Positions 1 through 64,000 of a DNA stretch of 64,000 nt are shown one piece after another. The notes under the pieces were generated by a model. It was given only the letters and a program-made list of their open reading frames with translations. It was not told the DNA's origin and did no database searches. Within the stretch, counting starts at the first letter, position 1. Each line of letters starts with the position of its first letter. The stretch is from an uncultured Tateyamaria sp. GTDB lineage: Bacteria > Pseudomonadota > Alphaproteobacteria > Rhodobacterales > Rhodobacteraceae. The translations under genes were made by a program, and so were the position numbers. The stretch is taken from NCBI GenBank assembly GCA_947501275.1, contig CANMVD010000003.1:124001-188000 (forward strand). Reading direction: 5' to 3'.

Positions 1-7
1 TGACGTC

Positions 8-910
8 ATGACGGATTGGCTGATCAGTATCGAAGGGACGCAGACCGGGCACCAGGTTGCCCTTGGGCTTGCCATTCTCGCAGCCTTTCTGCACGCAGTC
101 TTTGGCGCGCTGCAAAAAGGGCGCCACGATCCCTGGCTGACACGTGGCGCGATTGACGCCTCCTACGGGCTGATGGCCGCACCGTTTGCCCTTTTTGTCG
201 TGCCCTGGCCCGAAGCGCATATGTGGCCGATCTTCGCCGTCGTCTTTGTCATCCATGTGATCTACAAGTGCCTGCAGGCCTGGGCCTACACCAAGGGGGC
301 CTACACGGTCGTCTACCCCGTTGTGCGTGGCACGGGGCCTTTGTTCACCGTGATCGGGGCAAACATCCTTTTTGCGGAGACCTTCAGCCTCGTGCAATGG
401 CTGGGTGTCGCCACGTTGCTGTCAGGTATCTTCGGGCTTGCAATCTACAACCTGCGCTACCTTGAGACCGAACGGGACACGCTGCCGCTGGCCCTTGGAT
501 TGGCTGTGATCACGGGGCTGTTTGTTGCGCTCTACACCACCTACGACGCGTACGGCATCAGGGCTACTGCAAACCCGTTCACGTTCCTTGCGTGGTTCTT
601 CATGATCGACGGGATTTTCATGCCGCCGGTCGCCTTGGCACGCTGGCGACGGATGAAAGACCGCCCAACACTGGGGCCGCTGGCCATTCGCGGGATCATC
701 GGTGGCATCGTCGCCTTTTTGTCTTTTGGTTCCATCATGATGGCCACACGGCTCGACAAAGTGGGCGAAGCCGCGGTCTTGCGCGAGACATCCACTGTCT
801 TTGCCGCCATTATCGGTTGGCTGGTGCTGAAAGAAACTGTAGGACCTCGCAGAATTGCCCTGATGGCGCTGATCGCAGCCGGGGCCGTCATCGTCGAAAT
901 GGGCGGATAA
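8..910 (+). CDS. EamA/DMT-family transporter
   Basis: Inner-membrane exporter-type carrier of the drug/metabolite transporter superfamily; substrate cannot be told from sequence. The 300-residue protein is about the usual length for two five-helix EamA halves and is almost wholly hydrophobic, with alternating helices from residue 18 to the end. The second half ends with the typical stretch around RETSTVFAAIIGWLVLKE, where the conserved Glu-Thr and Lys-Glu of the family sit. The ATG at 8 is close to the window edge, so upstream context is not visible. The next gene, ispZ, starts 15 bases after its stop, so the two are probably co-transcribed. Confidence 0.85.
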   Translation: MTDWLISIEGTQTGHQVALGLAILAAFLHAVFGALQKGRHDPWLTRGAIDASYGLMAAPFALFVVPWPEAHMWPIFAVVFVIHVIYKCLQAWAYTKGAYTVVYPVVRGTGPLFTVIGANILFAETFSLVQWLGVATLLSGIFGLAIYNLRYLETERDTLPLALGLAVITGLFVALYTTYDAYGIRATANPFTFLAWFFMIDGIFMPPVALARWRRMKDRPTLGPLAIRGIIGGIVAFLSFGSIMMATRLDKVGEAAVLRETSTVFAAIIGWLVLKETVGPRRIALMALIAAGAVIVEMGG

Positions 911-924
911 AGGGGCAAGACAAG

Positions 925-1566
925 ATGAGTGATGCACGCGAGATCAATCCGATCCTGAAACAGGTCCTCGAACTGGGGCCGACGGTTGTCTTCTTTCTCA
1001 TCTATCTGCGGATGCGAGATCACACTTATACTCTGGCAGGCACCGAGTATTCAGGGTTCATCGTTGCAACGTTGATCTTTGTGCCGATCCTGCTGATCGC
1101 CATGGCCTGCCTGTGGGCGCTGACCGGCAAACTCAGCAGGATGCAGATCTTTACAGCCTTCATGGTGATCTTTTTTGGGGCGCTCACGGCCTATTTCAAC
1201 GATGAACGCTTTTTCAAGATGAAGACCACAATCGTCTATGGGCTGTTCGCCGTTCTGTTGGGCATCGGGTTGCTGCGCGGGCAAAGCTGGCTGGCCTATG
1301 TGTTGAACGACGCCATGCCGATGAAACACGAAGGCTGGATGATCCTGACCCGCCGCCTGTGCGGGCTCTTTGCCAGCCTCGCAGTGGCCAACGAAATCAT
1401 CTGGCGCACCATGTCCACAGACACGTGGGTCAAATTGGAAACCTTCGGCTTTCCTATCGTCATGATTGGTTATCTGTTCTGGCAGATCACCGCCCTCCAA
1501 GAATACCTGATCAACGAAGACGGGGACGCTGAAGACGGCGAAACCGCAGACAAGAGCGAAAACTAG
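925..1566 (+). CDS. ispZ: Inner-membrane septation protein, IspZ/YciB family
   Basis: Integral membrane protein of the IspZ/YciB family, linked in enterics to cell-envelope and septum integrity. The 213-residue product begins with a family-like opening (NPILKQVLELGPTVVFF), has about five to six membrane segments, the TYFNDE-like loop seen here as AYFNDERFFKMK around residues 91-102, and an acidic tail (EDGDAEDGETADKSE) longer than in E. coli. Start chosen at the ATG at 925, behind AGGGGCAAGA; a longer open frame upstream only overlaps the exporter gene. It follows that gene closely and ends before a 228-base gap. Confidence 0.88.
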   Translation: MSDAREINPILKQVLELGPTVVFFLIYLRMRDHTYTLAGTEYSGFIVATLIFVPILLIAMACLWALTGKLSRMQIFTAFMVIFFGALTAYFNDERFFKMKTTIVYGLFAVLLGIGLLRGQSWLAYVLNDAMPMKHEGWMILTRRLCGLFASLAVANEIIWRTMSTDTWVKLETFGFPIVMIGYLFWQITALQEYLINEDGDAEDGETADKSEN

Positions 1567-1583
1567 GCGGCATTCTGGTTGTG

Positions 1584-1607
1584 GTGGGCAGGAACCTGCC
1601 ACCTCAG
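1584..1607 (+). terminator. Hairpin after ispZ
   Basis: GGCAGG and CCTGCC face each other across a two-base loop, flanked by further imperfect pairing (GGTG/CACC). It lies 20 bases after the ispZ stop, in the 228-base gap before the GH9 gene. No T-run follows, so it is at best a weak or Rho-assisted terminator. The rest of this gap (1608-1794) shows no gene. Confidence 0.35.
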
Positions 1608-1794
1608 CCCTTGTGCATTTTACCCCGCTCCGTTCGGCAAGATTCCGTGCGCGGTCGCATGGTCTTACGCATCTTTTTGCCCAATTTCAGACGGTGGCGT
1701 CTGCTCGCTGGGCCACGGCACAACAACATAAGACGTTGCCTCCACAACAAGCCCGCGTGCGCGAAATGCCGGGCAAAGTCGCGAGGGACATCAC

Positions 1795-4770
1795 ATGCAA
1801 AACACAACTTATACAGTTGGATTCACGGATACGAACACCATTCAACTGCGTTTTGAGCTGGGTGACGTTGACGACTCCGCCCAGACAACGGACGTCCCCG
1901 ATGGGCTTTCCCCGGATGATGACGGCTATGTCTATGACAGTTCGGTGCCGGGTGGTTGGCGCGGACGCATCACTGGCGAAAACGGGCAGTACTGGCAGAC
2001 TTTTGACACCTATAACGCCTCTCCGATTGACCCGCTTTTTGACGTGTTGGATGGCGACACGCGCGCAGCCATCGTGGATGATCCGACCAAGTGGACCGTC
2101 TCTGTCAACGGCGCGGCAGTTGATGTGACGGGCCTCTCGCGCAAGGCCAATATCCTCGAAACAGCAGAAACGTCCCTGTTCAGTTTCGAGTTCCGCACCG
2201 CGCAACATGTCTTTCTGGATCTCGGGATCGACCTCAACGAAGGCGACGACATCCAGATCAGCTTTGAGGATCCGTCCTTTGAAGCGATCACCGCGACATT
2301 CGACACCGCCACGACAATCTCCGAAGCGGTGCATGTGAACCTGACGGGTTATGACCCTGATGACCTGGTAAAAAAAGCCTATCTGAGCAGTTGGAATGGC
2401 TGGGAGGTGGACGCATCCACCCCCGATGGCGGCACCCGTATCGCCCAAGACTACGATCCCGGAATGACATTCAGCGTGATTGACGCCAACAGCGGCGCTG
2501 TTGTCAAAACCGGGGACATTACGCTGGCCCAAGCCGTCGAAGATCCAAACAACTTCTGGAACAACTTCAACGGCACCGATGTGTGGGAAATGGATTTCTC
2601 CGACATCACGACGGCCGGGGATTACTATGTGGCCGTGGACGGAGTTGGAATATCGCAATCCTTCACTATTGAAGACAGCCACTGGAACGACATTTTTGAC
2701 GTGTCGTTCTCCGGCTTCTATCACCAGCGCAGCGGCATCTCACTGGACGCAGAACACACCGACCTTGTGCGCCCCGCCTCGCTGGTGCCCGGCGATGACC
2801 TGCAAGTGCTGCGCACCACTGTCAAGATCTCGGAGACGTCCGAAGGCTCCCCCGATGGGTCGGGCGGCAAACCCTTTGACCGCTTCCCGGATGAGATCAC
2901 AGGCGAAACCGTAGACGCCTATGGCGGCTGGCATGACGCTGGCGACTGGGACCGACGCACGCAGCATCTCGAGGCCGCGCGCAACTTGATGGAACTGGCC
3001 GAAATGACAGGAGACTGGGGCAAGGCCGATGACCTTAACATCCCCGAACGCGGCGACGGTATCCCCGACATCCTCCAAGAGGCCATGTGGGGGATCGAAG
3101 TCTTCAAACGTCTGCAAACCGATGATGGCGGCATCCCCGGCGGGATCGAGCAAGAGAGCTATGACGGCTTTGGCGGCTCGAGCTGGGCCGAAGGGCCGGT
3201 GATCTACGCCTATGCCCCGGATGTGTGGTCCAGTTGGGAATACGCAGCCGCAGCGTCCAAACTGGCCCACAACCTCGCCCCCTATGACGCAGATCTGGCG
3301 CAGGAGTGGCTGGACACGGCCATTGACGCCATGGCCTACGCCGAAGCCAACTGGCAGGCCGAACTTGGCGACAGCCCGCACCCCCGCGACATCAATGCCC
3401 GCAACATCGCTGCGCTCGAGATGTACCGCGCTACAGGCAACACCGACTACCATGACGTGTTTGTCGAAACCTCGTCCTATGCAGATGGCACGCTGGACGC
3501 GGTGACATGGCAAACCCACCAATACGAGGCCGCATTCCTTTATGCACAGATGGGCGACATGGCGCTGAACGACACGATCAAAGACACTGGACTGGCCGAC
3601 ATGCAGGGCGAAATTGACTTGCTGATAGATATCGGGTCGCGCTCTGGCTTTGGCAGTCTTTACAACCCCTATGCGCCCTACGGCTGGGGCAATACGGCAA
3701 CGCAACCCAACCTCACACAGGATGTCTTTGTGCGGATGCACCACCTGACGGGTGATCCTGATCTGCTCAAGGCCATTCAGGGCGATGTGCAATACACGCT
3801 TGGGGCCAATCCGCTGAACATGGTCTATATGACAGGTCTGGGCGACATGCGCGGCCCAGAAGAGATCCTGAACATCGATGCCGAGACACTGGGCTATACG
3901 CCGCCGCCCGGTATCACTGTCTATGGCGACTTTCACATTCACGATTACGGATGGGGTTTCTACCACGACATCATGTACGCCGATCAGTGGCCAAATGTCT
4001 GGCAGGCCCCTGTGTCCGAAAGCTGGCAGGGATTCAGTGTCTATGTCCCTGTCACCGAATATACGGTCCAGCAGGGGATCACCGACATGACCTATGTGAC
4101 CGGCTATCTGGCCGCGCTTGGAACGGATAGTGCCCCGGTGGTTGATGGGATTGTCGGGGTCGGCACGGATGAGGGAGACACCCTTACCGGGTCAAAACGC
4201 AATGACATGATAGATGGTGCGGGGGGCGACGACGCAATTCAGGGCCGCGCGGGCGATGACCAACTCTTTGGCGGCGCGGGCGGCGACATGGTGATCGGTG
4301 GCGGCGGTGCTGACACACTTGGCGGAGGCACAGGAGACGACACATTGCGCGGCCGGGACGGCGATGACGTCCTGCTGGGTGACAGCGCGCTTGGCAGCCT
4401 GGACAGCCCCGACACCACCGGCGCCGCGGGCAATGACAAGTTGATCGGCGATGCAGGCAACGACACCCTTGATGGTGGGGCCGGAAATGACGAGCTGACC
4501 GGGGGCAGTGGCGCTGATGTCTTTGTGTTCGGCCTTGGCTATGGCACCGATCGCGTGCGCGACTTTGACGGGGCAGAAGACGCGCTGCATTTCGCGGTTG
4601 GACTAGAGGAAGTTGATGAAAACATTACCCAGTTCCTTGCCGATCACGCAACACTGACCGGAACAGCGCGCGCTGTCGTGTTCAACTTCGAAGATGGTGA
4701 CAAGCTGGTGATCAAAAGCAAATCGGACATAAGCATGGACATGATCGAAGATGCGCTGACCTTCATCTGA
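1795..4770 (+). CDS. Glycoside hydrolase family 9 protein with RTX calcium-binding repeats
   Basis: Predicted secreted beta-glucan-type hydrolase, 991 residues. Residues 1-170 are an acidic, beta-rich region I cannot name. About 178-290 resembles the Ig-like CelD_N domain that precedes GH9 modules (HVNLTGYDPDD, KKAYL). About 300-770 is the (alpha/alpha)6 GH9 domain, with the WHDAGDWD motif at 379-386 carrying both catalytic-base aspartates, D381 and D384. I could not place the general-acid Glu with confidence. About 795-910 holds glycine/aspartate nonapeptide RTX repeats. There is no N-terminal signal peptide, which with RTX repeats points to type I secretion; no T1SS genes are nearby. GAGGGA at 1783-1788 supports the ATG at 1795. 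Confidence 0.88.
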   Translation: MQNTTYTVGFTDTNTIQLRFELGDVDDSAQTTDVPDGLSPDDDGYVYDSSVPGGWRGRITGENGQYWQTFDTYNASPIDPLFDVLDGDTRAAIVDDPTKWTVSVNGAAVDVTGLSRKANILETAETSLFSFEFRTAQHVFLDLGIDLNEGDDIQISFEDPSFEAITATFDTATTISEAVHVNLTGYDPDDLVKKAYLSSWNGWEVDASTPDGGTRIAQDYDPGMTFSVIDANSGAVVKTGDITLAQAVEDPNNFWNNFNGTDVWEMDFSDITTAGDYYVAVDGVGISQSFTIEDSHWNDIFDVSFSGFYHQRSGISLDAEHTDLVRPASLVPGDDLQVLRTTVKISETSEGSPDGSGGKPFDRFPDEITGETVDAYGGWHDAGDWDRRTQHLEAARNLMELAEMTGDWGKADDLNIPERGDGIPDILQEAMWGIEVFKRLQTDDGGIPGGIEQESYDGFGGSSWAEGPVIYAYAPDVWSSWEYAAAASKLAHNLAPYDADLAQEWLDTAIDAMAYAEANWQAELGDSPHPRDINARNIAALEMYRATGNTDYHDVFVETSSYADGTLDAVTWQTHQYEAAFLYAQMGDMALNDTIKDTGLADMQGEIDLLIDIGSRSGFGSLYNPYAPYGWGNTATQPNLTQDVFVRMHHLTGDPDLLKAIQGDVQYTLGANPLNMVYMTGLGDMRGPEEILNIDAETLGYTPPPGITVYGDFHIHDYGWGFYHDIMYADQWPNVWQAPVSESWQGFSVYVPVTEYTVQQGITDMTYVTGYLAALGTDSAPVVDGIVGVGTDEGDTLTGSKRNDMIDGAGGDDAIQGRAGDDQLFGGAGGDMVIGGGGADTLGGGTGDDTLRGRDGDDVLLGDSALGSLDSPDTTGAAGNDKLIGDAGNDTLDGGAGNDELTGGSGADVFVFGLGYGTDRVRDFDGAEDALHFAVGLEEVDENITQFLADHATLTGTARAVVFNFEDGDKLVIKSKSDISMDMIEDALTFI
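4180..4530 (+). repeat. Coding RTX repeat tract in the GH9 protein
   Basis: Tandem degenerate repeats encode GGxGxDxLx-type nonapeptides (for example GGAGNDELTGG). These bind calcium and help fold type I secretion substrates outside the cell. The repetition lies within the reading frame and is not a DNA-level array. Confidence 0.8.
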
Positions 4771-5032
4771 CCCAACGGAACCGGTGACACCGACAACCCT
4801 CGCCCCGCGGTGCCCGGCGCGGCGCGGGCTGCACCCGATCTGCGGCCGCTTCGGCCATTTCCCGAGCAAAGCCAACGCCATGCGGGCTGGCGATCCAGTA
4901 CACCACACTTTGGCACCCCGCAGATCGCCATACCAACGAGGTCGCGCCACACATCTGCGGGCTCTTGCGGCGTCCATGACGGGCAAGTAAGTTCGCACAA
5001 CCTGACCAGAAGCCTGAAAAGGGGCGCGTTCC

Positions 5033-6160
5033 GTGGCATATTCTCCCGTCATCTCCGGGACCGGTGTTTTCACCCCGGACCAGTCGATCTCAAATGCCGA
5101 GTTGGTCGAGGCGTTCAATGCCTACGCGGATCGCTATAACGCCAAGCACGCAGACGAAATCGCCGCAGGTACAGTGACAGCCAAAGAGCATTCGTCAGAA
5201 GACTTCATTCTAAAAGCCTCCGGCATCGAACAGCGCTATGTCATGAACAAAAGCGGTGTGCTCGACCCTGATGTCATGCACCCCTTGCTGCGTCAACGCG
5301 GAGACGACGAACCCTCTATCATGGCCGAAATGGCACTGGATGCAGCAAACAAGGCGCTCGCTGCCGCAGGCAAAACAGCAGAAGATGTTGATGCTGTAAT
5401 ATGCGCCGCATCCAATCTGGAGCGCGCCTACCCCGCTGTGGCAATTGAAATTCAGGAGCTGCTCGGCGTCAAAGGGTTTGCATTCGACATGAACGTTGCC
5501 TGCTCTTCAGCGACATTCGGCATTCAGGCAGCCGCAGATATGGTGCGCTCCGGATCCATCCGTTCGGCGCTTGTGGTCAACCCAGAGATTTGTTCAGCGC
5601 ATCTGGAATGGCGTGATCGCGATTGCCACTTTATCTTCGGAGATGTCGCGACAGCCACGCTGATCGAACGCGCCGAAGATGCAAACGGCCCCTATTTCGA
5701 AATTAAATCGACGCGCTGCGCTACGGAATTCTCCAACAACATCCGCAACAACAACGGCTACTTGCGCCGTTCCCGCCCAGACGGGATGCAGGACAGACGC
5801 GACATGCAATTCATGCAAAACGGGCGGAAAGTATTCAAAGAAGTCCTACCTCTCGTCAGCCAGCACATTGCAGGGCACATGGAAGAAGAAGGGGTCAAGG
5901 CAGATGATCTCAAGCGGCTCTGGTTGCATCAGGCCAACAAATCCATGAACGATTTTATCGGCAAAAAAGTGATGGGGCGAACGCCCGAAGCCGGCGAACA
6001 ACCCAACATCCTGCAGGACTATGCCAATACATCGTCCGCCGGATCGATCATCGCCTTTTCCCAATATTCCGAGGACCTCGCCCCGGGAGATGTCGGCATT
6101 ATCTGCTCATTCGGAGCCGGGTATTCCGTCGGGTCGGTGATCTTGCAACGCCACGGCTGA
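5033..6160 (+). CDS. Beta-ketoacyl-ACP synthase III-like protein (KAS III/FabH superfamily)
   Basis: Condensing enzyme of the thiolase fold. All three catalytic residues of KAS III enzymes are visible: C157 in VACSSATFG, H299 in LHQANK and N332 in ANTSSAGS. At 375 residues it is longer than E. coli FabH (about 317), with extra sequence near residues 25-55 (AKHADEIAAG) and around 230-270. The acyl substrate is unknown; such longer FabH-like proteins are found in lipid or secondary-metabolite contexts as well as fatty-acid initiation. Start is the GTG at 5033, eight bases after AAAAGGGG. No other fatty-acid gene is adjacent, so it is probably not the main initiation enzyme. Confidence 0.85.
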   Translation: MAYSPVISGTGVFTPDQSISNAELVEAFNAYADRYNAKHADEIAAGTVTAKEHSSEDFILKASGIEQRYVMNKSGVLDPDVMHPLLRQRGDDEPSIMAEMALDAANKALAAAGKTAEDVDAVICAASNLERAYPAVAIEIQELLGVKGFAFDMNVACSSATFGIQAAADMVRSGSIRSALVVNPEICSAHLEWRDRDCHFIFGDVATATLIERAEDANGPYFEIKSTRCATEFSNNIRNNNGYLRRSRPDGMQDRRDMQFMQNGRKVFKEVLPLVSQHIAGHMEEEGVKADDLKRLWLHQANKSMNDFIGKKVMGRTPEAGEQPNILQDYANTSSAGSIIAFSQYSEDLAPGDVGIICSFGAGYSVGSVILQRHG

Positions 6161-6257
6161 TCAGCCACCGCGTCAGGGCACGAAAGAGCGCCAACGAACA
6201 CCTGAAAAATAAACAGGTTGGCCCATGTGATGTGCCTGAAACAGGCCCAGACTTGCG

Positions 6258-8150
6258 CTAGCGTGTCGTCAGTCCCAGCTGGGCACCTACATCGTTGATC
6301 TCGGCGGATGCCGCGCGCAGATGCGCCATGCGCCCGGCATCGGTTGACGTATCTGCATCCTCGACCGCATCCAGAGCCTGCACCATCTGCACTTGCGCTG
6401 TCTCGAATAGGGCGCGCCCCTTGCGCCAGTCCATAAAGCTCATTTCCGGCAACACCGACAGGTTCAGCAATACATCTGTGCCCACATCAACGCGCGACAG
6501 CAACCGACGCGCATTCACGACCATCGACCGGGCCAACACGTTAAACGCCGTCGGGTGACGCGGCGTGTCTTTCCCTGGCCTGCGCAGCAAGGACGCTAAA
6601 GCCTGCCAGCGATTTGGCAGATCCTCGTACTTCGCCTCGACGCGCCAGGCTTGATCCAACAGGAAATTCAGCACGATGTTCGGGCCCGACTTCAAAGCAC
6701 GCATCTCGTCCAGCGGCACATTGTCGATCAAAGACCCGTCAATCAGGACCTCACCGTCTGGCATCAGCATCGGTGGAAAGATCCCCGGAATGGCGGTTGA
6801 GGCGCGGATGGCTTGCCACAAAGGACCTGTGCGGATGATGCGCACGTCGTTCTTGGTCAGGCTGGTGGCAACGGCAAAGAAATTCAACGGCAGATCCTCG
6901 ACGTCGTAGGCACCATAATGGCGCACAAAAGCAGCATCGAGCGTATGGTGATCCAGCAGCGCATGACGCGGCACAGTCAGCTTGGACATCGCTTTGGAGC
7001 GCAAGAAAATATCCTCGCATTGCTCCATTACGTGATCCGGATCAATGCCCATCGCCAAAGCCCCGGCCATGGCCGACCCAACACTGGTTCCACCCACAAA
7101 ATCAATGTGATACCCGCGCTCCCGCAACACTTTGATTGCACCCAGATGCGCGGTGCCAAAAGACCCGCCACCACACATGACAAGACCTACGGCTTCTCCG
7201 CGCACAAACCGCCCCAAACGGGCAAAATCATCGACCCGATCCAGGGCAATGTGGTGATGCAATCCAACAAGGCGATCTTCCAACCACGCCGCCGTGCCGG
7301 TCGTGGGGGCATCATAGGTCTCGCGGTAGAGAACCAGTTGGACATTGGCCTCCATCTTTGCCTGATAGACCTGGCGCTCCAACGGAGAGGGCAGATCACC
7401 TGGACCAAAAGCAGCACCTTTCGGCACGGCCACAAAGATCGTATCGCAATTGTTGGCCACGGCACGGCGCCAGGCAGGGAACATGAACGGATCGCTGCAC
7501 AGCAACAAAACAGAGCCATGGATCGCTTCTTGCGCCTCCAGCCACTCCGCAATCCGGGGCGTATCGTCACCGACACCATGCGGGTAATCCTTCTCCGTCA
7601 GCACTTTCCACGTCGCGTGCGACTCAAACGCAACGCGCAACCCGGCCATGAGCGCAGGGGGCAAGGGCTGCCCTGCCCCAGGCAATACCGCGCATACGCG
7701 ACCGGGCTGCGGGCGCAGTCCAGGACTGGCGGGAATGGCACGCACCAAACGGCGCGAAAGAGCCGTCAGAATGCCATTGGCCAAGGCAGGCGTCCGTGCT
7801 GTCAGGGCATCATAGGCGCGCCGCGAAAAACACATGACAGAACTATCGCGCGCCGCAATCACAGTGGCCGTGCGCGTGCCGCCCGCAAAAAAGGCCAACT
7901 CTCCAATCGGCTCACCACGCTGGATTTCGGCAATGGCCAACGCGCCCGCCAAAACCGTAAACCGCCCCTTCAGAACGATATAGAGCATGTCCGCCGGATC
8001 GCCTTCGCGAATCAGGGCATCCCCCCGACCAACGTTCTGAACATGCGCGGTTTCGGCCATCTGAAGCAGAATATCATCATCCAGATCGCTGAGACCCTCG
8101 ATGGTCTTCAACAATCCAAGCAAGGCGGTCTGCTGTGCCGCTCCAGACAT
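6258..8150 (-). CDS. Cyclic-nucleotide-binding domain/patatin-like phospholipase fusion
   Basis: A 630-residue protein. An N-terminal cyclic-nucleotide-binding domain (about 10-130; GEPIGELAFFAGGTRTATV is the phosphate-binding cassette) is followed by a middle region and a patatin-like lipase domain (about 320-500) with the GGGSFG oxyanion motif, nucleophile S356 in GGTSVGS and catalytic D471 in DGSLID. The family joins cAMP or cGMP sensing to lipid hydrolysis, like bacterial relatives of neuropathy target esterase. The ATG at 8150 is chosen because AGGGGGG lies just upstream; the frame stays open a further 26 codons without a better site. The gene stands alone in a 162-base gap after arsH. 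Confidence 0.85.
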   Translation of the reverse strand: MSGAAQQTALLGLLKTIEGLSDLDDDILLQMAETAHVQNVGRGDALIREGDPADMLYIVLKGRFTVLAGALAIAEIQRGEPIGELAFFAGGTRTATVIAARDSSVMCFSRRAYDALTARTPALANGILTALSRRLVRAIPASPGLRPQPGRVCAVLPGAGQPLPPALMAGLRVAFESHATWKVLTEKDYPHGVGDDTPRIAEWLEAQEAIHGSVLLLCSDPFMFPAWRRAVANNCDTIFVAVPKGAAFGPGDLPSPLERQVYQAKMEANVQLVLYRETYDAPTTGTAAWLEDRLVGLHHHIALDRVDDFARLGRFVRGEAVGLVMCGGGSFGTAHLGAIKVLRERGYHIDFVGGTSVGSAMAGALAMGIDPDHVMEQCEDIFLRSKAMSKLTVPRHALLDHHTLDAAFVRHYGAYDVEDLPLNFFAVATSLTKNDVRIIRTGPLWQAIRASTAIPGIFPPMLMPDGEVLIDGSLIDNVPLDEMRALKSGPNIVLNFLLDQAWRVEAKYEDLPNRWQALASLLRRPGKDTPRHPTAFNVLARSMVVNARRLLSRVDVGTDVLLNLSVLPEMSFMDWRKGRALFETAQVQMVQALDAVEDADTSTDAGRMAHLRAASAEINDVGAQLGLTTR

Positions 8151-8312
8151 GGACACCCCCCTTGTCACCATACACCCGCTGGTAGAGTGCATTGCCCAAA
8201 CGCCCGCTGCAAGTCTTGTTGCACGCACAACAATTTCTGTGGCGCGAAGCCGGGTCGGCGGGCGGGCGTCTTTTGGTACCGTCAGGGGACAAAACAGAGC
8301 CGCCCGACGACG

Positions 8313-9047
8313 TCAGCTGTCCTTGCGCGACACCCTCTTGTGAACCGCTTCAACCGATTCCACGCGTTCGGAATAGCGATCCACCAAATAAGGTTGCCGG
8401 CCGCGCACCATCCACGTGAACTTGACCAGTTCCTCCATCACGTCGACCACACGGGCATAAAACGGCCCCGCCGGCAAACGTGCGCCGTCAAATTCCAGCC
8501 ACGCCTTGGCGATGCTCGATTGGTTCGGAATCGTCACCATGCGCATCCAACGTCCTAAAATGCGCATCTGGTTGACCGCGTTGAAACTCTGCGACCCACC
8601 GGACACCTGCATGACGGCAAGAGTCTTTCCCTGTGTCGGGCGAATACCACCAGTGAGGGACAACGGCAGCCAGTCAATCTGGGTTTTCATCAGCCCGGTC
8701 ATGGCACCGTGACGTTCCGGGCTGGACCACACCATCCCTTCCGCCCAAACCGCCAATTCCCGCAATTCGGCCACTTTGTGGTGATCGGCGCTCTCATCAT
8801 CCACCAAGGGCAAACCTGCTGGATCAAACAGGTGTGTCTCGCATCCCAAATGACGCAGAACACGGGCTGCCTCTTCGGCGGCGCGGCGGGAATAACTGGC
8901 GTCGCGTAACGAGCCATACAACAGCAAAATACGGGGCGGGTGGCCCGGATCATCCGGCGCCTTCAGGGCATCGACATCCATCTGCGGCAACGCCGCCCGC
9001 ACCAGCGCAGGCAGGTCATCCGAGACTGCCGATTCAGCCACTCTCAT
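8313..9047 (-). CDS. arsH: ArsH-type NADPH-dependent FMN reductase
   Basis: Flavodoxin-like oxidoreductase, 244 residues. ArsH proteins oxidise trivalent organoarsenicals or reduce quinones with NADPH and FMN. The FMN phosphate-binding loop is [10 protein letters not shown] at 45-54; [11 protein letters not shown] and [12 protein letters not shown] are also family-typical. Its start overlaps the end of the upstream small gene by 14 bases, so the pair is probably translationally coupled. No arsR, arsC or arsenite efflux gene is visible nearby, so an arsenic role here rests only on the family. Confidence 0.88.
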
Positions 9048-9492
9048 CTTCCAGATGCAACTTCATGTCGATCAAGACCTGTTGCAACATGGTTGTCTCT
9101 TTAAGCAGACGCTTGGCCTCATTCACAGTGATCACACCATCTTCAATGGATTGCTGGTACTCGCTCATCAACATGGCAAACCGCTGGCTCAGGGCAATGA
9201 CATCTGAATTCACGCCCCCCTTGCGGTCAGAATTGGGACGTCGGTCGTCATGACTCAGGGTGATCCCCTGCAATTCGGCCAGCGCGCTGGTGACATGAGG
9301 ATAGCGCGCCGCCTTCTCCAAAGACACAACCGCGTCAATTGGCATGAAACGATCCGAGTGCTCGGGGTTGTCAGAATAGTATCGCCCAAGCGTGGCCTTG
9401 GACTTGCCAGTCAACGCGCAGGCAGGTTCGATGCCCACATCTTTCACCAACGCCTCTGTGTGTTTTTTCAGATAGCTGCCTATCGCCGCCAT
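9034..9492 (-). CDS. Small HTH-like protein (possible phage CII-type regulator), function unknown
   Basis: 152-residue hydrophilic protein that I do not recognise firmly. Residues 15-40 ([18 protein letters not shown]) read like the HTH of phage CII-type or XRE-type regulators, followed by [17 protein letters not shown], which resembles the second half of such domains. The C-terminal third is helical and probably coiled coil ([14 protein letters not shown]). The ATG at 9492 is preferred over a GTG eight codons upstream because it has GAGGG at good spacing. It overlaps arsH by 14 bases and may control it, but this is inference. Confidence 0.65.
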
Positions 9493-9589
9493 GTACTTGC
9501 CCTCTTTGTCCTTCACCGTTCACACAACCCAGAGTTTGGGGAACCTTCAACATCTTTTCCCATTAATTGCATGATCAACAAATGTCATT

Positions 9590-9800
9590 GGTTAATCGTC
9601 CCTCGGGTTACGGGACGTCATGAGTAACCGATGTCCCCAACATCGGTCCCGGGTAGGACCCGCAGTGACTTCTACCGATGTGGGGACGGTAGGCCTGTCC
9701 ATGGCAGTCGGTTCTGCGGGTCACTTGACGGTAAAGAGTGGATGGGCCGTGTGCGATCCCCAACCGGAGGTGATTTGCCTCCCACACGGTCCATTTTTTG
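9590..9800 (+). ncRNA. Candidate structured RNA or leader upstream of tdk
   Basis: The 428 bases between the HTH-like gene and tdk hold no convincing protein gene but a dense series of inverted repeats. CGTCCC/GGGACG at 9597-9617. ACCGATGT/ACATCGGT at 9627-9647, eight perfect pairs. A perfect nine-pair stem GACCCGCAG (9657-9665)/CTGCGGGTC (9714-9722) enclosing CTACCG/CGGTAG (9672-9692). A long hairpin of ten pairs with one G-U (9744-9753/9783-9792) plus GGAGG/CCTCC inside, followed at once by T6 (9794-9799). The last element looks like an intrinsic terminator. I match it to no known RNA family. Confidence 0.4.
9744..9799 (+). terminator. Terminator-like hairpin in the tdk leader
   Basis: Outer stem of ten pairs (one G-U), a 12-base one-sided bulge, then an inner five-pair stem with a seven-base loop, ending in six T. 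It lies 122 bases before the tdk start codon on the same strand, so it would either end a short upstream RNA or attenuate tdk. Confidence 0.5.
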
Positions 9801-9817
9801 TCATCAAAGCCTTCGAT

Positions 9818-9850
9818 GGTCTGACCGGGCTGACCCGCCTACGTCAGACC
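9818..9850 (+). repeat. Inverted repeat GGTCTGAC/GTCAGACC before tdk
   Basis: Perfect eight-base arms separated by 17 bases that contain a further GGG/CCC pair. It sits 70 bases upstream of tdk, after the terminator-like hairpin. It could be an operator or a second RNA stem. Confidence 0.45.
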
Positions 9851-9920
9851 GTCCCCGGAGCCACACAAAGCGCGCCACACACACTTGCCCGATGCGGACA
9901 CGCACCGTAAGAAACGCGCC

Positions 9921-10502
9921 ATGGCCAAGCTCTACTTCCACTACTCAACCATGAACGCGGGTAAATCGACAGTCCTGTTGCAAGCCGCGCACAACTACCG
10001 TGAACGCGGGATGACACCTTATTTGTTGACTGCACGGATGGATCACCGCGCAGGCCAAGGTCAAATCGCTTCTCGCATCGGGATTTCGGCCCCGGCAGAC
10101 ACATTCGGGCCTGATGAGGCCCTGTTTGAAAAAATCGCAACCCGGCTTGATCAGGGAAAAGTGGCCTGCATCTTTGTGGATGAGGCGCAGTTTCTGTCCG
10201 CTGATCAGGTGTGGGACCTCGCCCGCGCTGTAGACGACCTCGGGGTGCCGATCATGTGTTACGGCTTGCGTGTCGATTTTCGCGGACAGCTCTTTCCCGG
10301 CTCGGCCACCCTGCTCGCACTGGCCGATGAAATGCGCGAAGTCCGCACAATCTGCCATTGCGGGAAAAAAGCCAGCATGGTGATCAGACGTGACGCAGAC
10401 GGCAAAACCGTCAGCGACGGTGCGCAGGTCCAGATCGGCGGTAACGAAACCTACGTTTCACTGTGCCGCCGTCACTGGCGCGCGGAAATGGGCAACACCT
10501 AG
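9921..10502 (+). CDS. tdk: Thymidine kinase
   Basis: Phosphorylates thymidine with ATP in the pyrimidine salvage pathway, cytosolic. The 193-residue protein has the P-loop STMNAGKST at 9-17, the DEAQF Walker B-type motif (VDEAQFLS), the lasso-domain zinc cysteines in CHCGKKA and CRRHW near the C terminus, and the usual length. Start chosen at ATG 9921 because the family begins with MAKLYF; a TTG twelve codons upstream is less likely. It is convergent with the dehydrogenase gene and preceded by the structured leader described separately. Confidence 0.93.
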   Translation: MAKLYFHYSTMNAGKSTVLLQAAHNYRERGMTPYLLTARMDHRAGQGQIASRIGISAPADTFGPDEALFEKIATRLDQGKVACIFVDEAQFLSADQVWDLARAVDDLGVPIMCYGLRVDFRGQLFPGSATLLALADEMREVRTICHCGKKASMVIRRDADGKTVSDGAQVQIGGNETYVSLCRRHWRAEMGNT

Positions 10503-10530
10503 CCGCAAAAGCGCTGGTACGCTGCCCGTC

Positions 10531-11484
10531 TCAGACCGCGTTTGGAACGTCCTTGCCTGCAACAAAGGCTGCGATGTTGTCGACCGCCATCAGCCCCATG
10601 GCCGTGCGCACCTCCAGCGCGGCTGTCCCCAAATGCGGCAAAAGCGTTACGGTCTCAAGGGTCATCAAGGCCTCGCTGACGTGTGGTTCAAATTCGTAGA
10701 CATCAAGGCCTGCACCTGCAATCTGGCGCGCCTGCAGCGCGGCAACCAAGGCCTCCTCATCGACCACATCACCCCGCGCAATATTCACCAGATGGGCGTG
10801 TGGTTGCATCGCACCTAGAACAGCACCATCAATCAAATGATGCGTCTCGGCCCCACCCGGCACCGCCACAACCAGAAAATCCACCGCTGCTGCCAATGTG
10901 GTCAGGTCCTCCAACCGCTCTGCCGGGAAACCCAACACCTTGGGCGACCGGCTGACATAGGCAACATCCATGCCAAAACCAAAGTGACAACGCCGCGCAA
11001 TCGCCTGACCGATGCGTCCCATCCCGACTATGCCCACGCGCTTGCCCGACATGTGCAAACCCAGCATCTGCGTCGGATGCCAGCCCGGCCACACGCCCGC
11101 GCGCACCATCCGTTCGCCTTCGCCCGCGCGGCGGGCCGACATCAACATCAACATCACGCCAATATCCGCTGTCGCATCTGTCACCGCCCCCGGTGTGTTG
11201 GTGACAACAACGCCTGCAGCCGATGCTGCAGCCACATCGATATGATTATAGCCCACCCCAAAATTCGCCAGCAACTTGCAGCGCGATGACGGGACATCTG
11301 CAAAAACCTCTGCCGAAAACATGTCCCCCAATGTCGGCAAAACCACATCATAGTCGCGCAAGCAGGCACGCAATTCTTCGTGGCTCAGAGGCAATGTTTC
11401 GGTGCGCACAACAACTTCGCCCGCACAGGCACGCGCCGCATCTACCACCACATCCGGCAACGGCCGGGTAACCCAAATGCGCAT
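10531..11484 (-). CDS. D-2-hydroxyacid dehydrogenase (glyoxylate/hydroxypyruvate reductase-like)
   Basis: NAD(P)-dependent reductase of 2-oxoacids, 317 residues. The Rossmann loop is GIVGMGRIGQA, and the catalytic set is seen as Arg in NIARGDVVDE, Glu in LDVYEFEP and His in LPHLGTA. The most likely substrates are glyoxylate or hydroxypyruvate, but the family is broad. The ATG overlaps the stop of the CsaA-like gene as TAATG. It is the last gene of a four-gene minus-strand operon (YbjN, proC, csaA-like, this gene). Confidence 0.9.
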   Translation of the reverse strand: MRIWVTRPLPDVVVDAARACAGEVVVRTETLPLSHEELRACLRDYDVVLPTLGDMFSAEVFADVPSSRCKLLANFGVGYNHIDVAAASAAGVVVTNTPGAVTDATADIGVMLMLMSARRAGEGERMVRAGVWPGWHPTQMLGLHMSGKRVGIVGMGRIGQAIARRCHFGFGMDVAYVSRSPKVLGFPAERLEDLTTLAAAVDFLVVAVPGGAETHHLIDGAVLGAMQPHAHLVNIARGDVVDEEALVAALQARQIAGAGLDVYEFEPHVSEALMTLETVTLLPHLGTAALEVRTAMGLMAVDNIAAFVAGKDVPNAV

Positions 11485-11822
11485 TAATGCAGCCTCCCGC
11501 CCACAGGCACATCAAGGCTGGGCGCCGCCAACACAATGGCTCCATCCGCATCCGGAAAGCCCAAAACCAACACCTCGGACATAAAAGGGCCAATCTGGCG
11601 GGCCGGGAAATTGACAACAGCCATGACCTGCTGGCCCACCAAGCCCTCGGGGCTGTAGTGCACCGTCACTTGGGCCGAAGTCTTCTTTTCCCCGATCTCG
11701 GGGCCAAAATCGATCCACATCTTTATGGCGGGTTTGCGGGCCTCCGGAAATGGCTCGGCGCGCACAACACGGCCCACACGCACGTCTACTTTCAGAAAAT
11801 CGTCAAAGGAAATCTCAGCCAT
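11484..11822 (-). CDS. tRNA-binding-domain protein, CsaA-like
   Basis: 112-residue single OB-fold protein of the CsaA group, described in Bacillus as an export-related chaperone with tRNA-binding fold. Family-typical sequence includes FLKVDVRVG, EPFPEARKPAIKMWIDFG and the C-terminal PDADGAIVLAAP. Start at ATG 11822, giving the expected length; the open frame continues upstream only because it overlaps proC. It overlaps the end of proC by eight bases and the start of the downstream dehydrogenase by one, so translation is probably coupled. Confidence 0.88.
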   Translation of the reverse strand: MAEISFDDFLKVDVRVGRVVRAEPFPEARKPAIKMWIDFGPEIGEKKTSAQVTVHYSPEGLVGQQVMAVVNFPARQIGPFMSEVLVLGFPDADGAIVLAAPSLDVPVGGRLH

Positions 11823-12627
11823 GCGCCAACTCCTTGGACCGCTCCGTTGCTGCCGCAACCGCGCGGGGCAATAGGGCGGGAAAACCATGCGTTTCGTCCA
11901 TCAGAACCTCCAACGCCGCCTGCGTGGTGCCATTCGGGCTGGTGACGTTTACGCGCAATTGACCGGGGTCATCTTGCGATGCCATGGCCAACGCTCCGGC
12001 GCCAGCCACCGTAGCTTTGGCCAATCGAAGGGCCAGATCCGCATCCAATCCCTGCGCGACACCTCCTGCGGCCAAAGTTTCGATCAGATGAAACACATAG
12101 GCCGGGCCGGATCCGCTGACGCCAGTGACCGCATCCATCTGCGCTTCCGCCTCCAACCGCACAACGTCACCCACAGCAGACAGCAACATCTCTGCCTCGC
12201 CCAAAGCCGCCTGTCCGGGTGCGTTGGCGCAGATCGCCGTTATGCCCTGACCAACCGCTGCGGGGGTGTTGGGCATGGCGCGCACGATCGGGGTGGCCGC
12301 ACCAAACGCATTTTCGAAGGCCGACAACGGTGTACCAGCAGCAACAGAAACAAAAACTGTTTCGCCACCGCCAAAGGCCGCAATTGCGGGCAACGCATCA
12401 CCCATCATCTGTGGCTTCACGGCAATCAAAACAACAGCCGGAGCGTCCGGCAAATCAGCGTTAATATGCACTCCGGTCTCACGGACCCAATCCGAGGGGG
12501 CTGGATCCTGCACCCACACTGACCTGGGCGGCAACCCACGTTCCAACCACCCGGCCAACATAGCCGACCCCATTTTGCCACAGCCCAAAAGCACAAGGCC
12601 CTGGGCTGCGATACGACTGTCTTTCAT
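11815..12627 (-). CDS. proC: Pyrroline-5-carboxylate reductase
   Basis: Last step of proline synthesis: reduces pyrroline-5-carboxylate with NAD(P)H. The 270-residue length is standard. Visible motifs are the nucleotide-binding GCGKMGSAM, AVKPQ, RAMPNTPA and the C-terminal signature VSGSGPAYVFHLIE with the following LRVNVTSPNGTT. It follows the YbjN gene after 32 bases on the same strand and overlaps the CsaA-like gene. Confidence 0.95.
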   Translation of the reverse strand: MKDSRIAAQGLVLLGCGKMGSAMLAGWLERGLPPRSVWVQDPAPSDWVRETGVHINADLPDAPAVVLIAVKPQMMGDALPAIAAFGGGETVFVSVAAGTPLSAFENAFGAATPIVRAMPNTPAAVGQGITAICANAPGQAALGEAEMLLSAVGDVVRLEAEAQMDAVTGVSGSGPAYVFHLIETLAAGGVAQGLDADLALRLAKATVAGAGALAMASQDDPGQLRVNVTSPNGTTQAALEVLMDETHGFPALLPRAVAAATERSKELAHG

Positions 12628-12659
12628 GGAGATCCCCCGATGTAACTCAGGGGCTCAGA

Positions 12660-13160
12660 TTACGCGCGGCCATAGGCCTCCGCAATGGCGACCTGAAGGG
12701 CATCCCGCGGGGTACGATCCCCCCAGATCAACAGCTGCAGGGCGGGGTAGTAGCGCTCTGCACTCATGACGGCCGCGCCAATCATCGTGTCGATCTGGTC
12801 GGGACTGGCCACCTGACCACCTGCCAGAACCAGACCATAGCGATACACCATCAACTTTTGCTCAGGCCAGTAAGTGAAAGCACCCGCCCAACACTGATCA
12901 TTGATCAGGTTCAACAGCTCGTAGAGGGCTGGCAACTTCTCTTCGCTGGGTTCCATCTCAAAGGTGCAAACCTGGCGCAACGTCTCATCGTAACCCGACC
13001 AGGCCAGGGTGATGGAATAGGTCCGCCACTGGCCTTCAACGGCCATGGCGATCTGATCGTCTGCAATACGGTCGAAATCCCACTCATGGTGGGTTGCGAT
13101 ATGCTCAACGATATCAATCGGGTGAATGTCGTCTTCCAGAAACTGCTCGGAAAGTGCCAT
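12660..13160 (-). CDS. YbjN domain-containing protein
   Basis: 166-residue acidic cytosolic protein with a YbjN domain, a type III chaperone-like fold. Alphaproteobacterial members are commonly next to proC, as here. Function is not established. Start at ATG 13160 because AGAGGTGG precedes it; the frame runs 16 codons further upstream without a better site. It heads the minus-strand operon that continues with proC, the CsaA-like gene and the dehydrogenase. Confidence 0.8.
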   Translation of the reverse strand: MALSEQFLEDDIHPIDIVEHIATHHEWDFDRIADDQIAMAVEGQWRTYSITLAWSGYDETLRQVCTFEMEPSEEKLPALYELLNLINDQCWAGAFTYWPEQKLMVYRYGLVLAGGQVASPDQIDTMIGAAVMSAERYYPALQLLIWGDRTPRDALQVAIAEAYGRA

Positions 13161-13527
13161 GATGCCACCTCTTATTCGCTTTAGCGACTGGGGCTGGCAG
13201 CGCCCCAAGCGCTAGGTGCCTGCTCTAGAAACCGGGGCTATTCCCCGTGCCTCTACGATATATGGTGGACGTGGGCACCAGTTCTGGCAACCCTTTATTT
13301 GGGGATAACAGCAATAAGTTGGGGACAAGACGGCAAAGCGCACAAAATAAAGCGGCACCTTCACGCTTTTGGGGGAGACGGATCTAGGCTGCCCAGTCCA
13401 CGCGTCTTCTGACCGAAAATACCACCCCCGGAGGGTCCACCGGATCCCGAAAGCACCCCAACAACCTGTCCGGGCGCACATTCTCAGCCTTCAGAATATA
13501 GAATGGCGCGGCAGCGCCGCCATTGGA
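13161..13527. other. Gene-free, hairpin-rich gap between ubiK and the YbjN gene
   Basis: No supported gene in 367 bases. I see a GGGGC/GCCCC hairpin near 13190-13206, an outer GGTGCC (13215-13220)/GGCACC (13274-13279) pair enclosing CGGGG/CCCCG (13233-13247), and AATGGCG/CGCCATT at 13502-13524 just after the ubiK stop. It serves as the promoter and 5' leader of the YbjN operon. A small RNA is possible, but no known family is recognisable. Confidence 0.4.
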
Positions 13528-13770
13528 TCAGCCCTTGGCTTCCAATGCATCCAGACGGGCCTTTAACGCTTCGTTCTCTTCACGCGCCTTCTGGGCCATG
13601 GCGCGCACTGCGTCGAACTCTTCGCGGGTCACAAAATCACGATCAGCCAGCCAGCGGTCCATCATGGATTTCATGGCTGTCTCGGCCTCGTCCCGCGCGC
13701 CTTGGGCCACTCCCATCGCATTTGTCATCAGTTGCGAGATATCGTCAAAAATCTTGCCGCGGGCTTGCAT
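13528..13770 (-). CDS. ubiK: Ubiquinone biosynthesis accessory factor UbiK-like (BMFP family)
   Basis: 80-residue, mostly helical protein with a C-terminal coiled coil (TREEFDAVRAMAQKAREENEALKARLDALE), as in UbiK/YqiC, which assists the soluble Ubi complex in ubiquinone synthesis. Start at ATG 13770 behind AGGAGA. It is divergent from lgt, a frequent neighbour in this group; assignment of the ubiquinone role is by family only. Confidence 0.85.
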   Translation of the reverse strand: MQARGKIFDDISQLMTNAMGVAQGARDEAETAMKSMMDRWLADRDFVTREEFDAVRAMAQKAREENEALKARLDALEAKG

Positions 13771-13865
13771 GGTATCGTCTCCTGTCCATCTACGGCGTAT
13801 ATGGTGCGCAAAGCAGCCCGCCGCAAGGTTGACACTTTGCTTCAAGCAGAGGCATGAGGACGCAG

Positions 13866-14765
13866 ATGACAGGCATGATCCCCTTCCCCGACATAGCGCC
13901 CGAGATTTTCTCGATCACGCTGTTTGACCGCGAATTCGCCCTGCGCTGGTACGCGCTGGCCTATATTGCCGGGATCATCATTGGCTGGCGACTGGCGGTG
14001 ATGACGGTCAAATCACCACGACTTTGGCCAAACAATACGCCCGTGATGACACCCGCGCAGATCGAAGACATGCTGACATGGCTGATCCTCGGCGTGCTTC
14101 TGGGCGGGCGGCTCGGCTATGTGGTGTTCTATCAGCCCCAGGTTTATCTGCAGGACCCGCTTTCGATCCTCGCCATCTGGAACGGCGGTATGGCCTTTCA
14201 CGGCGGGTTGCTCGGCGTGATAATTGCCGCTTGGGCCTATACCCGCTCCAAGGGTCTCAACAGATTCAGCGTCGGTGATCTGATTGTGCTGGGCGTGCCG
14301 CCGGGGCTGCTGCTGGGACGGTTTGCCAACTTCATCAACGCCGAATTGTGGGGGCGTCCGTCCGAAGTGCCGTGGGCCGTCGCCTTCCCGGGTCAGGCGG
14401 CCCAATACTGCCCCGACATCGTTGGGATCTGCGCGCGACATCCTTCGCAACTCTACGAGGCAGCACTAGAAGGGGTCGTTCTTCTGATCCTGCTGCTGTG
14501 GATGGTGTGGCGGCGCGGCGCATTTCGCAAACCGGGATTGGTCTGCGGCACCTTTCTCGCAGGCTACGGGCTGGCCCGCTTTGTCGTTGAGTTCGTCCGC
14601 CAGCCGGATGCGCAATTCATCTCGCAGGGCAATCCGCTTGGGCTGGCTCTGCATGTTGGCGGATATGGGCTCACCATGGGGCAGATCCTGTCGCTGCCCA
14701 TGATCGGGATCGGGCTGTGGCTCATCCTGCGAGCCCAGTCGCGCGGCGCCGCCCAACCGGCATGA
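13866..14765 (+). CDS. lgt: Prolipoprotein diacylglyceryl transferase
   Basis: Transfers diacylglycerol from phosphatidylglycerol to the lipobox cysteine of prolipoproteins at the inner membrane. About 299 residues with seven membrane segments. Characteristic residues are RWYALAY near the N terminus, the HGGLLG motif ([10 protein letters not shown]) and the Lgt signature [17 protein letters not shown] 13866 has AGGA five bases upstream; an in-frame ATG at 13854 is also possible. Its stop overlaps the next start as ATGA, so lgt, the methyltransferase and pgeF form an operon. Confidence 0.94.
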
Positions 14766-15823
14766 GCCTCAAGGACACTCTGATCACCCGGATCACAGCC
14801 AGCGGTCCGCTGTCACTGGCCACCTATATGGCCGAGGCTCTGCTGCACCCCGCGCATGGCTATTACACCACGCGGGATCCGCTCGGGGCGCAGGGCGACT
14901 TCATCACGGCCCCCGAAATCAGCCAGATGTTTGGCGAATTGCTGGGTCTCAGCCTTGCGCAATCCTGGCTGGATCAGGGCGCGCCTGCCCCTTTTGCGTT
15001 GGCCGAACTTGGGCCGGGGCGTGGGACGCTGATGGCCGACATATTGCGGGCCACGCGGTCGGTGCCGGGTTTTCACGCCAGCGCGCAGATCACATTGGTC
15101 GAAGCATCGCCCACCCTACGTGCTGCCCAAATCGCGACATTGGATGGGCACAACATCACTCATGTCGACAGCACCGCACAATTGCCTGACGCCCCGCTCT
15201 GGCTTGTCGCCAACGAATTCTTTGACGCGCTGCCGGTGCGCCAATTCGTGCGCGCGGGGGATGCCTGGCGCGAGCGCTGCGTCGGCGTGCAAGGAGACGC
15301 GCTGACCTTTGGGTTGGGGCCTGAAGGGCCGCAACCGGACCTCACGCACAGGTTGGACGACACGAAAGACAATGACCTGATCGAAGTCAGCAGCGCCGCA
15401 CAAAACGCAGTACGCGAGGTCGGTGGACGGATCGCAGTCTATGGCGGCAGCGCACTGATTATCGATTATGGTGACTGGCGCAGCCTTGGCGACACCCTTC
15501 AGGCGGTGCGGCAACACGCCAAGACCGACCCGCTGGAAAGTCCTGGCAACGCGGATCTGACAACACATGTGGACTTCGAAGCCTTGGCCGGCGCCGCCGC
15601 CCCGGCAGCACATAGCAGGCTCACGCCTCAAGGCGTTTTTCTGGAACGACTCGGGATCACCAAACGCGCGCAGGTTCTGGCCCAGGGGCTGACAGGTGAC
15701 GCGCTGGAAACCCACATCGCAGCACATCGGCGGTTGACGCACCCCGACGAAATGGGAAACCTGTTCAAAGTACTGGGCCTGTTCCCAACCACCGCTTCTC
15801 CACCGCCGGGATTGTCAGAATGA
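14762..15823 (+). CDS. SAM-dependent methyltransferase, MidA/NDUFAF7 family
   Basis: 353-residue class I methyltransferase. The mitochondrial homologue NDUFAF7 dimethylates an arginine of complex I subunit NDUFS2; the bacterial role is less clear. Family features are the N-terminal ISEYMxxxL-like [36 protein letters not shown], the SAM-binding [10 protein letters not shown] and the [10 protein letters not shown] motif. ATG 14762 overlaps the lgt stop (ATGA), and the end overlaps pgeF in the same way. Confidence 0.9.
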
Positions 15824-16575
15824 CACTCGAAATCCTCACCGCCGACAGTCTGGCGCCCCTGCGCCATGGGTTCTTTACACGCAAGGGCGGCGCATCGTCC
15901 GGCGTGTTCGAAGGTTTGAATTGCGGCACGGGCAGTTCGGATCAAACCGAAATCGTAACCATCAACCGTACCCGCGTGGCCGAAGCGATGGGCACGGACC
16001 TGTCTAATCTCGTCGGCGTGCACCAGATCCATTCCGCCGATGCCGTTGTCATTGATGGCGCAACGGATGCACGACCCAAGGCTGATGCGCTGGTTACAGC
16101 GACGCCCGGTGTTGTGTTGTCGGTACTGACCGCCGATTGCCAACCCGTTCTGCTGGGCGATGCCCAGGCCGGTGTGATTGGCGCGGCACATGCCGGTTGG
16201 AAGGGTGCGCAGGCAGGCATTCTTGAGGAAACCGTCGACACGATGGTGCGGCTTGGGGCGCAACGCAGCAACATTCACGCGGTCATCGGACCCTCAATCA
16301 GTCAACGGGCCTATGAGGTCGGACCAGAGTTTTTCGACATCTTTCTGACAGAAGATCCCGAAAACACGCGCTTCTTTGCAGGCGGGGACGGGGACAGGAT
16401 GCACTTTGACCTGCCGGGCTATGGATTGTCACGGCTGCGTGCGGCGGGTGTAGGATCCGCTGAATGGACGCGCCATTGCACCTATTTTGACTCTGACAGG
16501 TTCTATTCCTACCGCCGCGCAGTGCACGCCAAGGATCCCGATTACGGTCGATTGATTTCGACCATCATGCTCTAG
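15820..16575 (+). CDS. pgeF: Purine nucleoside phosphorylase/polyphenol oxidase family protein (YfiH, PgeF)
   Basis: 251-residue YfiH/LACC1-type protein, described in E. coli as correcting misincorporated peptidoglycan residues and elsewhere as purine nucleoside phosphorylase. Zinc ligands of the family are in HQIHS, TADCQPV and AAHAGWKG; the C-terminal RHCTYFDSDRFYSYRR is also characteristic. It overlaps the methyltransferase by four bases and ends the lgt operon. Confidence 0.92.
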   Translation: MTLEILTADSLAPLRHGFFTRKGGASSGVFEGLNCGTGSSDQTEIVTINRTRVAEAMGTDLSNLVGVHQIHSADAVVIDGATDARPKADALVTATPGVVLSVLTADCQPVLLGDAQAGVIGAAHAGWKGAQAGILEETVDTMVRLGAQRSNIHAVIGPSISQRAYEVGPEFFDIFLTEDPENTRFFAGGDGDRMHFDLPGYGLSRLRAAGVGSAEWTRHCTYFDSDRFYSYRRAVHAKDPDYGRLISTIML

Positions 16576-16831
16576 ATCACGGCACAAATCGGGCAAATCC
16601 CGCCCTCTGGTGGTCGCAAATGCCAATTCGGTGCAAATGCCAAAGGTGCTGCCAGCCCTGTAAACAAGGGCGCTGAGCACAGTTTTCACAGCAGCCACAA
16701 TGCGGCCCATTCCATAGATTCATTTTTCAAAAAAATCTTCGCATCAGCCCTAAACCTGCCCGAATGGGACGGCATTGTTGAAATTAACGAAATCACAGAC
16801 CACACCCCGAACCGGGCAGAGGAATAGATCA

Positions 16832-16981
16832 ATGGCAAATGCACGCTTTATCAAGTCGATCACCAAAGCATCCGCCGCAGAGATGCCAGCCATGCCATGG
16901 GCACGTGGCAAACGGCGCGCTGACTTCATTGCCAAACGCCATGCCGTGTTCGGTCTGCAGGACATGCGCCAAAGCGCCTGA
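16832..16981 (+). CDS. Small basic protein of 49 residues, unknown function
   Basis: A short frame encoding a basic protein (MANARFIKSITKASAAEMPAMP... with RGKRRADFIAKRHA). AGAGGAA lies at 16818-16824, nine bases before the ATG at 16832. Composition and codon use look coding, and short proteins of this type recur in roseobacters as far as I recall. No domain is recognisable. It stands alone between pgeF and the Hint protein. The preceding 256-base gap shows no further gene. Confidence 0.6.
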   Translation: MANARFIKSITKASAAEMPAMPWARGKRRADFIAKRHAVFGLQDMRQSA

Positions 16982-17219
16982 CGCCAGACACATTCCCGCC
17001 AAAATACGAATCAAATTGTGGCCAACTGGCCTGATCTGATCGAACAATCCTGCATATAGGCGCGCCATTGGTGCGCCTTTCGCGATTAATGTCTCGCAGT
17101 TTTTGACAATTTGCGGCAAATTCCAAAATTATGAACCATCACTTTGACACATGGACATGTTCCATCTGTCGTCGTCGGTGGGGGCCGACGCAGATGTGAC
17201 CAACAAGACGAGGTTACAT

Positions 17220-17972
17220 ATGGCGATCCCTGCTGCACTGCGCGTTCCACGCGCAGACTACGATAGATTTGCGGCACCGATGGCGCGGCCAGACGCGGCA
17301 CCTCTGCGCACGTTTGAGGTTGCGGCACTCCGCGCGGACAGCACGCGTTCCATCGCAACATTCAAGGCCCCTGCCCTGCCCCTTTTTGAAAGCGCATTTT
17401 CTGCCTTTGCGCGCGGAGCGCTCATTTCTGCCCCCGGCGGCGCCATCGCGGTCGAAGACCTGCAACCCGGCGATTGGCTCGATACGTCTTCTGGCAAACC
17501 GGCTCAGGTGCTCTGGATCGGCTCGTCGAATTTCATACCCGCAGACACCGGACGACGGATGCCACTGATCCGGATCATGGCAGACAGTTTTGGACAAAAC
17601 CGCCCCGGCTCTTTTGTCACTGTCGGGCCAGCGGCGCGCTTGCTCCAGACGCCTGCGCATCTGCGCGGCTCGACCGGCGGAGCCGCGATGCTGACACCGG
17701 CGGGTGAATTCGTGGACAATGTAAATGTGATCGAGGTGGTCCCTCCAACCCCTATCCGTCTTTTCCACATCTGCCTGTCACGTCATGCGGCTGTCGATGT
17801 TGGCGGGATACAGATGGAAACCTTTCATCCGGGCATGGGCGCTACGCGACAGGTTACACATGCGCAACGAGACCTGTTCTTGTCGATGTTCCCGCATATC
17901 GCGCACATCACGGATTTCGGACCGCTGGCGCATCCCCGCGCGCCCGAAGCCGAACTCGAAGAGCTCGCATAA
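17220..17972 (+). CDS. Hint-domain (hedgehog/intein-like) protein lacking the usual first cysteine
   Basis: 250 residues. Residues about 60-205 match the Hint domain common in Rhodobacterales: AVEDLQPGDWLDT, the LWIGS strand, PLIRIMADSFG, and the end VGGIQMETFHPG. In canonical members the block begins Cys-Phe-x-x-Gly-Thr; here the aligned residue is A62 in SAFARGALI, so autoprocessing may be lost. The role of these bacterial Hint proteins is unclear; many are attached to secreted proteins. The ATG at 17220 has GAGG seven bases upstream; an in-frame ATG at 17151 lacks a good site. Confidence 0.78.
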   Translation: MAIPAALRVPRADYDRFAAPMARPDAAPLRTFEVAALRADSTRSIATFKAPALPLFESAFSAFARGALISAPGGAIAVEDLQPGDWLDTSSGKPAQVLWIGSSNFIPADTGRRMPLIRIMADSFGQNRPGSFVTVGPAARLLQTPAHLRGSTGGAAMLTPAGEFVDNVNVIEVVPPTPIRLFHICLSRHAAVDVGGIQMETFHPGMGATRQVTHAQRDLFLSMFPHIAHITDFGPLAHPRAPEAELEELA

Positions 17973-17978
17973 TAACGT

Positions 17979-17997
17979 GCAGGGCGCGTCGCCCTGC
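17979..17997. terminator. GC-rich hairpin between the Hint and Lrp genes
   Basis: GCAGGGCG and CGCCCTGC pair perfectly across a three-base loop between two convergent genes. Its position suits a shared terminator, but no T-run follows on either strand. Confidence 0.4.
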
Positions 17998-18023
17998 AGG
18001 TCCATGCGCAACCGTTCTGAAAT

Positions 18024-18524
18024 TCAGGCAGACTTCGCCAAACGCTCCTCGAGCACATCAAACGGCACGCCAGGATCATCCTTGGCCTGCCGGATCACCA
18101 GAGACGTCTTGACCGATGCCACATTGGGTGTGGTCAGCAACTCTCCCGTCAGAAAGCTCTGAAAACTCGACAGGTCGGGAGCCACGCATTTCAGGATGAA
18201 ATCGACCTCTCCGTTCAGCATGTGGCACTCACGTACCAAAGGCCACGCGCGACAACGTTCCTCAAAGGCGCTCAGATCCGCCTCGGCCTGGCTGGACAGA
18301 CCAACATTGGCAAATACCTGCACCTCAAACCCCAATTCATGGGAATCAACGTCTGCGTGATAGCCGCGGATGTAGCCGCTTTCTTCCAGTGTACGAACAC
18401 GGCGCAAGCAAGGCGGAGCCGAAATCCCTACACGCTTGGCCAACTCAACATTGGTCATGCGGCCATCTGCCTGCAATTCTGCGAGAATTTTGCGATCGAT
18501 TGGATCGAGCCGTGTACTTGCCAT
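18024..18524 (-). CDS. Lrp/AsnC family transcriptional regulator
   Basis: 166-residue feast/famine regulator. The N-terminal HTH is IDRKILAELQADGRMTNVELAKRVGISAPPCLRRVRTLEESGYI, of which the SAPPCLRRV part is the recognition helix; the C-terminal RAM domain follows (GEVDFILKCVAPDLSSFQSF). Start at ATG 18524 with AGGGGGC upstream. It is divergent from trxB, with an inverted repeat in the shared promoter region, so control of itself and possibly trxB is likely. The effector is unknown, though leucine or another amino acid is usual. Confidence 0.92.
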   Translation of the reverse strand: MASTRLDPIDRKILAELQADGRMTNVELAKRVGISAPPCLRRVRTLEESGYIRGYHADVDSHELGFEVQVFANVGLSSQAEADLSAFEERCRAWPLVRECHMLNGEVDFILKCVAPDLSSFQSFLTGELLTTPNVASVKTSLVIRQAKDDPGVPFDVLEERLAKSA

Positions 18525-18566
18525 AACGCCCCCTGATTTTCGGTTCTTATAGCACGCAGCATGATG

Positions 18567-18593
18567 TGCGCAATAATATTTCACAGTTGCGCA
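18567..18593. promoter_or_regulatory. Inverted repeat in the lrp-trxB divergent promoter region
   Basis: TGCGCAA and TTGCGCA form perfect seven-base arms around a 13-base AT-rich spacer, located 43 bases before the regulator start and 133 bases before trxB. Spacing and position suit an Lrp-type operator. No binding data exist here. Confidence 0.45.
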
Positions 18594-18725
18594 ATTTTCC
18601 GAAACTCCAGCCGGGATCCCGAGTATAGATACCTTGTGAAGCAGCGTCACAAGATCAGGCTTCAATCTGGGGCATGACGCGACTATATCGGGCGAAACGC
18701 TGCTTGTGACATTTACGGGGATTCC

Positions 18726-19691
18726 ATGGCTGATACCAAACGCACCAAAGTCCTGATCATCGGCTCAGGCCCTGCGGGCTACACCGCCGGTGTCTATGCC
18801 AGCCGGGCCATGCTGAATCCGATCCTTGTGCAAGGGATTGAACCGGGCGGGCAATTGACCACGACAACCGAAGTCGAAAACTGGCCCGGCGACACCGAAG
18901 TGCAAGGTCCCGATCTGATGATCCGGATGCAGGATCACGCCAAGGCGATGGGCTGCGAAATCATCGGTGACATCATCTCATCCGTGGATTTCTCCAAACG
19001 CCCCTTTGTGGCCCAATCCGACAGTGGCACGGTTTACGTAGCTGATGCTATTATTCTCGCAACCGGGGCGCGGGCAAAGTGGCTGGGTCTGCCAACCGAA
19101 GAGAAATTCAAGGGCTTCGGCGTCTCTGCCTGCGCAACATGCGACGGGTTCTTCTATCGCGGTCAAGAAATCGTTGTGATCGGCGGTGGCAACACAGCGG
19201 TAGAAGAAGCACTGTTCCTCACCAACTTCGCTTCAAAGGTGACATTGGTGCACCGCCGCGACGAGCTGCGCGCCGAGAAAATACTGATCGACCGGTTGAT
19301 GAAAAACCCCAAGATCGAACCGCTCTGGTTCCACGAGTTGCAAGAGGTCTACGGCACCGACAGCCCTCTTGGCGTCGAAGGGATCAAGGTCAAACACACC
19401 AAAACCGGTGAGATCATAGATATCGCCGCCAAAGGTGTCTTTGTCGCCATCGGACACGCGCCGGCCAACGAATTGGTCAAGGATGTGCTCGACACGCACA
19501 TGGGTGGCTACGTGGTGACCAAACCAGACAGCACCGAAACGTCGATCCCCGGCGTTTTCGCTGCAGGTGACCTTACCGATCACAAATACCGCCAAGCGGT
19601 CACATCTGCCGGCATGGGCTGCATGGCCGCTCTCGAAGCAGAACGGTTCATCGCCGAAAACGAAGACAGCACAGATCTCGCCGCCGAATAG
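18726..19691 (+). CDS. trxB: Thioredoxin-disulfide reductase
   Basis: NADPH- and FAD-dependent reductase of thioredoxin, 321 residues, cytosolic. It has the FAD loop GSGPAGYTAGVYASRA, the redox-active pair C136/C139 in CATCDGFF, the NADPH loop GGGNTAVEEA and the C-terminal FAD motif GVFAAGDLTDHKYRQAVTSAG region. The ATG is at 18726 after a GGGG-containing site. It is divergent from the Lrp-type regulator. Confidence 0.95.
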   Translation: MADTKRTKVLIIGSGPAGYTAGVYASRAMLNPILVQGIEPGGQLTTTTEVENWPGDTEVQGPDLMIRMQDHAKAMGCEIIGDIISSVDFSKRPFVAQSDSGTVYVADAIILATGARAKWLGLPTEEKFKGFGVSACATCDGFFYRGQEIVVIGGGNTAVEEALFLTNFASKVTLVHRRDELRAEKILIDRLMKNPKIEPLWFHELQEVYGTDSPLGVEGIKVKHTKTGEIIDIAAKGVFVAIGHAPANELVKDVLDTHMGGYVVTKPDSTETSIPGVFAAGDLTDHKYRQAVTSAGMGCMAALEAERFIAENEDSTDLAAE

Positions 19692-19847
19692 GCGGTCACG
19701 ATTGGCACGCCCCACCCCTTCTCTGTTCTCCAAAAATCGCGGGGACGCCCGGAACGGGCGGGGTCAGAGCCCCTTTGCACGCTTGACCACGCCCCGAGCG
19801 CCCGCCACTCTGCATGCCTAGACCAAAACGGCAGGATACGGCTCAGC

Positions 19848-21542
19848 ATGACAACGGTACTCTGGCGCGGCACATGGGCGACACGGATTCGGATCGCGTC
19901 GGGCCTTGTGCTGATGACCTATGTCACGCTGCACCTGCTCAACATTTCGGCGGTTCTGATTTCCCCTGATGTCGCCGAAGCGTTTCAACGTGCACGACTG
20001 GCCGTCACCCGCACCGATGCAGGCGAAACCGTCATGGGCCTCGCTCTGCTTGCGCATTTGATCCTGTCCCTTTGGAAAGTCGTGGCGCGGCGCACATGGC
20101 GGATGCCGTTGGTGGATTACGCACAGATCGGGTTGGGGCTGGCGATCCCGCTTTTACTGTCCAGCCACGTCATCTTTACACACATTGCGCATCAGGCAAT
20201 CGGTGTGGACACGCGGATTGGCTATCTCGTGTCGCTGATCTGGGGCACCAGCGCAGGCTGGACACAGGCAACGCTGCTGCTTGTGGTCTGGACGCATGGC
20301 GTGATCGGGCTGAACATGTGGTTGCGCTCGGCTCCTTGGTGGCCACGCGCACTGCCTTGGTTTGTCGCAATTGTTGTCATGATACCGACGCTGACACTGT
20401 TGGGTTTTGTAACTGCGGGGCGCGCCATCACCGGGCTGCTGACCGATCCAAGAGCGCGTGATCTGGCCTATGACGTGTGGGGCTTCCCCGACGACCAAGG
20501 CTTTGACTACCTCAACATGGTGGATGGTCGGACCGATGGGGTGATCCTCGGTCTGATGGGCGCACTGGCGTTGATCGTCGTGATCCGGCGGGGCGTGGCA
20601 GCCATCCGCAAGCCAGTACGAGTGACCTATGTGGACGGCCCCATCGTGCGCGCAGCACGCAACCAAACCGTGCTTGAGACCTCGCAGGAAGCAGGCGTGG
20701 AACATACCGCACTGTGCGGCGGGCGGGGGCGCTGCACCACCTGCCGCGTCATCGTGGAAGAGGGCGGCGAAAACCTCGGCCCTCCCTCAGCCGCCGAATT
20801 GCGCAGCCTCAAGGCGGTCGACGCCGCGCCGGGCACGCGACTGGCGTGCCAAATGCGGCCCACTGGGCCGGTCACTGTCTTCCGCGTGTTCCGCGCAGAC
20901 GGCAAACGCAGCCGCGCCCATGCCAGCCAAGGGCAAGAGGCGCAACTTGCCATCCTCTTCCTTGACATGCGCGGCTTTACGGCGCGCACCGACGGGCAAC
21001 TGCCCTATGACGTCGTGTTCCTGCTCAACCGCTTTTTTGATCAGATTGTGCCTCCTATCAATAAGGCAGGCGGGACAGTGGACAAATACCTTGGAGACGG
21101 GCTGTTGGCTGTGTTCGAGCAAGACAGTCCCGCCGCGTCTGCCCGTGCAGCTCTGGCAGCCGTCGAAGGCGTCGGTGCAGCACTTGAGGCATTTAACGCC
21201 ACGCTGACTGCCGAAGGCAGCCGCCCCGTCGCCATCGGCATGGGTGTCCACCTTGGCAATGTCGTGCTGGGCGAAATCGGGGCTGCTGGGCAAGCACCCC
21301 GCACCCTGATCGGGGATGCCGTCAACACCGCCTCGCGGCTGGAAGGGCAAACCAAGGAACTCGGGGTCGAAGCCTTGATTTCGCAGGACGCACTGAACGC
21401 CGCTGGCGCGTCGGTGCCAGAGGCTGAAATGGTAGCGCTGTCTTTACGCGGGCGCGACAGCCTGTTGCCGTCCCTGCCAGTAAAGGACGCTAGCCAGTTG
21501 CGCGACGTGCTGCGCAAACTGGGTCAGGCTGTCCCGGCCTGA
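19848..21542 (+). CDS. Membrane-anchored [2Fe-2S] ferredoxin/class III adenylate cyclase
   Basis: 564 residues in three parts. Residues 1-255 form about six membrane helices with histidines H29, H70, H107, H112 and H150 placed like heme b ligands of SQR-type anchors. Residues about 265-350 are a plant-type ferredoxin with C290, C296, C299 (C-x5-C-x2-C) and C334. Residues about 365-530 are a class III cyclase with metal-binding D373 in FLDMRGFT, a second Asp in DKYLGDGLLAVF, and IGDAVNTASRLEG. This resembles the redox-responsive CyaC type described in Sinorhizobium. It probably makes cAMP in response to quinone or electron flow, which is inference. It stands alone. Confidence 0.88.
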   Translation: MTTVLWRGTWATRIRIASGLVLMTYVTLHLLNISAVLISPDVAEAFQRARLAVTRTDAGETVMGLALLAHLILSLWKVVARRTWRMPLVDYAQIGLGLAIPLLLSSHVIFTHIAHQAIGVDTRIGYLVSLIWGTSAGWTQATLLLVVWTHGVIGLNMWLRSAPWWPRALPWFVAIVVMIPTLTLLGFVTAGRAITGLLTDPRARDLAYDVWGFPDDQGFDYLNMVDGRTDGVILGLMGALALIVVIRRGVAAIRKPVRVTYVDGPIVRAARNQTVLETSQEAGVEHTALCGGRGRCTTCRVIVEEGGENLGPPSAAELRSLKAVDAAPGTRLACQMRPTGPVTVFRVFRADGKRSRAHASQGQEAQLAILFLDMRGFTARTDGQLPYDVVFLLNRFFDQIVPPINKAGGTVDKYLGDGLLAVFEQDSPAASARAALAAVEGVGAALEAFNATLTAEGSRPVAIGMGVHLGNVVLGEIGAAGQAPRTLIGDAVNTASRLEGQTKELGVEALISQDALNAAGASVPEAEMVALSLRGRDSLLPSLPVKDASQLRDVLRKLGQAVPA

Positions 21543-21578
21543 CAGGGCCGATAGACAACCGTAACAATGAAAATGGGT

Positions 21579-22073
21579 TCAGTGGCTATGCGGCTCGTCG
21601 TCCAGTGACCCGTGGATTGCAAACTGATCCAGACCAGCATCACGCGACTCGATGATGCGAAAACTTTCTTTCACACCCGTTTCCGTCAGTTCCCGTGCCA
21701 CGGTCAGCAATGTGTTGGGGTCCTGACCATCGCATAACTCAACCATGTGGCGCAGCTCATCTTCGGCCACACCGGCCGCCGCCTCAATGGACGGAGCGCC
21801 ATACATCTGGACAAAATGTGCGGCCAGCGCCTGCTTGAGACTGTCAAACTCAGAAGGTTCAATCTGGGTCACTGCCACAAAGGTGACGCGCCCAAATGTT
21901 TCGACCCCAAGCCATCCGTTGCTAAAGGCCTGCCGGGCCTTGCCACTCAGATCCGCCTGAGACCAGTCCGAGAACTCAAAGCCCCCCGAGATGCACCACT
22001 CTCCAGTGCGGGCAGGCGAGTGAAAGACGTTGCGGTCGCTTTCATCGAAATGAATCGCGCGGGCCAGCATCAT
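21579..22073 (-). CDS. DUF6505 family protein
   Basis: 164-residue cytosolic protein of unknown function, recognised from its opening (MLARAIHFDESDRNVF) and ACTGEW-like SPARTGEWCISGGFEF. It begins one base after the stop of the DUF4444 gene, so it is the last gene of a four-gene minus-strand operon with DUF4444/LplA-like, Mrp and DUF6494. Two consecutive ATG codons (22073 and 22070) could each start it. Confidence 0.75.
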   Translation of the reverse strand: MMLARAIHFDESDRNVFHSPARTGEWCISGGFEFSDWSQADLSGKARQAFSNGWLGVETFGRVTFVAVTQIEPSEFDSLKQALAAHFVQMYGAPSIEAAAGVAEDELRHMVELCDGQDPNTLLTVARELTETGVKESFRIIESRDAGLDQFAIHGSLDDEPHSH

Positions 22074-22074
22074 G

Positions 22075-22779
22075 TCAGGTTGCCTCCAACAGTTTGGTCA
22101 AGGGGATCAGATGAGTTGTTTCACTGTCACGCACCAACATGCCAAAGCGCTCATCCACACCGAGAAAGGTACCTGAATGCCCACACATCGTGATGTCTTC
22201 ACCAATGCCATGTGCCAGCCCGCGCCATTCTTTGTGCAAGGGAACTGCCCCCTGATCCAGCCACGTGTTGATGCCTACGAGCGTGTGTTTGACCCAACTC
22301 TCCAGCAAGGCATCGGCCTGCACATCAGCGCAGCCCTCCGCATACAGCGCCGTTTGATCCGGCGTCTCGCCCGGGGCGTCACTTGTCGGCCACAAGGGCA
22401 GCGTCAAACCAACAACCAGCCACGCTGGTTCGCGTGTGGCATCCTCATCCGATGCGGCCACCTGCAGCCGCCCACAGGATGCGCCATTGATGCGCAACCC
22501 GCCGTCCCACTCAAGGTGCACGGCGACCTCGGGCGGAGCCAACGCGCCCAACGCGTTCTGAAAGCCGACACCGCATAACGGCAACATTGTCATAGCGTCT
22601 TGCAGGGCCACTTCGGGGGCAAAGACAATAGCTGCGCGCAATGCGTTTGACCCAAGATTGTAGACCACAAGTCCCGCATCACATCCGCGCACGGCCTCAA
22701 CACAGGCCTTGTCAAAGGGATCAATGGCCCCCTCAACGGCCAAACCACTGAACAAGGGGGGGAAACTCGGCGCGCTCAT
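22075..22779 (-). CDS. Biotin/lipoate protein ligase-like protein with DUF4444
   Basis: 234 residues. The first about 170 resemble the BPL/LplA catalytic fold (FAPEVAL, GFQNALGALAPPEVAVHLEWDGGL), and the last about 50 match the DUF4444 tail (GIGEDITMCGHSGTFLGVDERFGMLVRD). Substrate is not known; the canonical biotin GRGRRG motif is not evident, so it may not be a true biotin ligase. Its ATG overlaps the Mrp stop (ATGA). Confidence 0.78.
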   Translation of the reverse strand: MSAPSFPPLFSGLAVEGAIDPFDKACVEAVRGCDAGLVVYNLGSNALRAAIVFAPEVALQDAMTMLPLCGVGFQNALGALAPPEVAVHLEWDGGLRINGASCGRLQVAASDEDATREPAWLVVGLTLPLWPTSDAPGETPDQTALYAEGCADVQADALLESWVKHTLVGINTWLDQGAVPLHKEWRGLAHGIGEDITMCGHSGTFLGVDERFGMLVRDSETTHLIPLTKLLEAT

Positions 22780-23831
22780 GCTTTGCCAGCGGCAATCAGG
22801 GACTTGGCGACCGCCCGGAAGCCCTGCGCCTGTGCGCTGTCGGGTTTGGACACAACGATAGGCGCGCCCCCATCTGCAGCCATCCGAATATCCAAGTGCA
22901 GCGGAATTTCACCGAGCAAAGGCACACCCAGTTTCTCGGCCTCCGCGGCGACCCCACCGTGGCCAAAAACGTGTTCTTCGTGACCGCACTGCGAACAGAT
23001 GTGCGTACTCATGTTCTCGATCATGCCAAGGATGGGTGTGCCCATCTGATTGAACATATCAATGCCCTTGCGCGCATCCAGCAACGCCACATCCTGCGGT
23101 GTCGATACGATAACCGCCCCATCAAGATGGGCTTTTTGGGCAAGAGTCATTTGCACGTCGCCCGTCCCGGGTGGCAAATCAACGATCAGGACATCAAGCG
23201 CGCCCCACTGCACCTGGCTCAGCATTTGCTGCAAGGCGCCCATCAACATCGGGCCACGCCACACAACCGCCTGATCTTCGTTTGTCATCAAGCCGATAGA
23301 CATCATTGTCACACCGAAATTGCGCAGCGGAAGGATCAACTTGCCATCCGGGCTTTGGGGGCGGCCTGACACGCCCAGCATCCGTGGCTGCGAGGGGCCA
23401 TACACATCCGCATCCAACATCCCCACACGACGGCCCTCGGCGGCCAGTGCGCAGGCCAGATTGGCCGCAACTGTGGATTTGCCGACGCCCCCCTTGCCCG
23501 ATGCGATGGCAATGATTCGATCCACGCCGGCAATCTTTTCCGGGCCCGCCGGTTCTGCCGCGCGATTGGGCTTCAGATCGGGTGGGGGGGCCTTTTGGCT
23601 GTGTGCCGTCATGACAATTGTGACCGACGCCGCACCCAACGCCTTCAGCGCATCCTCGGCCTGCGCTTTTGCAGGCAGGAAAGGATCCGGGCTGTCGACC
23701 TCCATGACGAAACGCACCGCGTCGCCGTCCACATTCAACGCGCGCACAAGACCCGCCTCAACCAGATCCACGCCGGACGGGGCCGTGATGTCCTTGAGAC
23801 AGTTCAGAACGGCTTCGCGGGACAGCCCCAT
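22776..23831 (-). CDS. Mrp/NBP35-type iron-sulfur cluster carrier ATPase
   Basis: 351-residue P-loop protein of the ApbC/Mrp family, which carries and transfers [4Fe-4S] clusters. The N-terminal about 80 residues are a MIP18/DUF59-like domain; the deviant Walker A is SGKGGVGKST, and the cluster-binding pair is CSQC. LDADVYGPSQPRMLG and VDLPPGTGDVQM are family landmarks. It starts directly after the DUF6494 gene. A cluster carrier a few kb from the Fe-S-rich formate dehydrogenase block is notable, but proximity alone does not show a link. Confidence 0.92.
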   Translation of the reverse strand: MGLSREAVLNCLKDITAPSGVDLVEAGLVRALNVDGDAVRFVMEVDSPDPFLPAKAQAEDALKALGAASVTIVMTAHSQKAPPPDLKPNRAAEPAGPEKIAGVDRIIAIASGKGGVGKSTVAANLACALAAEGRRVGMLDADVYGPSQPRMLGVSGRPQSPDGKLILPLRNFGVTMMSIGLMTNEDQAVVWRGPMLMGALQQMLSQVQWGALDVLIVDLPPGTGDVQMTLAQKAHLDGAVIVSTPQDVALLDARKGIDMFNQMGTPILGMIENMSTHICSQCGHEEHVFGHGGVAAEAEKLGVPLLGEIPLHLDIRMAADGGAPIVVSKPDSAQAQGFRAVAKSLIAAGKA

Positions 23832-24023
23832 TTATGCGCCTTCAATCTTGCCGGTGACGGTGTGCTCAAGATCGATCCCGTCGACCGTCAGCACCATCTT
23901 GGCTTCAAAGCTCTTGCCCGCAGTCTCACCCGCATTTCGCATCGCTTCTTCGATGGCCTGTTGGGATGTAACCCCAACCTGCTTGAGGAATTTGCGCATC
24001 GACATATTGAAATCGTCGCTCAT
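23832..24023 (-). CDS. DUF6494 family small protein
   Basis: 63-residue acidic protein, matching a short alphaproteobacterial family of unknown function (FNMSMRKFLKQVGVTSQQAIE). It is the first gene of the Mrp operon, sits directly against the Mrp start, and is preceded by an AGGAGC-type ribosome site. Function not known. Confidence 0.78.
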   Translation of the reverse strand: MSDDFNMSMRKFLKQVGVTSQQAIEEAMRNAGETAGKSFEAKMVLTVDGIDLEHTVTGKIEGA

Positions 24024-24118
24024 GGTTCTGCTCCTTGGGCAATCGGAAAAATTGACGTGGTGACCCTAGCGGCTCTAGGCTGACTTGCAACCAGATGCAC
24101 AGAATTGGAGCGGACGGC

Positions 24119-24850
24119 ATGCTGAAGTACCTGATCTTTGTCGCTGTGGGCCTTGTGGCCACTCCTGCCTTCGCCCAAGACAAGGCCTTTGATCTGCAAA
24201 TGCCGCAGGCGCTGATCGACACGGGGTTGCCCCAACATCTGTTGCCGCGCTTTTCGCTCAAGACCAGCATCCGCATTACCGTGACCACCGACAGCGGCGC
24301 AGCGGCGGCTTTCGGGACATCCGGAACACCTGTCTTTCGCCAAGGCAACACGACCTGGCATCTTGCCAAAACGGACGGCCCCCATACGGATGCGTTCGAG
24401 GCATGGCTTTTGTCTGATATCGGCAAGCGCACGATCGAGGCTTTTGCGCCCGACGGCGAGGCCCCGTTCAGCGCTGATCTCAACGTCAGGCAAGAGGTTC
24501 AAACCGCCACGCTGACGGGGGATCTGGTGCGGGGCGAGCAGATCAGCCTGCAAACATGTGGACGCTGCCATGTGGTCAATGAAAAGAACCGGATGAATGG
24601 GGTTGGCTCCACCCCTTCTTTTGGGTTGATGCGCACGTTTGAGGACTGGCAAAACCGGTTCGAGAGTTTCTTTGTGCTCAAACCCCACGCAGCATTCACA
24701 CAGGTAGAAGGTGTCACAGCACCCTTTGCGGAAAACCTGCCCTCGCCGATTGCGCCGATCAATGTCTCGCTGGAAGACATCGACGCAATCACCGCCTATG
24801 TGGGCTCGCTTGCCCCGGCAGATCTTGGCGCGCCTATCCAATCTCAGTGA
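24119..24850 (+). CDS. Periplasmic monoheme c-type cytochrome-like protein
   Basis: 243 residues with an N-terminal signal peptide (KYLIFVAVGLVATPAFAQ) and one heme c site CGRCH at 147-151. The first 120 residues have no domain I recognise. The second half is cytochrome-like (CHVVNEKNRMNGVGSTPSFG). Start at ATG 24119 behind GGAGCGG. It converges on the multi-cluster ferredoxin gene with a seven-base overlap of their 3' ends. The position beside the formate dehydrogenase locus suggests an electron-transfer role, not proven. Confidence 0.78.
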   Translation: MLKYLIFVAVGLVATPAFAQDKAFDLQMPQALIDTGLPQHLLPRFSLKTSIRITVTTDSGAAAAFGTSGTPVFRQGNTTWHLAKTDGPHTDAFEAWLLSDIGKRTIEAFAPDGEAPFSADLNVRQEVQTATLTGDLVRGEQISLQTCGRCHVVNEKNRMNGVGSTPSFGLMRTFEDWQNRFESFFVLKPHAAFTQVEGVTAPFAENLPSPIAPINVSLEDIDAITAYVGSLAPADLGAPIQSQ

Positions 24851-26793
24851 TCCTTGCGCTTGGACAAATAGTCTTCTGTTGTGCGCACCCGTGGACGTTC
24901 GCCGCCCTGAAACGGATTGTCGGTCGAATGAAACTGCGCCTGAATGCGACAGTTTTCGCACATCTGGATCATCCTGGCCGCTTGAGAGGTGGCAAACATC
25001 GCATGGTTGCCCGCCAGTTTTTCGGTAATTTTCTCCACCGTCGATTTGGACCCAAAGAGCGACCCGCATTCGATGCAAGCGAACGGCTCCTCTTCGTTCA
25101 GGACCTGCTGGGTGAAGGCCGCATCCGTCAGGTTCATCTGCGGGGCAAGGGTAATGGCCTGTTCCGGGCAGATGTTGCTGCACAGACCGCATTGCAGACA
25201 GGCATCTTCCTGAAAACGCAACTGCGGTAGATCCGGATTGTCCCCCAACGCGCCGGACGGGCAAAGCGACACACAAGACAGACACAACGTGCATGCATCT
25301 GTGTCCACGACTACCGCGCCATAAGGCGCATTGTCAGGCAGCGGCACAACGTCGGCATCGGGCTGCAAGGCCTTGGCTGCAAGACGTGTCACCTGACGGC
25401 GACTGCCCAAAGGCAGGATTGGTTCACTGCCCGGGGCGACCTTCGGCGTGTCATAAAGCGCATCGCACAGGGCGTCCGGGTCGGCGGCATGCAACAGACG
25501 AACGTCTCCCGCTGCTCCGGCCAACGCTACCGCAAGCCCACGTTGCCCTTCAATCACCTCAGCATCCGTCTTGGGCGACATCAGAATATCCACACCGCCA
25601 AAGCCGCAGGCCAGTGCGGCCAACATCTCGGCATGCCCGAACCCCGACAGCGCGTCGACCTCCAGCGGGATCACATGAGCGGGCAAGCCCCGCCCAAAAC
25701 GGGCCGCAAGCGATATCATCTCCAACCCATGATCCCCATCATGCACCAGCAATCGGGCCTCGGTGCCGCCTGCCTTTCGGTAGGTCGCGGCCAACGTGTC
25801 CAGTCGCTTGAACATCGTATCAACAGGAGGGGCATCATAGGCAATCGCGCCGGACGGGCACACCGCCGAACAGGACCCACACCCGGCACAGATCATCGGA
25901 TCTATCGCCACGTGCTCTCCTGCGGATGTGATGGCCCCGGTCGGGCACACGTTGAGACAATTGGAACAGGCAGCCTGTTCTGCGCGGCTATGGGCGCACA
26001 GGCTTGTCTCCAAGCGAACATAAAGCGGCTTTTCAAAGGTGCCGATCATCTGGGACGCGGCCAACACCGCTTCGGCAACAGAAGGTGCATGGGACGGATC
26101 AGCGCGCAAATACCCTTCGCGTTTTTCAAAGGCTGGGAACATCGGGGTGCCACCGCTCAAATCGAGGATGATGTCACAGGAAGACGTCGCCGTCGCCACG
26201 GGGTCGGCCATTTCAAAGGCGCCGCGCCCACCCGGGCGGACCTCTTGCAGATTGGCGAATTTGACTGTGAACCCGCCAAAGGCACCGGTCGCACTGCGCA
26301 GAGAGCCGAGAACGCAGTCAAAGCGGCGATCCAACGGGATCAGGCTCACATCATCCAAAAGGACGGTCACCGCCAATATGTCACACAATTCGGATGCGGC
26401 CTGCACGGCCGCAGCCCCCCCAATCAGCAGACATGTCCCTTCGGATACAACGTCAACGGACTTGCCCGTTGTCAGGGGCAACACGGCTTCGGCGGCAAGG
26501 GCTGTCATCTTGGGCACAGGATTGCCCTCGCCCCACCCTGCCCGGTCGCGCAAATCAACAAAAGCCGGGGCCGCACTACCCAATTCCTCAGCCAATTCTT
26601 CAAAGCGGGGGCGTTCCTGTTGGCACGCAATAATCACATCGCCTTGGGAAATCTCTTGGGCGGCCTGTTCCAGCTGGTGCGTGCACAGCCCGGAATAGAC
26701 CTTGGAGCAGTTGAGGCCGCTGCCTTTGGCGATGGCATCTGCATCCAGTGTCTGGCTGCCGAGGCAGTCACACAAGACAAGCTTCTGGGCCAT
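24844..26793 (-). CDS. Large multi-cluster 4Fe-4S ferredoxin-domain protein of the formate dehydrogenase locus
   Basis: 649-residue cytosolic iron-sulfur protein. Two ferredoxin-like pairs are visible: ACSNCLNVCPTG with CAGCGSCSAVCPSG near residues 275-320, and CTLCLSCVSLCPSG with CLQCGLCSNICPEQ near 500-550. Extra cysteines lie at the N terminus (CDCLG) and C terminus (CIECG, CENCR). The N-terminal 250 residues look HdrA/Fe-S-oxidoreductase-like but I cannot place them firmly. In this bacterial group the protein is typically divergent from the DUF3305-DUF3306-TorD-FdhX-FdhA cassette, as here, suggesting a role in its assembly or electron flow. Confidence 0.82.
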   Translation of the reverse strand: MAQKLVLCDCLGSQTLDADAIAKGSGLNCSKVYSGLCTHQLEQAAQEISQGDVIIACQQERPRFEELAEELGSAAPAFVDLRDRAGWGEGNPVPKMTALAAEAVLPLTTGKSVDVVSEGTCLLIGGAAAVQAASELCDILAVTVLLDDVSLIPLDRRFDCVLGSLRSATGAFGGFTVKFANLQEVRPGGRGAFEMADPVATATSSCDIILDLSGGTPMFPAFEKREGYLRADPSHAPSVAEAVLAASQMIGTFEKPLYVRLETSLCAHSRAEQAACSNCLNVCPTGAITSAGEHVAIDPMICAGCGSCSAVCPSGAIAYDAPPVDTMFKRLDTLAATYRKAGGTEARLLVHDGDHGLEMISLAARFGRGLPAHVIPLEVDALSGFGHAEMLAALACGFGGVDILMSPKTDAEVIEGQRGLAVALAGAAGDVRLLHAADPDALCDALYDTPKVAPGSEPILPLGSRRQVTRLAAKALQPDADVVPLPDNAPYGAVVVDTDACTLCLSCVSLCPSGALGDNPDLPQLRFQEDACLQCGLCSNICPEQAITLAPQMNLTDAAFTQQVLNEEEPFACIECGSLFGSKSTVEKITEKLAGNHAMFATSQAARMIQMCENCRIQAQFHSTDNPFQGGERPRVRTTEDYLSKRKDH

Positions 26794-27115
26794 GCTGATT
26801 TCCCCCCACCGGCACCCGCAAAGTCGGCATTGCGAACGTCACGCTAGCCGTGATTCACCACTGGGGTAAACCTCAATTATTCAATACCCCCTGCGTTTCG
26901 CGACATGCTGCGCGTGCAAAGTCAAAATGTGATTTTTGTCCGTTGCAGATACAATTTTCGCGCAACGTCAATGACTCATGGCGCAGATCAAATACAATTC
27001 ACCGCTGCATCGCAGCATGTCGCTGTTTGCAACTCAACTTCTGCCAAAAAACACTTTGAGAATGGCAAACCGCATCGCAATATGATCCCAGCCACATTTT
27101 TAACCCGAGATCCTC
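26794..27115. promoter_or_regulatory. Divergent promoter region of the ferredoxin and formate dehydrogenase operons
   Basis: 322 bases without a gene, noticeably AT-richer than the surroundings. It contains the inverted repeat GGGGTA (26863-26868)/TACCCC (26885-26890) with an AT-rich spacer, and GCTGC/GCAGC near 27003-27016. These are plausible operators, but no specific regulator family can be assigned, and I saw no consensus FNR or molybdate site. Confidence 0.45.
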
Positions 27116-27676
27116 TTGGAAGCCCAAGACCAAAAATCGATTGATATACCTTTGGGGGTCGTGATCCGCAGGGTGCCGGGCGTGACCCGCTGGGTATCGC
27201 ATGTCTGGAAGGCTGTTGCGGTCTTGCCTGGCGCGGGGTCTGCCGACTGGAAAGAGTTGCGGCGTGATGGCGATGCCGTGGAATTCCACGCCGCGACCCT
27301 TCCGCTTGAGTTGTTCCGCACCGATACCGAAGCCTACCTGCATGGCCTGTCTGCCAAGGTCCCGGCCATCTACGTGGTAATGCGCGAGGGCGCGGGCGCG
27401 CATCCGCTGGATGTCGTGCTGGTTACGGCATCACCTTACGAGGCGCAGGATTACGCAGACACGGGCGAGGAACTGGTCGAAAAAGTCCCTATGCCCGAGG
27501 GTCTGATCGCGTGGATCCGTGATTTTGTCGACCTGCACCACGAGGACGAAGTATTCATCAAGCGCCGCCGTGACAAAACACGTGTGGACCGGCGCGAGGA
27601 CGGCATCGGTGATGCCCGCATCCGTCAAGTGGCCGACGTCTACCGCGCACCCGGGTCCAAGGAAACGGTGCATTGA
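27116..27676 (+). CDS. DUF3305 domain protein, first gene of the formate dehydrogenase operon
   Basis: 186 residues, recognised by IPLGVVIRRVPGVTRWVSHVWKAVAV and EAYLHGLSAKVPAIYVVMRE. DUF3305 proteins occur almost only in this type of formate dehydrogenase cluster, with unknown function. The start must be the TTG at 27116, because an in-frame stop lies at 27101 and the conserved region begins only nine residues later. It overlaps the DUF3306 gene by four bases. Confidence 0.85.
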   Translation: MEAQDQKSIDIPLGVVIRRVPGVTRWVSHVWKAVAVLPGAGSADWKELRRDGDAVEFHAATLPLELFRTDTEAYLHGLSAKVPAIYVVMREGAGAHPLDVVLVTASPYEAQDYADTGEELVEKVPMPEGLIAWIRDFVDLHHEDEVFIKRRRDKTRVDRREDGIGDARIRQVADVYRAPGSKETVH

Positions 27677-28296
27677 GCGGGGGTGGTGATTTCTGGGCCC
27701 GGCGCCGCGCCGGTGTCGCCGCCGAAGCCGAGGCCGAAAAGGCTGCGGTGCAATCGCAGGCTCTGGCCGAAGAACACGCCGCCTATGATGACATGAGCGA
27801 CGCAGAGGTTCTGGCAGCGCTCGACCTGCCTGATCCTGACACGCTGGGCCAGGGCGATGACTTCACCGTCTTTATGGCCAAAGCAGTGCCAGACGCGATC
27901 CGCCGTCGTGCCCTGCGCACGCTGTGGCGCTCGAACCCGGTGCTGGCCAATGTGGATATGCTTGTCGATTACGGCGAGGATTTCACCGACGCTGCAACCG
28001 TCGTCGAGAATCTGCAAACCACCTATCAGGTTGGCAAGGGGATGCTGAAACACGTCGAGGAAATGGCCCGTCAGGCCGAAGAAAAAGCCGCGGCAGCTTC
28101 AAAGCAAGACGATGATCCCGACGACCAAGCACAAGACGTGGCCCAAAGCGAAATCGCGGCTGAAGAGCCCGAGCCAACGCCGGATCCGGTACCTTTGGAC
28201 ACCTATGCAGACGCGGAAATTCCCGTAGACCTTGACGATACCTACACCACCCATGCCCCGCGCCGCATGAAATTCAGAATTGAGGAAACCGCGTGA
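27673..28296 (+). CDS. DUF3306 domain protein
   Basis: 207-residue, very acidic cytosolic protein, identified by FWARRRAGVAAEAEAE and LRTLWRSNPVLANVDMLVDYGEDFTD, both typical of DUF3306. Residues about 120-180 are low-complexity Asp/Glu/Ala. Start is the TTG at 27673 overlapping the previous stop (TTGA); the next gene starts with GTG in the same overlapping way. Function unknown; probably maturation of the dehydrogenase. Confidence 0.85.
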   Translation: MSGGGDFWARRRAGVAAEAEAEKAAVQSQALAEEHAAYDDMSDAEVLAALDLPDPDTLGQGDDFTVFMAKAVPDAIRRRALRTLWRSNPVLANVDMLVDYGEDFTDAATVVENLQTTYQVGKGMLKHVEEMARQAEEKAAAASKQDDDPDDQAQDVAQSEIAAEEPEPTPDPVPLDTYADAEIPVDLDDTYTTHAPRRMKFRIEETA

Positions 28297-28898
28297 ACGT
28301 CGCCACCGATATCGCCATCGCGCCAGAAGATCGCCTGCGGGCAGATCTTTACAACTTTTTGGGGCTGATGCTGGCGGGGCCGCCGGACCAGTTGTTGCTG
28401 GACCAATGCGCAGGCTTGTCGGGGGATGACAGCGCCATGGGGCAAGCCATCGCGGGCCTTGCGCGTGTGGCCAAGGCGACCAAACCGGGCAAGGTCGAAA
28501 GCGAATTCAATGCCCTGTTCATCGGATTGGGGCGCGGAGAACTCCTGCCCTATGCCAGCTACTATCTGACAGGTTTCCTGAATGAAAAACCGCTGGCCAC
28601 GCTGCGCTCTGACATGGCCGTGCGGGCCATGACGCGTGCCCCCAACGTCTATGAACCCGAAGACAACATCGCCTCGCTGATGGAGATGATGGCGGGGATG
28701 ATCGTGGGGCGCTTTGGCACACCAGCCACGCTGGATGATCAAAAGACGTTTTTTAACAAGCACATCGCGCCGTGGGCGGGCCTGTTCTTTTCAGACCTCG
28801 AAGCGGCCAAGAATTCCATCCTTTATGCGTCCTTGGGCGCTGTGGGGCGCGAATTCATGGATATCGAACGCGAGGCATTTCGCATGACTGCGGCCTGA
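28293..28898 (+). CDS. TorD/DmsD-family chaperone for formate dehydrogenase
   Basis: 201 residues, all-helical. Such chaperones bind the Tat signal and apo-form of molybdo/tungsto-oxidoreductases until cofactor insertion. Family residues include the E-x-x-x-N-LF-like VESEFNALFIGLGRGELLPYASYYLTGFLNEKPLA and the later PDN-like EPEDNIASLMEMM. Start is the GTG at 28293 overlapping the DUF3306 stop. The genes that follow carry Tat signals, which fits. Confidence 0.88.
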   Translation: MNVATDIAIAPEDRLRADLYNFLGLMLAGPPDQLLLDQCAGLSGDDSAMGQAIAGLARVAKATKPGKVESEFNALFIGLGRGELLPYASYYLTGFLNEKPLATLRSDMAVRAMTRAPNVYEPEDNIASLMEMMAGMIVGRFGTPATLDDQKTFFNKHIAPWAGLFFSDLEAAKNSILYASLGAVGREFMDIEREAFRMTAA

Positions 28899-28954
28899 GG
28901 CTGCGGACACATTTGGCGGGGATGCCCGCCACAACAAGGGAGGGAGACATCCCC

Positions 28955-29143
28955 ATGACCAAGAAAGAAGAAGGCACCAATCGCCGCGACTTTCTCAAAC
29001 TGGCCGGAACCACCGCGCCGGTAGCTGCTGTGGCACTTGCCGCAGGCACAAACACGGCTGAGGCTCAGCCGGTCGATCTGACATCTGAGAAGATGCAAGA
29101 CACCGCGCACACGCGCGCCTACCTCGATAGCGCCCGTTTCTAG
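28955..29143 (+). CDS. FdhX-type small Tat-signal protein
   Basis: 62 residues with a twin-arginine motif NRRDFLKLAG at 9-18 and a hydrophobic stretch, then about 25 residues after the likely cleavage site. This is the short formate dehydrogenase region Tat-target protein found in such clusters; its role is unknown. AGGGAGGGAG lies just upstream. It precedes FdhA by 116 bases. Confidence 0.82.
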   Translation: MTKKEEGTNRRDFLKLAGTTAPVAAVALAAGTNTAEAQPVDLTSEKMQDTAHTRAYLDSARF

Positions 29144-29259
29144 GACGCTGTAGCTGACGACCCGCAGACGACTGGTTGCGTGACGCCCGACTGTCTGTGG
29201 TTTCAAAAAAACCAAGCAAGCAAGGGGATTTCCCCACGCACGCAAGGGAGGAACGACAC

Positions 29260-32154
29260 ATGCTGAAGAAAAAAACCAACGGGGTTGCGCGACGCCCCCA
29301 GCGGACCGGCATACTATCAGACATCGCTGAAAAATCCGTAGACCGCCGTGCATTCCTGCGCGGATCAGGGCTGGCCATTGGTGGTCTTGCCGCGATTTCC
29401 GCAACAGGCGGCACGGTGACGCAAGCCAACGCGGCCACCGCCGCGAGCGGCGCGGTTGATCTGGTCAAATCCGTCTGCACCCACTGCTCGGTCGGATGTA
29501 CCGTAGTGGCCGAGGTCAGCAACGGCGTCTGGACGGGGCAGGAACCCGGATGGGACAGCCCCTTCAACCTTGGTGCCCACTGCGCCAAAGGGGCCGCCGT
29601 GCGCGAGCACGCCCATGGCGAACGCCGCCTGAAGTACCCTATGAAAAAAGAGGGTGGAGAATGGAAACGCATCAGCTGGGAACAGGCGATCGACGAGATC
29701 GGCGACGGCATGATGAATATCCGCGAAGAAAGCGGTCCGGATTCGGTCTACTGGCTGGGCTCTGCCAAACATAACAACGAACAGGCCTACCTGTTCCGCA
29801 AGTTCGCCGCCTACTGGGGCACGAACAACGTCGATCACCAGGCGCGGATCTGTCACTCGACCACTGTTGCGGGTGTGGCCAACACATGGGGCTACGGCGC
29901 CATGACAAACAGCTACAACGACATCCACAACTCCAAAGCGATCTTTATCATCGGTGGCAACCCCGCCGAGGCGCACCCTGTTTCGCTGCTGCACCTGCTG
30001 CGCGCCAAGGAACAGAACAATGCGCCTGTGATCGTGTGTGATCCACGTTTCACCCGCACGGCGGCCCATGCTGATGAGTATGTGCGCTTCCGTCCTGGTA
30101 CGGACGTCGCACTGGTCTGGGGTATCCTGTGGCACATCTTCGACAACGGGTGGGAAGACAAGGAGTTCATCCGCACCCGTGTCTGGGGCATGGACCAGAT
30201 TCAGGAAGAAGTCGCCCGCTGGACTCCCGAAGAGGTTGAGCGCGTCACCGGCGCCCCCGGATCGCAGCTCAAGCGCGTGGCCCGCACGATGGCCAACAAC
30301 CGTCCCGGCACCGTGATCTGGTGCATGGGCGGCACACAGCACACCAACGGCAACAACAACACGCGTGCCTACTGCGTGCTCCAACTGGCGCTTGGCAACA
30401 TGGGCACATCCGGCGGCGGGACAAATATCTTCCGCGGCCACGACAACGTGCAGGGGGCCACAGACCTTGGCGTTCTGTCCCACACCCTGCCCGGCTATTA
30501 CGGCCTGTCGGCAGGATCATGGGCACACTGGGCCCGTGTCTGGGGTGAAGACGATGACTGGCTCAAGGGCCAGTTCGCCATGACCAAGGATGCGGATGGC
30601 AAGGACAAGTCGCTCCAGCAACTCACGGGCATCCCAGTGTCACGCTGGATCGACGGCGTGCTCGAAGATCCTGAGAACATGGACAACCCCAACAAGGTGC
30701 GTGCCATGGTGCTCTGGGGACACGCGCCAAACTCGCAAACCCGGATGAAAGAGATGAAAACCGCGATGGAGCAGCTGGATATGCTGGTCGTCGTTGACCC
30801 CTATCCAACCGTGTCTGCTGTCATGCACGACCGTACGGATGGCGTCTATCTTCTACCGGCCTGTACCCAGTTTGAAACGCGCGGCTCCGTAACGGCCTCC
30901 AACCGGTCATTCCAATGGCGTGACAAGGTGGTCGATCCGCTGTTCGAATCGCTGCCGGACGAGGTCATCATGGCCAAGTTCGCCAACAAGTTCGGCTGGG
31001 CCGACCGCTTCTTCCGCAATATCGAAATGGAAGATGCCGAAACGCCTGTGGTCGAAAGCGTGACGCGCGAGTTCAACCGCGGCATGTGGACGATCGGCTA
31101 TACCGGGCAGGACCCAGACCGCATCAAGATGCACATGGCCAACCAGCACACGTTCGACAGAACCACGCTGCAAGCCATTGGGGGGCCCGCAGATGGCGAC
31201 TATTACGGTCTGCCATGGCCGTCGTGGGGCACAGCCGACATGAAGCACCCCGGCACTCCCAACCTCTATGACATGTCCAAACGTGTCTCCGAGGGCGGGC
31301 TGACGTTCCGGGCACGCTTTGGCGTGGAGCGGGACGGCGACAACCTGCTGGCCGAAGGGGTGTACTCGCTGGATTCAGATATTCAGGACGGATACCCCGA
31401 ATTCACCATGCAGATGCTGATGGATCTGGGATGGGACAGCGAGTTGACGGACGAAGAGCGCGCCGTCATCGACGGCATTGCCGGGCCAAATACCAACTGG
31501 AAAACCGACCTGTCGGGCGGCATCCAGCGGGTAGCCATCGCGCATGAATGTGCGCCCTTCGGCAACGCCAAGGCGCGCGCCGTGGTCTGGACCTTCCCCG
31601 ATCCGGTGCCAGTCCACCGCGAGCCGCTCTATACCAACCGCCGCGATCTGGTTGAGGATTACCCAACATATGAGGACCGCAAGTTCTATCGCTTGCCGAC
31701 CATGTATGCCTCGATCCAGAAGAACGACTTTTCCAAGGATTACCCGATGATCCTGACGTCAGGTCGTCTCGTCGAGTACGAAGGTGGTGGTGACGAATCC
31801 CGTTCGAACCCATGGCTGGCTGAACTTCAGCAGGACATGTTCGTCGAGATCAACACGCGCGACGCCAACAACCTTGGTATCCGCGATGGCACCCAAGTGT
31901 GGGTTGAGGGCCCGGAAGGCGCCAAGGTCAAAGTGATGGCCATGGTGACCGAGCGGGTCGGTGAAGGGGTGGCATTCATGCCGTTCCACTTTGGCGGCCA
32001 CATGGAAGGTGTGGACCTGAGGGACAAATATCCCGACGGTGCAGACCCCTATGTACTGGGTGAAAGTACCAACACCGCCCAGACCTACGGCTATGATTCA
32101 GTGACCCAGATGCAAGAGACCAAAGCCACTCTCTGCAAAATCTGGACAGCGTAA
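29260..32154 (+). CDS. fdhA: Formate dehydrogenase catalytic subunit, cysteine form, Tat-exported
   Basis: 964-residue member of the molybdopterin oxidoreductase family. A twin-arginine signal (DRRAFLRGS, about residues 27-36) shows export to the periplasm. The [4Fe-4S] cysteines are C73, C76, C80 and C108. The metal ligand is C198 in RICHSTTVAG, where selenocysteine is found in FDH-N, followed by the FDH-typical His. It should oxidise formate to CO2, with Mo or W bound by two pterins. AGGGAGGA precedes ATG 29260; the open frame begins earlier but without a site. The downstream tup genes suggest tungsten. Confidence 0.93.
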   Translation: MLKKKTNGVARRPQRTGILSDIAEKSVDRRAFLRGSGLAIGGLAAISATGGTVTQANAATAASGAVDLVKSVCTHCSVGCTVVAEVSNGVWTGQEPGWDSPFNLGAHCAKGAAVREHAHGERRLKYPMKKEGGEWKRISWEQAIDEIGDGMMNIREESGPDSVYWLGSAKHNNEQAYLFRKFAAYWGTNNVDHQARICHSTTVAGVANTWGYGAMTNSYNDIHNSKAIFIIGGNPAEAHPVSLLHLLRAKEQNNAPVIVCDPRFTRTAAHADEYVRFRPGTDVALVWGILWHIFDNGWEDKEFIRTRVWGMDQIQEEVARWTPEEVERVTGAPGSQLKRVARTMANNRPGTVIWCMGGTQHTNGNNNTRAYCVLQLALGNMGTSGGGTNIFRGHDNVQGATDLGVLSHTLPGYYGLSAGSWAHWARVWGEDDDWLKGQFAMTKDADGKDKSLQQLTGIPVSRWIDGVLEDPENMDNPNKVRAMVLWGHAPNSQTRMKEMKTAMEQLDMLVVVDPYPTVSAVMHDRTDGVYLLPACTQFETRGSVTASNRSFQWRDKVVDPLFESLPDEVIMAKFANKFGWADRFFRNIEMEDAETPVVESVTREFNRGMWTIGYTGQDPDRIKMHMANQHTFDRTTLQAIGGPADGDYYGLPWPSWGTADMKHPGTPNLYDMSKRVSEGGLTFRARFGVERDGDNLLAEGVYSLDSDIQDGYPEFTMQMLMDLGWDSELTDEERAVIDGIAGPNTNWKTDLSGGIQRVAIAHECAPFGNAKARAVVWTFPDPVPVHREPLYTNRRDLVEDYPTYEDRKFYRLPTMYASIQKNDFSKDYPMILTSGRLVEYEGGGDESRSNPWLAELQQDMFVEINTRDANNLGIRDGTQVWVEGPEGAKVKVMAMVTERVGEGVAFMPFHFGGHMEGVDLRDKYPDGADPYVLGESTNTAQTYGYDSVTQMQETKATLCKIWTA

Positions 32155-32167
32155 GGAGGAAAGACAC

Positions 32168-32761
32168 ATGGCAAGAGCAAAGTTTCTCGTCGACGCCGAA
32201 CGCTGCATTGAATGCAACGCCTGCGTCACAGCCTGTAAGAACGAACACGAGGTGCCATGGGGCATCAACCGCCGCAAGGTGGTGACCATCAATGATGGGA
32301 GCCCCGGCGAACGGTCGATCTCTGTGGCGTGTATGCACTGCTCAGATGCACCTTGTATGGCGGTCTGCCCCGTAGACTGCTTTTACCAGAACGAGGAAGG
32401 TGTGGTGCTCCACTCCAAAGACCTCTGCATCGGCTGTGGTTACTGTTTCTACGCGTGCCCCTTTGGTGCGCCGCAGTTCCCGCAGGCAGGCAACTTCGGA
32501 TCGCGCGGCAAGATGGACAAATGTACCTTCTGCGCCGGTGGCCCCGAGGAAACGCACTCCACCGCCGAGTTCGCCAAATACGGGCGCAACCGCATCGCGG
32601 AAGGCAAGCTGCCCATCTGCGCGGAAATGTGCGCAACCAAGGCTCTGCTTGCCGGTGACGGCGACGTGGTGTCGGGCATCTACCGCGAGCGCGTCGTCGC
32701 CCGCGGCTTCGGCTCCGGCGCCTGGGGTTGGGGATCAGCCTACGGTCAGCGCGACGGCTAA
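32168..32761 (+). CDS. fdhB: Formate dehydrogenase iron-sulfur subunit
   Basis: 197 residues with four ferredoxin-type cysteine clusters: CIECNACVTACKNEHEVPWG, CMHCSDAPCMAVCPVDC, CIGCGYCFYACPFG and the later CTFC with CAEMCATKAL. This is the electron-wire subunit between FdhA and the membrane cytochrome. There is no signal peptide, so it is probably co-exported with FdhA. AAGGAGGA at 32154-32161 is a strong ribosome site. A terminator-like hairpin follows it. Confidence 0.93.
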   Translation: MARAKFLVDAERCIECNACVTACKNEHEVPWGINRRKVVTINDGSPGERSISVACMHCSDAPCMAVCPVDCFYQNEEGVVLHSKDLCIGCGYCFYACPFGAPQFPQAGNFGSRGKMDKCTFCAGGPEETHSTAEFAKYGRNRIAEGKLPICAEMCATKALLAGDGDVVSGIYRERVVARGFGSGAWGWGSAYGQRDG

Positions 32762-32787
32762 GCCGCCCTGACTTTGAGAAAAAATCA

Positions 32788-32816
32788 GGGCGGCCCCGAC
32801 GCGGGCCGCCCTTTTT
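32788..32816 (+). terminator. Strong intrinsic terminator between fdhB and fdhC
   Basis: GGGCGGCCC and GGGCCGCCC form nine perfect pairs with a six-base loop, followed by five T. It sits 27 bases after the fdhB stop and 28 bases before fdhC. Read-through would set the ratio of soluble to membrane subunits. Confidence 0.75.
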
Positions 32817-32843
32817 CGCAGACATGAAACAAGAGGATATCCG

Positions 32844-34043
32844 ATGTTTCGCCTTGCCCTTGCACTGCTGCTGTCCCTGACTTTTGCAACGATGTCCCCC
32901 GCGCAAGAGGCCGCACCCGCGCCGGATCGCTCGGCCACAGGCGGCGCACAAACGCTCGAAGACATCATGGCCCGCCAGCGCGGCGAAGAGGTCGACAACA
33001 GCTTTCGCTCAAACGCGCTCGGGGATCCCGACAGCGCGGCTGGCATGGCCAATCAGCTAGGCACACTCGGCGGATCGTCTGACCCGGAACTCTGGCGCGC
33101 CCTGCGCTTTGGGGAGGCCAACGTCACCTCCACTTCTCGCGGGCCTGCGGCCACCACCCTGATCCAGGACGGTGGTATGCGCTGGTTGCTGTTCCGCCAA
33201 GGGCCTCTGGCGACCTATGGCAGCTACCTCTTGGGCGGCACCCTTGTCCTGCTAGCGTTGTTCTACCTGATCCGCGGGCGGATCCGCATTGACGGTGAAA
33301 AGACGGGTCGCAGGATCGAACGGTTCAAGGCCATCGAACGCTTTGGCCACTGGATGCTGGCCGGATCGTTTATCCTGCTCGGGATCACCGGGCTGATATC
33401 ACTGTTCGGGCGCAAGGTGCTGATCCCGGCCTTTGGGCATGATGCATTTTCGACCGTCGCTTTGGCTTCGAAATGGGTGCACAACAACGTCTCATGGGCT
33501 TTCATGATCGCGCTGGTGATGATCTTTGTGATGTGGGTGATCCACAACTTGCCGGATCGCACCGACATCAACTGGCTGCTCAAAGGTGGGGGGATCTTCT
33601 CAAAAGGGCATCCACCAGCCAAGAAATTCAATGCCGGGCAAAAGCTCATTTTCTGGTCAGTGATCGTACTGGGCACCTCGATCTCCGTGTCTGGGCTGTC
33701 GCTGTTGTTCCCGTTCGAGATCAACATGTTCGCCGCCACCTTCGACAAGCTCAACAGCTTTGGAATTTCGGCGGCACTGGGTCTGGGGGAATTGCCGACC
33801 ACGCTTGCCCCGCATGAGGAAATGCAACTGGCCCAGCTATGGCACGCCATCGTCAGCTTTGTGCTGATGGCCATCATTTTCGCGCATATCTACATCGGCT
33901 CAGTCGGGATGGAAGGCGCGTATGACGCCATGGGCTCGGGCGAGGTCGAAGAACAGTGGGCGCGCGAACACCACTCGCTGTGGGTGGACGAGGTTAAGGC
34001 AAAAGAGGCGGCAGCCCCCGAGAGTGCCACCCCCGCCGAGTAA
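32844..34043 (+). CDS. fdhC: Formate dehydrogenase cytochrome b subunit (gamma)
   Basis: 399 residues. Residues 1-21 are a signal peptide, then a periplasmic linker to about 120, and five membrane segments (TYGSYLLGGTLVLLALFYLI; the ERFGHWMLAG helix; VSWAFMIALVMIFVMWVI; the LIFWSVIVLG helix; IVSFVLMAIIFAHIYIG). Conserved histidines in the RFGHW and LWHA/AHIY helices should bind b hemes that pass electrons to quinone. A family-typical tail EGAYDAMGSGEVEEQWAREHH closes the protein. AAGAGGA lies before ATG 32844. Confidence 0.92.
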   Translation: MFRLALALLLSLTFATMSPAQEAAPAPDRSATGGAQTLEDIMARQRGEEVDNSFRSNALGDPDSAAGMANQLGTLGGSSDPELWRALRFGEANVTSTSRGPAATTLIQDGGMRWLLFRQGPLATYGSYLLGGTLVLLALFYLIRGRIRIDGEKTGRRIERFKAIERFGHWMLAGSFILLGITGLISLFGRKVLIPAFGHDAFSTVALASKWVHNNVSWAFMIALVMIFVMWVIHNLPDRTDINWLLKGGGIFSKGHPPAKKFNAGQKLIFWSVIVLGTSISVSGLSLLFPFEINMFAATFDKLNSFGISAALGLGELPTTLAPHEEMQLAQLWHAIVSFVLMAIIFAHIYIGSVGMEGAYDAMGSGEVEEQWAREHHSLWVDEVKAKEAAAPESATPAE

Positions 34044-35363
34044 ATGCTGCGCGCGCTGGCCATATCCTGTTTGCTGGCAAGCCCCTTGGCGGCGCAGGAG
34101 TTCTTTACGCTCAAAGGGCACGGTGGGCCGATCATGGACATTGCCGTGTCCGACAACGGCACCATCGCCACAGCCAGCTTTGACAACGCGGTGGGGCTGT
34201 GGGACGGCTCCACCCCCACCTGGCTCGACGGTCACGAGGCCGCTGTCATCGCGGTCAACTTTTGGAGCGACACATTCGCTGTGTCGGGGGGGGACGACTT
34301 TTCCGTGCGCTTGTGGATCGACGGGCAAAAAACATCGCGCATATTGGGGCAACACGCGGCCAAGGTCACCGACCTTGCCATGTGGCGCGACAAGGAACTT
34401 GTCGTCAGCGCCAGTTGGGACGGCACCCTGGGATTGTGGCCCCTGTCGCGAGACTGGAACAAAGTTTTGTACCCGCCGCTCGGCCAGAACGGCACGCAAT
34501 TGCGCGGGCACAAACTTGGGGTGAATGCCGTCGCTTTCGGGCCTGATGGTGCGCTTTATTCCGCGTCCAGTGACGGCACCATCCGGCAGTGGGACATCGA
34601 CACCGGCAACAGCCGCGCCATCGTCAAGAACGGCTTTGCGGTGAACAAGCTGGTGGTGGATCCTGAAGGTGCATGGCTGGCCTACGGAGCTGTGGATGGC
34701 GTGACCCGGATCATTGATCTGAAGACGGAAACGCAACTACGTGATCTCAGCCTGCAGCGGCGCCCGATCCTTGCCATGGACTTTGATCCCGTGGGCAAGC
34801 AACTCGCGGTCGGGGACGGCGAGGGCTATATCATGGTCGTGGACACGCAAACCTGGCGGATCACGCGAGATTTTCGCGCCACCCAAAGTGGACCCGTCTG
34901 GGCATTGGCATTTTCACCGGATGGGCAAAACCTGCACGCGGGCGGGATTGAGGACATCATGTACTCATGGCCCGTGGCCACTATGGATGAACATGAAGGC
35001 ATGACAGGAACCACCCGCAGCTTTCTGGAAAACCCCGATACGCTGCCCAATGGCGAACGGCAGTTCAAACGCAAATGTTCTATCTGTCACACCCTCACTC
35101 AAGGCAGCGCTCGCAAGGCGGGGCCAAGCCTTTATGGCCTGTTCGGGCGAAAAGCGGGAACTGTTGGCGATTATACCTATTCCCAAACACTCAATGGCTC
35201 CGAAATCATCTGGTCAGCGGAAACGATCAATGCTTTGTTCGACATCGGGCCAGATCATTACATACCGGGTTCCAAAATGCCGATGCAACGCATCGTCAAA
35301 CAGGGCGACCGGGACGATCTGATCGACTTTTTGCGCAAGGCGACCACAGCCGGGGAGAACTGA
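34044..35363 (+). CDS. WD40-repeat protein fused to a C-terminal c-type cytochrome
   Basis: 439 residues. A signal peptide (about 1-18, ending AAQE) is followed by a seven-bladed propeller-like set of WD40 repeats (about 19-320; GHGGPIMDIAVSDNG, HKLGVNAVAFGPDG, SGPVWALAFSPDG). A class I cytochrome c domain (about 335-435) has heme site CSICH at 345-349, GPSLYGLFGRKAG and the axial Met at M412 or M414 in SKMPMQR. It starts directly at the fdhC stop, so it is co-translated with the dehydrogenase. A periplasmic electron carrier docked by the propeller is a reasonable inference. Confidence 0.9.
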   Translation: MLRALAISCLLASPLAAQEFFTLKGHGGPIMDIAVSDNGTIATASFDNAVGLWDGSTPTWLDGHEAAVIAVNFWSDTFAVSGGDDFSVRLWIDGQKTSRILGQHAAKVTDLAMWRDKELVVSASWDGTLGLWPLSRDWNKVLYPPLGQNGTQLRGHKLGVNAVAFGPDGALYSASSDGTIRQWDIDTGNSRAIVKNGFAVNKLVVDPEGAWLAYGAVDGVTRIIDLKTETQLRDLSLQRRPILAMDFDPVGKQLAVGDGEGYIMVVDTQTWRITRDFRATQSGPVWALAFSPDGQNLHAGGIEDIMYSWPVATMDEHEGMTGTTRSFLENPDTLPNGERQFKRKCSICHTLTQGSARKAGPSLYGLFGRKAGTVGDYTYSQTLNGSEIIWSAETINALFDIGPDHYIPGSKMPMQRIVKQGDRDDLIDFLRKATTAGEN

Positions 35364-35364
35364 A

Positions 35365-35493
35365 ATGAAAGTGATGCTCATCGCGTTTGCAGCCATCGCA
35401 GTGATTGCTTTCGGGGCGAACTACATCCTTGGGCAGGCAGGCTTCTCCAGCCAGGATCAGGCCGCCGCCCCGTCCGTGCGCCTCGACGACTGA
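35365..35493 (+). CDS. 42-residue single-pass membrane protein
   Basis: Short frame starting one base after the stop of the WD40-cytochrome gene. The product has one hydrophobic segment (MLIAFAAIAVIAFGANYIL) and a short polar tail ending in VRLDD. The ribosome site GGGGAGAAC lies in the end of the preceding gene. It is sandwiched between the dehydrogenase and tungstate-uptake genes with no gap, which supports it being translated. Function unknown; a small accessory subunit is one possibility. Confidence 0.65.
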   Translation: MKVMLIAFAAIAVIAFGANYILGQAGFSSQDQAAAPSVRLDD

Positions 35494-35524
35494 TTCATCG
35501 CGTGCAAGGCCGAGCGACCAAGAC

Positions 35525-36229
35525 ATGAATGAAATCTGGGCCGGTATAGCGGCAGCATTCCGGCTGATTGTGACACTTGATGCGGATCTGGTGGATATCA
35601 CGCTGCGCTCCCTGCAAGTGAGCCTCTCTGCCCTTGTGATCGCGTCGGTCATTGCGCTGCCATTCGGCACGTGGCTGGCGATCCGACGGTTTCGCTTTCG
35701 CCGCCTGACCATTGCAACGCTGAACGCGCTGATGGGGCTGCCCCCGGTGGTGGTTGGACTGATTGTTTACTTGCTGTTGTCGCGCTCAGGGCCTTTTGGG
35801 GTACTTGGTCTGCTCTTTACGCCAACGGCCATGATCATCGCGCAAGTGATCATCATCACACCCCTGATCGCATCCATCACGCATCAGGCAATGCGCGAAC
35901 TCTGGGCCGAATACCATGACCTGCTGATTTCACTGAACACCACCAAAGGCCAACGGATCATGACGCTGATCCGGGACGGCAGGCGAACACTGCTGACGGC
36001 CGCGCTGGCGGGCTTTGGGCGCGCCATTGGCGAAGTCGGTGCGATTATGATTGTGGGGGGCAACATCGACAATGCCACCCGTGTCCTGACCACCGCCATC
36101 GCGCTTGAAACCGGGAAAGGCGACTTTGCCCTCGCACTTGGCCTCGGCTTCGTGCTGATCGCGCTGGCCCTTCTGGTCAATTTCGCGATCCACGCCCTGT
36201 CGCGTACAGAACGGGAAGGGCGGTGGTGA
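35525..36229 (+). CDS. tupB: Tungstate ABC transporter permease
   Basis: 234-residue inner-membrane permease with five membrane helices and the cytoplasmic EAA-type loop (AEYHDLLISLNTTKGQRIMTLIRDG). This domain layout and GFGRAIGEVGAIMIVGGNI are typical of TupB/WtpB tungstate permeases, related to ModB. It overlaps the ATPase gene by one base and starts 32 bases after the 42-residue gene, so it belongs to the formate dehydrogenase operon. Confidence 0.9.
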   Translation: MNEIWAGIAAAFRLIVTLDADLVDITLRSLQVSLSALVIASVIALPFGTWLAIRRFRFRRLTIATLNALMGLPPVVVGLIVYLLLSRSGPFGVLGLLFTPTAMIIAQVIIITPLIASITHQAMRELWAEYHDLLISLNTTKGQRIMTLIRDGRRTLLTAALAGFGRAIGEVGAIMIVGGNIDNATRVLTTAIALETGKGDFALALGLGFVLIALALLVNFAIHALSRTEREGRW

Positions 36230-36939
36230 TGAAACCCATGTCTGTCGTCCTGAAACAGGCGGTGATCCGGCGGCGAGGGACGCAAATCCTCGGCCCGATT
36301 GACATGACTTTGGGCGAGGCCGGGTTCAGCATCGTGATCGGCCCCAATGGGGCGGGCAAAACCTCGCTGCTCAAGGTGCTGCATGGGGTGGAACGGCTGT
36401 CGAGTGGCACTGTCACATGGTCAGTCCCGGACGAAGACGCACGTCAGTCGCAGGCCTATGTGTTTCAAAAACCGATCATGCTGCGACGCTCGGTGCGCCA
36501 GAACCTCGCCTTTCCGCTGCACCTGTTAAAGGTGCCAAAGGCCGAAATCGCTGAGCGGGTGCAGGACTGGTCGGGACGGATCGGGCTGCACGCAGCTTTG
36601 GACCGCCCCGCAACACGCCTGTCTGGTGGCGAACAGCAAAAACTAGCGCTTGCCCGCGCTCTGATCCGCAACCCGCAAGTGCTGTTTCTGGATGAACCCT
36701 GCGCCAATCTCGACGGTCGCTCGACCCGCGAAATCGAAACGCTGTTACTCGCCTCTTATCACGCGGGAACACGCATCATCATGACAACGCATGACCTTGG
36801 GCAGGCGCGACGGCTTGCCAGCGACGTTGTGTTTCTTTTGAATGGGCACGTGCGCGAACAGGCAAGCGCGCAAGCATTCTTTGCCGCGCAACAAAGCGAC
36901 GAAGCCCGCGCGTTTCTCAACGGGGATATCATCGAATGA
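36229..36939 (+). CDS. tupC: Tungstate ABC transporter ATPase
   Basis: 236-residue ABC ATPase with Walker A GPNGAGKTS, signature LSGGEQQKLALARAL, Walker B VLFLDEPCANLD and the switch His in MTTHDLGQA. There is no C-terminal MOP/TOBE domain as in ModC, so no oxyanion feedback domain is built in. ATG 36229 overlaps the tupB stop (TGATG). Ends with a four-base overlap into tupA. Confidence 0.9.
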   Translation: MKPMSVVLKQAVIRRRGTQILGPIDMTLGEAGFSIVIGPNGAGKTSLLKVLHGVERLSSGTVTWSVPDEDARQSQAYVFQKPIMLRRSVRQNLAFPLHLLKVPKAEIAERVQDWSGRIGLHAALDRPATRLSGGEQQKLALARALIRNPQVLFLDEPCANLDGRSTREIETLLLASYHAGTRIIMTTHDLGQARRLASDVVFLLNGHVREQASAQAFFAAQQSDEARAFLNGDIIE

Positions 36940-37733
36940 TCCGCATTTTGACCGCTGTTCTGATCCTGCTGGCGGGGGCTGTGCAGGCCGACACAATGCG
37001 CCTCGCCGTGACAACCAGCTTTCACAATTCGGGCCTTTCAGACGTGCTACTGCCCGCTATTGAAACCGACACCGGCATCGACGTGCAATTGCTGGTGGTT
37101 GGAACCGGGCAGGCCATAAGGTTGGGAGAAGCAGGCGACGTCGACGCAATCCTCGTGCACTCCCGCAAAGCAGAAGACAGGTTTGTCAGCGCTGGCTACG
37201 GCACGCATCGCCGCGAAATCATGTACAACGATTTTGTGTTTATAGGGCCCGCCGCCGATCCCGCCGAAATCGGGGACGCGGGCAGCGCAGTAACCGCCCT
37301 GCAACGGATCAGTCAAAGCAAAGCGCCCTTTGTGAGCCGAGGCGACGACAGCGGAACCCACAAGAAAGAACGCGCGCTGTGGGCCGCCGCAGAGCAGGAC
37401 CCTGCAACCTTCGCAAGCTGGTACAAGGCCGTGGGCGCAGGCATGGGGGCCAGCCTCAATACAGCCTCAGGACTTGGGGCATACATAATGGCGGACCGCG
37501 CGAGTTGGCTCAATTTCGGGAACAAGCAGGATCTGGCGTTGCTGTTTTCCGGGGACCCGGCCCTGTTCAATCAATACGCCTATATTCCGGTCAATCCCGC
37601 ACGCCACAGCCACGTCAAGGCCAGCGCGGCGCTGCAACTGGAAACATGGCTGACCTCGCCCAAGGCCCAGGGCTTGATCGACGGCTATACAATCGGGGGT
37701 GAAACGCTGTTCACTTTCAACGCCACGCCCTGA
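36936..37733 (+). CDS. tupA: Tungstate-binding periplasmic protein
   Basis: 265 residues with a signal peptide (about 1-18, ending VQAD). The oxyanion-binding start is LAVTTSFHNSGL, matching the TTTS-type TupA motif, followed by GTGQAIRLGEAGDVDAILVH and the conserved MYNDFVFIGP. SRGDDSGTHKKE completes the family pattern. TupA proteins prefer tungstate over molybdate. ATG at 36936 overlaps the tupC stop. It is the last gene of the block beginning with DUF3305. Confidence 0.92.
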   Translation: MIRILTAVLILLAGAVQADTMRLAVTTSFHNSGLSDVLLPAIETDTGIDVQLLVVGTGQAIRLGEAGDVDAILVHSRKAEDRFVSAGYGTHRREIMYNDFVFIGPAADPAEIGDAGSAVTALQRISQSKAPFVSRGDDSGTHKKERALWAAAEQDPATFASWYKAVGAGMGASLNTASGLGAYIMADRASWLNFGNKQDLALLFSGDPALFNQYAYIPVNPARHSHVKASAALQLETWLTSPKAQGLIDGYTIGGETLFTFNATP

Positions 37734-37793
37734 CGGGTCGAGCTTGCAACCGTGACCGATTAACCACTCTTGCGAAAAGCTGCTCATGCGACA

Positions 37794-37819
37794 ATGTTTG
37801 TTCTTTCATGAACAAACAT
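37794..37819. promoter_or_regulatory. Palindrome ATGTTTGTTC/GAACAAACAT, likely operator
   Basis: Perfect ten-base arms around a six-base spacer, 46 bases before the start of the MarR-SAT-APSK frame. With the second site at 37832 it shares the GTTC...GAAC half-sites. This arrangement suits autoregulation by the MarR-type regulator encoded next. Confidence 0.6.
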
Positions 37820-37831
37820 CTCGTGACATAC

Positions 37832-37845
37832 GTTCATCCGTGAAC
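37832..37845. promoter_or_regulatory. Second GTTCA/TGAAC palindrome
   Basis: GTTCA and TGAAC separated by four bases, 20 bases before the ATG at 37866 and 12 bases after the larger palindrome. The shared half-site suggests two binding sites for one protein. Confidence 0.55.
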
Positions 37846-37865
37846 AGTAATTCCGAGTCGGACAC

Positions 37866-39944
37866 ATGCGCAGCGCGGCTATCAAAGCCAGTCAGGATAA
37901 TGAGGACCAGCTATTCAAGCTGCTGCGTCAGCTCGACCTTGCGCCAAGTGCTTCGCAACGCGCCATGGCACAGGCCATTGGCGTGTCACTTGGACGGCTC
38001 AACGCGTTGCTGCGCGAGGCCACGACCGCAGGCTTTATCAGCATCAGCAAACAAGACAATCCTGACAAGCGCAAACGCGTCGCCTATGCCCTCACCGCCA
38101 AAGGCGCCGGGGAAAAGAACCGTCTCACGACCCAATTCCTTGCCCGCAAAATGGCCGAATACGACGCGCTCTATTCCGAGCTGATGGGCACCTCTCCCAA
38201 CACGACCTTACTGAAAGACAGGACCAAATTGATGGAACACAACCTCTCTCCGATCCCAGAACTGTACGTCTCGTATGACAGCGCGCAAAAGCTGAAGACC
38301 GAAGCGGCAGAGCTGACGAGCTGGGACCTGACGCCGCGCCAGATCTGCGATCTGGAATTGCTGATGAACGGTGGCTTCAATCCGCTCAAAGGCTTCCTGT
38401 CCGAAGCAGACTACAACAGCGTCGTAGACACGATGCGCACCACCGACGGGCATCTGTGGCCTATGCCTATCACTCTGGATGTGAACGATAAATTCGCAGA
38501 CAGCCTCGAAATTGGCCAAGATATCGCCCTGCGCGACCAAGAGGGCGTGATCCTCGCCACTATGACAGTGACCGACCGCTGGGAACCCAACAAAGCCCAT
38601 GAGGCTGAAATGGTGTTTGGCGCGGATGACGACGCGCATCCGGCCGTGAACTACCTGCACAATCAGGCAGGCAAAATCTACCTTGGCGGACCCGTCACAG
38701 GCATCCAACAGCCGGTGCATTACGATTTCCGCGCCCGCCGCGACACACCCAACGAGTTGCGCGCTTACTTCCGCAAAATGGGATGGCGCAAGGTGGTTGC
38801 GTTCCAGACCCGCAACCCGCTGCACCGCGCGCACCAGGAACTGACGTTCCGCGCTGCGCGTGAAGCACAGGCAAACCTTCTGATCCACCCTGTTGTAGGT
38901 CTGACCAAACCCGGCGACGTCGATCACTTCACCCGCGTGCGCTGCTACGAGGCAGTGCTCGACAAATACCCGCAGGCCACAACCTCCATGTCGCTACTGA
39001 ACCTCGCCATGCGTATGGCAGGCCCACGCGAGGCAGTCTGGCACGGGCTGATCCGCAAAAACCACGGCTGCACCCACTTCATCGTTGGCCGTGACCACGC
39101 AGGCCCCGGCAAGAACTCTGCCGGTGAAGATTTCTATGGCCCCTATGACGCGCAGGACCTGTTCCGCGAACATCAGGAAGAAATGGGCATCGAAATGGTC
39201 GACTTCAAACACATGGTCTGGGTGCAGGAACGCGCCCAATACGAGGCCATTGACGAGATCAAGGACAAGGATGACATCACCATCCTCAACATCTCGGGCA
39301 CCGAATTGCGCCGTCGTCTGGCCGAAGGTCTGGAAATCCCGGAATGGTTCTCTTTTCCCGAGGTCGTCAAGGAACTGCGCCGCACCAAACCACCACGCAG
39401 CCAGCAAGGCTTTACTGTGTTCTTCACAGGCTTCTCCGGCTCCGGCAAATCCACCATCGCCAACGCGCTGATGGTGAAACTGATGGAGATGGGCGGGCGT
39501 CCCGTGACGCTGCTCGATGGCGACATCGTGCGCAAGAACCTGTCCTCGGAACTAGGTTTCAGCAAAGAGCACCGCGACCTCAACATCCGCCGCATCGGCT
39601 ATGTTGCTTCTGAGATCACCAAGAATGGTGGCATCGCGATCTGTGCACCCATCGCGCCCTATGCAACGACACGCCGGGCCGTGCGCGAAGACATCGAAGC
39701 CTTCGGTGCCTTTGTCGAGGTCCACGTGGCCACCTCAATCGAGGAATGCGAACGCCGCGACCGCAAGGGCCTCTATAAGCTGGCACGCGAAGGCAAGATC
39801 AAAGAGTTCACAGGCATCTCCGATCCCTATGACGTGCCCGCGAACCCCGAACTGAGCGTCGAGACCGAGAATGTGGACGTGGACAACTGCGCCCATCAGG
39901 TCTTGCTCAAACTGGAAAGCATGGGTCTGATCGCGGCTGAATAA
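37866..39944 (+). CDS. MarR-type (EPS-associated) regulator fused in frame to bifunctional sulfate adenylyltransferase/APS kinase
   Basis: One open frame of 692 codons. Residues 1-110 are a winged-helix MarR domain of the exopolysaccharide-associated type (SQRAMAQAIGVSLGRLNALLREA). From about 124, ATP sulfurylase follows, with H320 and H323 in RNPLHRAH and GRDHAG. APS kinase lies at about 515-692, with P-loop GFSGSGKST (K528). The enzyme half makes PAPS from sulfate. An internal ATG at 38232 (codon 123), eight bases after AGGA, is where stand-alone homologues begin, so free SAT-APSK may also be made. TGATG occurs there in another frame, so a one-base error splitting two genes is a real alternative. 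Confidence 0.85.
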   Translation: MRSAAIKASQDNEDQLFKLLRQLDLAPSASQRAMAQAIGVSLGRLNALLREATTAGFISISKQDNPDKRKRVAYALTAKGAGEKNRLTTQFLARKMAEYDALYSELMGTSPNTTLLKDRTKLMEHNLSPIPELYVSYDSAQKLKTEAAELTSWDLTPRQICDLELLMNGGFNPLKGFLSEADYNSVVDTMRTTDGHLWPMPITLDVNDKFADSLEIGQDIALRDQEGVILATMTVTDRWEPNKAHEAEMVFGADDDAHPAVNYLHNQAGKIYLGGPVTGIQQPVHYDFRARRDTPNELRAYFRKMGWRKVVAFQTRNPLHRAHQELTFRAAREAQANLLIHPVVGLTKPGDVDHFTRVRCYEAVLDKYPQATTSMSLLNLAMRMAGPREAVWHGLIRKNHGCTHFIVGRDHAGPGKNSAGEDFYGPYDAQDLFREHQEEMGIEMVDFKHMVWVQERAQYEAIDEIKDKDDITILNISGTELRRRLAEGLEIPEWFSFPEVVKELRRTKPPRSQQGFTVFFTGFSGSGKSTIANALMVKLMEMGGRPVTLLDGDIVRKNLSSELGFSKEHRDLNIRRIGYVASEITKNGGIAICAPIAPYATTRRAVREDIEAFGAFVEVHVATSIEECERRDRKGLYKLAREGKIKEFTGISDPYDVPANPELSVETENVDVDNCAHQVLLKLESMGLIAAE

Positions 39945-39957
39945 ACCGTGTGACAGG

Positions 39958-39977
39958 GGCGCACCAAAGGGTGCGCC
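39958..39977 (+). terminator. First hairpin after SAT-APSK
   Basis: GGCGCACC and GGTGCGCC pair with a four-base loop, 13 bases after the stop, followed by TTA. It is the first of two tandem hairpins. Confidence 0.55.
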
Positions 39978-39994
39978 TTACAAACTGCTTGCAA

Positions 39995-40022
39995 AAAAGG
40001 CGCATCCGACGATGCGCCTTTT
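39995..40022. terminator. Bidirectional intrinsic terminator
   Basis: AAAAGGCGCATC and GATGCGCCTTTT form 12 perfect pairs with a four-base loop, so T-runs follow on both strands. It separates SAT-APSK from the convergent phzF operon. The about 100 bases after it hold nothing recognisable. Confidence 0.8.
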
Positions 40023-40128
40023 GACTTCTGCGTCCACTGATTTAATCAAACCAATCGTGCACAAGGTTTGACACTCTTAACGCGGCGTCCTCATCCACAT
40101 AAATACAGGACGATGCAGACGGTCAGGC

Positions 40129-40998
40129 TCAAAGGTGCAAAACACCGCTCATCAACACATGTGCAGCCCCTTGCACCACGACGCCGGTGATCGCATCACG
40201 CGGTCCCAAGACCTCTACCTGCGCCTGCCCGGGGCGGCCCAATCCATGACCCTGCTCAGCTAAAAAGCGTGGTTCGGTAATCAACCCTTCGGCCCAAAGG
40301 TAAGATGCCATAGCCCCCGTTGCCGACCCGGTGAACGGATCTTCCGGCGGGTTAGGAGGGCTCATCAGCAGGCGCGAAAACGTATCACCTTGTGCCGTTG
40401 CGCCCTCCAACGTGACCCAGAACGGCTCCATCACATCCGTCCCGTAAACGCCCAGTCCATCAAGGTAAGAGCGGAAGGCGGGCATGTCGATCTGCACCCG
40501 CTCCAGCGTCGCGCGGTCCTTTACAACAGTGATGCAGAACGGCAATCCGGTGGACACGACACGGGGTGGGCTCACAATGTCCGTGGCCGATATGCCTCCT
40601 ACCGCAGCGACGACACTGGCATCCACACGGTCCCCGAAGGCGGGTGCAATCTGGGTCATTTTCACAATGTTTCCAGAAACTTCGACAGGGACAATTCCCG
40701 CACCGGTCTCAAGTGTCAGCGCCCCATCCGAAATCAAATCCCGATGGCGCAGAGCGGCGACTGTAGCCACGGTCGGATGACCCGCAAAGGGGATCTCGCG
40801 CCCCGCCAGGAAATAGCGCACGCGGATGTCCGCCAGATCTGATGGCCCCGTAAACGTACATTCGACCAGAGAAGTCTCGCGCACAAAGGCCATGCACACC
40901 TCGTCTGGCAAGGCCGCCCCCTGATGCACCACCGCGCAGCCATTGCCGCCAAACGGGACATCGCTGAAGGCGTCGACCCAATCCACATCATAGCTCAT
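40129..40998 (-). CDS. PhzF family isomerase/epimerase-like protein
   Basis: 289-residue two-domain protein of the diaminopimelate-epimerase fold. The PhzF catalytic Glu is E46 in ETSLVECTF; IPFAGHPTVATVAAL and DPFTGSATGAMASYL are the other family signatures. In this setting it is not a phenazine gene, as no phz genes are present; the substrate is unknown. ATG overlaps the stop of the peptidase gene (ATGA). Last gene of the Hsp20-DUF1150-peptidase-PhzF operon. Confidence 0.87.
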   Translation of the reverse strand: MSYDVDWVDAFSDVPFGGNGCAVVHQGAALPDEVCMAFVRETSLVECTFTGPSDLADIRVRYFLAGREIPFAGHPTVATVAALRHRDLISDGALTLETGAGIVPVEVSGNIVKMTQIAPAFGDRVDASVVAAVGGISATDIVSPPRVVSTGLPFCITVVKDRATLERVQIDMPAFRSYLDGLGVYGTDVMEPFWVTLEGATAQGDTFSRLLMSPPNPPEDPFTGSATGAMASYLWAEGLITEPRFLAEQGHGLGRPGQAQVEVLGPRDAITGVVVQGAAHVLMSGVLHL

Positions 40999-42059
40999 TC
41001 CGCAGTCCTCCCATAGCGGCGAGCGGCACCGTAATCGCGACGAACCTCCTCAAAATCCTGCATAAATTCCTGCACTCCCATATCAAAAGCGGCGATAAAT
41101 GCGTCCTGACGGCTCAGCCCGCGCCCCAATCCACGAAAATACTCAAAGCCAGCATTGGTCCCATGTGCCTGCACCAGCATATAGGCGGCAAAACGGGCCA
41201 CACCGTAGGCCTCGGGGCTGTCCACGCTGCCCGTCGCGTCCAGATCTGCAAGCGTCAGGCGGCTGCGTCTGGCGCGCGATTGCAGATCAAACAGCGCGGT
41301 CCCGTCTGTCTCAAGCGATCCGGTTTTGAATTGCCATTCGACCACTTCGGCCAACCCTTCGACCATCCAGTCCGGGCCAAAAACCCATTCCTCCCCAACG
41401 CGTTGAGGAGGATCATCAGCCGCAAACGCATATTGAACCTGATGGGTGTATTCATGCACAGCGATGGGGCGCAATTGAGTTAGCCTGTCCCGCTCCATTC
41501 CACCTGGCCAGCAAAACATCATATAGCCGCGATTCGCGGCGCCACCGATCTTTGCGCCTTGGCACAATCGACCCGCATCAAGCACACGACTGCGCGACCC
41601 GCGCCCACGCGCGCGCAATAAATCATCAATTGCTGGCTCGAAAAATGCAGGTGTGCCCGCCCCGATCAAGGCGACACGTGTGGCCAACTCGATCCCATAT
41701 GTATCGCGAAAGAAGGCACGCACGACGGTATCTGTCTCGGTTAAAATAGCCCGCTCTTCGGAGCTCGGTGCGATGATCTCCGGGGGGATATCACTGGGCC
41801 AGAAGGCCCGTAATTGCGGATCACGCATGCCCAAGTCACGACACCACGACATCGCGGTGCGCCTTTGCAGAGGCGGAAATTCAGAAGTGTCCTGCACGTT
41901 CTTGGCTGCATCACGCACTGGCGGGCGCATGGTGCCATCCGCTGCGCCCGGCTCAAATCCCAGTATATTCAATTGGTTCTGCAGGCACGCAACGCCTTCC
42001 TGCGCGATCAATGGGCCAGCCCCCAGCCAAAGGCCAAGGGCCAGCGCAACTGCGCGCAT
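40995..42059 (-). CDS. Exported putative zinc metallopeptidase with HEYTH motif
   Basis: 354 residues with a signal peptide (about 1-19, ending LIAQ). Residues about 25-80 resemble a peptidoglycan-binding-like helical domain (LNILGFEPGAADGTMRPPV). The zinc site HEYTH is at 202-206 and a plausible third ligand E234 lies in VEGLAE, as in gluzincins. Substrate unknown. ATG 42059 is preferred: it overlaps the DUF1150 stop by one base, while the codon before it is TTG. Confidence 0.7.
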   Translation of the reverse strand: MRAVALALGLWLGAGPLIAQEGVACLQNQLNILGFEPGAADGTMRPPVRDAAKNVQDTSEFPPLQRRTAMSWCRDLGMRDPQLRAFWPSDIPPEIIAPSSEERAILTETDTVVRAFFRDTYGIELATRVALIGAGTPAFFEPAIDDLLRARGRGSRSRVLDAGRLCQGAKIGGAANRGYMMFCWPGGMERDRLTQLRPIAVHEYTHQVQYAFAADDPPQRVGEEWVFGPDWMVEGLAEVVEWQFKTGSLETDGTALFDLQSRARRSRLTLADLDATGSVDSPEAYGVARFAAYMLVQAHGTNAGFEYFRGLGRGLSRQDAFIAAFDMGVQEFMQDFEEVRRDYGAARRYGRTAE

Positions 42060-42283
42060 CAATGCAACGGCTGTGGGGCGTAGTCATTCTCGCGCGCCAA
42101 CGCAAAGGCCAGTTTTCGGTTGGCGACCAGCGCCAATTGCTGTCCTTCGGCGTCATGAACAGCAAAAAGCTGTTCCAGATCTCCGGCCTGCTCCTGCACT
42201 TCTTGTGGCAGGGCCTGCACTGAGATGGGTTTTACATAAACCATGCGGCCAACATCGGCGTTCAGATCAAAAAGAGGGGTCAT
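42059..42283 (-). CDS. DUF1150 family protein
   Basis: 74-residue alphaproteobacterial protein (GRMVYVKPISVQALP, LFAVHDAEGQQLALVANRKLAF). It starts four bases after the Hsp20 gene, its usual partner, behind AGGAAAGGA. Function unknown; the pairing suggests a role in heat stress. Confidence 0.85.
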   Translation of the reverse strand: MTPLFDLNADVGRMVYVKPISVQALPQEVQEQAGDLEQLFAVHDAEGQQLALVANRKLAFALARENDYAPQPLH

Positions 42284-42286
42284 GGC

Positions 42287-42697
42287 TTATCCTTTCCTGA
42301 TAGAGATGGTCTGTACGATCGTTTCTGGTTTGGCCCGCGTCAGGTCTATGTGCAGCAAGCCGTTTTCCATGATGGCCTCCCCCACTTCGACCCCGTCCGC
42401 CAAAACAAAGCTCCGCTGGAATTGGCGCGCGGCAATACCGCGGTGCAGAAACACCCGCTCGACTGCATCCTCGCCGTGACGGCCCCGGATGACCAGTTGG
42501 CGGTCTTCAACAGTGATAGACAGATCCTCCTCTGCAAATCCGGCCACAGCCAGCGTGATGCGATACGAGTAGTCCGATGTCTGTTCGATATTGAACGGCG
42601 GATAGCCTTCGGCGCCTTTGGCCGTGCGTTCCAGTAGCCGTTCAAGTTGCTCAAACCCAAGCATATGTGGGTATGAGGCGAGAGTCATTTTTGTCAT
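42287..42697 (-). CDS. Small heat-shock protein, Hsp20 family
   Basis: 136-residue alpha-crystallin-domain chaperone that holds unfolding proteins. The domain runs from about 33 to 125 (PPFNIEQTSDYSYRITLAVAGF, VFLHRGIAARQFQRSFVLADGVEV, ENGLLHIDL), of the IbpA type. Start at ATG 42697 with AAGGACG upstream; the frame continues upstream without a site. First gene of a four-gene operon. Confidence 0.9.
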   Translation of the reverse strand: MTKMTLASYPHMLGFEQLERLLERTAKGAEGYPPFNIEQTSDYSYRITLAVAGFAEEDLSITVEDRQLVIRGRHGEDAVERVFLHRGIAARQFQRSFVLADGVEVGEAIMENGLLHIDLTRAKPETIVQTISIRKG

Positions 42698-42852
42698 GCG
42701 ACACGTCCTTTGGATCAAGCGACAGTCAGTGCCCGCCCCTGTGTCGGCGACGAACGTGATAAATATGGGCAGAAACCATGACCATAACAAGGTCTATGCG
42801 CATCGCATCAGCGTGATTATATTGAAGATCTGCAACTATTTGGAATCACACC

Positions 42853-43077
42853 ATGAACGCCCCGACTGACATCTCGATGAAAACGGATGACGTGTTGCGC
42901 GTTGAATTGGCTGTGTTTCAGCGCGAGCATCGTGACCTTGATGACGCCATCCGCGCGCTGCAGGACAAAGGCACATCGGATCAACTGACCATCCAGCGGC
43001 TGAAGAAACGCAAGCTGATGCTCAAGGACAAGATTGCAAATATCGAAGACCGCCTGACGCCCGACATCATCGCCTGA
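42853..43077 (+). CDS. YdcH (DUF465) family protein
   Basis: 74-residue helical protein (EHRDLDDAIRALQDKGTSDQLTIQRLKKRKLMLKDKI contains the family core QREHRDLDDAI and RLKKRKLMLKD). Forms coiled coils; function unknown. It is divergent from hsp20, across 155 bases, and upstream of purE with a 213-base gap that holds no gene. Confidence 0.85.
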   Translation: MNAPTDISMKTDDVLRVELAVFQREHRDLDDAIRALQDKGTSDQLTIQRLKKRKLMLKDKIANIEDRLTPDIIA

Positions 43078-43290
43078 GCATACGCAGGGCCGATATCCGC
43101 CCAGTCCGAGAAATGCGCACGCTCACAGCGATTTGCGCGCCTTGAGGGTCCTTGCTTGCTGCTTTTTGCCCCATGATCGCAGCACGTTCTTCGAGGCGGG
43201 ATCGCATGCCCCGGATCACGCACCCAGCCCATTGCCACGCAAGGCGATCTGGCTATAGTGCGCGCTTTCCAAACAAGGCGTGTTTCAGTC

Positions 43291-43785
43291 ATGACATCCC
43301 CCACCCCTTCCGTCGGAATCATCATGGGCAGCCAGTCCGACTGGCCCACCATGCGTGAAGCAGCCGATATGTTGGATCAGCTCAAGGTCCCCTATGAAAC
43401 GCGGATCGTGTCGGCCCACCGCACACCGGACCGGTTGTGGGAATACGGCAAGTCAGCTGCTGACAGGGGACTGAAGGTGATCATTGCGGGGGCTGGCGGC
43501 GCCGCCCACCTGCCCGGCATGATGGCATCCAAGACGCGCGTGCCGGTGATCGGCGTGCCGGTCCAGACAAAGGCCCTGTCCGGGGTGGACAGTCTTTATT
43601 CCATTGTGCAGATGCCGCGCGGCTATCCCGTTGCAACCATGGCCATCGGCAGCGCCGGAGCTGCCAATGCCGGGCTTATGGCCGCCGGTATTCTCGCCAC
43701 CAGCGACGTGGATCTGGCAGAACGGCTGGACGCATGGCGCGCGGCGCTGTCTGCCTCAATTCCGGAGGTACCTGTAGATGACTAA
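43291..43785 (+). CDS. purE: N5-carboxyaminoimidazole ribonucleotide mutase
   Basis: 164 residues, class I PurE of purine synthesis, converting N5-CAIR to CAIR. Family landmarks: [42 protein letters not shown]. Start at ATG 43291; the frame extends upstream without a site. It overlaps purK by eight bases. Confidence 0.95.
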
Positions 43786-44845
43786 GCCTCTGGCGCCCGG
43801 CGCAACCATCGGCATTCTTGGTGGTGGTCAGTTGGGGCGCATGTTGTCCGTCGCAGCAGCCCGCCTTGGGTTTCGTACACATATCTTCGAACCCGGCGCG
43901 CAGCCCCCTGCGGCAGATGTTGCACATGCCGTGACAACCGCCGCCTACGAGGACAACGACGCCCTGTTTGCCTTTGCCACCAGCGTCGATGTGATCACCT
44001 ATGAATTCGAAAACATCCCGACCCTGACCCTGGACGCCCTCGAAGATCACGCGCCCATCCGCCCCGGGCGCGAAGCCTTGCGCGTCAGTCAGGATCGTTT
44101 GGTTGAAAAGGATTTCCTCACGGGTCTTGGCCTCAAGACCGCGCCATATGCGGATGTGCCGGATCTGCCTGCTCTTGCGACCGCCTTGGCACAATTCGGT
44201 ACGCCGGCGATCCTGAAAACGCGGCGTCTGGGCTACGACGGCAAGGGGCAGGTTCGCATCACGGATGCCACCGAAACAGCCGCCGCCTTTGACGCCATGC
44301 AAGGGGCGGACGCGATCCTCGAAGGGTTTGTTGCGTTCAGTCACGAGGTATCTGTCATTGCCGCGCGGGGATTGGACGGTGCAGTGGCCTGTTTCGATCC
44401 TGGCGAAAACGTTCATGTAAACGGGATCCTTAGCACCACGACCGTGCCTGCGACCCTGTCCGCAAGCCAACGTACGGATGCAATCCTGCTGGCTGCCAAC
44501 ATCCTGAATGCGTTGGATTATGTGGGTGTCATGGGGGTCGAGCTATTCGTCACACCGCAGGGTCTGGTCGTGAACGAGATCGCGCCACGGGTGCACAATT
44601 CCGGCCATTGGACACAAAACGGCTGTGCGGTGGATCAGTTCGAACAACACATCCGCGCCGTGGCCGGTTGGCCGCTTGGCGATGGCCAGCGGGTTGTCGA
44701 TGTGGTGATGGAAAACCTGATCGGTGACGACATGGATCGTGTGGCAGATATCGCAGGCGAACGGGATGCCGCGCTACATCTCTATGGCAAGGCCGAGGCG
44801 CGTCCCGGTCGCAAAATGGGTCACGTGAATCGCATCAAACGCTGA
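43778..44845 (+). CDS. purK: N5-carboxyaminoimidazole ribonucleotide synthase
   Basis: 355-residue ATP-grasp enzyme that carboxylates AIR with bicarbonate and ATP, partner of PurE. N-terminal [11 protein letters not shown], the [14 protein letters not shown]-grasp loop, and ENIPTLTLD are characteristic, as is [17 protein letters not shown]. Overlaps purE by eight bases and converges on phnM with a nine-base gap. Confidence 0.95.
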
Positions 44846-44854
44846 CGCGAACGA

Positions 44855-46006
44855 TTATGCTGCCGCGATCAGCCGCTCGACAATGTCGCCACTCGCGTAG
44901 CTGAAACGCCCGCCCGACATAGTGGCCGCAACGCGGTCCTGCGCGTCCAGCACCACCAGATCGGCGCGCAGTCCCGGCTGCAAGTGACCGCGATCGTCCA
45001 GCCCCAGCACACTGGCCGGACCAGAGGACACCAGCGCCCAAGCGCCGCTGAAGTCCAGCACGCCACTGCGGGCCAGCATGAGGGCCGCGCGGCGCGGCGA
45101 GGGATAGTGATAGTCAGACGCGAGGGCATCACACAGCCCCATCGCGATCAAATCAATGGCCGAGGCATTGCCTTTGTGCGAGCCCCCCCGCACCACGTTC
45201 GGAGCGCCCAAGACCACCTTGTCGCCACTCGCCTTGGCCGCTTCCGCAGCCTCGAGCGTTTCCGGAAACTCAGCCACTTGCGCCCCGCGCGCGTGCCAGA
45301 TTGCACGGTCTTCGGCGGTGTGATCGTCATGGCTGCCAAACCGGACGCCTTGTTTGACCAGCTGTGCACATAAACGATCCAGCGCAGGTCCGGTTGCGTC
45401 GCTGTTGGCGTGCAATTCTAGCAAGGCAGCAAAATGTGCATCCGGGTTGCGCCCTGACTTCAGCGCCTGCCCGGTCAGCCCCGCAGGCCGCTTGCCTTGG
45501 GCCAATCGGTCATGGGGCAAATGGTCGTTAAAGACCACGTAATCGAGCCCCCACGCGGCCACCCGCTCGGCCAGACCTTCGTAGAGGTCCATCTGGTGCG
45601 TCTCAAACCGCAGCTGGCCGCGCAAATCAGTGACGCACTTGCCACGCAATTCGGCCAACGCGACAAAAACCTTGTCAGCAAAGTCCAGCCCGCGCAGCCC
45701 ACCTTCCCAACTGACAAACTGTGCCAGCACGCCCGTCGTGATGCCGTTGATGGCAAGCTCAGCCTCGCTGGCGCGCAACCCTTCGTCCATCTGCTTCATC
45801 GCGCCCCGGCGTGGGGCAACATGGCGCTCAAATCCGTCCCCGTGGACGTCGATCATCCCCGGCAACACCCGGTAACCAGTCACATCGACAGACCTGCCCG
45901 TCGGCGCATCCACCACCCGGCCTTCGGCGACAGACAGTGTTGCGCCATCAAACCCATCGGGCCGCAGAACTTCGCCACCAACCAGATCAATCTCCAGCAT
46001 CGCCAT
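44855..46006 (-). CDS. phnM: Alpha-D-ribose 1-methylphosphonate 5-triphosphate diphosphatase (PhnM), stand-alone
   Basis: 383-residue amidohydrolase-fold protein of the C-P lyase pathway, which removes pyrophosphate from the ribose-phosphonate intermediate. Metal-ligand motifs [20 protein letters not shown] and ASDYHYPSP are those of PhnM. Start at ATG 46006 behind ACGGAG, overlapping the lipase gene by 20 bases. No phnGHIJKL is visible within the window, so the substrate here may differ or the other genes may lie elsewhere. Confidence 0.88.
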
Positions 46007-46766
46007 CTCCGTCCAGACAGCGCCCTTCCGGGCAGCCCAGTTGCTCGAGCACGGCGTCCACCCACCGCAAGTCCCGATCAAATGAACCCGTTTCAAGAAA
46101 CGTCAGCACCTGTGCGATCACATTTGGATTGTTCATCATGAACGTGTGCGTCACGGGCAGCACAAGATGGTCCGTCATCCCGTCAACACGTGTCGAGGCG
46201 ACGGACACTTTGCCATCATCAGGCCCCGGCAGCAGCGATGAGAAATAGGGGTTGAGTGATTGCGAGCCCGCGATCACCCCAACAGGATAGGTCACGCTGG
46301 GCAAGCTGGCAGGCAGTCCGTCCTTGGTGCCCAATTGGGTGCCCGCAGGACCGTTCAGCCAGCCAAACACCTCCAGATCGCCCAATTCATCGACCACTTC
46401 ACTGCCCTGGTTGGGCGGGCCCATCATGACTACCCTGCCGAAATTCGGCGGAGGGCTTTGCTGCGAAAACCACTGGCGCACAAGGATCCCCCCCATTGAA
46501 TGGGTCACAACATGCACCGTCGCATCACCGCAGCGCCGCACGGCTGCCGGGACGATATAGCGTGCCAGGGCCTCGACGCTTTCGGACGTGGACGGATAGC
46601 CCGGGCGGACAACGTCATATCCCGCCCCTTCCAGCGCCTGTTCCATCACAATCAACGACGCTTCGCTGCGGGCAAGCCCATGCAGCAACACCACGCACTC
46701 CGCCCGCGCCCCGGTCGCGGTCAACGCCGGTATGAACACCAGCAAAAGGGCAGCAATCCATTTCAT
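45987..46766 (-). CDS. Exported alpha/beta hydrolase (lipase/PGAP1-like)
   Basis: 259 residues with a signal peptide (about 1-22, ending ARAE). Lipase-like core: [10 protein letters not shown] oxyanion loop, nucleophile S90 in THSMGG, a later Asp in [12 protein letters not shown] and a candidate His in PVTHTFMM. Probable periplasmic lipase or esterase; substrate unknown. It is transcribed ahead of phnM with a 20-base overlap. Confidence 0.82.
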
Positions 46767-46838
46767 GCACTTGAGATAGCCCCCCGCGCGCCCTTATGGA
46801 ATGCAAACGCTCCGTCGTTTTTGCAGAAAGTGCATCCC

Positions 46839-47291
46839 ATGCGTCCGAAATCACCCCGTCTGGCCGTGCGCGCCATCATTGTCGAAGAGGATCGGCTGCT
46901 GGTCGTGAACGCGTGGCCGGATGGGCAGAGTCCGTTGATGTGTGCCCCGGGAGGTGGCGTCGAGGTGGGCAGCAGCCTGCCCGCCAATCTGATACGCGAG
47001 GTTTATGAAGAGACCGGGCTGGAGATCGAGGTTGGGGATGTCTGCCTCGTCAACGAGTTCCACGACCCGGGCAGCAGCTTTCATCAAGTTGACGTGTATT
47101 TCCGGTGTGTCGTTGTACCCGGCTCTGCGCGCCCCGACACGTGGACTGACAGCGAAGCGATCGTCACGCAGCGGCGCTGGCTGACCAAAGCGCAGTTGCA
47201 GCAGACCCCGCACAAACCCGACAGTCTTGGCGCTGTTGCGTTCGACTCTGGAGCGATCACTTATGACCCGCTGGAACCTTTGGTGCGGTGA
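46839..47291 (+). CDS. NUDIX hydrolase
   Basis: 150 residues. The NUDIX box is GGVEVGSSLPANLIREVYEETGL; the REVYEETGL half is canonical, but the Glu usually found eight residues before it is Ser here. Substrate unknown (nucleoside diphosphate linked to X). ATG 46839 starts it, divergent from the lipase. Its 3' end overlaps the convergent transporter gene by 35 bases. Confidence 0.85.
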   Translation: MRPKSPRLAVRAIIVEEDRLLVVNAWPDGQSPLMCAPGGGVEVGSSLPANLIREVYEETGLEIEVGDVCLVNEFHDPGSSFHQVDVYFRCVVVPGSARPDTWTDSEAIVTQRRWLTKAQLQQTPHKPDSLGAVAFDSGAITYDPLEPLVR

Positions 47292-48108
47292 CCACAATAG
47301 CGATGCCGCCCAGCACCATGGCCGCAGCCGTGATCAACCCAAAGCCCACAGTTTCTCCGAGCAAGACCGCGCCGCCCGCGATCGCGATCAGTGGTGCGCT
47401 CAGTTGCACCACCGCCGCCGTCTGTGGCGCCAGTCGGGGCAAGACGGAATACCACAACGCGTAGCCCAGACCAGAGGTGACAGCCCCCGACAGAATGGCA
47501 AGTGCAATACCCAGAGGGGCGGCGCGCAAATCGGCGCCGATCAGCAGGACCAAAAGCAAGGGCATGGCCACAACAAAATTCGCCGCCGTTGTCGCCAATG
47601 GGTCCTTTGCCCCGCGCCCAACAAGCGTGTAGGCGGCCCAGCCCAGGCCCGCCACAATCATCAGTGCAGCCCCGGTGATGTCGGTGGCCCCTGCCCCGTC
47701 CTTGGGCCAAAGCGCCAGCAGCAGCCCTGCAAACGCGACAGCCGCGCCGGCCATCTGGCGCATGGTCGGGTTGGACCCGCGCAAAGCACCCCAGCCAAAC
47801 ATGCTGACCTGGACCGTGCCAAACAGGATCAGCGCCCCGAGTCCCGCGTCCAGTGTCACATAGGCCAGCGAAAATCCGATCATATACGCCGACAAGCTCA
47901 CCGCGCCTATACCACGGCCCTGCGCCAGAATGGGTAAGCCGCCGCCGCGCACCGTCAGAATCATGCCGAGCGCAACGGCCCCGGCCACCACGCGGATCAT
48001 CGCAAAAGTTGACGGGTCGATGCTACCGCTGTCCACAGCCGTCCGGTTCAACACCGAATTGGCGGCAAAGGCGATCATCGTCAGACATGTAAGAAGGAAT
48101 AGGCGCAT
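47257..48108 (-). CDS. EamA/DMT-family transporter
   Basis: 283-residue inner-membrane protein of ten helices in two EamA halves. Family features are FAANSVLNRTAV near the N terminus and LAPQTAAVVQLSAPLIAIAGGAVLLGE in the second half. Substrate unknown. Start chosen at ATG 48108; the frame is open eight codons further. Its last 35 bases overlap the end of the NUDIX gene on the opposite strand. Confidence 0.87.
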   Translation of the reverse strand: MRLFLLTCLTMIAFAANSVLNRTAVDSGSIDPSTFAMIRVVAGAVALGMILTVRGGGLPILAQGRGIGAVSLSAYMIGFSLAYVTLDAGLGALILFGTVQVSMFGWGALRGSNPTMRQMAGAAVAFAGLLLALWPKDGAGATDITGAALMIVAGLGWAAYTLVGRGAKDPLATTAANFVVAMPLLLVLLIGADLRAAPLGIALAILSGAVTSGLGYALWYSVLPRLAPQTAAVVQLSAPLIAIAGGAVLLGETVGFGLITAAAMVLGGIAIVVTAPKVPAGHK

Positions 48109-48133
48109 TCGCGCACCCTGCCCCCAGCACATG

Positions 48134-48346
48134 TCAGGTGCAAGTCACGCTTTGGCAAGCACATGTGCGGATGCCAGCCGGGATCTGACGCAGAGTTCCT
48201 GTGATCATCGCCATGCCGTCGCGCAGTACTGCACCTTTGCAGCGCACATGCTCCCAGTCCTGAAAATCGATACCAGCCAGGGCCATGTAGGCCATCCACT
48301 GGAAGATCGCGAAGATGAAACCGCCCGCGACACACTTGTTGTTCAT
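48134..48346 (-). CDS. Possible small cysteine-containing membrane protein
   Basis: 70 codons. The product has one hydrophobic stretch (CVAGGFIFAIFQWMAYMALAG) and five Cys. No ribosome site lies directly before its ATG. Instead GAGGGG precedes ATG-AAA-AAA-AAC-TAA, whose stop overlaps this start as TAATG, so translation may be re-initiated. The A8 tract could also allow slippage into this frame. The protein matches nothing I know and could be spurious. Confidence 0.35.
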   Translation of the reverse strand: MNNKCVAGGFIFAIFQWMAYMALAGIDFQDWEHVRCKGAVLRDGMAMITGTLRQIPAGIRTCACQSVTCT

Positions 48347-48550
48347 TAGTTTTTTTTCATGTTCCGCCCCTCATTCTGTAGTTGAGCGAGAGCAGATAGG
48401 ACGCAGTGATCTGGCAGCCGTATGGCGAAACAGCGGCGCGCGGGATGTGGCTTTGAAATGACAAGCAGACAGCATTCACGCACAAAAGGGCGGCCTGGAT
48501 AGACGACCTTTTCTTGATCAGACAGGTATTCTGTCCACCCAGAACGCAAC

Positions 48551-48573
48551 AAAGGCCCCGCTTGGGGGCCTTT
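48551..48573 (-). terminator. groEL terminator
   Basis: AAAGGCCCC and GGGGCCTTT pair over nine positions with a five-base loop, 44 bases downstream of the groEL stop. The stem ends with three T on the minus strand (CCTTTG). Confidence 0.6.
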
Positions 48574-48616
48574 GCTTTCATGCGTATGCGTAAGGTGGCG
48601 TTTGCCAGCCTACTGC

Positions 48617-50263
<1,647 letters not shown>

Positions 50264-50305
50264 TTAGAATTTTGAGGAATGAGGATCAGAGAAACGCAGG
50301 CGCGC

Positions 50306-50593
50306 TTACTCGATGATCCCCATGATGTCGGATTCTTTCATCATCAGCAGATCTTCGCCGTCGATGGAGACTTCGGTGCCGGACCATTTACCGAACAACA
50401 CTTTGTCACCGGCTTTGACAGCCATTTCGATCAGCTCACCGCTGTCCTTGCGTGCGCCTGGGCCTGCCGAGACGATTTCGCCTTCGCTTGGCTTTTCCTT
50501 GGCGCTATCGGGGATGATCAACCCACCAGCGGTTTTCTCTTCGCTTTCCGTGCGGCGTACAAGCACGCGGTCATGAAGCGGTTTCAATGCCAT
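50306..50593 (-). CDS. groS: Co-chaperonin GroES (10 kDa)
   Basis: 95 residues, the usual length; [27 protein letters not shown] and [15 protein letters not shown] are characteristic. Start at ATG 50593 with AAGGAGC upstream, whereas the frame extends further. First gene of groES-groEL. A CIRCE-like operator lies 56 bases upstream. Confidence 0.97.
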
Positions 50594-50648
50594 CTTTGTA
50601 GCTCCTTGAGGCTCAAAGTTTCTCCCATAGACCCCAGTTTTGGGACCA

Positions 50649-50675
50649 TTAGCACTCATTCGGATCGAGTGATAA
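50649..50675. promoter_or_regulatory. CIRCE operator of groES-groEL
   Basis: TTAGCACTC, nine bases, then GAGTGATAA. This matches the CIRCE consensus (TTAGCACTC-N9-GAGTGCTAA) with one mismatch in the right arm. It is the binding site of the heat-shock repressor HrcA, so the operon should be HrcA-controlled. Confidence 0.9.
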
Positions 50676-50884
50676 CGCCGGGTAAGTAGGCAAGTGCGCG
50701 GGTCGAGTCAACGCCTGCCAATGCACGGCCCCTTAAAATTTGCGCAAAATTGCAAACGCAGGGGCATAAACCTTTGGCTTATGCAATCCGGCTTTGGCCA
50801 AAAGTCCAATTCGGTAAGGGCCGTGGCGTCTCCAATTCCATCCCAGCCGCACAGTCGCGGCGCTGATCTGAAAACGGAGTACAC

Positions 50885-51166
50885 ATGATGACTTTCAACA
50901 AGACCGCCCTGCTTGCAGCCCTTCTTGTCCCGGCAACCGCCTTTGCCGGCATTGATGTCGGCCAGACCCTTGGCACCACCGAAGCCGAAGTACGCGCCGC
51001 CTTGAGTGATCTGGGATACACGGTGCAAGAAATCGAAATCGAGGACGGAGAGATCGAGGCCGAGGTGACTCTGAACGGCACTGCATATGAAATCGAAGTC
51101 GCCATGGACAGCGGCCAGGTTGTCGAAATTGAACTGGAGGATGACGACGCGGACGACGACGACTAA
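50885..51166 (+). CDS. Exported PepSY-domain protein
   Basis: 93 residues with a signal peptide (about 1-21, ending TAFAG) and one PepSY-like domain (TTEAEVRAALSDLGYTVQEIEIEDGEIEAEVTLNGTAYEIEVAMD). The tail is very acidic (EDDDADDDD) and could bind cations. Start at ATG 50885 behind GGAG. Followed after 64 bases by the LuxR-type regulator. Confidence 0.82.
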   Translation: MMTFNKTALLAALLVPATAFAGIDVGQTLGTTEAEVRAALSDLGYTVQEIEIEDGEIEAEVTLNGTAYEIEVAMDSGQVVEIELEDDDADDDD

Positions 51167-51230
51167 GCTGCCCCAAGCCACCTCAAGCCGTCCGGATATT
51201 CCGGGCGGCCGATCTATGGAAGTAACGCCC

Positions 51231-51725
51231 ATGCTCACCCGTCGCTCGATCCTCTGGACGCTTTTTGTGATACAGGCCATTTGCTGCACCTATTTCCTCA
51301 TCGACATCACATATGACCTTGTTCTGCCCAGCGAGATGGCGGGATTGGCTGACAGCGACGTCGTCGAGGCGATTGTGACAATCGCGCTGTTCTTGGGCCT
51401 GGCTTTTTCGGCGTCGGAACTGCGCAAGCTGATGCGACGGCAAGACCAGATTGATGACCAGTTGAAAGTCGCATCAGGCGCTTTTGCCGAATTGCTTGAA
51501 ACCCGATTTGCAGAATGGGACCTGACCGAGGCAGAGCGGGCTGTGGCAGTTTTGGCTTTGAAGGGATACTCGGTAGCTGAAATGGCTGATCTGCGGGCAA
51601 CAGCTCAGGGCACGATAAAAGCGCAATGTGCAGCACTCTATCGCAAGGCAGATGTGTCAGGCCGGTTGCAATTGCTCAGCCTGTTCCTCGAAGACTTGAT
51701 GGCTGAAACGCTGGTGCCCACCTGA
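51231..51725 (+). CDS. Membrane-anchored LuxR-type HTH regulator
   Basis: 164 residues. Two hydrophobic segments near residues 6-26 and 43-60 are followed by a LuxR-type C-terminal domain (LTEAERAVAVLALKGYSVAEMADLRATAQGTIKAQCAALYRKADVSGR contains LTEAERAV...YSVAEMA and TIKAQCAALYRK). A DNA-binding domain tethered to the membrane is probable. ATG 51231 has GGAAG eight bases before it; an ATG at 51216 is also possible. It follows the PepSY gene, which may be the sensory partner. Confidence 0.78.
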   Translation: MLTRRSILWTLFVIQAICCTYFLIDITYDLVLPSEMAGLADSDVVEAIVTIALFLGLAFSASELRKLMRRQDQIDDQLKVASGAFAELLETRFAEWDLTEAERAVAVLALKGYSVAEMADLRATAQGTIKAQCAALYRKADVSGRLQLLSLFLEDLMAETLVPT

Positions 51726-51741
51726 GCGCTGCAAAGACGTT

Positions 51742-52416
51742 TTAACGCCCCAGCAGAGATCCTGATTGCGCAACGGCCTCTGCACCCTGCGGTGTCAGAC
51801 CGTAAATGCCTGTGTCCACCTTCTCGAACCAGCCATAGTGATCGTCGCGCATCATCGTCGTGGCACGCCCGACGCCGGTTTCGCGCGCAACATCCGCCCC
51901 TTTGCAAGCACCCGCTTCATAAAGGAAGACCGCCAGTTTCAACGCATCCTGACGATAGGCCGTCACCAATCCGACACGGGTTTGACCACCATCATTGGGG
52001 TCTCCAACACGAGCAGCGAATTCCTTGAGCAATTTGCCTTGCCGTTTGGTGTTCTTGCGGGGTGCGTATGGGCCGGGGTCGCAATGTACCTGCACCAATC
52101 CGTCACTCACCCGCACCGTCATCAACCCCAAGCCAAGGCGGCGACACAGCGTGGTCATGTCCTTGACGGACTTCAAAAAGCGTTTCCCCTTGCCGCGTGC
52201 CACGGCCATGTAGACATCGTCGCTCACTTTGAGGCGGGCCACACACTGGTGCACAAGGGTCAGCGAGAACCCCAGCTTAAGCTCGACGATCACAGGCGGC
52301 TCGCCGCCGCGCACAGCCACCACGTCCGCCGCTCCGACCTCGGACTTCACGACATAGCCCTGGTCCTCAAGAAAGGACTTCACAGGTGGATAAAGGTCGG
52401 TTTCGCGGGCGGTCAC
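51742..52416 (-). CDS. DUF2161 family protein, PD-(D/E)XK nuclease-like fold
   Basis: 224 residues. Near the N terminus VVKSEVGAADVVAVRGGEPPVIVELKLG carries the Asp and Glu-x-Lys of a PD-(D/E)XK active site. The C-terminal part is a winged-helix-like region. Likely DNA-related, but its role is unknown. GTG 52416 is chosen with GAGAG just upstream; a second GTG sits 16 codons earlier. Confidence 0.72.
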   Translation of the reverse strand: MTARETDLYPPVKSFLEDQGYVVKSEVGAADVVAVRGGEPPVIVELKLGFSLTLVHQCVARLKVSDDVYMAVARGKGKRFLKSVKDMTTLCRRLGLGLMTVRVSDGLVQVHCDPGPYAPRKNTKRQGKLLKEFAARVGDPNDGGQTRVGLVTAYRQDALKLAVFLYEAGACKGADVARETGVGRATTMMRDDHYGWFEKVDTGIYGLTPQGAEAVAQSGSLLGR

Positions 52417-52430
52417 AGGCTCTCTCGGCT

Positions 52431-52469
52431 CAGAAAACGGGCCGTGCGAAAAAACCGCACGCACGGCCC
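52431..52469 (-). terminator. Intrinsic terminator between the small basic protein gene and DUF2161
   Basis: GGGCCGTGCG and CGCACGGCCC pair over ten positions (52439-52469). On the minus strand GTTTTC follows. It lies directly after the small basic gene. Confidence 0.6.
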
Positions 52470-52482
52470 TATGGCAAGGGGT

Positions 52483-52659
52483 TTAACGTCCCCCTGTACG
52501 CCCCGGGAACAAGGGAGGTCGCCCTCCACGGGTTTGTGTTTTGCCCAAGTTGCGCTGCGGTGCGCGAACCTCTGGACGGTTTGGTTTGGCAGGGCGGGCT
52601 GTCGGCGCAGTCCGGGTGTCCCCTGCCTTCTTGCGGGGTGATTTGCGTGATTTGGGCAT
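52483..52659 (-). CDS. Small basic protein, unknown function
   Basis: 58 residues, very rich in Arg, Lys and Pro (PKSRKSPRKKAG, TARPAKPNRPEVRAP). ATG 52659 has GAGG five bases upstream. No homologue is recognised; nucleic-acid binding is only a guess from charge. Its long leader contains two tiny open frames described separately, and it is followed by a terminator, which supports its being a transcribed gene. Confidence 0.5.
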   Translation of the reverse strand: MPKSRKSPRKKAGDTRTAPTARPAKPNRPEVRAPQRNLGKTQTRGGRPPLFPGRTGGR

Positions 52660-52726
52660 CTTGGCCTCGTTTCGTGTAACTGAACAACAAGCGCGCAAGC
52701 GCGCGGGTTTGGCCCCGAACAACGGG

Positions 52727-52744
52727 TCAGACAGACTGGTCCAT
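52727..52744 (-). promoter_or_regulatory. Micro-ORF MDQSV
   Basis: Five codons plus stop, with AGGAG eight bases before the ATG. It lies 67 bases upstream of the small basic gene and looks like a leader peptide. Near-copy of the frame at 52803. Confidence 0.4.
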
Positions 52745-52802
52745 GTCAGATACTCCTCGAGCTGAAACAGGGCACCCTGTGCGGGTGCGGAACGGTGGGC
52801 AA

Positions 52803-52820
52803 TCAGGCCAGCTGGTCCAT
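52803..52820 (-). promoter_or_regulatory. Micro-ORF MDQLA
   Basis: Five codons plus stop, with AAAAGGAGT ten bases before the ATG. It is 76 bases ahead of the MDQSV frame and shares CTGGTCCATGT on the plus strand with it. Confidence 0.4.
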
Positions 52821-52977
52821 GTGCAGGGCACTCCTTTTCAGATGCCAAAACTTTAGCTGGCGTGGCGTTATTCGTCAACGTGCGGGGCGCGACATTTGCG
52901 CATCCCCCGCCCCCGTGACATGGCGTGCAACCTTGTTATAAGGGCGCCAAATCCCATACCCCAAAGGACGCCGCATT

Positions 52978-53898
52978 ATGACCACTCTTGTTTTCGGCCA
53001 CAAATCACCCGACACGGATTCCACAGGTTCCCCCATTATCTGGGCGTGGTACCTGAACGAGATCAAAGGCGGCAACGCCGAAGCAGTTTTGCTGGGCGAG
53101 CCTAACACGGAAGCTGCATTTGTGCTCAAGCACTGGGACCTGCCCAAGCCGCGCATTATTGACAGCGTCGCCGCGGACCAGCCTGTGGTCATCGTGGACA
53201 CCAACAACCCCGCCGAATTGCCCGATGCCATCAATGACGCCGATATCACGGCCATCATCGACCATCACAAACTGGTTGGCGGGCTCGAAACCAAGGGTCC
53301 CATCGACATCCGCATAGAACCCTTGGCCTGCACGGCCACGATCATGTGGAAGATGATCGGCAAGGACATGGCCCAAGCGCCCAAATGGGTAAAAGGCTCG
53401 ATGCTGTCCTGCATCCTGTCCGACACGCTCGAATTTCGCTCGCCCACCACAACGCAGGAAGACAAGGCAATCGCCTATGACCTCGCCAAGGACCTGGGCG
53501 TCGAGATCAGCGACTACGCGTCCCAGATGTTCGAGGCGAAGTCTGATGTTTCCGCCTTTTCCGATGCAGAACTTCTGCGCATGGACAGCAAGGAATACGC
53601 CGTGGACGGCACGCAGTTCCGTGTCTCCGTTCTGGAGACCACAGCGCCCAAATTGGTGTTGGACCGCAAGGACAGCCTCATGGCCTCGATGGTGGATGTG
53701 GCCAAGGAAGACGGCGCCGACGAAGTACTGTTGTTCGTTGTCGATATCCTGAATGAAGAAGCGACAATGCTGATCCCCAACGAACGGGTCAAAGGCGTCG
53801 CCGAAAAGAGCTTTGGCGCGACCGTGGCCGGGGACAGCGTGGTATTGCCCGGCGTGATGAGCCGCAAAAAGCAGATCATCCCGAACCTCAAGGTCTGA
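52978..53898 (+). CDS. ppaC: Manganese-dependent inorganic pyrophosphatase (family II)
   Basis: 306-residue DHH-family enzyme that hydrolyses pyrophosphate. Metal ligands are in GHKSPDTDST (H8, D12, D14) and DHH at 96-98; the C-terminal substrate loop is SRKKQ. AAAGGACG precedes ATG 52978. Family II enzymes are less common than family I in proteobacteria but known in roseobacters. Convergent with the response regulator gene. Confidence 0.94.
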   Translation: MTTLVFGHKSPDTDSTGSPIIWAWYLNEIKGGNAEAVLLGEPNTEAAFVLKHWDLPKPRIIDSVAADQPVVIVDTNNPAELPDAINDADITAIIDHHKLVGGLETKGPIDIRIEPLACTATIMWKMIGKDMAQAPKWVKGSMLSCILSDTLEFRSPTTTQEDKAIAYDLAKDLGVEISDYASQMFEAKSDVSAFSDAELLRMDSKEYAVDGTQFRVSVLETTAPKLVLDRKDSLMASMVDVAKEDGADEVLLFVVDILNEEATMLIPNERVKGVAEKSFGATVAGDSVVLPGVMSRKKQIIPNLKV

Positions 53899-53905
53899 AA
53901 AGTAC

Positions 53906-53942
53906 GGCGCGCCCAAATGCCTCAGGCGGTTTGGGGCGCGCC
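53906..53942. terminator. GC-rich hairpin between ppaC and the response regulator
   Basis: GGCGCGCCC and GGGCGCGCC form nine perfect pairs, with the loop containing the stop of the response regulator gene. No T-run follows. Probably a shared termination structure for convergent genes. Confidence 0.4.
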
Positions 53943-54374
53943 CAGATCCAACATCATTGCCTCAAGCATACCCATCTTGATGGGCTTGGGCAGATGCCGC
54001 TGGAAGCCGGATGTCAGATACTGTCGTACCTGTTCCGGCATGACATCCGCGCTGCACGCAATCAGCGGTACGGGATCCGACATGGCCGCTGCCTCAGCCG
54101 CACGGACCGCCCGCACGACGGTCAACCCATCCACAAAGGGCATCCTGATGTCCACCAACGCACCGCTGTAGAAATGCCCCGGCTCAAGTGCCGCGATCGC
54201 ATCACCGCCACCGGTCACGATGTCATGTGCGATACCAATTTCTTCCAACATCGCCTCAAACAGGAAGCGATTCATGTCGTCATCATCTACGACAAGGATG
54301 CGGAACGGCGCCTTCGCCGGGTGCGCAATCCGTGCTGGAAATGGGTCCTTGGCACGGCCTATCGGGTTCAACAT
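53922..54374 (-). CDS. Single-domain response regulator
   Basis: 150 residues; one receiver domain from about 24. Acidic pocket D30-D33 (VVDDDD), phosphoacceptor D75 in LVDIRMP, and K130 in LPKP are intact. No output domain is present, so it probably acts by protein contact. ATG 54374 with AAGGGAC upstream; the frame is open much further without a site. No histidine kinase is adjacent. Confidence 0.85.
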   Translation of the reverse strand: MLNPIGRAKDPFPARIAHPAKAPFRILVVDDDDMNRFLFEAMLEEIGIAHDIVTGGGDAIAALEPGHFYSGALVDIRMPFVDGLTVVRAVRAAEAAAMSDPVPLIACSADVMPEQVRQYLTSGFQRHLPKPIKMGMLEAMMLDLGAPQTA

Positions 54375-54595
54375 CGCATGTCCCTTCGGATCAATCGATC
54401 GCTCCGCGTACTTGGCAGGCAACGCCTGAGCGACACGCTCGTCTTGGCTGCATCGCCTCTCACTTGAATCGGTGCGCCTCAGACGTAGATCACCGTTGGT
54501 TAATGTTGCGCTAAAATCTCCGAACCCTTCCCACTGCTGCCCGCCTGTGGCACAGCCCACCACAGAGTTTGATGCAAATTGCCGAGGCTATGAGT

Positions 54596-55468
54596 ATGAC
54601 CACAATCATCCAATCGCTGTCCGAAATCTCTTCGCGGTATGATGCGCTGTTCGTGGATTTGTGGGGGTGCGTGCACAACGGTGTCCACGCGTTACCCGAG
54701 GCGGTTGCCGCATTGCAGGCCTATCGCGCCACGGGGGGCAAGGTGGTGCTGGTCACCAATTCGCCGCGCCCGCGCGCAGGCGTGACCAAACAACTGGTCA
54801 CCTTTGGGGTACCCGACGATGCCTGGGACACAATTGCAACATCCGGGGACAGCGCGCGCTCGGCCATGTTCCGCGGGGTCGTTGGCAAAAAGGTCTATTT
54901 CATCGGGCAACCCGGCGAAGAAAAGTTCTTTGAGCCCATCGGAGTGATCAAGGATCCGATCAAACTTGAAATGGTCGCCCTCAAAGATGCCGAAGGTATG
55001 GTCTGCACAGGGCCACGCGACCCGTCGGCCGATCCTGACGTGATGCGCCCGGAATTTCTGATGGCCAAGCAATTGGGCCTCAAGCTGTTGTGCGCAAATC
55101 CGGACATCATTGTGGATCGCGGCGAAGTGCGTGAATGGTGCGCAGGCGCATTGGCGAAACTCTATACCGAGATGGGCGGCGAAAGCCTCTATTTCGGCAA
55201 GCCGCACCCCCCTATCTACGATCTGGCCCGCCGCCGGTTGGCAGAACTGGGTGCAGATGTGCCGGATCAGGGGATTCTGGCCATTGGTGACGGTGTTCTC
55301 ACCGACATTGCCGGGGCGATGGGCGAGGATATCGATTCACTGTTTATCTCCGGGGGACTTGCAGCGGCAGAAACCAAAACCACGGTCAACCCCGACAAAA
55401 TCGCGCTAAGCACTTATTTGGAAAAGGAAATGAGTGCCCCAACCTATACGATTGGACAATTGCGCTGA
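54596..55468 (+). CDS. HAD superfamily hydrolase, class IIA (TIGR01459 type)
   Basis: 290-residue phosphatase-like protein with the family-specific nucleophile block DLWGCVHNG (D21), TNSPRPR and the acidic motif AIGDGVLTDIAGA. Substrate is unknown. ATG 54596 lies eight bases after GAGG. Alone between the response regulator and the MaoC gene. Confidence 0.87.
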   Translation: MTTIIQSLSEISSRYDALFVDLWGCVHNGVHALPEAVAALQAYRATGGKVVLVTNSPRPRAGVTKQLVTFGVPDDAWDTIATSGDSARSAMFRGVVGKKVYFIGQPGEEKFFEPIGVIKDPIKLEMVALKDAEGMVCTGPRDPSADPDVMRPEFLMAKQLGLKLLCANPDIIVDRGEVREWCAGALAKLYTEMGGESLYFGKPHPPIYDLARRRLAELGADVPDQGILAIGDGVLTDIAGAMGEDIDSLFISGGLAAAETKTTVNPDKIALSTYLEKEMSAPTYTIGQLR

Positions 55469-55557
55469 GTCATTTTCCACTTGCTTTTCTGCGCGCGCAA
55501 AGTAATTACATTGCGTAACAACGGCGAAAAGTGTCAGAAAATTACCGGAGCCTAGCA

Positions 55558-56001
55558 ATGTTGGACAATCTGCCACGCGGCACAATCTGCATCGAAGACA
55601 TTGAAATGGGTATGTCCCGCCATCTGCGCAAACAGGTGACGGATGCGGACATTGAGATGTTTGCGCAGATTTCGACAGACCGAAATCCGGTTCATCTGGA
55701 CGATGACTATGCACGTGACACAATTTTCGAAGGCCGTATTGCCCATGGCATGCTGACAGCTGGCCTTGTGTCTGCCGTTATTGGCGAGCAGCTCCCTGGC
55801 CATGGTACTGTCTATCTGGGGCAGTCGCTCAAGTTCCTTGCGCCCGTGCGTCCCGGCGACATGGTTGAAGCGCGCGTGACCGTCACGGATATCGACTTTG
55901 GCAAAAGACGGGTACGAATGGACTGTGCCTGCACGGTCGATGGCAAAAAAGTGCTGGTGGGCGAAGCCACCGTGCTGGCTCCATCGCGCAAGTTCGACTG
56001 A
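55558..56001 (+). CDS. MaoC-like hot-dog dehydratase
   Basis: 147-residue (R)-enoyl-CoA hydratase-like protein. The hydratase motif is STDRNPVHLDDDYAR with catalytic Asp and His, followed by GRIAHGML. Likely role in fatty-acid or PHA metabolism, substrate unknown. ATG 55558 with GGAG seven bases upstream. Confidence 0.88.
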   Translation: MLDNLPRGTICIEDIEMGMSRHLRKQVTDADIEMFAQISTDRNPVHLDDDYARDTIFEGRIAHGMLTAGLVSAVIGEQLPGHGTVYLGQSLKFLAPVRPGDMVEARVTVTDIDFGKRRVRMDCACTVDGKKVLVGEATVLAPSRKFD

Positions 56002-56032
56002 TCCAAAGGCCGCTGCGCGACATGATGTTTCA

Positions 56033-56096
56033 GGGGGCTTTGCCCCCGTCCTCGCGGACTCCCCCATGGTATTTCCAGTCAGAAGAAACCCCGACT
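56033..56096. repeat. REP-like intergenic element
   Basis: GGGGGC-TTT-GCCCCC hairpin, then a C-rich stretch CTCCCCCATGGTATTT and CAGAAGAAA. From memory, elements with this order (hairpin, CTCCCCC, GGTATTT, CCAGAAGAA) are scattered between genes in Rhodobacterales. Only one copy is seen here. It may also act as the MaoC-gene terminator. Confidence 0.45.
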
Positions 56097-56130
56097 TGCC
56101 CTTGTGAAATGTGGCCGCTAGGCAGGGCGC

Positions 56131-57063
56131 ATGAGGATTATCCGCGATTATCAGTTTGTCGACGCCGCTGACCGGGGCGCAAGCGTTGCCATCGGCAATT
56201 TTGACGGTGTTCATCTGGGTCATCAGTCCGTGATTGATCTGGCGCGTGCAGCGGCCCCCGATGCGCCGTTGGGCGTCATGACATTTGAGCCCCACCCTCG
56301 AGCCTATTTTGCGCTAGATGCCCCGCCTTTTCGGCTGATGAGCCCAGCGGCCCGTGCGACGCGACTGGAGAAGCTGGGTGTGTCGTGTCTGTACGAATTG
56401 CCGTTCACCGCGGATTTGGCGGCGCTGACGCCGCAGGAATTCGCGCGCAACGTCGTGTCTGAAGGTTTGGGTTTACGTCATGTGGTTGTGGGGGCCGATT
56501 TCTGCTTTGGCCGCAAGCGGGCAGGAACGGCGCGGGATCTGGTCAATTTTGGCGCGAAACTGGGGTTTGGGGTTACTGTTGCCCCTTTGCTTGCGCACTC
56601 GGCCGCTACGGTATCTTCAACCGCCATCCGGGAGGCATTGAGCGAAGCCCGCCCGCGGGATGCAGCGGCCATGCTGGGACATTGGCACCGGATCGAAGGC
56701 CCTGTCATCGGGGGCGAGCAGCGCGGTCGCAAGTTGGGGTATCCGACGGCCAATATGTCCATCGATGGGCTGCATCCGCCCGCGTTTGGGGTCTATGCTG
56801 TTCTTGTCGATGTGCTCGAAGGGCCGCATCAGGGCAGCTACCACGGCGTTGCCTCTATGGGGGTGCGCCCGATGTTTGGCGTGAACACCCCCAACCTAGA
56901 AACCTTTGTGTTTGATTTCTCTGGCGATCTATATGGCACGCCCTTGTCCGTCGCCCTTGTCGAGCATCTGCGTGGCGAAGAAACCTTTGACAGCCTCGAG
57001 GCGCTGATCACACAAATGGATGCCGACAGCGCCAAGGCGCGCAGCATTCTGGCGGCCCTATGA
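56131..57063 (+). CDS. ribF: Bifunctional riboflavin kinase/FAD synthetase
   Basis: 310 residues, making FMN and FAD from riboflavin and ATP. N-terminal FAD synthetase: AIGNFDGVHLGHQ; C-terminal kinase: GRKLGYPTANMSI with the SMGVRPMFG loop. Its stop overlaps the ycgN start (ATGA). A riboflavin riboswitch is not evident upstream. Confidence 0.95.
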   Translation: MRIIRDYQFVDAADRGASVAIGNFDGVHLGHQSVIDLARAAAPDAPLGVMTFEPHPRAYFALDAPPFRLMSPAARATRLEKLGVSCLYELPFTADLAALTPQEFARNVVSEGLGLRHVVVGADFCFGRKRAGTARDLVNFGAKLGFGVTVAPLLAHSAATVSSTAIREALSEARPRDAAAMLGHWHRIEGPVIGGEQRGRKLGYPTANMSIDGLHPPAFGVYAVLVDVLEGPHQGSYHGVASMGVRPMFGVNTPNLETFVFDFSGDLYGTPLSVALVEHLRGEETFDSLEALITQMDADSAKARSILAAL

Positions 57064-57530
57064 GCGACCCGATCGCGCGCACTGGCATGGCTCCGCGTTT
57101 TTGGGAGCGCAAATCGCTTAAGCAAATGTCTCAGGCTGAATGGGAAGCCCTGTGCGATGGTTGCGGAAAGTGTTGCCTGAACAAACTGGAAGACGAAGAT
57201 AGCGGCCAAGTTGCCCTGACCCGTGTGGCCTGCCGGTTGTTGGATGATGCAACCTGCCGCTGTGCGCATTACGAGACGCGTCACCAGTTTGTGCCGGACT
57301 GCATTGTGCTCAAACCGGCCAACATCGAAAGCCATCTCTATTGGATGCCCAAAACCTGCGCCTATCGGCTGCGCCATTTGGGACTGCCGTTGCCGGATTG
57401 GCACCCATTGGTGTCGGGGTCAGCGGAAACGGTGCATAGGGCCGGCGTGTCAGTCCGGGGCCAAACAGTCAGCGAATTTGACGTCGCAGATGACGAGTGG
57501 GAAGACTACATTATCGATGAGCCAAGCTAG
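57060..57530 (+). CDS. YcgN family cysteine-cluster protein
   Basis: 156 residues with a CxxCxxCC cluster (CDGCGKCCLNKLED) and further cysteines in CRLLDDATCRCAHY and PDC, typical of the zinc/iron-chelating YcgN (UPF0153) family, of unknown function. Starts by overlap with ribF. Its stop shares the palindromic CTAG at 57527-57530 with the stop of the convergent hydrolase gene. Confidence 0.9.
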   Translation: MSDPIARTGMAPRFWERKSLKQMSQAEWEALCDGCGKCCLNKLEDEDSGQVALTRVACRLLDDATCRCAHYETRHQFVPDCIVLKPANIESHLYWMPKTCAYRLRHLGLPLPDWHPLVSGSAETVHRAGVSVRGQTVSEFDVADDEWEDYIIDEPS

Positions 57531-58327
57531 GCCACATCTTGTAGAAACGCCCGTATGGCCGCCGCAACTTCCCCCGGATGGGTTATTGGCCCCATATGTC
57601 CCATCTTTGACAACGTGAGCTGAGAGGCATTTGGCAAACGGCGGGCAATGGAGTGGTTCACAGCCGATGCCATCGGTGATGCCGCGCCCTCAATCAGCAG
57701 CACAGGTTGAATGGCGCGCTCAAACTGGCCCTTGTTGAGCAACCCGGCACTGTCATGAACCAGGACCGGCGCGCTGTCGCGTACAAACTGGATGCGATCC
57801 GTCATATAGCGGCGATGGGCAGCAGGAATCTTGTCCCAATCTCCGTTGTCTCCCCACGTCTCATTGAACGACCGTGCAGCTGCCGCGTGGTCACGCGCAT
57901 CCATTGCCGCCTCAAAGTCTTCTGTTTGGCGATGATATCGTGCTGCAAAATCGGGATCGTCCGCCATGAGAGCCGCAAAATAGACAGGCTCGAACAGGGT
58001 CGCACTGCGCACACGCTCCGGGTCCTCTATTGCAAGGCGCAAGGCGACCGTCGCCCCAAACGAATGGCCAATCAGATCGACAGGCCCTTCAGCCACCTTT
58101 TCCAGAACAGCGCGGGCCATATCCGTGGCCACATCGTGCATGATGCCCTGACGATCCCAATCGCCCGAGCGGCCATGATTGGGCAGATCATAGGCGTGCA
58201 GCGTCAAAACATCGCCCAAGGCCGCACCAACAGCCCGCCAGGCACCGGAATGGCCAAGCGAGCAATGGATGGCCAACGCGGTGCGTGGGCCATCTCCAAA
58301 ACTTCGGTGGTGGATGTGTGGGCTCAC
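57527..58327 (-). CDS. Alpha/beta-fold hydrolase
   Basis: 266 residues. Nucleophile S89 in GHSFGA; the HG loop is HCSLGHSGAW; His of the triad is likely in KMGHMGPITH. Substrate unknown. Start is GTG 58327, overlapping the isomerase stop. Second gene of a two-gene minus-strand operon. Confidence 0.87.
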   Translation of the reverse strand: MSPHIHHRSFGDGPRTALAIHCSLGHSGAWRAVGAALGDVLTLHAYDLPNHGRSGDWDRQGIMHDVATDMARAVLEKVAEGPVDLIGHSFGATVALRLAIEDPERVRSATLFEPVYFAALMADDPDFAARYHRQTEDFEAAMDARDHAAAARSFNETWGDNGDWDKIPAAHRRYMTDRIQFVRDSAPVLVHDSAGLLNKGQFERAIQPVLLIEGAASPMASAVNHSIARRLPNASQLTLSKMGHMGPITHPGEVAAAIRAFLQDVA

Positions 58328-58923
58328 ACCTTGCCAGAGAGGTGTGCGTCCAGATCGGCGATCTTGTCCTGCCCCCAGAAGCGTTGACCGCTGTCTGTAA
58401 TGTAGAAAGGCGCACCAAAGACACCACTGTTTACGGCCTCTTCGAGGTTGGCCGCATAGGTGTCGGCACTGGTCATCATGCCGCTGTCTGCAAGGCTCGC
58501 GTCAAATCCGGCCTCGACCAGACAGGCGCGCACCACTTCATCCTGTGCAATATCCTTTTCTTCGGCCCAAACGGCGCGCAAAATCGCGTGGACCAATTTG
58601 CCCAGATCACCGCCACCAGCGTTTTGGGCTGCGATGATGGCATAGGATGACGGGGCCGCATTGGTGGGCCAATGTGCTGGCTTCAGGTTAAAGGGCAGAT
58701 CGACCAGCTTGGCCTGACGCACCAGTTCCTGAGCGCGGTACTCGATCCGGTTGGGGTGGCGGTCCTTGGGCGGCGTGCCACCTGTCCGCCCGAACAGTGC
58801 GATCACATCCATCGGTTTATAGGTGATCGTCGCGCCATGTTTCGCTGCAACCTCTTCGAACCGGGTGCCCGCAAGGTAGGTGTAGGGTGACAGTGTCGCA
58901 AAATAATAGTCGATATGGGGCAT
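58324..58923 (-). CDS. 2-Hydroxychromene-2-carboxylate isomerase-like protein (DsbA superfamily)
   Basis: 199-residue kappa-class GST-like fold. HCCA isomerase features are the N-terminal YYFATLSPYTYLAG and the C-terminal GVFGAPFYITDSGQRFWGQDKI. The thioredoxin CxxC is replaced by S-P-Y-T, as usual in this family. It normally acts in naphthalene-type degradation, but no other such genes are near, so the substrate is uncertain. Confidence 0.88.
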   Translation of the reverse strand: MPHIDYYFATLSPYTYLAGTRFEEVAAKHGATITYKPMDVIALFGRTGGTPPKDRHPNRIEYRAQELVRQAKLVDLPFNLKPAHWPTNAAPSSYAIIAAQNAGGGDLGKLVHAILRAVWAEEKDIAQDEVVRACLVEAGFDASLADSGMMTSADTYAANLEEAVNSGVFGAPFYITDSGQRFWGQDKIADLDAHLSGKV

Positions 58924-59028
58924 TTCTATCTCCGGTTCGGGGGTCAGGTGTTTCGCGCGACCGTACCGCCGTGTTAAGCGGAGTCAACTTCACGAATCTG
59001 TCACATGTCGTGTCGCGCGGGGACCCAA

Positions 59029-60048
59029 ATGCCAAATATCCAAGAACCGAAGATGATTTCGGGCAATGCCAATCTGCCGTTGGCCAAAGCAATTGCGCGG
59101 CGCATGTCGCTGCACCGCGGGGTTCACACCGGGCTGGTCGAAGCCCGTGTCGAACGCTTCAACGACGGAGAGATCTTTGTTGAGGTGTTCGAGAACGTGC
59201 GCGGCGAGGATATGTTCATCATCCAGCCGACATCGAACCCGGCCAATGACAACCTGATGGAACTGCTGATCATGTGCGACGCGCTGCGCCGTTCATCTGC
59301 GGCCCGCATCACCGCCGTTATCCCATATTTTGGATACGCACGGCAGGACCGCCGGACTAAGGCACGCACGCCGATCTCCTCCAAACTGGTGGCCAACATG
59401 CTGGTCGGTGCCGGGATCGAACGGGTTCTGACGATGGATTTGCACGCAGCTCAGATCCAGGGTTTCTTTGATATCCCCGTCGACAACCTCTACGCGTCGC
59501 CCGTCTTTGCACTGGACATCAAAACCCAGTTTGCCGGTCGCATGGACGAATTGATGATCGTCTCGCCTGACGTGGGCGGCGTCGCGCGCGCACGTGAATT
59601 GGCCAAACGGCTCGAGGCCCCCTTGTCCATCGTGGACAAACGCCGGGAGAAAGCGGGCGAAGTGGCCGAAATGACTGTCATCGGTGATGTGAAAGACAAG
59701 GTCTGCCTGATCATCGACGATATGGTCGACACGGCGGGGACGCTTTGCAAAGCGGCCGAAGTGCTGATGGAAAACGGTGCCAAGGAGGTCCATTCCTACA
59801 TTTCACACGGGGTCATGTCTGGCCCGGCGGTGGAGCGGGTCACGAAATCGGTGATGAAATCACTGGTGATCACAGACAGCATCCAACCTTCTGAGGGCGT
59901 GAAAGGTGCGCCAAACATCCGCATCGTGCCAGTCGCCCCGATCTTTGCCCAAGCAATCATGAACATATGGAACGGCACTTCGGTGTCGTCGCTGTTCGAG
60001 GCTGACACGCTGTCCCCGATCTATGACGGGATGTATGCGGCAGAGTAA
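59029..60048 (+). CDS. prs: Ribose-phosphate pyrophosphokinase
   Basis: 339 residues, making PRPP from ribose-5-phosphate and ATP. Motifs: [33 protein letters not shown] and the PRPP loop [13 protein letters not shown] 59029 with GGGGA just upstream. Ends at a strong terminator. Confidence 0.96.
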
Positions 60049-60069
60049 CGTCCGACATTTTCGACAATA

Positions 60070-60105
60070 GGCCCGAAGGCAGACCTGCCATTCGGGCCTT
60101 TTTTT
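60070..60105 (+). terminator. prs intrinsic terminator
   Basis: GGCCCGAA and TTCGGGCC pair, with GGCA/TGCC continuing the stem inside, followed by seven T. It lies 22 bases after the prs stop. Confidence 0.88.
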
Positions 60106-60524
60106 GTTTGGGTCGCTGACAATGCGCAATATTCTGATTTGAAAGCAGATTTTAGCGTCACACGAGATGCGTGAATGTCAGCGATGCGCAGAAAGTGGGC
60201 TTTGTAAAAGTTACGTTTGGTGTTGGCCTTCAAGCCCAACCCGGTCACTATGATGTCATGCTGCATGCGCTCGCAGTGCAAAAATCATCACACCTGATCG
60301 GTTCATGACGCTGTGCCGCGGTGGAAATCCCTGCCATTCGGTCGGAGCGCAGCGAAGATTCCTACCACAACGACCAAGTAATGAAACGAAGCCGCCTGTT
60401 GATTGAAACACTGCGGTGACCGTTCTGTGCGACCTGCAACCTATACGAATGACTTTTGCTATCACCAAGACGAGCCATGCAGGCAAGATGCAGGCAATTC
60501 CATACTGGTGGTTCATTCAGTTCG
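60106..60524. other. Gene-poor gap between prs and the LysR gene
   Basis: About 420 bases with lower GC than the flanks and only short, unconvincing frames. No tRNA, IS end or repeat could be identified. It marks the change from core genes to the LysR/ABC importer module. Confidence 0.4.
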
Positions 60525-61415
60525 CTATTGGGAAAGTGCTGTTCCAACTTGAGTGGCGAACTTCAGAGCCGCGACAGGCAACGTCCTGCCGCGAAGATGG
60601 CCAAGATACAGCTCTCCGCCCGAAACGTCTGTTGCAGCGATGGGTATGAACGCCATATCGGGACGGGCCAGAGCGTTTAGCCCTACCGGTATCTGAAAGC
60701 CGATGCCCTGCCCATAGGCTGCGAAATGCCGAACCATGTCGAAGCTGTCAGTTTCCAGAACAGGTTCGAGTTTCCGACCGAGCCGCGCCGAAGCGTGTTC
60801 CAGCAAAACACGTACTCCGAATTGGGATGCAGGCAGTACAAGATCGTATTCAAGACATTCGCGTAGCCGCAGGTTCTCTTGCCGCGCCAAAGGGTGCGCC
60901 GCGGACATTACCGCCATAACAGGTTGATGTACGGCGTGCAGAACTTCAAAATCCACCATGTGAGCGGGCTCAAATACAAGGGCAAGGTCACTATCGAAGT
61001 TGACCAGATCACGTTCGGCCTGAATACGATCACGGACATTCACCGTGAACGTCACATCAGGAAACTCCGCGCGATATTTGGAAATTTCGCGCGGCAGGAA
61101 ATATGGCAGCAAGGCTTGCGAGCAGGCGATTCTGACATGACCCCTGCGGATGCCCGAGAGATCAGCGACATGGCTATGTACACGTGCCAAATCTTGTCGT
61201 TGAAGTCGGATGTGATGAAGCAGGAGTTCTCCAGCTGGGTTCAGACGCATTCCACGCGGAAGGCGCTCAAAGATTTCTGAGCCAAATTCCTCTTCGAATG
61301 CCTGTATGCGTCTGTTCAGAGCAGAGGCCGTGATGTTGGTGTCTTCCGCCGCTTTTCGGATCGAACCCGAGCGATGCACCGCTTCGATCATGTCGTAGAT
61401 CAAGAGATGTCGCAT
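60525..61415 (-). CDS. LysR-family transcriptional regulator
   Basis: 296 residues. N-terminal winged HTH (MIEAVHRSGSIRKAAEDTNITASALNRRI contains SIRKAAEDTN and ALNRRIQAFE), then a substrate-binding domain. It is divergent from the peptide-type ABC importer, with an inverted repeat between, so it probably controls that importer. Inducer unknown. Confidence 0.9.
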   Translation of the reverse strand: MRHLLIYDMIEAVHRSGSIRKAAEDTNITASALNRRIQAFEEEFGSEIFERLPRGMRLNPAGELLLHHIRLQRQDLARVHSHVADLSGIRRGHVRIACSQALLPYFLPREISKYRAEFPDVTFTVNVRDRIQAERDLVNFDSDLALVFEPAHMVDFEVLHAVHQPVMAVMSAAHPLARQENLRLRECLEYDLVLPASQFGVRVLLEHASARLGRKLEPVLETDSFDMVRHFAAYGQGIGFQIPVGLNALARPDMAFIPIAATDVSGGELYLGHLRGRTLPVAALKFATQVGTALSQ

Positions 61416-61452
61416 GACGTTACATCCGGCCTAGTGAGGGAACCCCCGAAGT

Positions 61453-61501
61453 GATGCAAAAAATGCAACGGTATGCTTCATTCTTAACATTGGTTTGCAT
61501 C
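61453..61501. promoter_or_regulatory. Inverted repeat between the LysR and importer genes
   Basis: GATGCAAA (61453-61460) and TTTGCATC (61494-61501), perfect eight-base arms 33 bases apart, within the divergent promoter region. A TGCA-N5-TGCA motif overlaps the left arm. A candidate LysR operator. Confidence 0.45.
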
Positions 61502-61554
61502 GCTTGAAAGCGGCAGGTTGGCACAAATCCCTTCTCGCTCGCAAAGGACTTGCC

Positions 61555-63177
61555 ATGACAGACGCTTCCCGCAGAACTTTCCTGAAACTCACCGGCGGCA
61601 CCGTTGGTGCGGCCATGCTGCCCTTCCTCAAGGCGATGCCAGCGCAGGCGCAGGCGAATGGCAGGATTGTTGTCGTTTCAGGTCAAACCATCAACAGCCT
61701 TGATCTTCATCGCAAAGGGACAAACCGGGCCTCTTACCAAGTTGCAGTGAACTGTTATGACCGGCTGGTCAGCTTCGGCACAAAAGACACTCCGGGTGGT
61801 GGCTTATCCTACAATTACGATGTGATCGAACCAGAACTGGCCGAAAGCTGGACGATTTCGGATGACGGACTGACCATGACGTTCAAGCTCAAGTCGGACG
61901 CCACCTTTTGGGATGGTCGCAAGGTGACAGCCGCTGACGTTAAGTGGTCGTTTGACCGCGCGGTGTCCGCTGGTGGCTTTCCAACCGTTCAAATGAAGGC
62001 AGGTGGATTGGAACGCCCCGACCAATTCGAAGCGGTCGATGACGAAACATTTGCCATCACGCTCGACAAACCTTCCAAACTGACTTTGCCGGACCTTGCC
62101 GTGCCGGTGCCGTTCATCATCAATTCGGAAGTGGCAAAAGCCAATGCAACCGAAGATGACCCTTGGGCAATGGAATATCTCCATGTAACCCCGGCAGGGT
62201 CAGGCGCTTTCAAGGTTGTGCGTTGGGATCAGGGCCAACAGCTCGTTTACGAACGCAATGACGCGTGGGTTGGTGGCCCATTGCCCAGCTTTGAGCAAGT
62301 GATCGTCCGCGAGGTGCCCAGCCCGGCAACTCGTCGCGCGCTGGTCGAACGCGGTGACGTGCAAATGTCGTTCAACATTCCGAACAAGGATGCCTCGGAA
62401 CTGGACGCGATGGATGGCGTGGATGTCTATTCCACACCGATCGAAAACTGCATCCATTGCCTCTGCCCGAACTTCAATTTCGAACCGTTTCAGGACGCCA
62501 ACGTGCGCAAAGCACTGGCCTACGCCATCCCATATGAGGCCATCTTCCAGACAGCGGCCTACAGTCGAGGTGCGCCGATGTGGGGTGGAGAGGTTGAGAT
62601 CAATGATACAGCATGGCCCCGCAAGTCGCCTTTCATGACGGATATGGTCAAGGCCAAGGAACACATGGCGGCCTCTGGTTTCTCCTCAGGTTTTGAAGTG
62701 CCTTTGTCGATCAGCCTTGGTCTGGCCGATTGGATGGAGCCTACCGCGCTGCTCATGCAGGAGGCCTTCGCCGAAATCGGGATCAAGACCGAGATCGAAA
62801 AAATTCCAGGAGCAAACTGGCGCTCCGCGGCCTTGGTCGAAAAACGCCTGCCACTGCATCTTGAGAATTTCGGTGGCTGGCTGAATACGCCTGACTACTA
62901 CTTCTTCTGGGCTTACAAGCACGGGCACCTGTTCAACTCGTCGAACTACCTGAACGAGGAAATAGAACAGCTTGTGGACAGCACGCTCCACATCCCGACG
63001 GATGATCCGGCCTATGCCCCAAACATCAAGCGCATGTTCGAGATTGCTTTTGAGGACCTTCCACGCATCCCGCTTTGGCAGCCTGCTCTCAATGTGGCGA
63101 TGAACGGCGCTGCGGGATATGAGTTCTGGTTCCATCGCCAGCTTGACGTGCGTCCGTTGACCACTGCAACAGCGTAA
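61555..63177 (+). CDS. ABC transporter substrate-binding protein, peptide/nickel family (SBP_bac_5)
   Basis: 540 residues with a Tat-like signal (SRRTFLKLTGG at 5-15, cleavage after AQA). SBP family 5 features: ELAESWTISDDGLTMTFKLKSDATFWDG and TAADVKWSFDRA, and the later NVRKALAYAI. Could bind oligopeptides, opines or other compounds; substrate is not predictable. ATG 61555 with AAGGAC upstream. Its stop overlaps the permease start. Confidence 0.9.
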   Translation: MTDASRRTFLKLTGGTVGAAMLPFLKAMPAQAQANGRIVVVSGQTINSLDLHRKGTNRASYQVAVNCYDRLVSFGTKDTPGGGLSYNYDVIEPELAESWTISDDGLTMTFKLKSDATFWDGRKVTAADVKWSFDRAVSAGGFPTVQMKAGGLERPDQFEAVDDETFAITLDKPSKLTLPDLAVPVPFIINSEVAKANATEDDPWAMEYLHVTPAGSGAFKVVRWDQGQQLVYERNDAWVGGPLPSFEQVIVREVPSPATRRALVERGDVQMSFNIPNKDASELDAMDGVDVYSTPIENCIHCLCPNFNFEPFQDANVRKALAYAIPYEAIFQTAAYSRGAPMWGGEVEINDTAWPRKSPFMTDMVKAKEHMAASGFSSGFEVPLSISLGLADWMEPTALLMQEAFAEIGIKTEIEKIPGANWRSAALVEKRLPLHLENFGGWLNTPDYYFFWAYKHGHLFNSSNYLNEEIEQLVDSTLHIPTDDPAYAPNIKRMFEIAFEDLPRIPLWQPALNVAMNGAAGYEFWFHRQLDVRPLTTATA

Positions 63178-64000
63178 TGAGCGCACGCTTGAAAATGATC
63201 CTGGGCCGCGTGGCCCAGGCGATCCCTGTCGTAATGGGCGTCGTTGTGATCTCCTTTTTGCTCACACGCGCCATGCCCGGCGATCCCGCCGCCTATTTCG
63301 CAGGTCCGGCGGCGGATGAAGCTTCGATTGCGGAAATTCGTGAGGCGCTTGGCCTCGACAAACCCCTCTTTCAGCAGTTTTTCTTGTACGTCGGTGATCT
63401 GGTGCGCGGTGATCTTGGCACCTCGCTGACGACAGGCCAGACCGTGATGTCCGATCTGGCGGCGCGCTTGCCTGCATCCCTCGAATTGACGCTCGTTGCT
63501 TTGCTTTTGTCCTGCGCCATTGCCATTCCACTGGGTGTCCTCGCCGCAACCCGGCCCGGAACGTGGGTGGACCACATGTGCCGTATTCTCGTTACGGCGG
63601 GTGTCTCGATGCCGACCTTCTTCACCGGGATCGTGCTGATCTATGTGTTCTATTACCTCGCCGGGCTCGCGCCATCCCCTCTGGGGCGGCTGGACTTCAT
63701 CTATCTGTCGCCGCCACATGTCACCGGTTTTTATCTGATCGACGCCGCGCTTGCAGGCGACTGGGAGACTTGGTTCGGTGCCTTCAAACAATTGATCTTG
63801 CCGGCTATGACCCTCGCCCTTTTTACATTGGCACCCATCGCCCGCATGACACGCGCAGCCATGCTGTCTGCGCTGTCGTCTGACTTCATCCGCACCGCGC
63901 GCGCCGCCGGTCTTGGCAGCCGCAAGGTTCTCTATGGCTATGCATTTCGCAACGCGCTCCTACCGGTTGTGACCACGCTCGGTATGGTTTTCTCTTTCAC
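63177..64000 (+). CDS. ABC transporter permease, DppB-type (partial, cut by the window end)
   Basis: About 274 residues are visible; the gene runs off the right edge. N-terminal ILGRVAQAIPVVMGVVVISFLLTR and RAMPGDPAAYFAG are typical of DppB permeases; the EAA loop is ARAAGLGSRKVLYGYAFRNALLPV. The ATG overlaps the substrate-binding protein stop (TAATG), so both belong to one importer. DppC and ATPases presumably follow outside the window. Confidence 0.9.
   Translation, partial: MSARLKMILGRVAQAIPVVMGVVVISFLLTRAMPGDPAAYFAGPAADEASIAEIREALGLDKPLFQQFFLYVGDLVRGDLGTSLTTGQTVMSDLAARLPASLELTLVALLLSCAIAIPLGVLAATRPGTWVDHMCRILVTAGVSMPTFFTGIVLIYVFYYLAGLAPSPLGRLDFIYLSPPHVTGFYLIDAALAGDWETWFGAFKQLILPAMTLALFTLAPIARMTRAAMLSALSSDFIRTARAAGLGSRKVLYGYAFRNALLPVVTTLGMVFSF

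Follow-up and report, generated by a model that had tools for sequence, protein, structure and literature searches.

The enzyme that activates sulfate appears, from the comparison of related sequences, to be made in two forms from a single gene in many marine bacteria, one plain and one joined to a DNA-binding domain. The joined domain probably switches off its own gene, so that the enzyme seems to regulate its own abundance. The gene was found in a window of 64,000 nucleotides from an uncultured Tateyamaria sp. (contig CANMVD010000003.1), which is the whole stretch of DNA analyzed here and the source of the coordinates given below, except those that name a locus. We consider it quite likely that the gene encodes an autoregulated "trigger enzyme" with two products, a DNA-binding bifunctional ATP sulfurylase-APS kinase (SAT-APSK) and a free SAT-APSK.

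The fused gene (37866–39944, + strand) was read from the window as a single open frame of 692 residues, consisting of a winged-helix domain of the MarR_EPS type, an ATP sulfurylase and an APS kinase. The winged-helix DNA-binding domain (residues 12–106; 37899–38183, +) matches the MarR_EPS model TIGR04176 with an E-value of 4e-23 and 81.5 bits when the N-terminal part of 122 residues is scanned alone, slightly short of the curated threshold of 88 bits. Each of the 37 domains in the alignment matches this family at E≤0.001. A linker (38187–38231, +), variable in sequence except for Arg119, leads into the enzyme. Residues 121–690 match the bifunctional SAT-APSK model PRK05537 with 1047.9 bits (cut-off 669) over profile positions 4–571 of 572, and the protein contains the sequences GFSGSGKST and QTRNPLHRAH, which we take to be motifs for the two catalytic activities of SAT-APSK. 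The open frame with both profile matches bears out an earlier note on this DNA, made from the letters alone, in which a regulator and a SAT-APS kinase had been read in one frame. The enzyme part also matches solved SAT-APSK structures (2gks, 3cr8, and the fungal 1i2d and 1m8p, the latter two being the nearest solved sequences to the fused protein). No match among 36 solved sequences reaches the N-terminal domain, the matched stretches starting at residue 129 or later.

The AlphaFold model of the domain (mean pLDDT 86.5) shows a winged helix whose C-terminal helix (residues 78–107) is long. A Foldseek search with this model returned 65 PDB chains at E≤0.001. Almost all of the 50 chains listed belong to MarR-type regulators, with E-values down to 9.7e-06 and TM-scores of about 0.44–0.60 of the query. 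The MarR operator complexes 5h3r and 6c2s are among these matches. As modeled, the domain has a MarR-type winged-helix fold. The full-length model is weak, with a mean pLDDT of 67.4 in the SAT part, and the domain is not placeable on the enzyme.

A search with the whole 692-residue protein covered 61 genomes, 20 of which belong to Tateyamaria. The unbroken fusion is present in 17 of these 20, comprising the window's own genome and 16 others at about 89–92% identity, and in three further genera of the sample. Stops flagged in two genomes (G015 and G012) are the normal C-terminal stop. Two Tateyamaria loci (L022 and L023) encode a free SAT-APSK that lacks the domain and starts at the position corresponding to the internal start of the fused genes. 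In the locus L026, from a small genome of 3.1 Mb (G019), the region of the domain is broken by several stops with SAT-APSK open; the AGGA-N8-ATG arrangement still precedes the enzyme, and the exact upstream palindrome is gone. This locus looks like a gene whose regulator is in the process of being lost.

The family was sampled with 394 genomes from 393 genera (about one per genus), which were searched with an alignment of the domain. The domain was matched in 135 genomes, and 90 genomes, as counted among the matches listed, carry the fusion, with E-values of 2.2e-44 or better and frames as long as a fusion requires unless the contig ends. Standalone regulators score 2.9e-30 or worse among the matches listed, leaving a clear gap to the 90 fused proteins. 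A divergent fusion with a frame of 713 residues (L137 in genome G338, E-value 1.5e-20) differs in its linker, carries a pair of palindromes 25 bases from each other, and possibly represents an independent or fast-evolving fusion. SAT-APSK is present in 325 of the 394 genomes at E≤1e-100; since most of these genes are free (about 235, i.e. 325 minus the 90 fused), control by a fused domain is dispensable. Among 385 genomes drawn from across the class, a sample that includes some of the same family, only two genomes, both from the family, showed the fusion and four others standalone regulators, at a threshold (E≤1e-20) that would miss a divergent fusion such as that of G338.

Two sets of loci were used for the comparisons that follow. 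The first contains 106 fused loci from about 90 genera, of which 105 were used; L087, although fused, was dropped when the script found no anchor in it. The second, partly overlapping the first, contains the best 80 of 235 loci, with representatives of Octadecabacter, Roseovarius, Sulfitobacter, Phaeobacter italicus, Aliiroseovarius, Mameliella and Shimia. In the second set, the open fusion, the upstream palindrome and the AGG codon described below occur together in 79 of 80 loci (79/79 testable), the exception, L217, ending before SAT. Judged from this spread of sequences, the fusion of regulator and enzyme is genuine and old.

The spread also bears on whether an indel has joined two truly separate genes coupled by a stop-start, as the earlier note had feared from a TGA in the +1 frame at 38230–38232. 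The corresponding TGATG (38230–38234) is indeed there; as a conserved coupling signal it did not hold up, as only 40 of 103 fused relatives have it, and different bases precede the start in the others. Relatives with separate genes by way of one indel were looked for, and the 20 Tateyamaria genomes contain none. An error of sequencing or assembly is ruled out by the independent genomes that share the frame (17/20 in the genus, 90/394 in the family, 79/80 in the second set), and against the same counts we give virtually no credence to a joining of separate genes.

Both the domain and its predicted DNA-reading surface are conserved. Within the genus, the median dN/dS is 0.095 for the domain (127 pairs) and 0.057 for the adjoining SAT segment (136 pairs), both values being approximate with dS near saturation. 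The predicted recognition helix (residues 42–54; 37989–38027, +) carries the motif S-L-G-R-L-N from residue 41. The pattern SLGxxN is found in 104 of 105 fused domains (103 by pattern and L097, with SLGRLN, by eye), the remaining one having SVGKLN, and Ser41, Gly43 and Asn46 are invariant among 69 aligned proteins.

Two predicted operator palindromes of the form GTTC-N6-GAAC, neither assigned a strand, precede the gene in the window, the outer one, GTTCTTTCATGAAC, at 37800–37813 and the inner one, GTTCATCCGTGAAC, at 37832–37845. Such a pair, 32 bases apart from start to start, lies upstream of the 17 Tateyamaria fusions; each of the 17 fusion-bearing genomes has it exactly once, the three genomes lacking the fusion do not have it, and the reversed pattern gave no hit in the 20 genomes. 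A third GTTC-N6-GAAC in the window (42583–42596) lies inside an Hsp20-like frame, reads GTTCG...TGAAC and does not fit the strict form; it is probably due to chance. Among the 105 fused genes, an exact GTTC-N6-GAAC lies just upstream of 104, and the sole exception, L106, is cut by a contig end such that 70 of 245 upstream bases were scanned. The same arms at gaps of 2–5 and 7–12 bases are found exactly in 0–3 of the 105 loci, and in 4–50 when one mismatch is allowed. The palindrome is absent within 600 bases of all 39 SAT-APSK loci without an intact domain that were scanned, namely the decayed L026 and 38 free genes taken from the top-ranking matches (of about 235 free genes); 18 of the 39 were also checked over 1.3–1.5 kb. 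The palindrome is thus strictly linked to the domain in these loci, in counts that are non-independent across relatives.

A strict tandem pattern matched 16 of the 394 family genomes, 13 at the fused gene and three elsewhere (G414, G236 and G072), and its reversed control matched seven. The general form is therefore the single palindrome, the tandem arrangement being a feature of the window's genus and of some other genera.

The labels fused and free were placed on a SAT tree built by a quick method (112 inner branches, 46 of them open and 13 well supported). They require 26 changes, four of them forced, compared with an average of 32.7 for shuffled labels. Well-supported branches yield four independent fused/free pairs, all of which agree (sign test, p = 0.125), and all branches together yield 26. 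In this test, the operator label is the same as the fusion label, since there is no exception among the rows of the tree. The long branch of L026 was placed away from its genus, a position we do not trust.

An alignment of 103 upstream regions on the inner palindrome revealed promoter-like elements at fixed distances, CTTTNC at −29 to −24 and TGMNATRY at −8 to −1, followed directly by the palindrome. The palindrome itself has the consensus GTTCA-N4-TGAAC within a somewhat wider dyad. In the window, the predicted −35-like element is CTTTCA (37803–37808, +), over which the outer palindrome lies, and the predicted extended −10-like element is TGACATAC (37824–37831, +), with the inner palindrome directly behind it. 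The region looks like a promoter whose predicted start is covered by an operator. A scan with the sigma-70 consensus called no promoter upstream of the fused gene, so the position of the operator relative to the true start is a predicted one. An operator directly behind the −10 element is in the position typical of repressors, which argues against the domain being an activator or a switch of opposite sign. We regard activation as unlikely, with the qualification that the sign of regulation is unreadable from sequence and that the second palindrome of the genus, over the −35-like element, would suit an activator.

Standalone MarR_EPS regulators offer a comparison outside the fusion. Among 20 such loci, all eight with an SLGxxN helix (L219, L221, L223, L224, L225, L232, L233 and L238) have the palindrome 90–277 bases upstream of the domain; among 11 loci with other helices, it occurs in one (L220) and is absent from 10, and a single locus with ALGKVN has it at −649. 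GTTCA-N4-TGAAC is a likely operator of the SLGxxN subgroup of standalone MarR_EPS proteins, the link between domain and palindrome in these loci being a correlation across related proteins. The fused domain resembles the TIGR04176 regulators in its sequence, its SLGxxN helix and its upstream palindrome; it differs from them in being fused to an enzyme, in scoring just below the family cut-off and in the lack of recognizable EPS neighbors.

This last difference concerns a coupling of exopolysaccharide control to sulfate activation that the earlier note had entertained. "EPS" enters only through the name of the protein family, and no EPS gene was recognized beside the fused gene when the frames of 30000–48000 were read by eye; the coupling is unsupported. 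Directly upstream (29176–37733) are what we take, from their translations, to be formate dehydrogenase-like genes, a WD-repeat/cytochrome frame and a tungstate-type ABC transporter, and downstream is a presumably PhzF-like gene.

The strict palindrome GTTCA-N4-TGAAC occurs at two sites in the window's genome, one at the fused gene and the other within a long coding frame, compared with five sites for the reversed control; in its strict single form, the palindrome is not rarer here than expected by chance. Since the only other strict site is within a coding frame and the tandem pair is found only at the fused gene, the one predicted target is the fused gene itself. Over the 20 Tateyamaria genomes, the strict form occurs 101 times, compared with 34 for the reversed control, an excess of about threefold for which the 17 sites at the fused gene do not suffice; other targets are thus possible. 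Ten further sites from part of this list (L269–L278, from G000, G001, G003, G006, G012 and G013) were inspected, the genome-wide scan having covered the strict form, and nine lie inside long open frames. The tenth, L278 in G012, is upstream of a standalone MarR_EPS gene. This gene faces a gene whose translation reads as a NusG/RfaH-like antiterminator (L278:1419–1775 and 2086–2634), with GTTCACCAATGAAC in between.

An action of the regulator part in trans, coupling exopolysaccharide or other genes to sulfate activation, would be in keeping with the excess of strict palindromes, the family name, the antiterminator gene beside the standalone relative and the five sulfotransferase-family proteins that score over cut-off in the window's genome (see below). 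Given the single additional site in that genome, the uniqueness of the tandem pair and the location of nine of the ten inspected sites in long open frames, we hold such a role to be improbable.

The junction of domain and enzyme contains a second translation signal. The earlier note had pointed to an internal ATG with AGGA as a possible source of free SAT-APSK, and this signal proved to be conserved far beyond chance. The predicted internal ribosome-binding site AGGA (38220–38223, +) includes the codon AGG of Arg119, and the ATG at 38232–38234 would start a free SAT-APSK of 570 residues (38232–39944, +). The linker arginine, four codons before the start of SAT, is encoded by AGG in 103 of 105 fused genes, giving AGGA-N8-start; the two others are L086, with CGG, and L137, with its other linker. 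The start codon is conserved as well, being ATG in 98, GTG in four and TTG in one of 103 genes, and in the second set ATG in 66, GTG in 12 and TTG in one of 79, with AGG in all 79. Elsewhere in the parts of the fused genes examined AGG is rare, with 34 others among about 5,300 other arginine codons. Over 44 columns around the junction, in a per-codon table that left out L132, L133 and L137, no other column shows as strong a codon bias as the AGG of Arg119 (z = 34.6; second-ranking value 9.8). Neighboring linker residues change freely, and L132 and L133, whose linkers are of other lengths, retain AGGA-N8-ATG. On this pattern of codon conservation, the predicted internal ribosome-binding site and start codon are under selection. 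The first start has a Shine-Dalgarno match of three bases or none in 92 of 104 loci, and the internal start one of 4–5 bases in 102 of 102, a comparison that is partly circular in that the internal loci had been chosen for AGG and the first start was taken as the first ATG behind the palindrome. With so weak a first Shine-Dalgarno sequence, little full-length protein may be made.

The stronger-looking internal signal, together with the three loci that manage without an intact domain (L022, L023 and L026), would also suit a gene in which only the internal start is used and the N-terminal region is a functionless remnant, translated or untranslated. The purifying selection on the domain, the invariant residues of its recognition helix and the presence of the palindrome with the domain but not without it all speak against this reading, and we think it improbable.

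In the window's genome, the fused gene is the single SAT match, and the only PF01507 protein is best identified as CysH rather than CysD; the fused enzyme would therefore serve general sulfate activation and is probably its sole route in this organism. The CysH protein (L279:1360–2127) matches PRK02090 with 271.6 bits (cut-off 154); for TIGR02055 and TIGR02057, the models specific to APS and PAPS reductases, its scores are below the respective cut-offs. It has a CC...CxxC pattern, presumably of the APS-reductase type, so PAPS may be unneeded for cysteine and APS may be the branch point. Six matches to sulfotransferase families, five of them over cut-off, indicate a possible use for PAPS.

We infer the following scheme for the autoregulated, two-product enzyme. 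The MarR-like N-terminal winged helix would bind the GTTCA-N4-TGAAC palindromes on the promoter of its own gene, most likely blocking RNA polymerase, and transcription would be lowered when the enzyme, or a sensed product (PAPS or APS), is plentiful. The stronger-looking second ribosome-binding site before the SAT start would probably yield mostly plain SAT-APSK and less of the long, DNA-binding form, which could assemble with the plain enzyme. The scheme in full detail, in which the enzyme is its own repressor, translation sets the dose, the two forms co-assemble, PAPS or APS switches the promoter, and domain and operator are retained or lost as a unit in this family of mostly marine bacteria, we put at about even odds. 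The nearest solved enzymes, 1i2d and 1m8p, are to our understanding the ATP sulfurylase of Penicillium chrysogenum. In that enzyme, an APS-kinase-like domain gives allosteric control by PAPS (PMC3734648), which makes PAPS the first candidate for the ligand.

Trigger enzymes that repress their own operons include NadR. PutA and BirA are enzymes of the same kind, as described in PMC6978683. The fused gene resembles PutA and BirA in that a DNA-binding domain and a metabolic enzyme share one polypeptide; it differs in its enzyme (SAT-APSK), in its domain (a MarR_EPS-type winged helix with one predicted target) and in the conserved internal start for a domain-free enzyme, the regulation being a predicted one here. 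In-frame alternative starts that give an N-terminally truncated product with a role of its own are described for CheA, infB and CcmM in PMC11005335. The fused gene likewise has two in-frame starts, with a long and a short product predicted; unlike in those cases, the long form would regulate the gene that makes both. No report of the fusion or its regulation was found in the literature searched (open-licence PMC papers), in which a knock-out of the bifunctional SAT-APSK gene of Phaeobacter gallaeciensis DSM 17395 is mentioned (PMC3678758).

For the annotation of these genomes, the one annotated start of a fused gene may hide two proteins. If the proposed autoregulation is true, GTTCA-N4-TGAAC, tied to the SLGxxN helix, becomes a candidate operator of some MarR_EPS regulators, and the fused gene is a natural case of an internal start uncoupling an enzyme from a repressor. 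Many marine bacteria could then control sulfate activation without a separate regulator.
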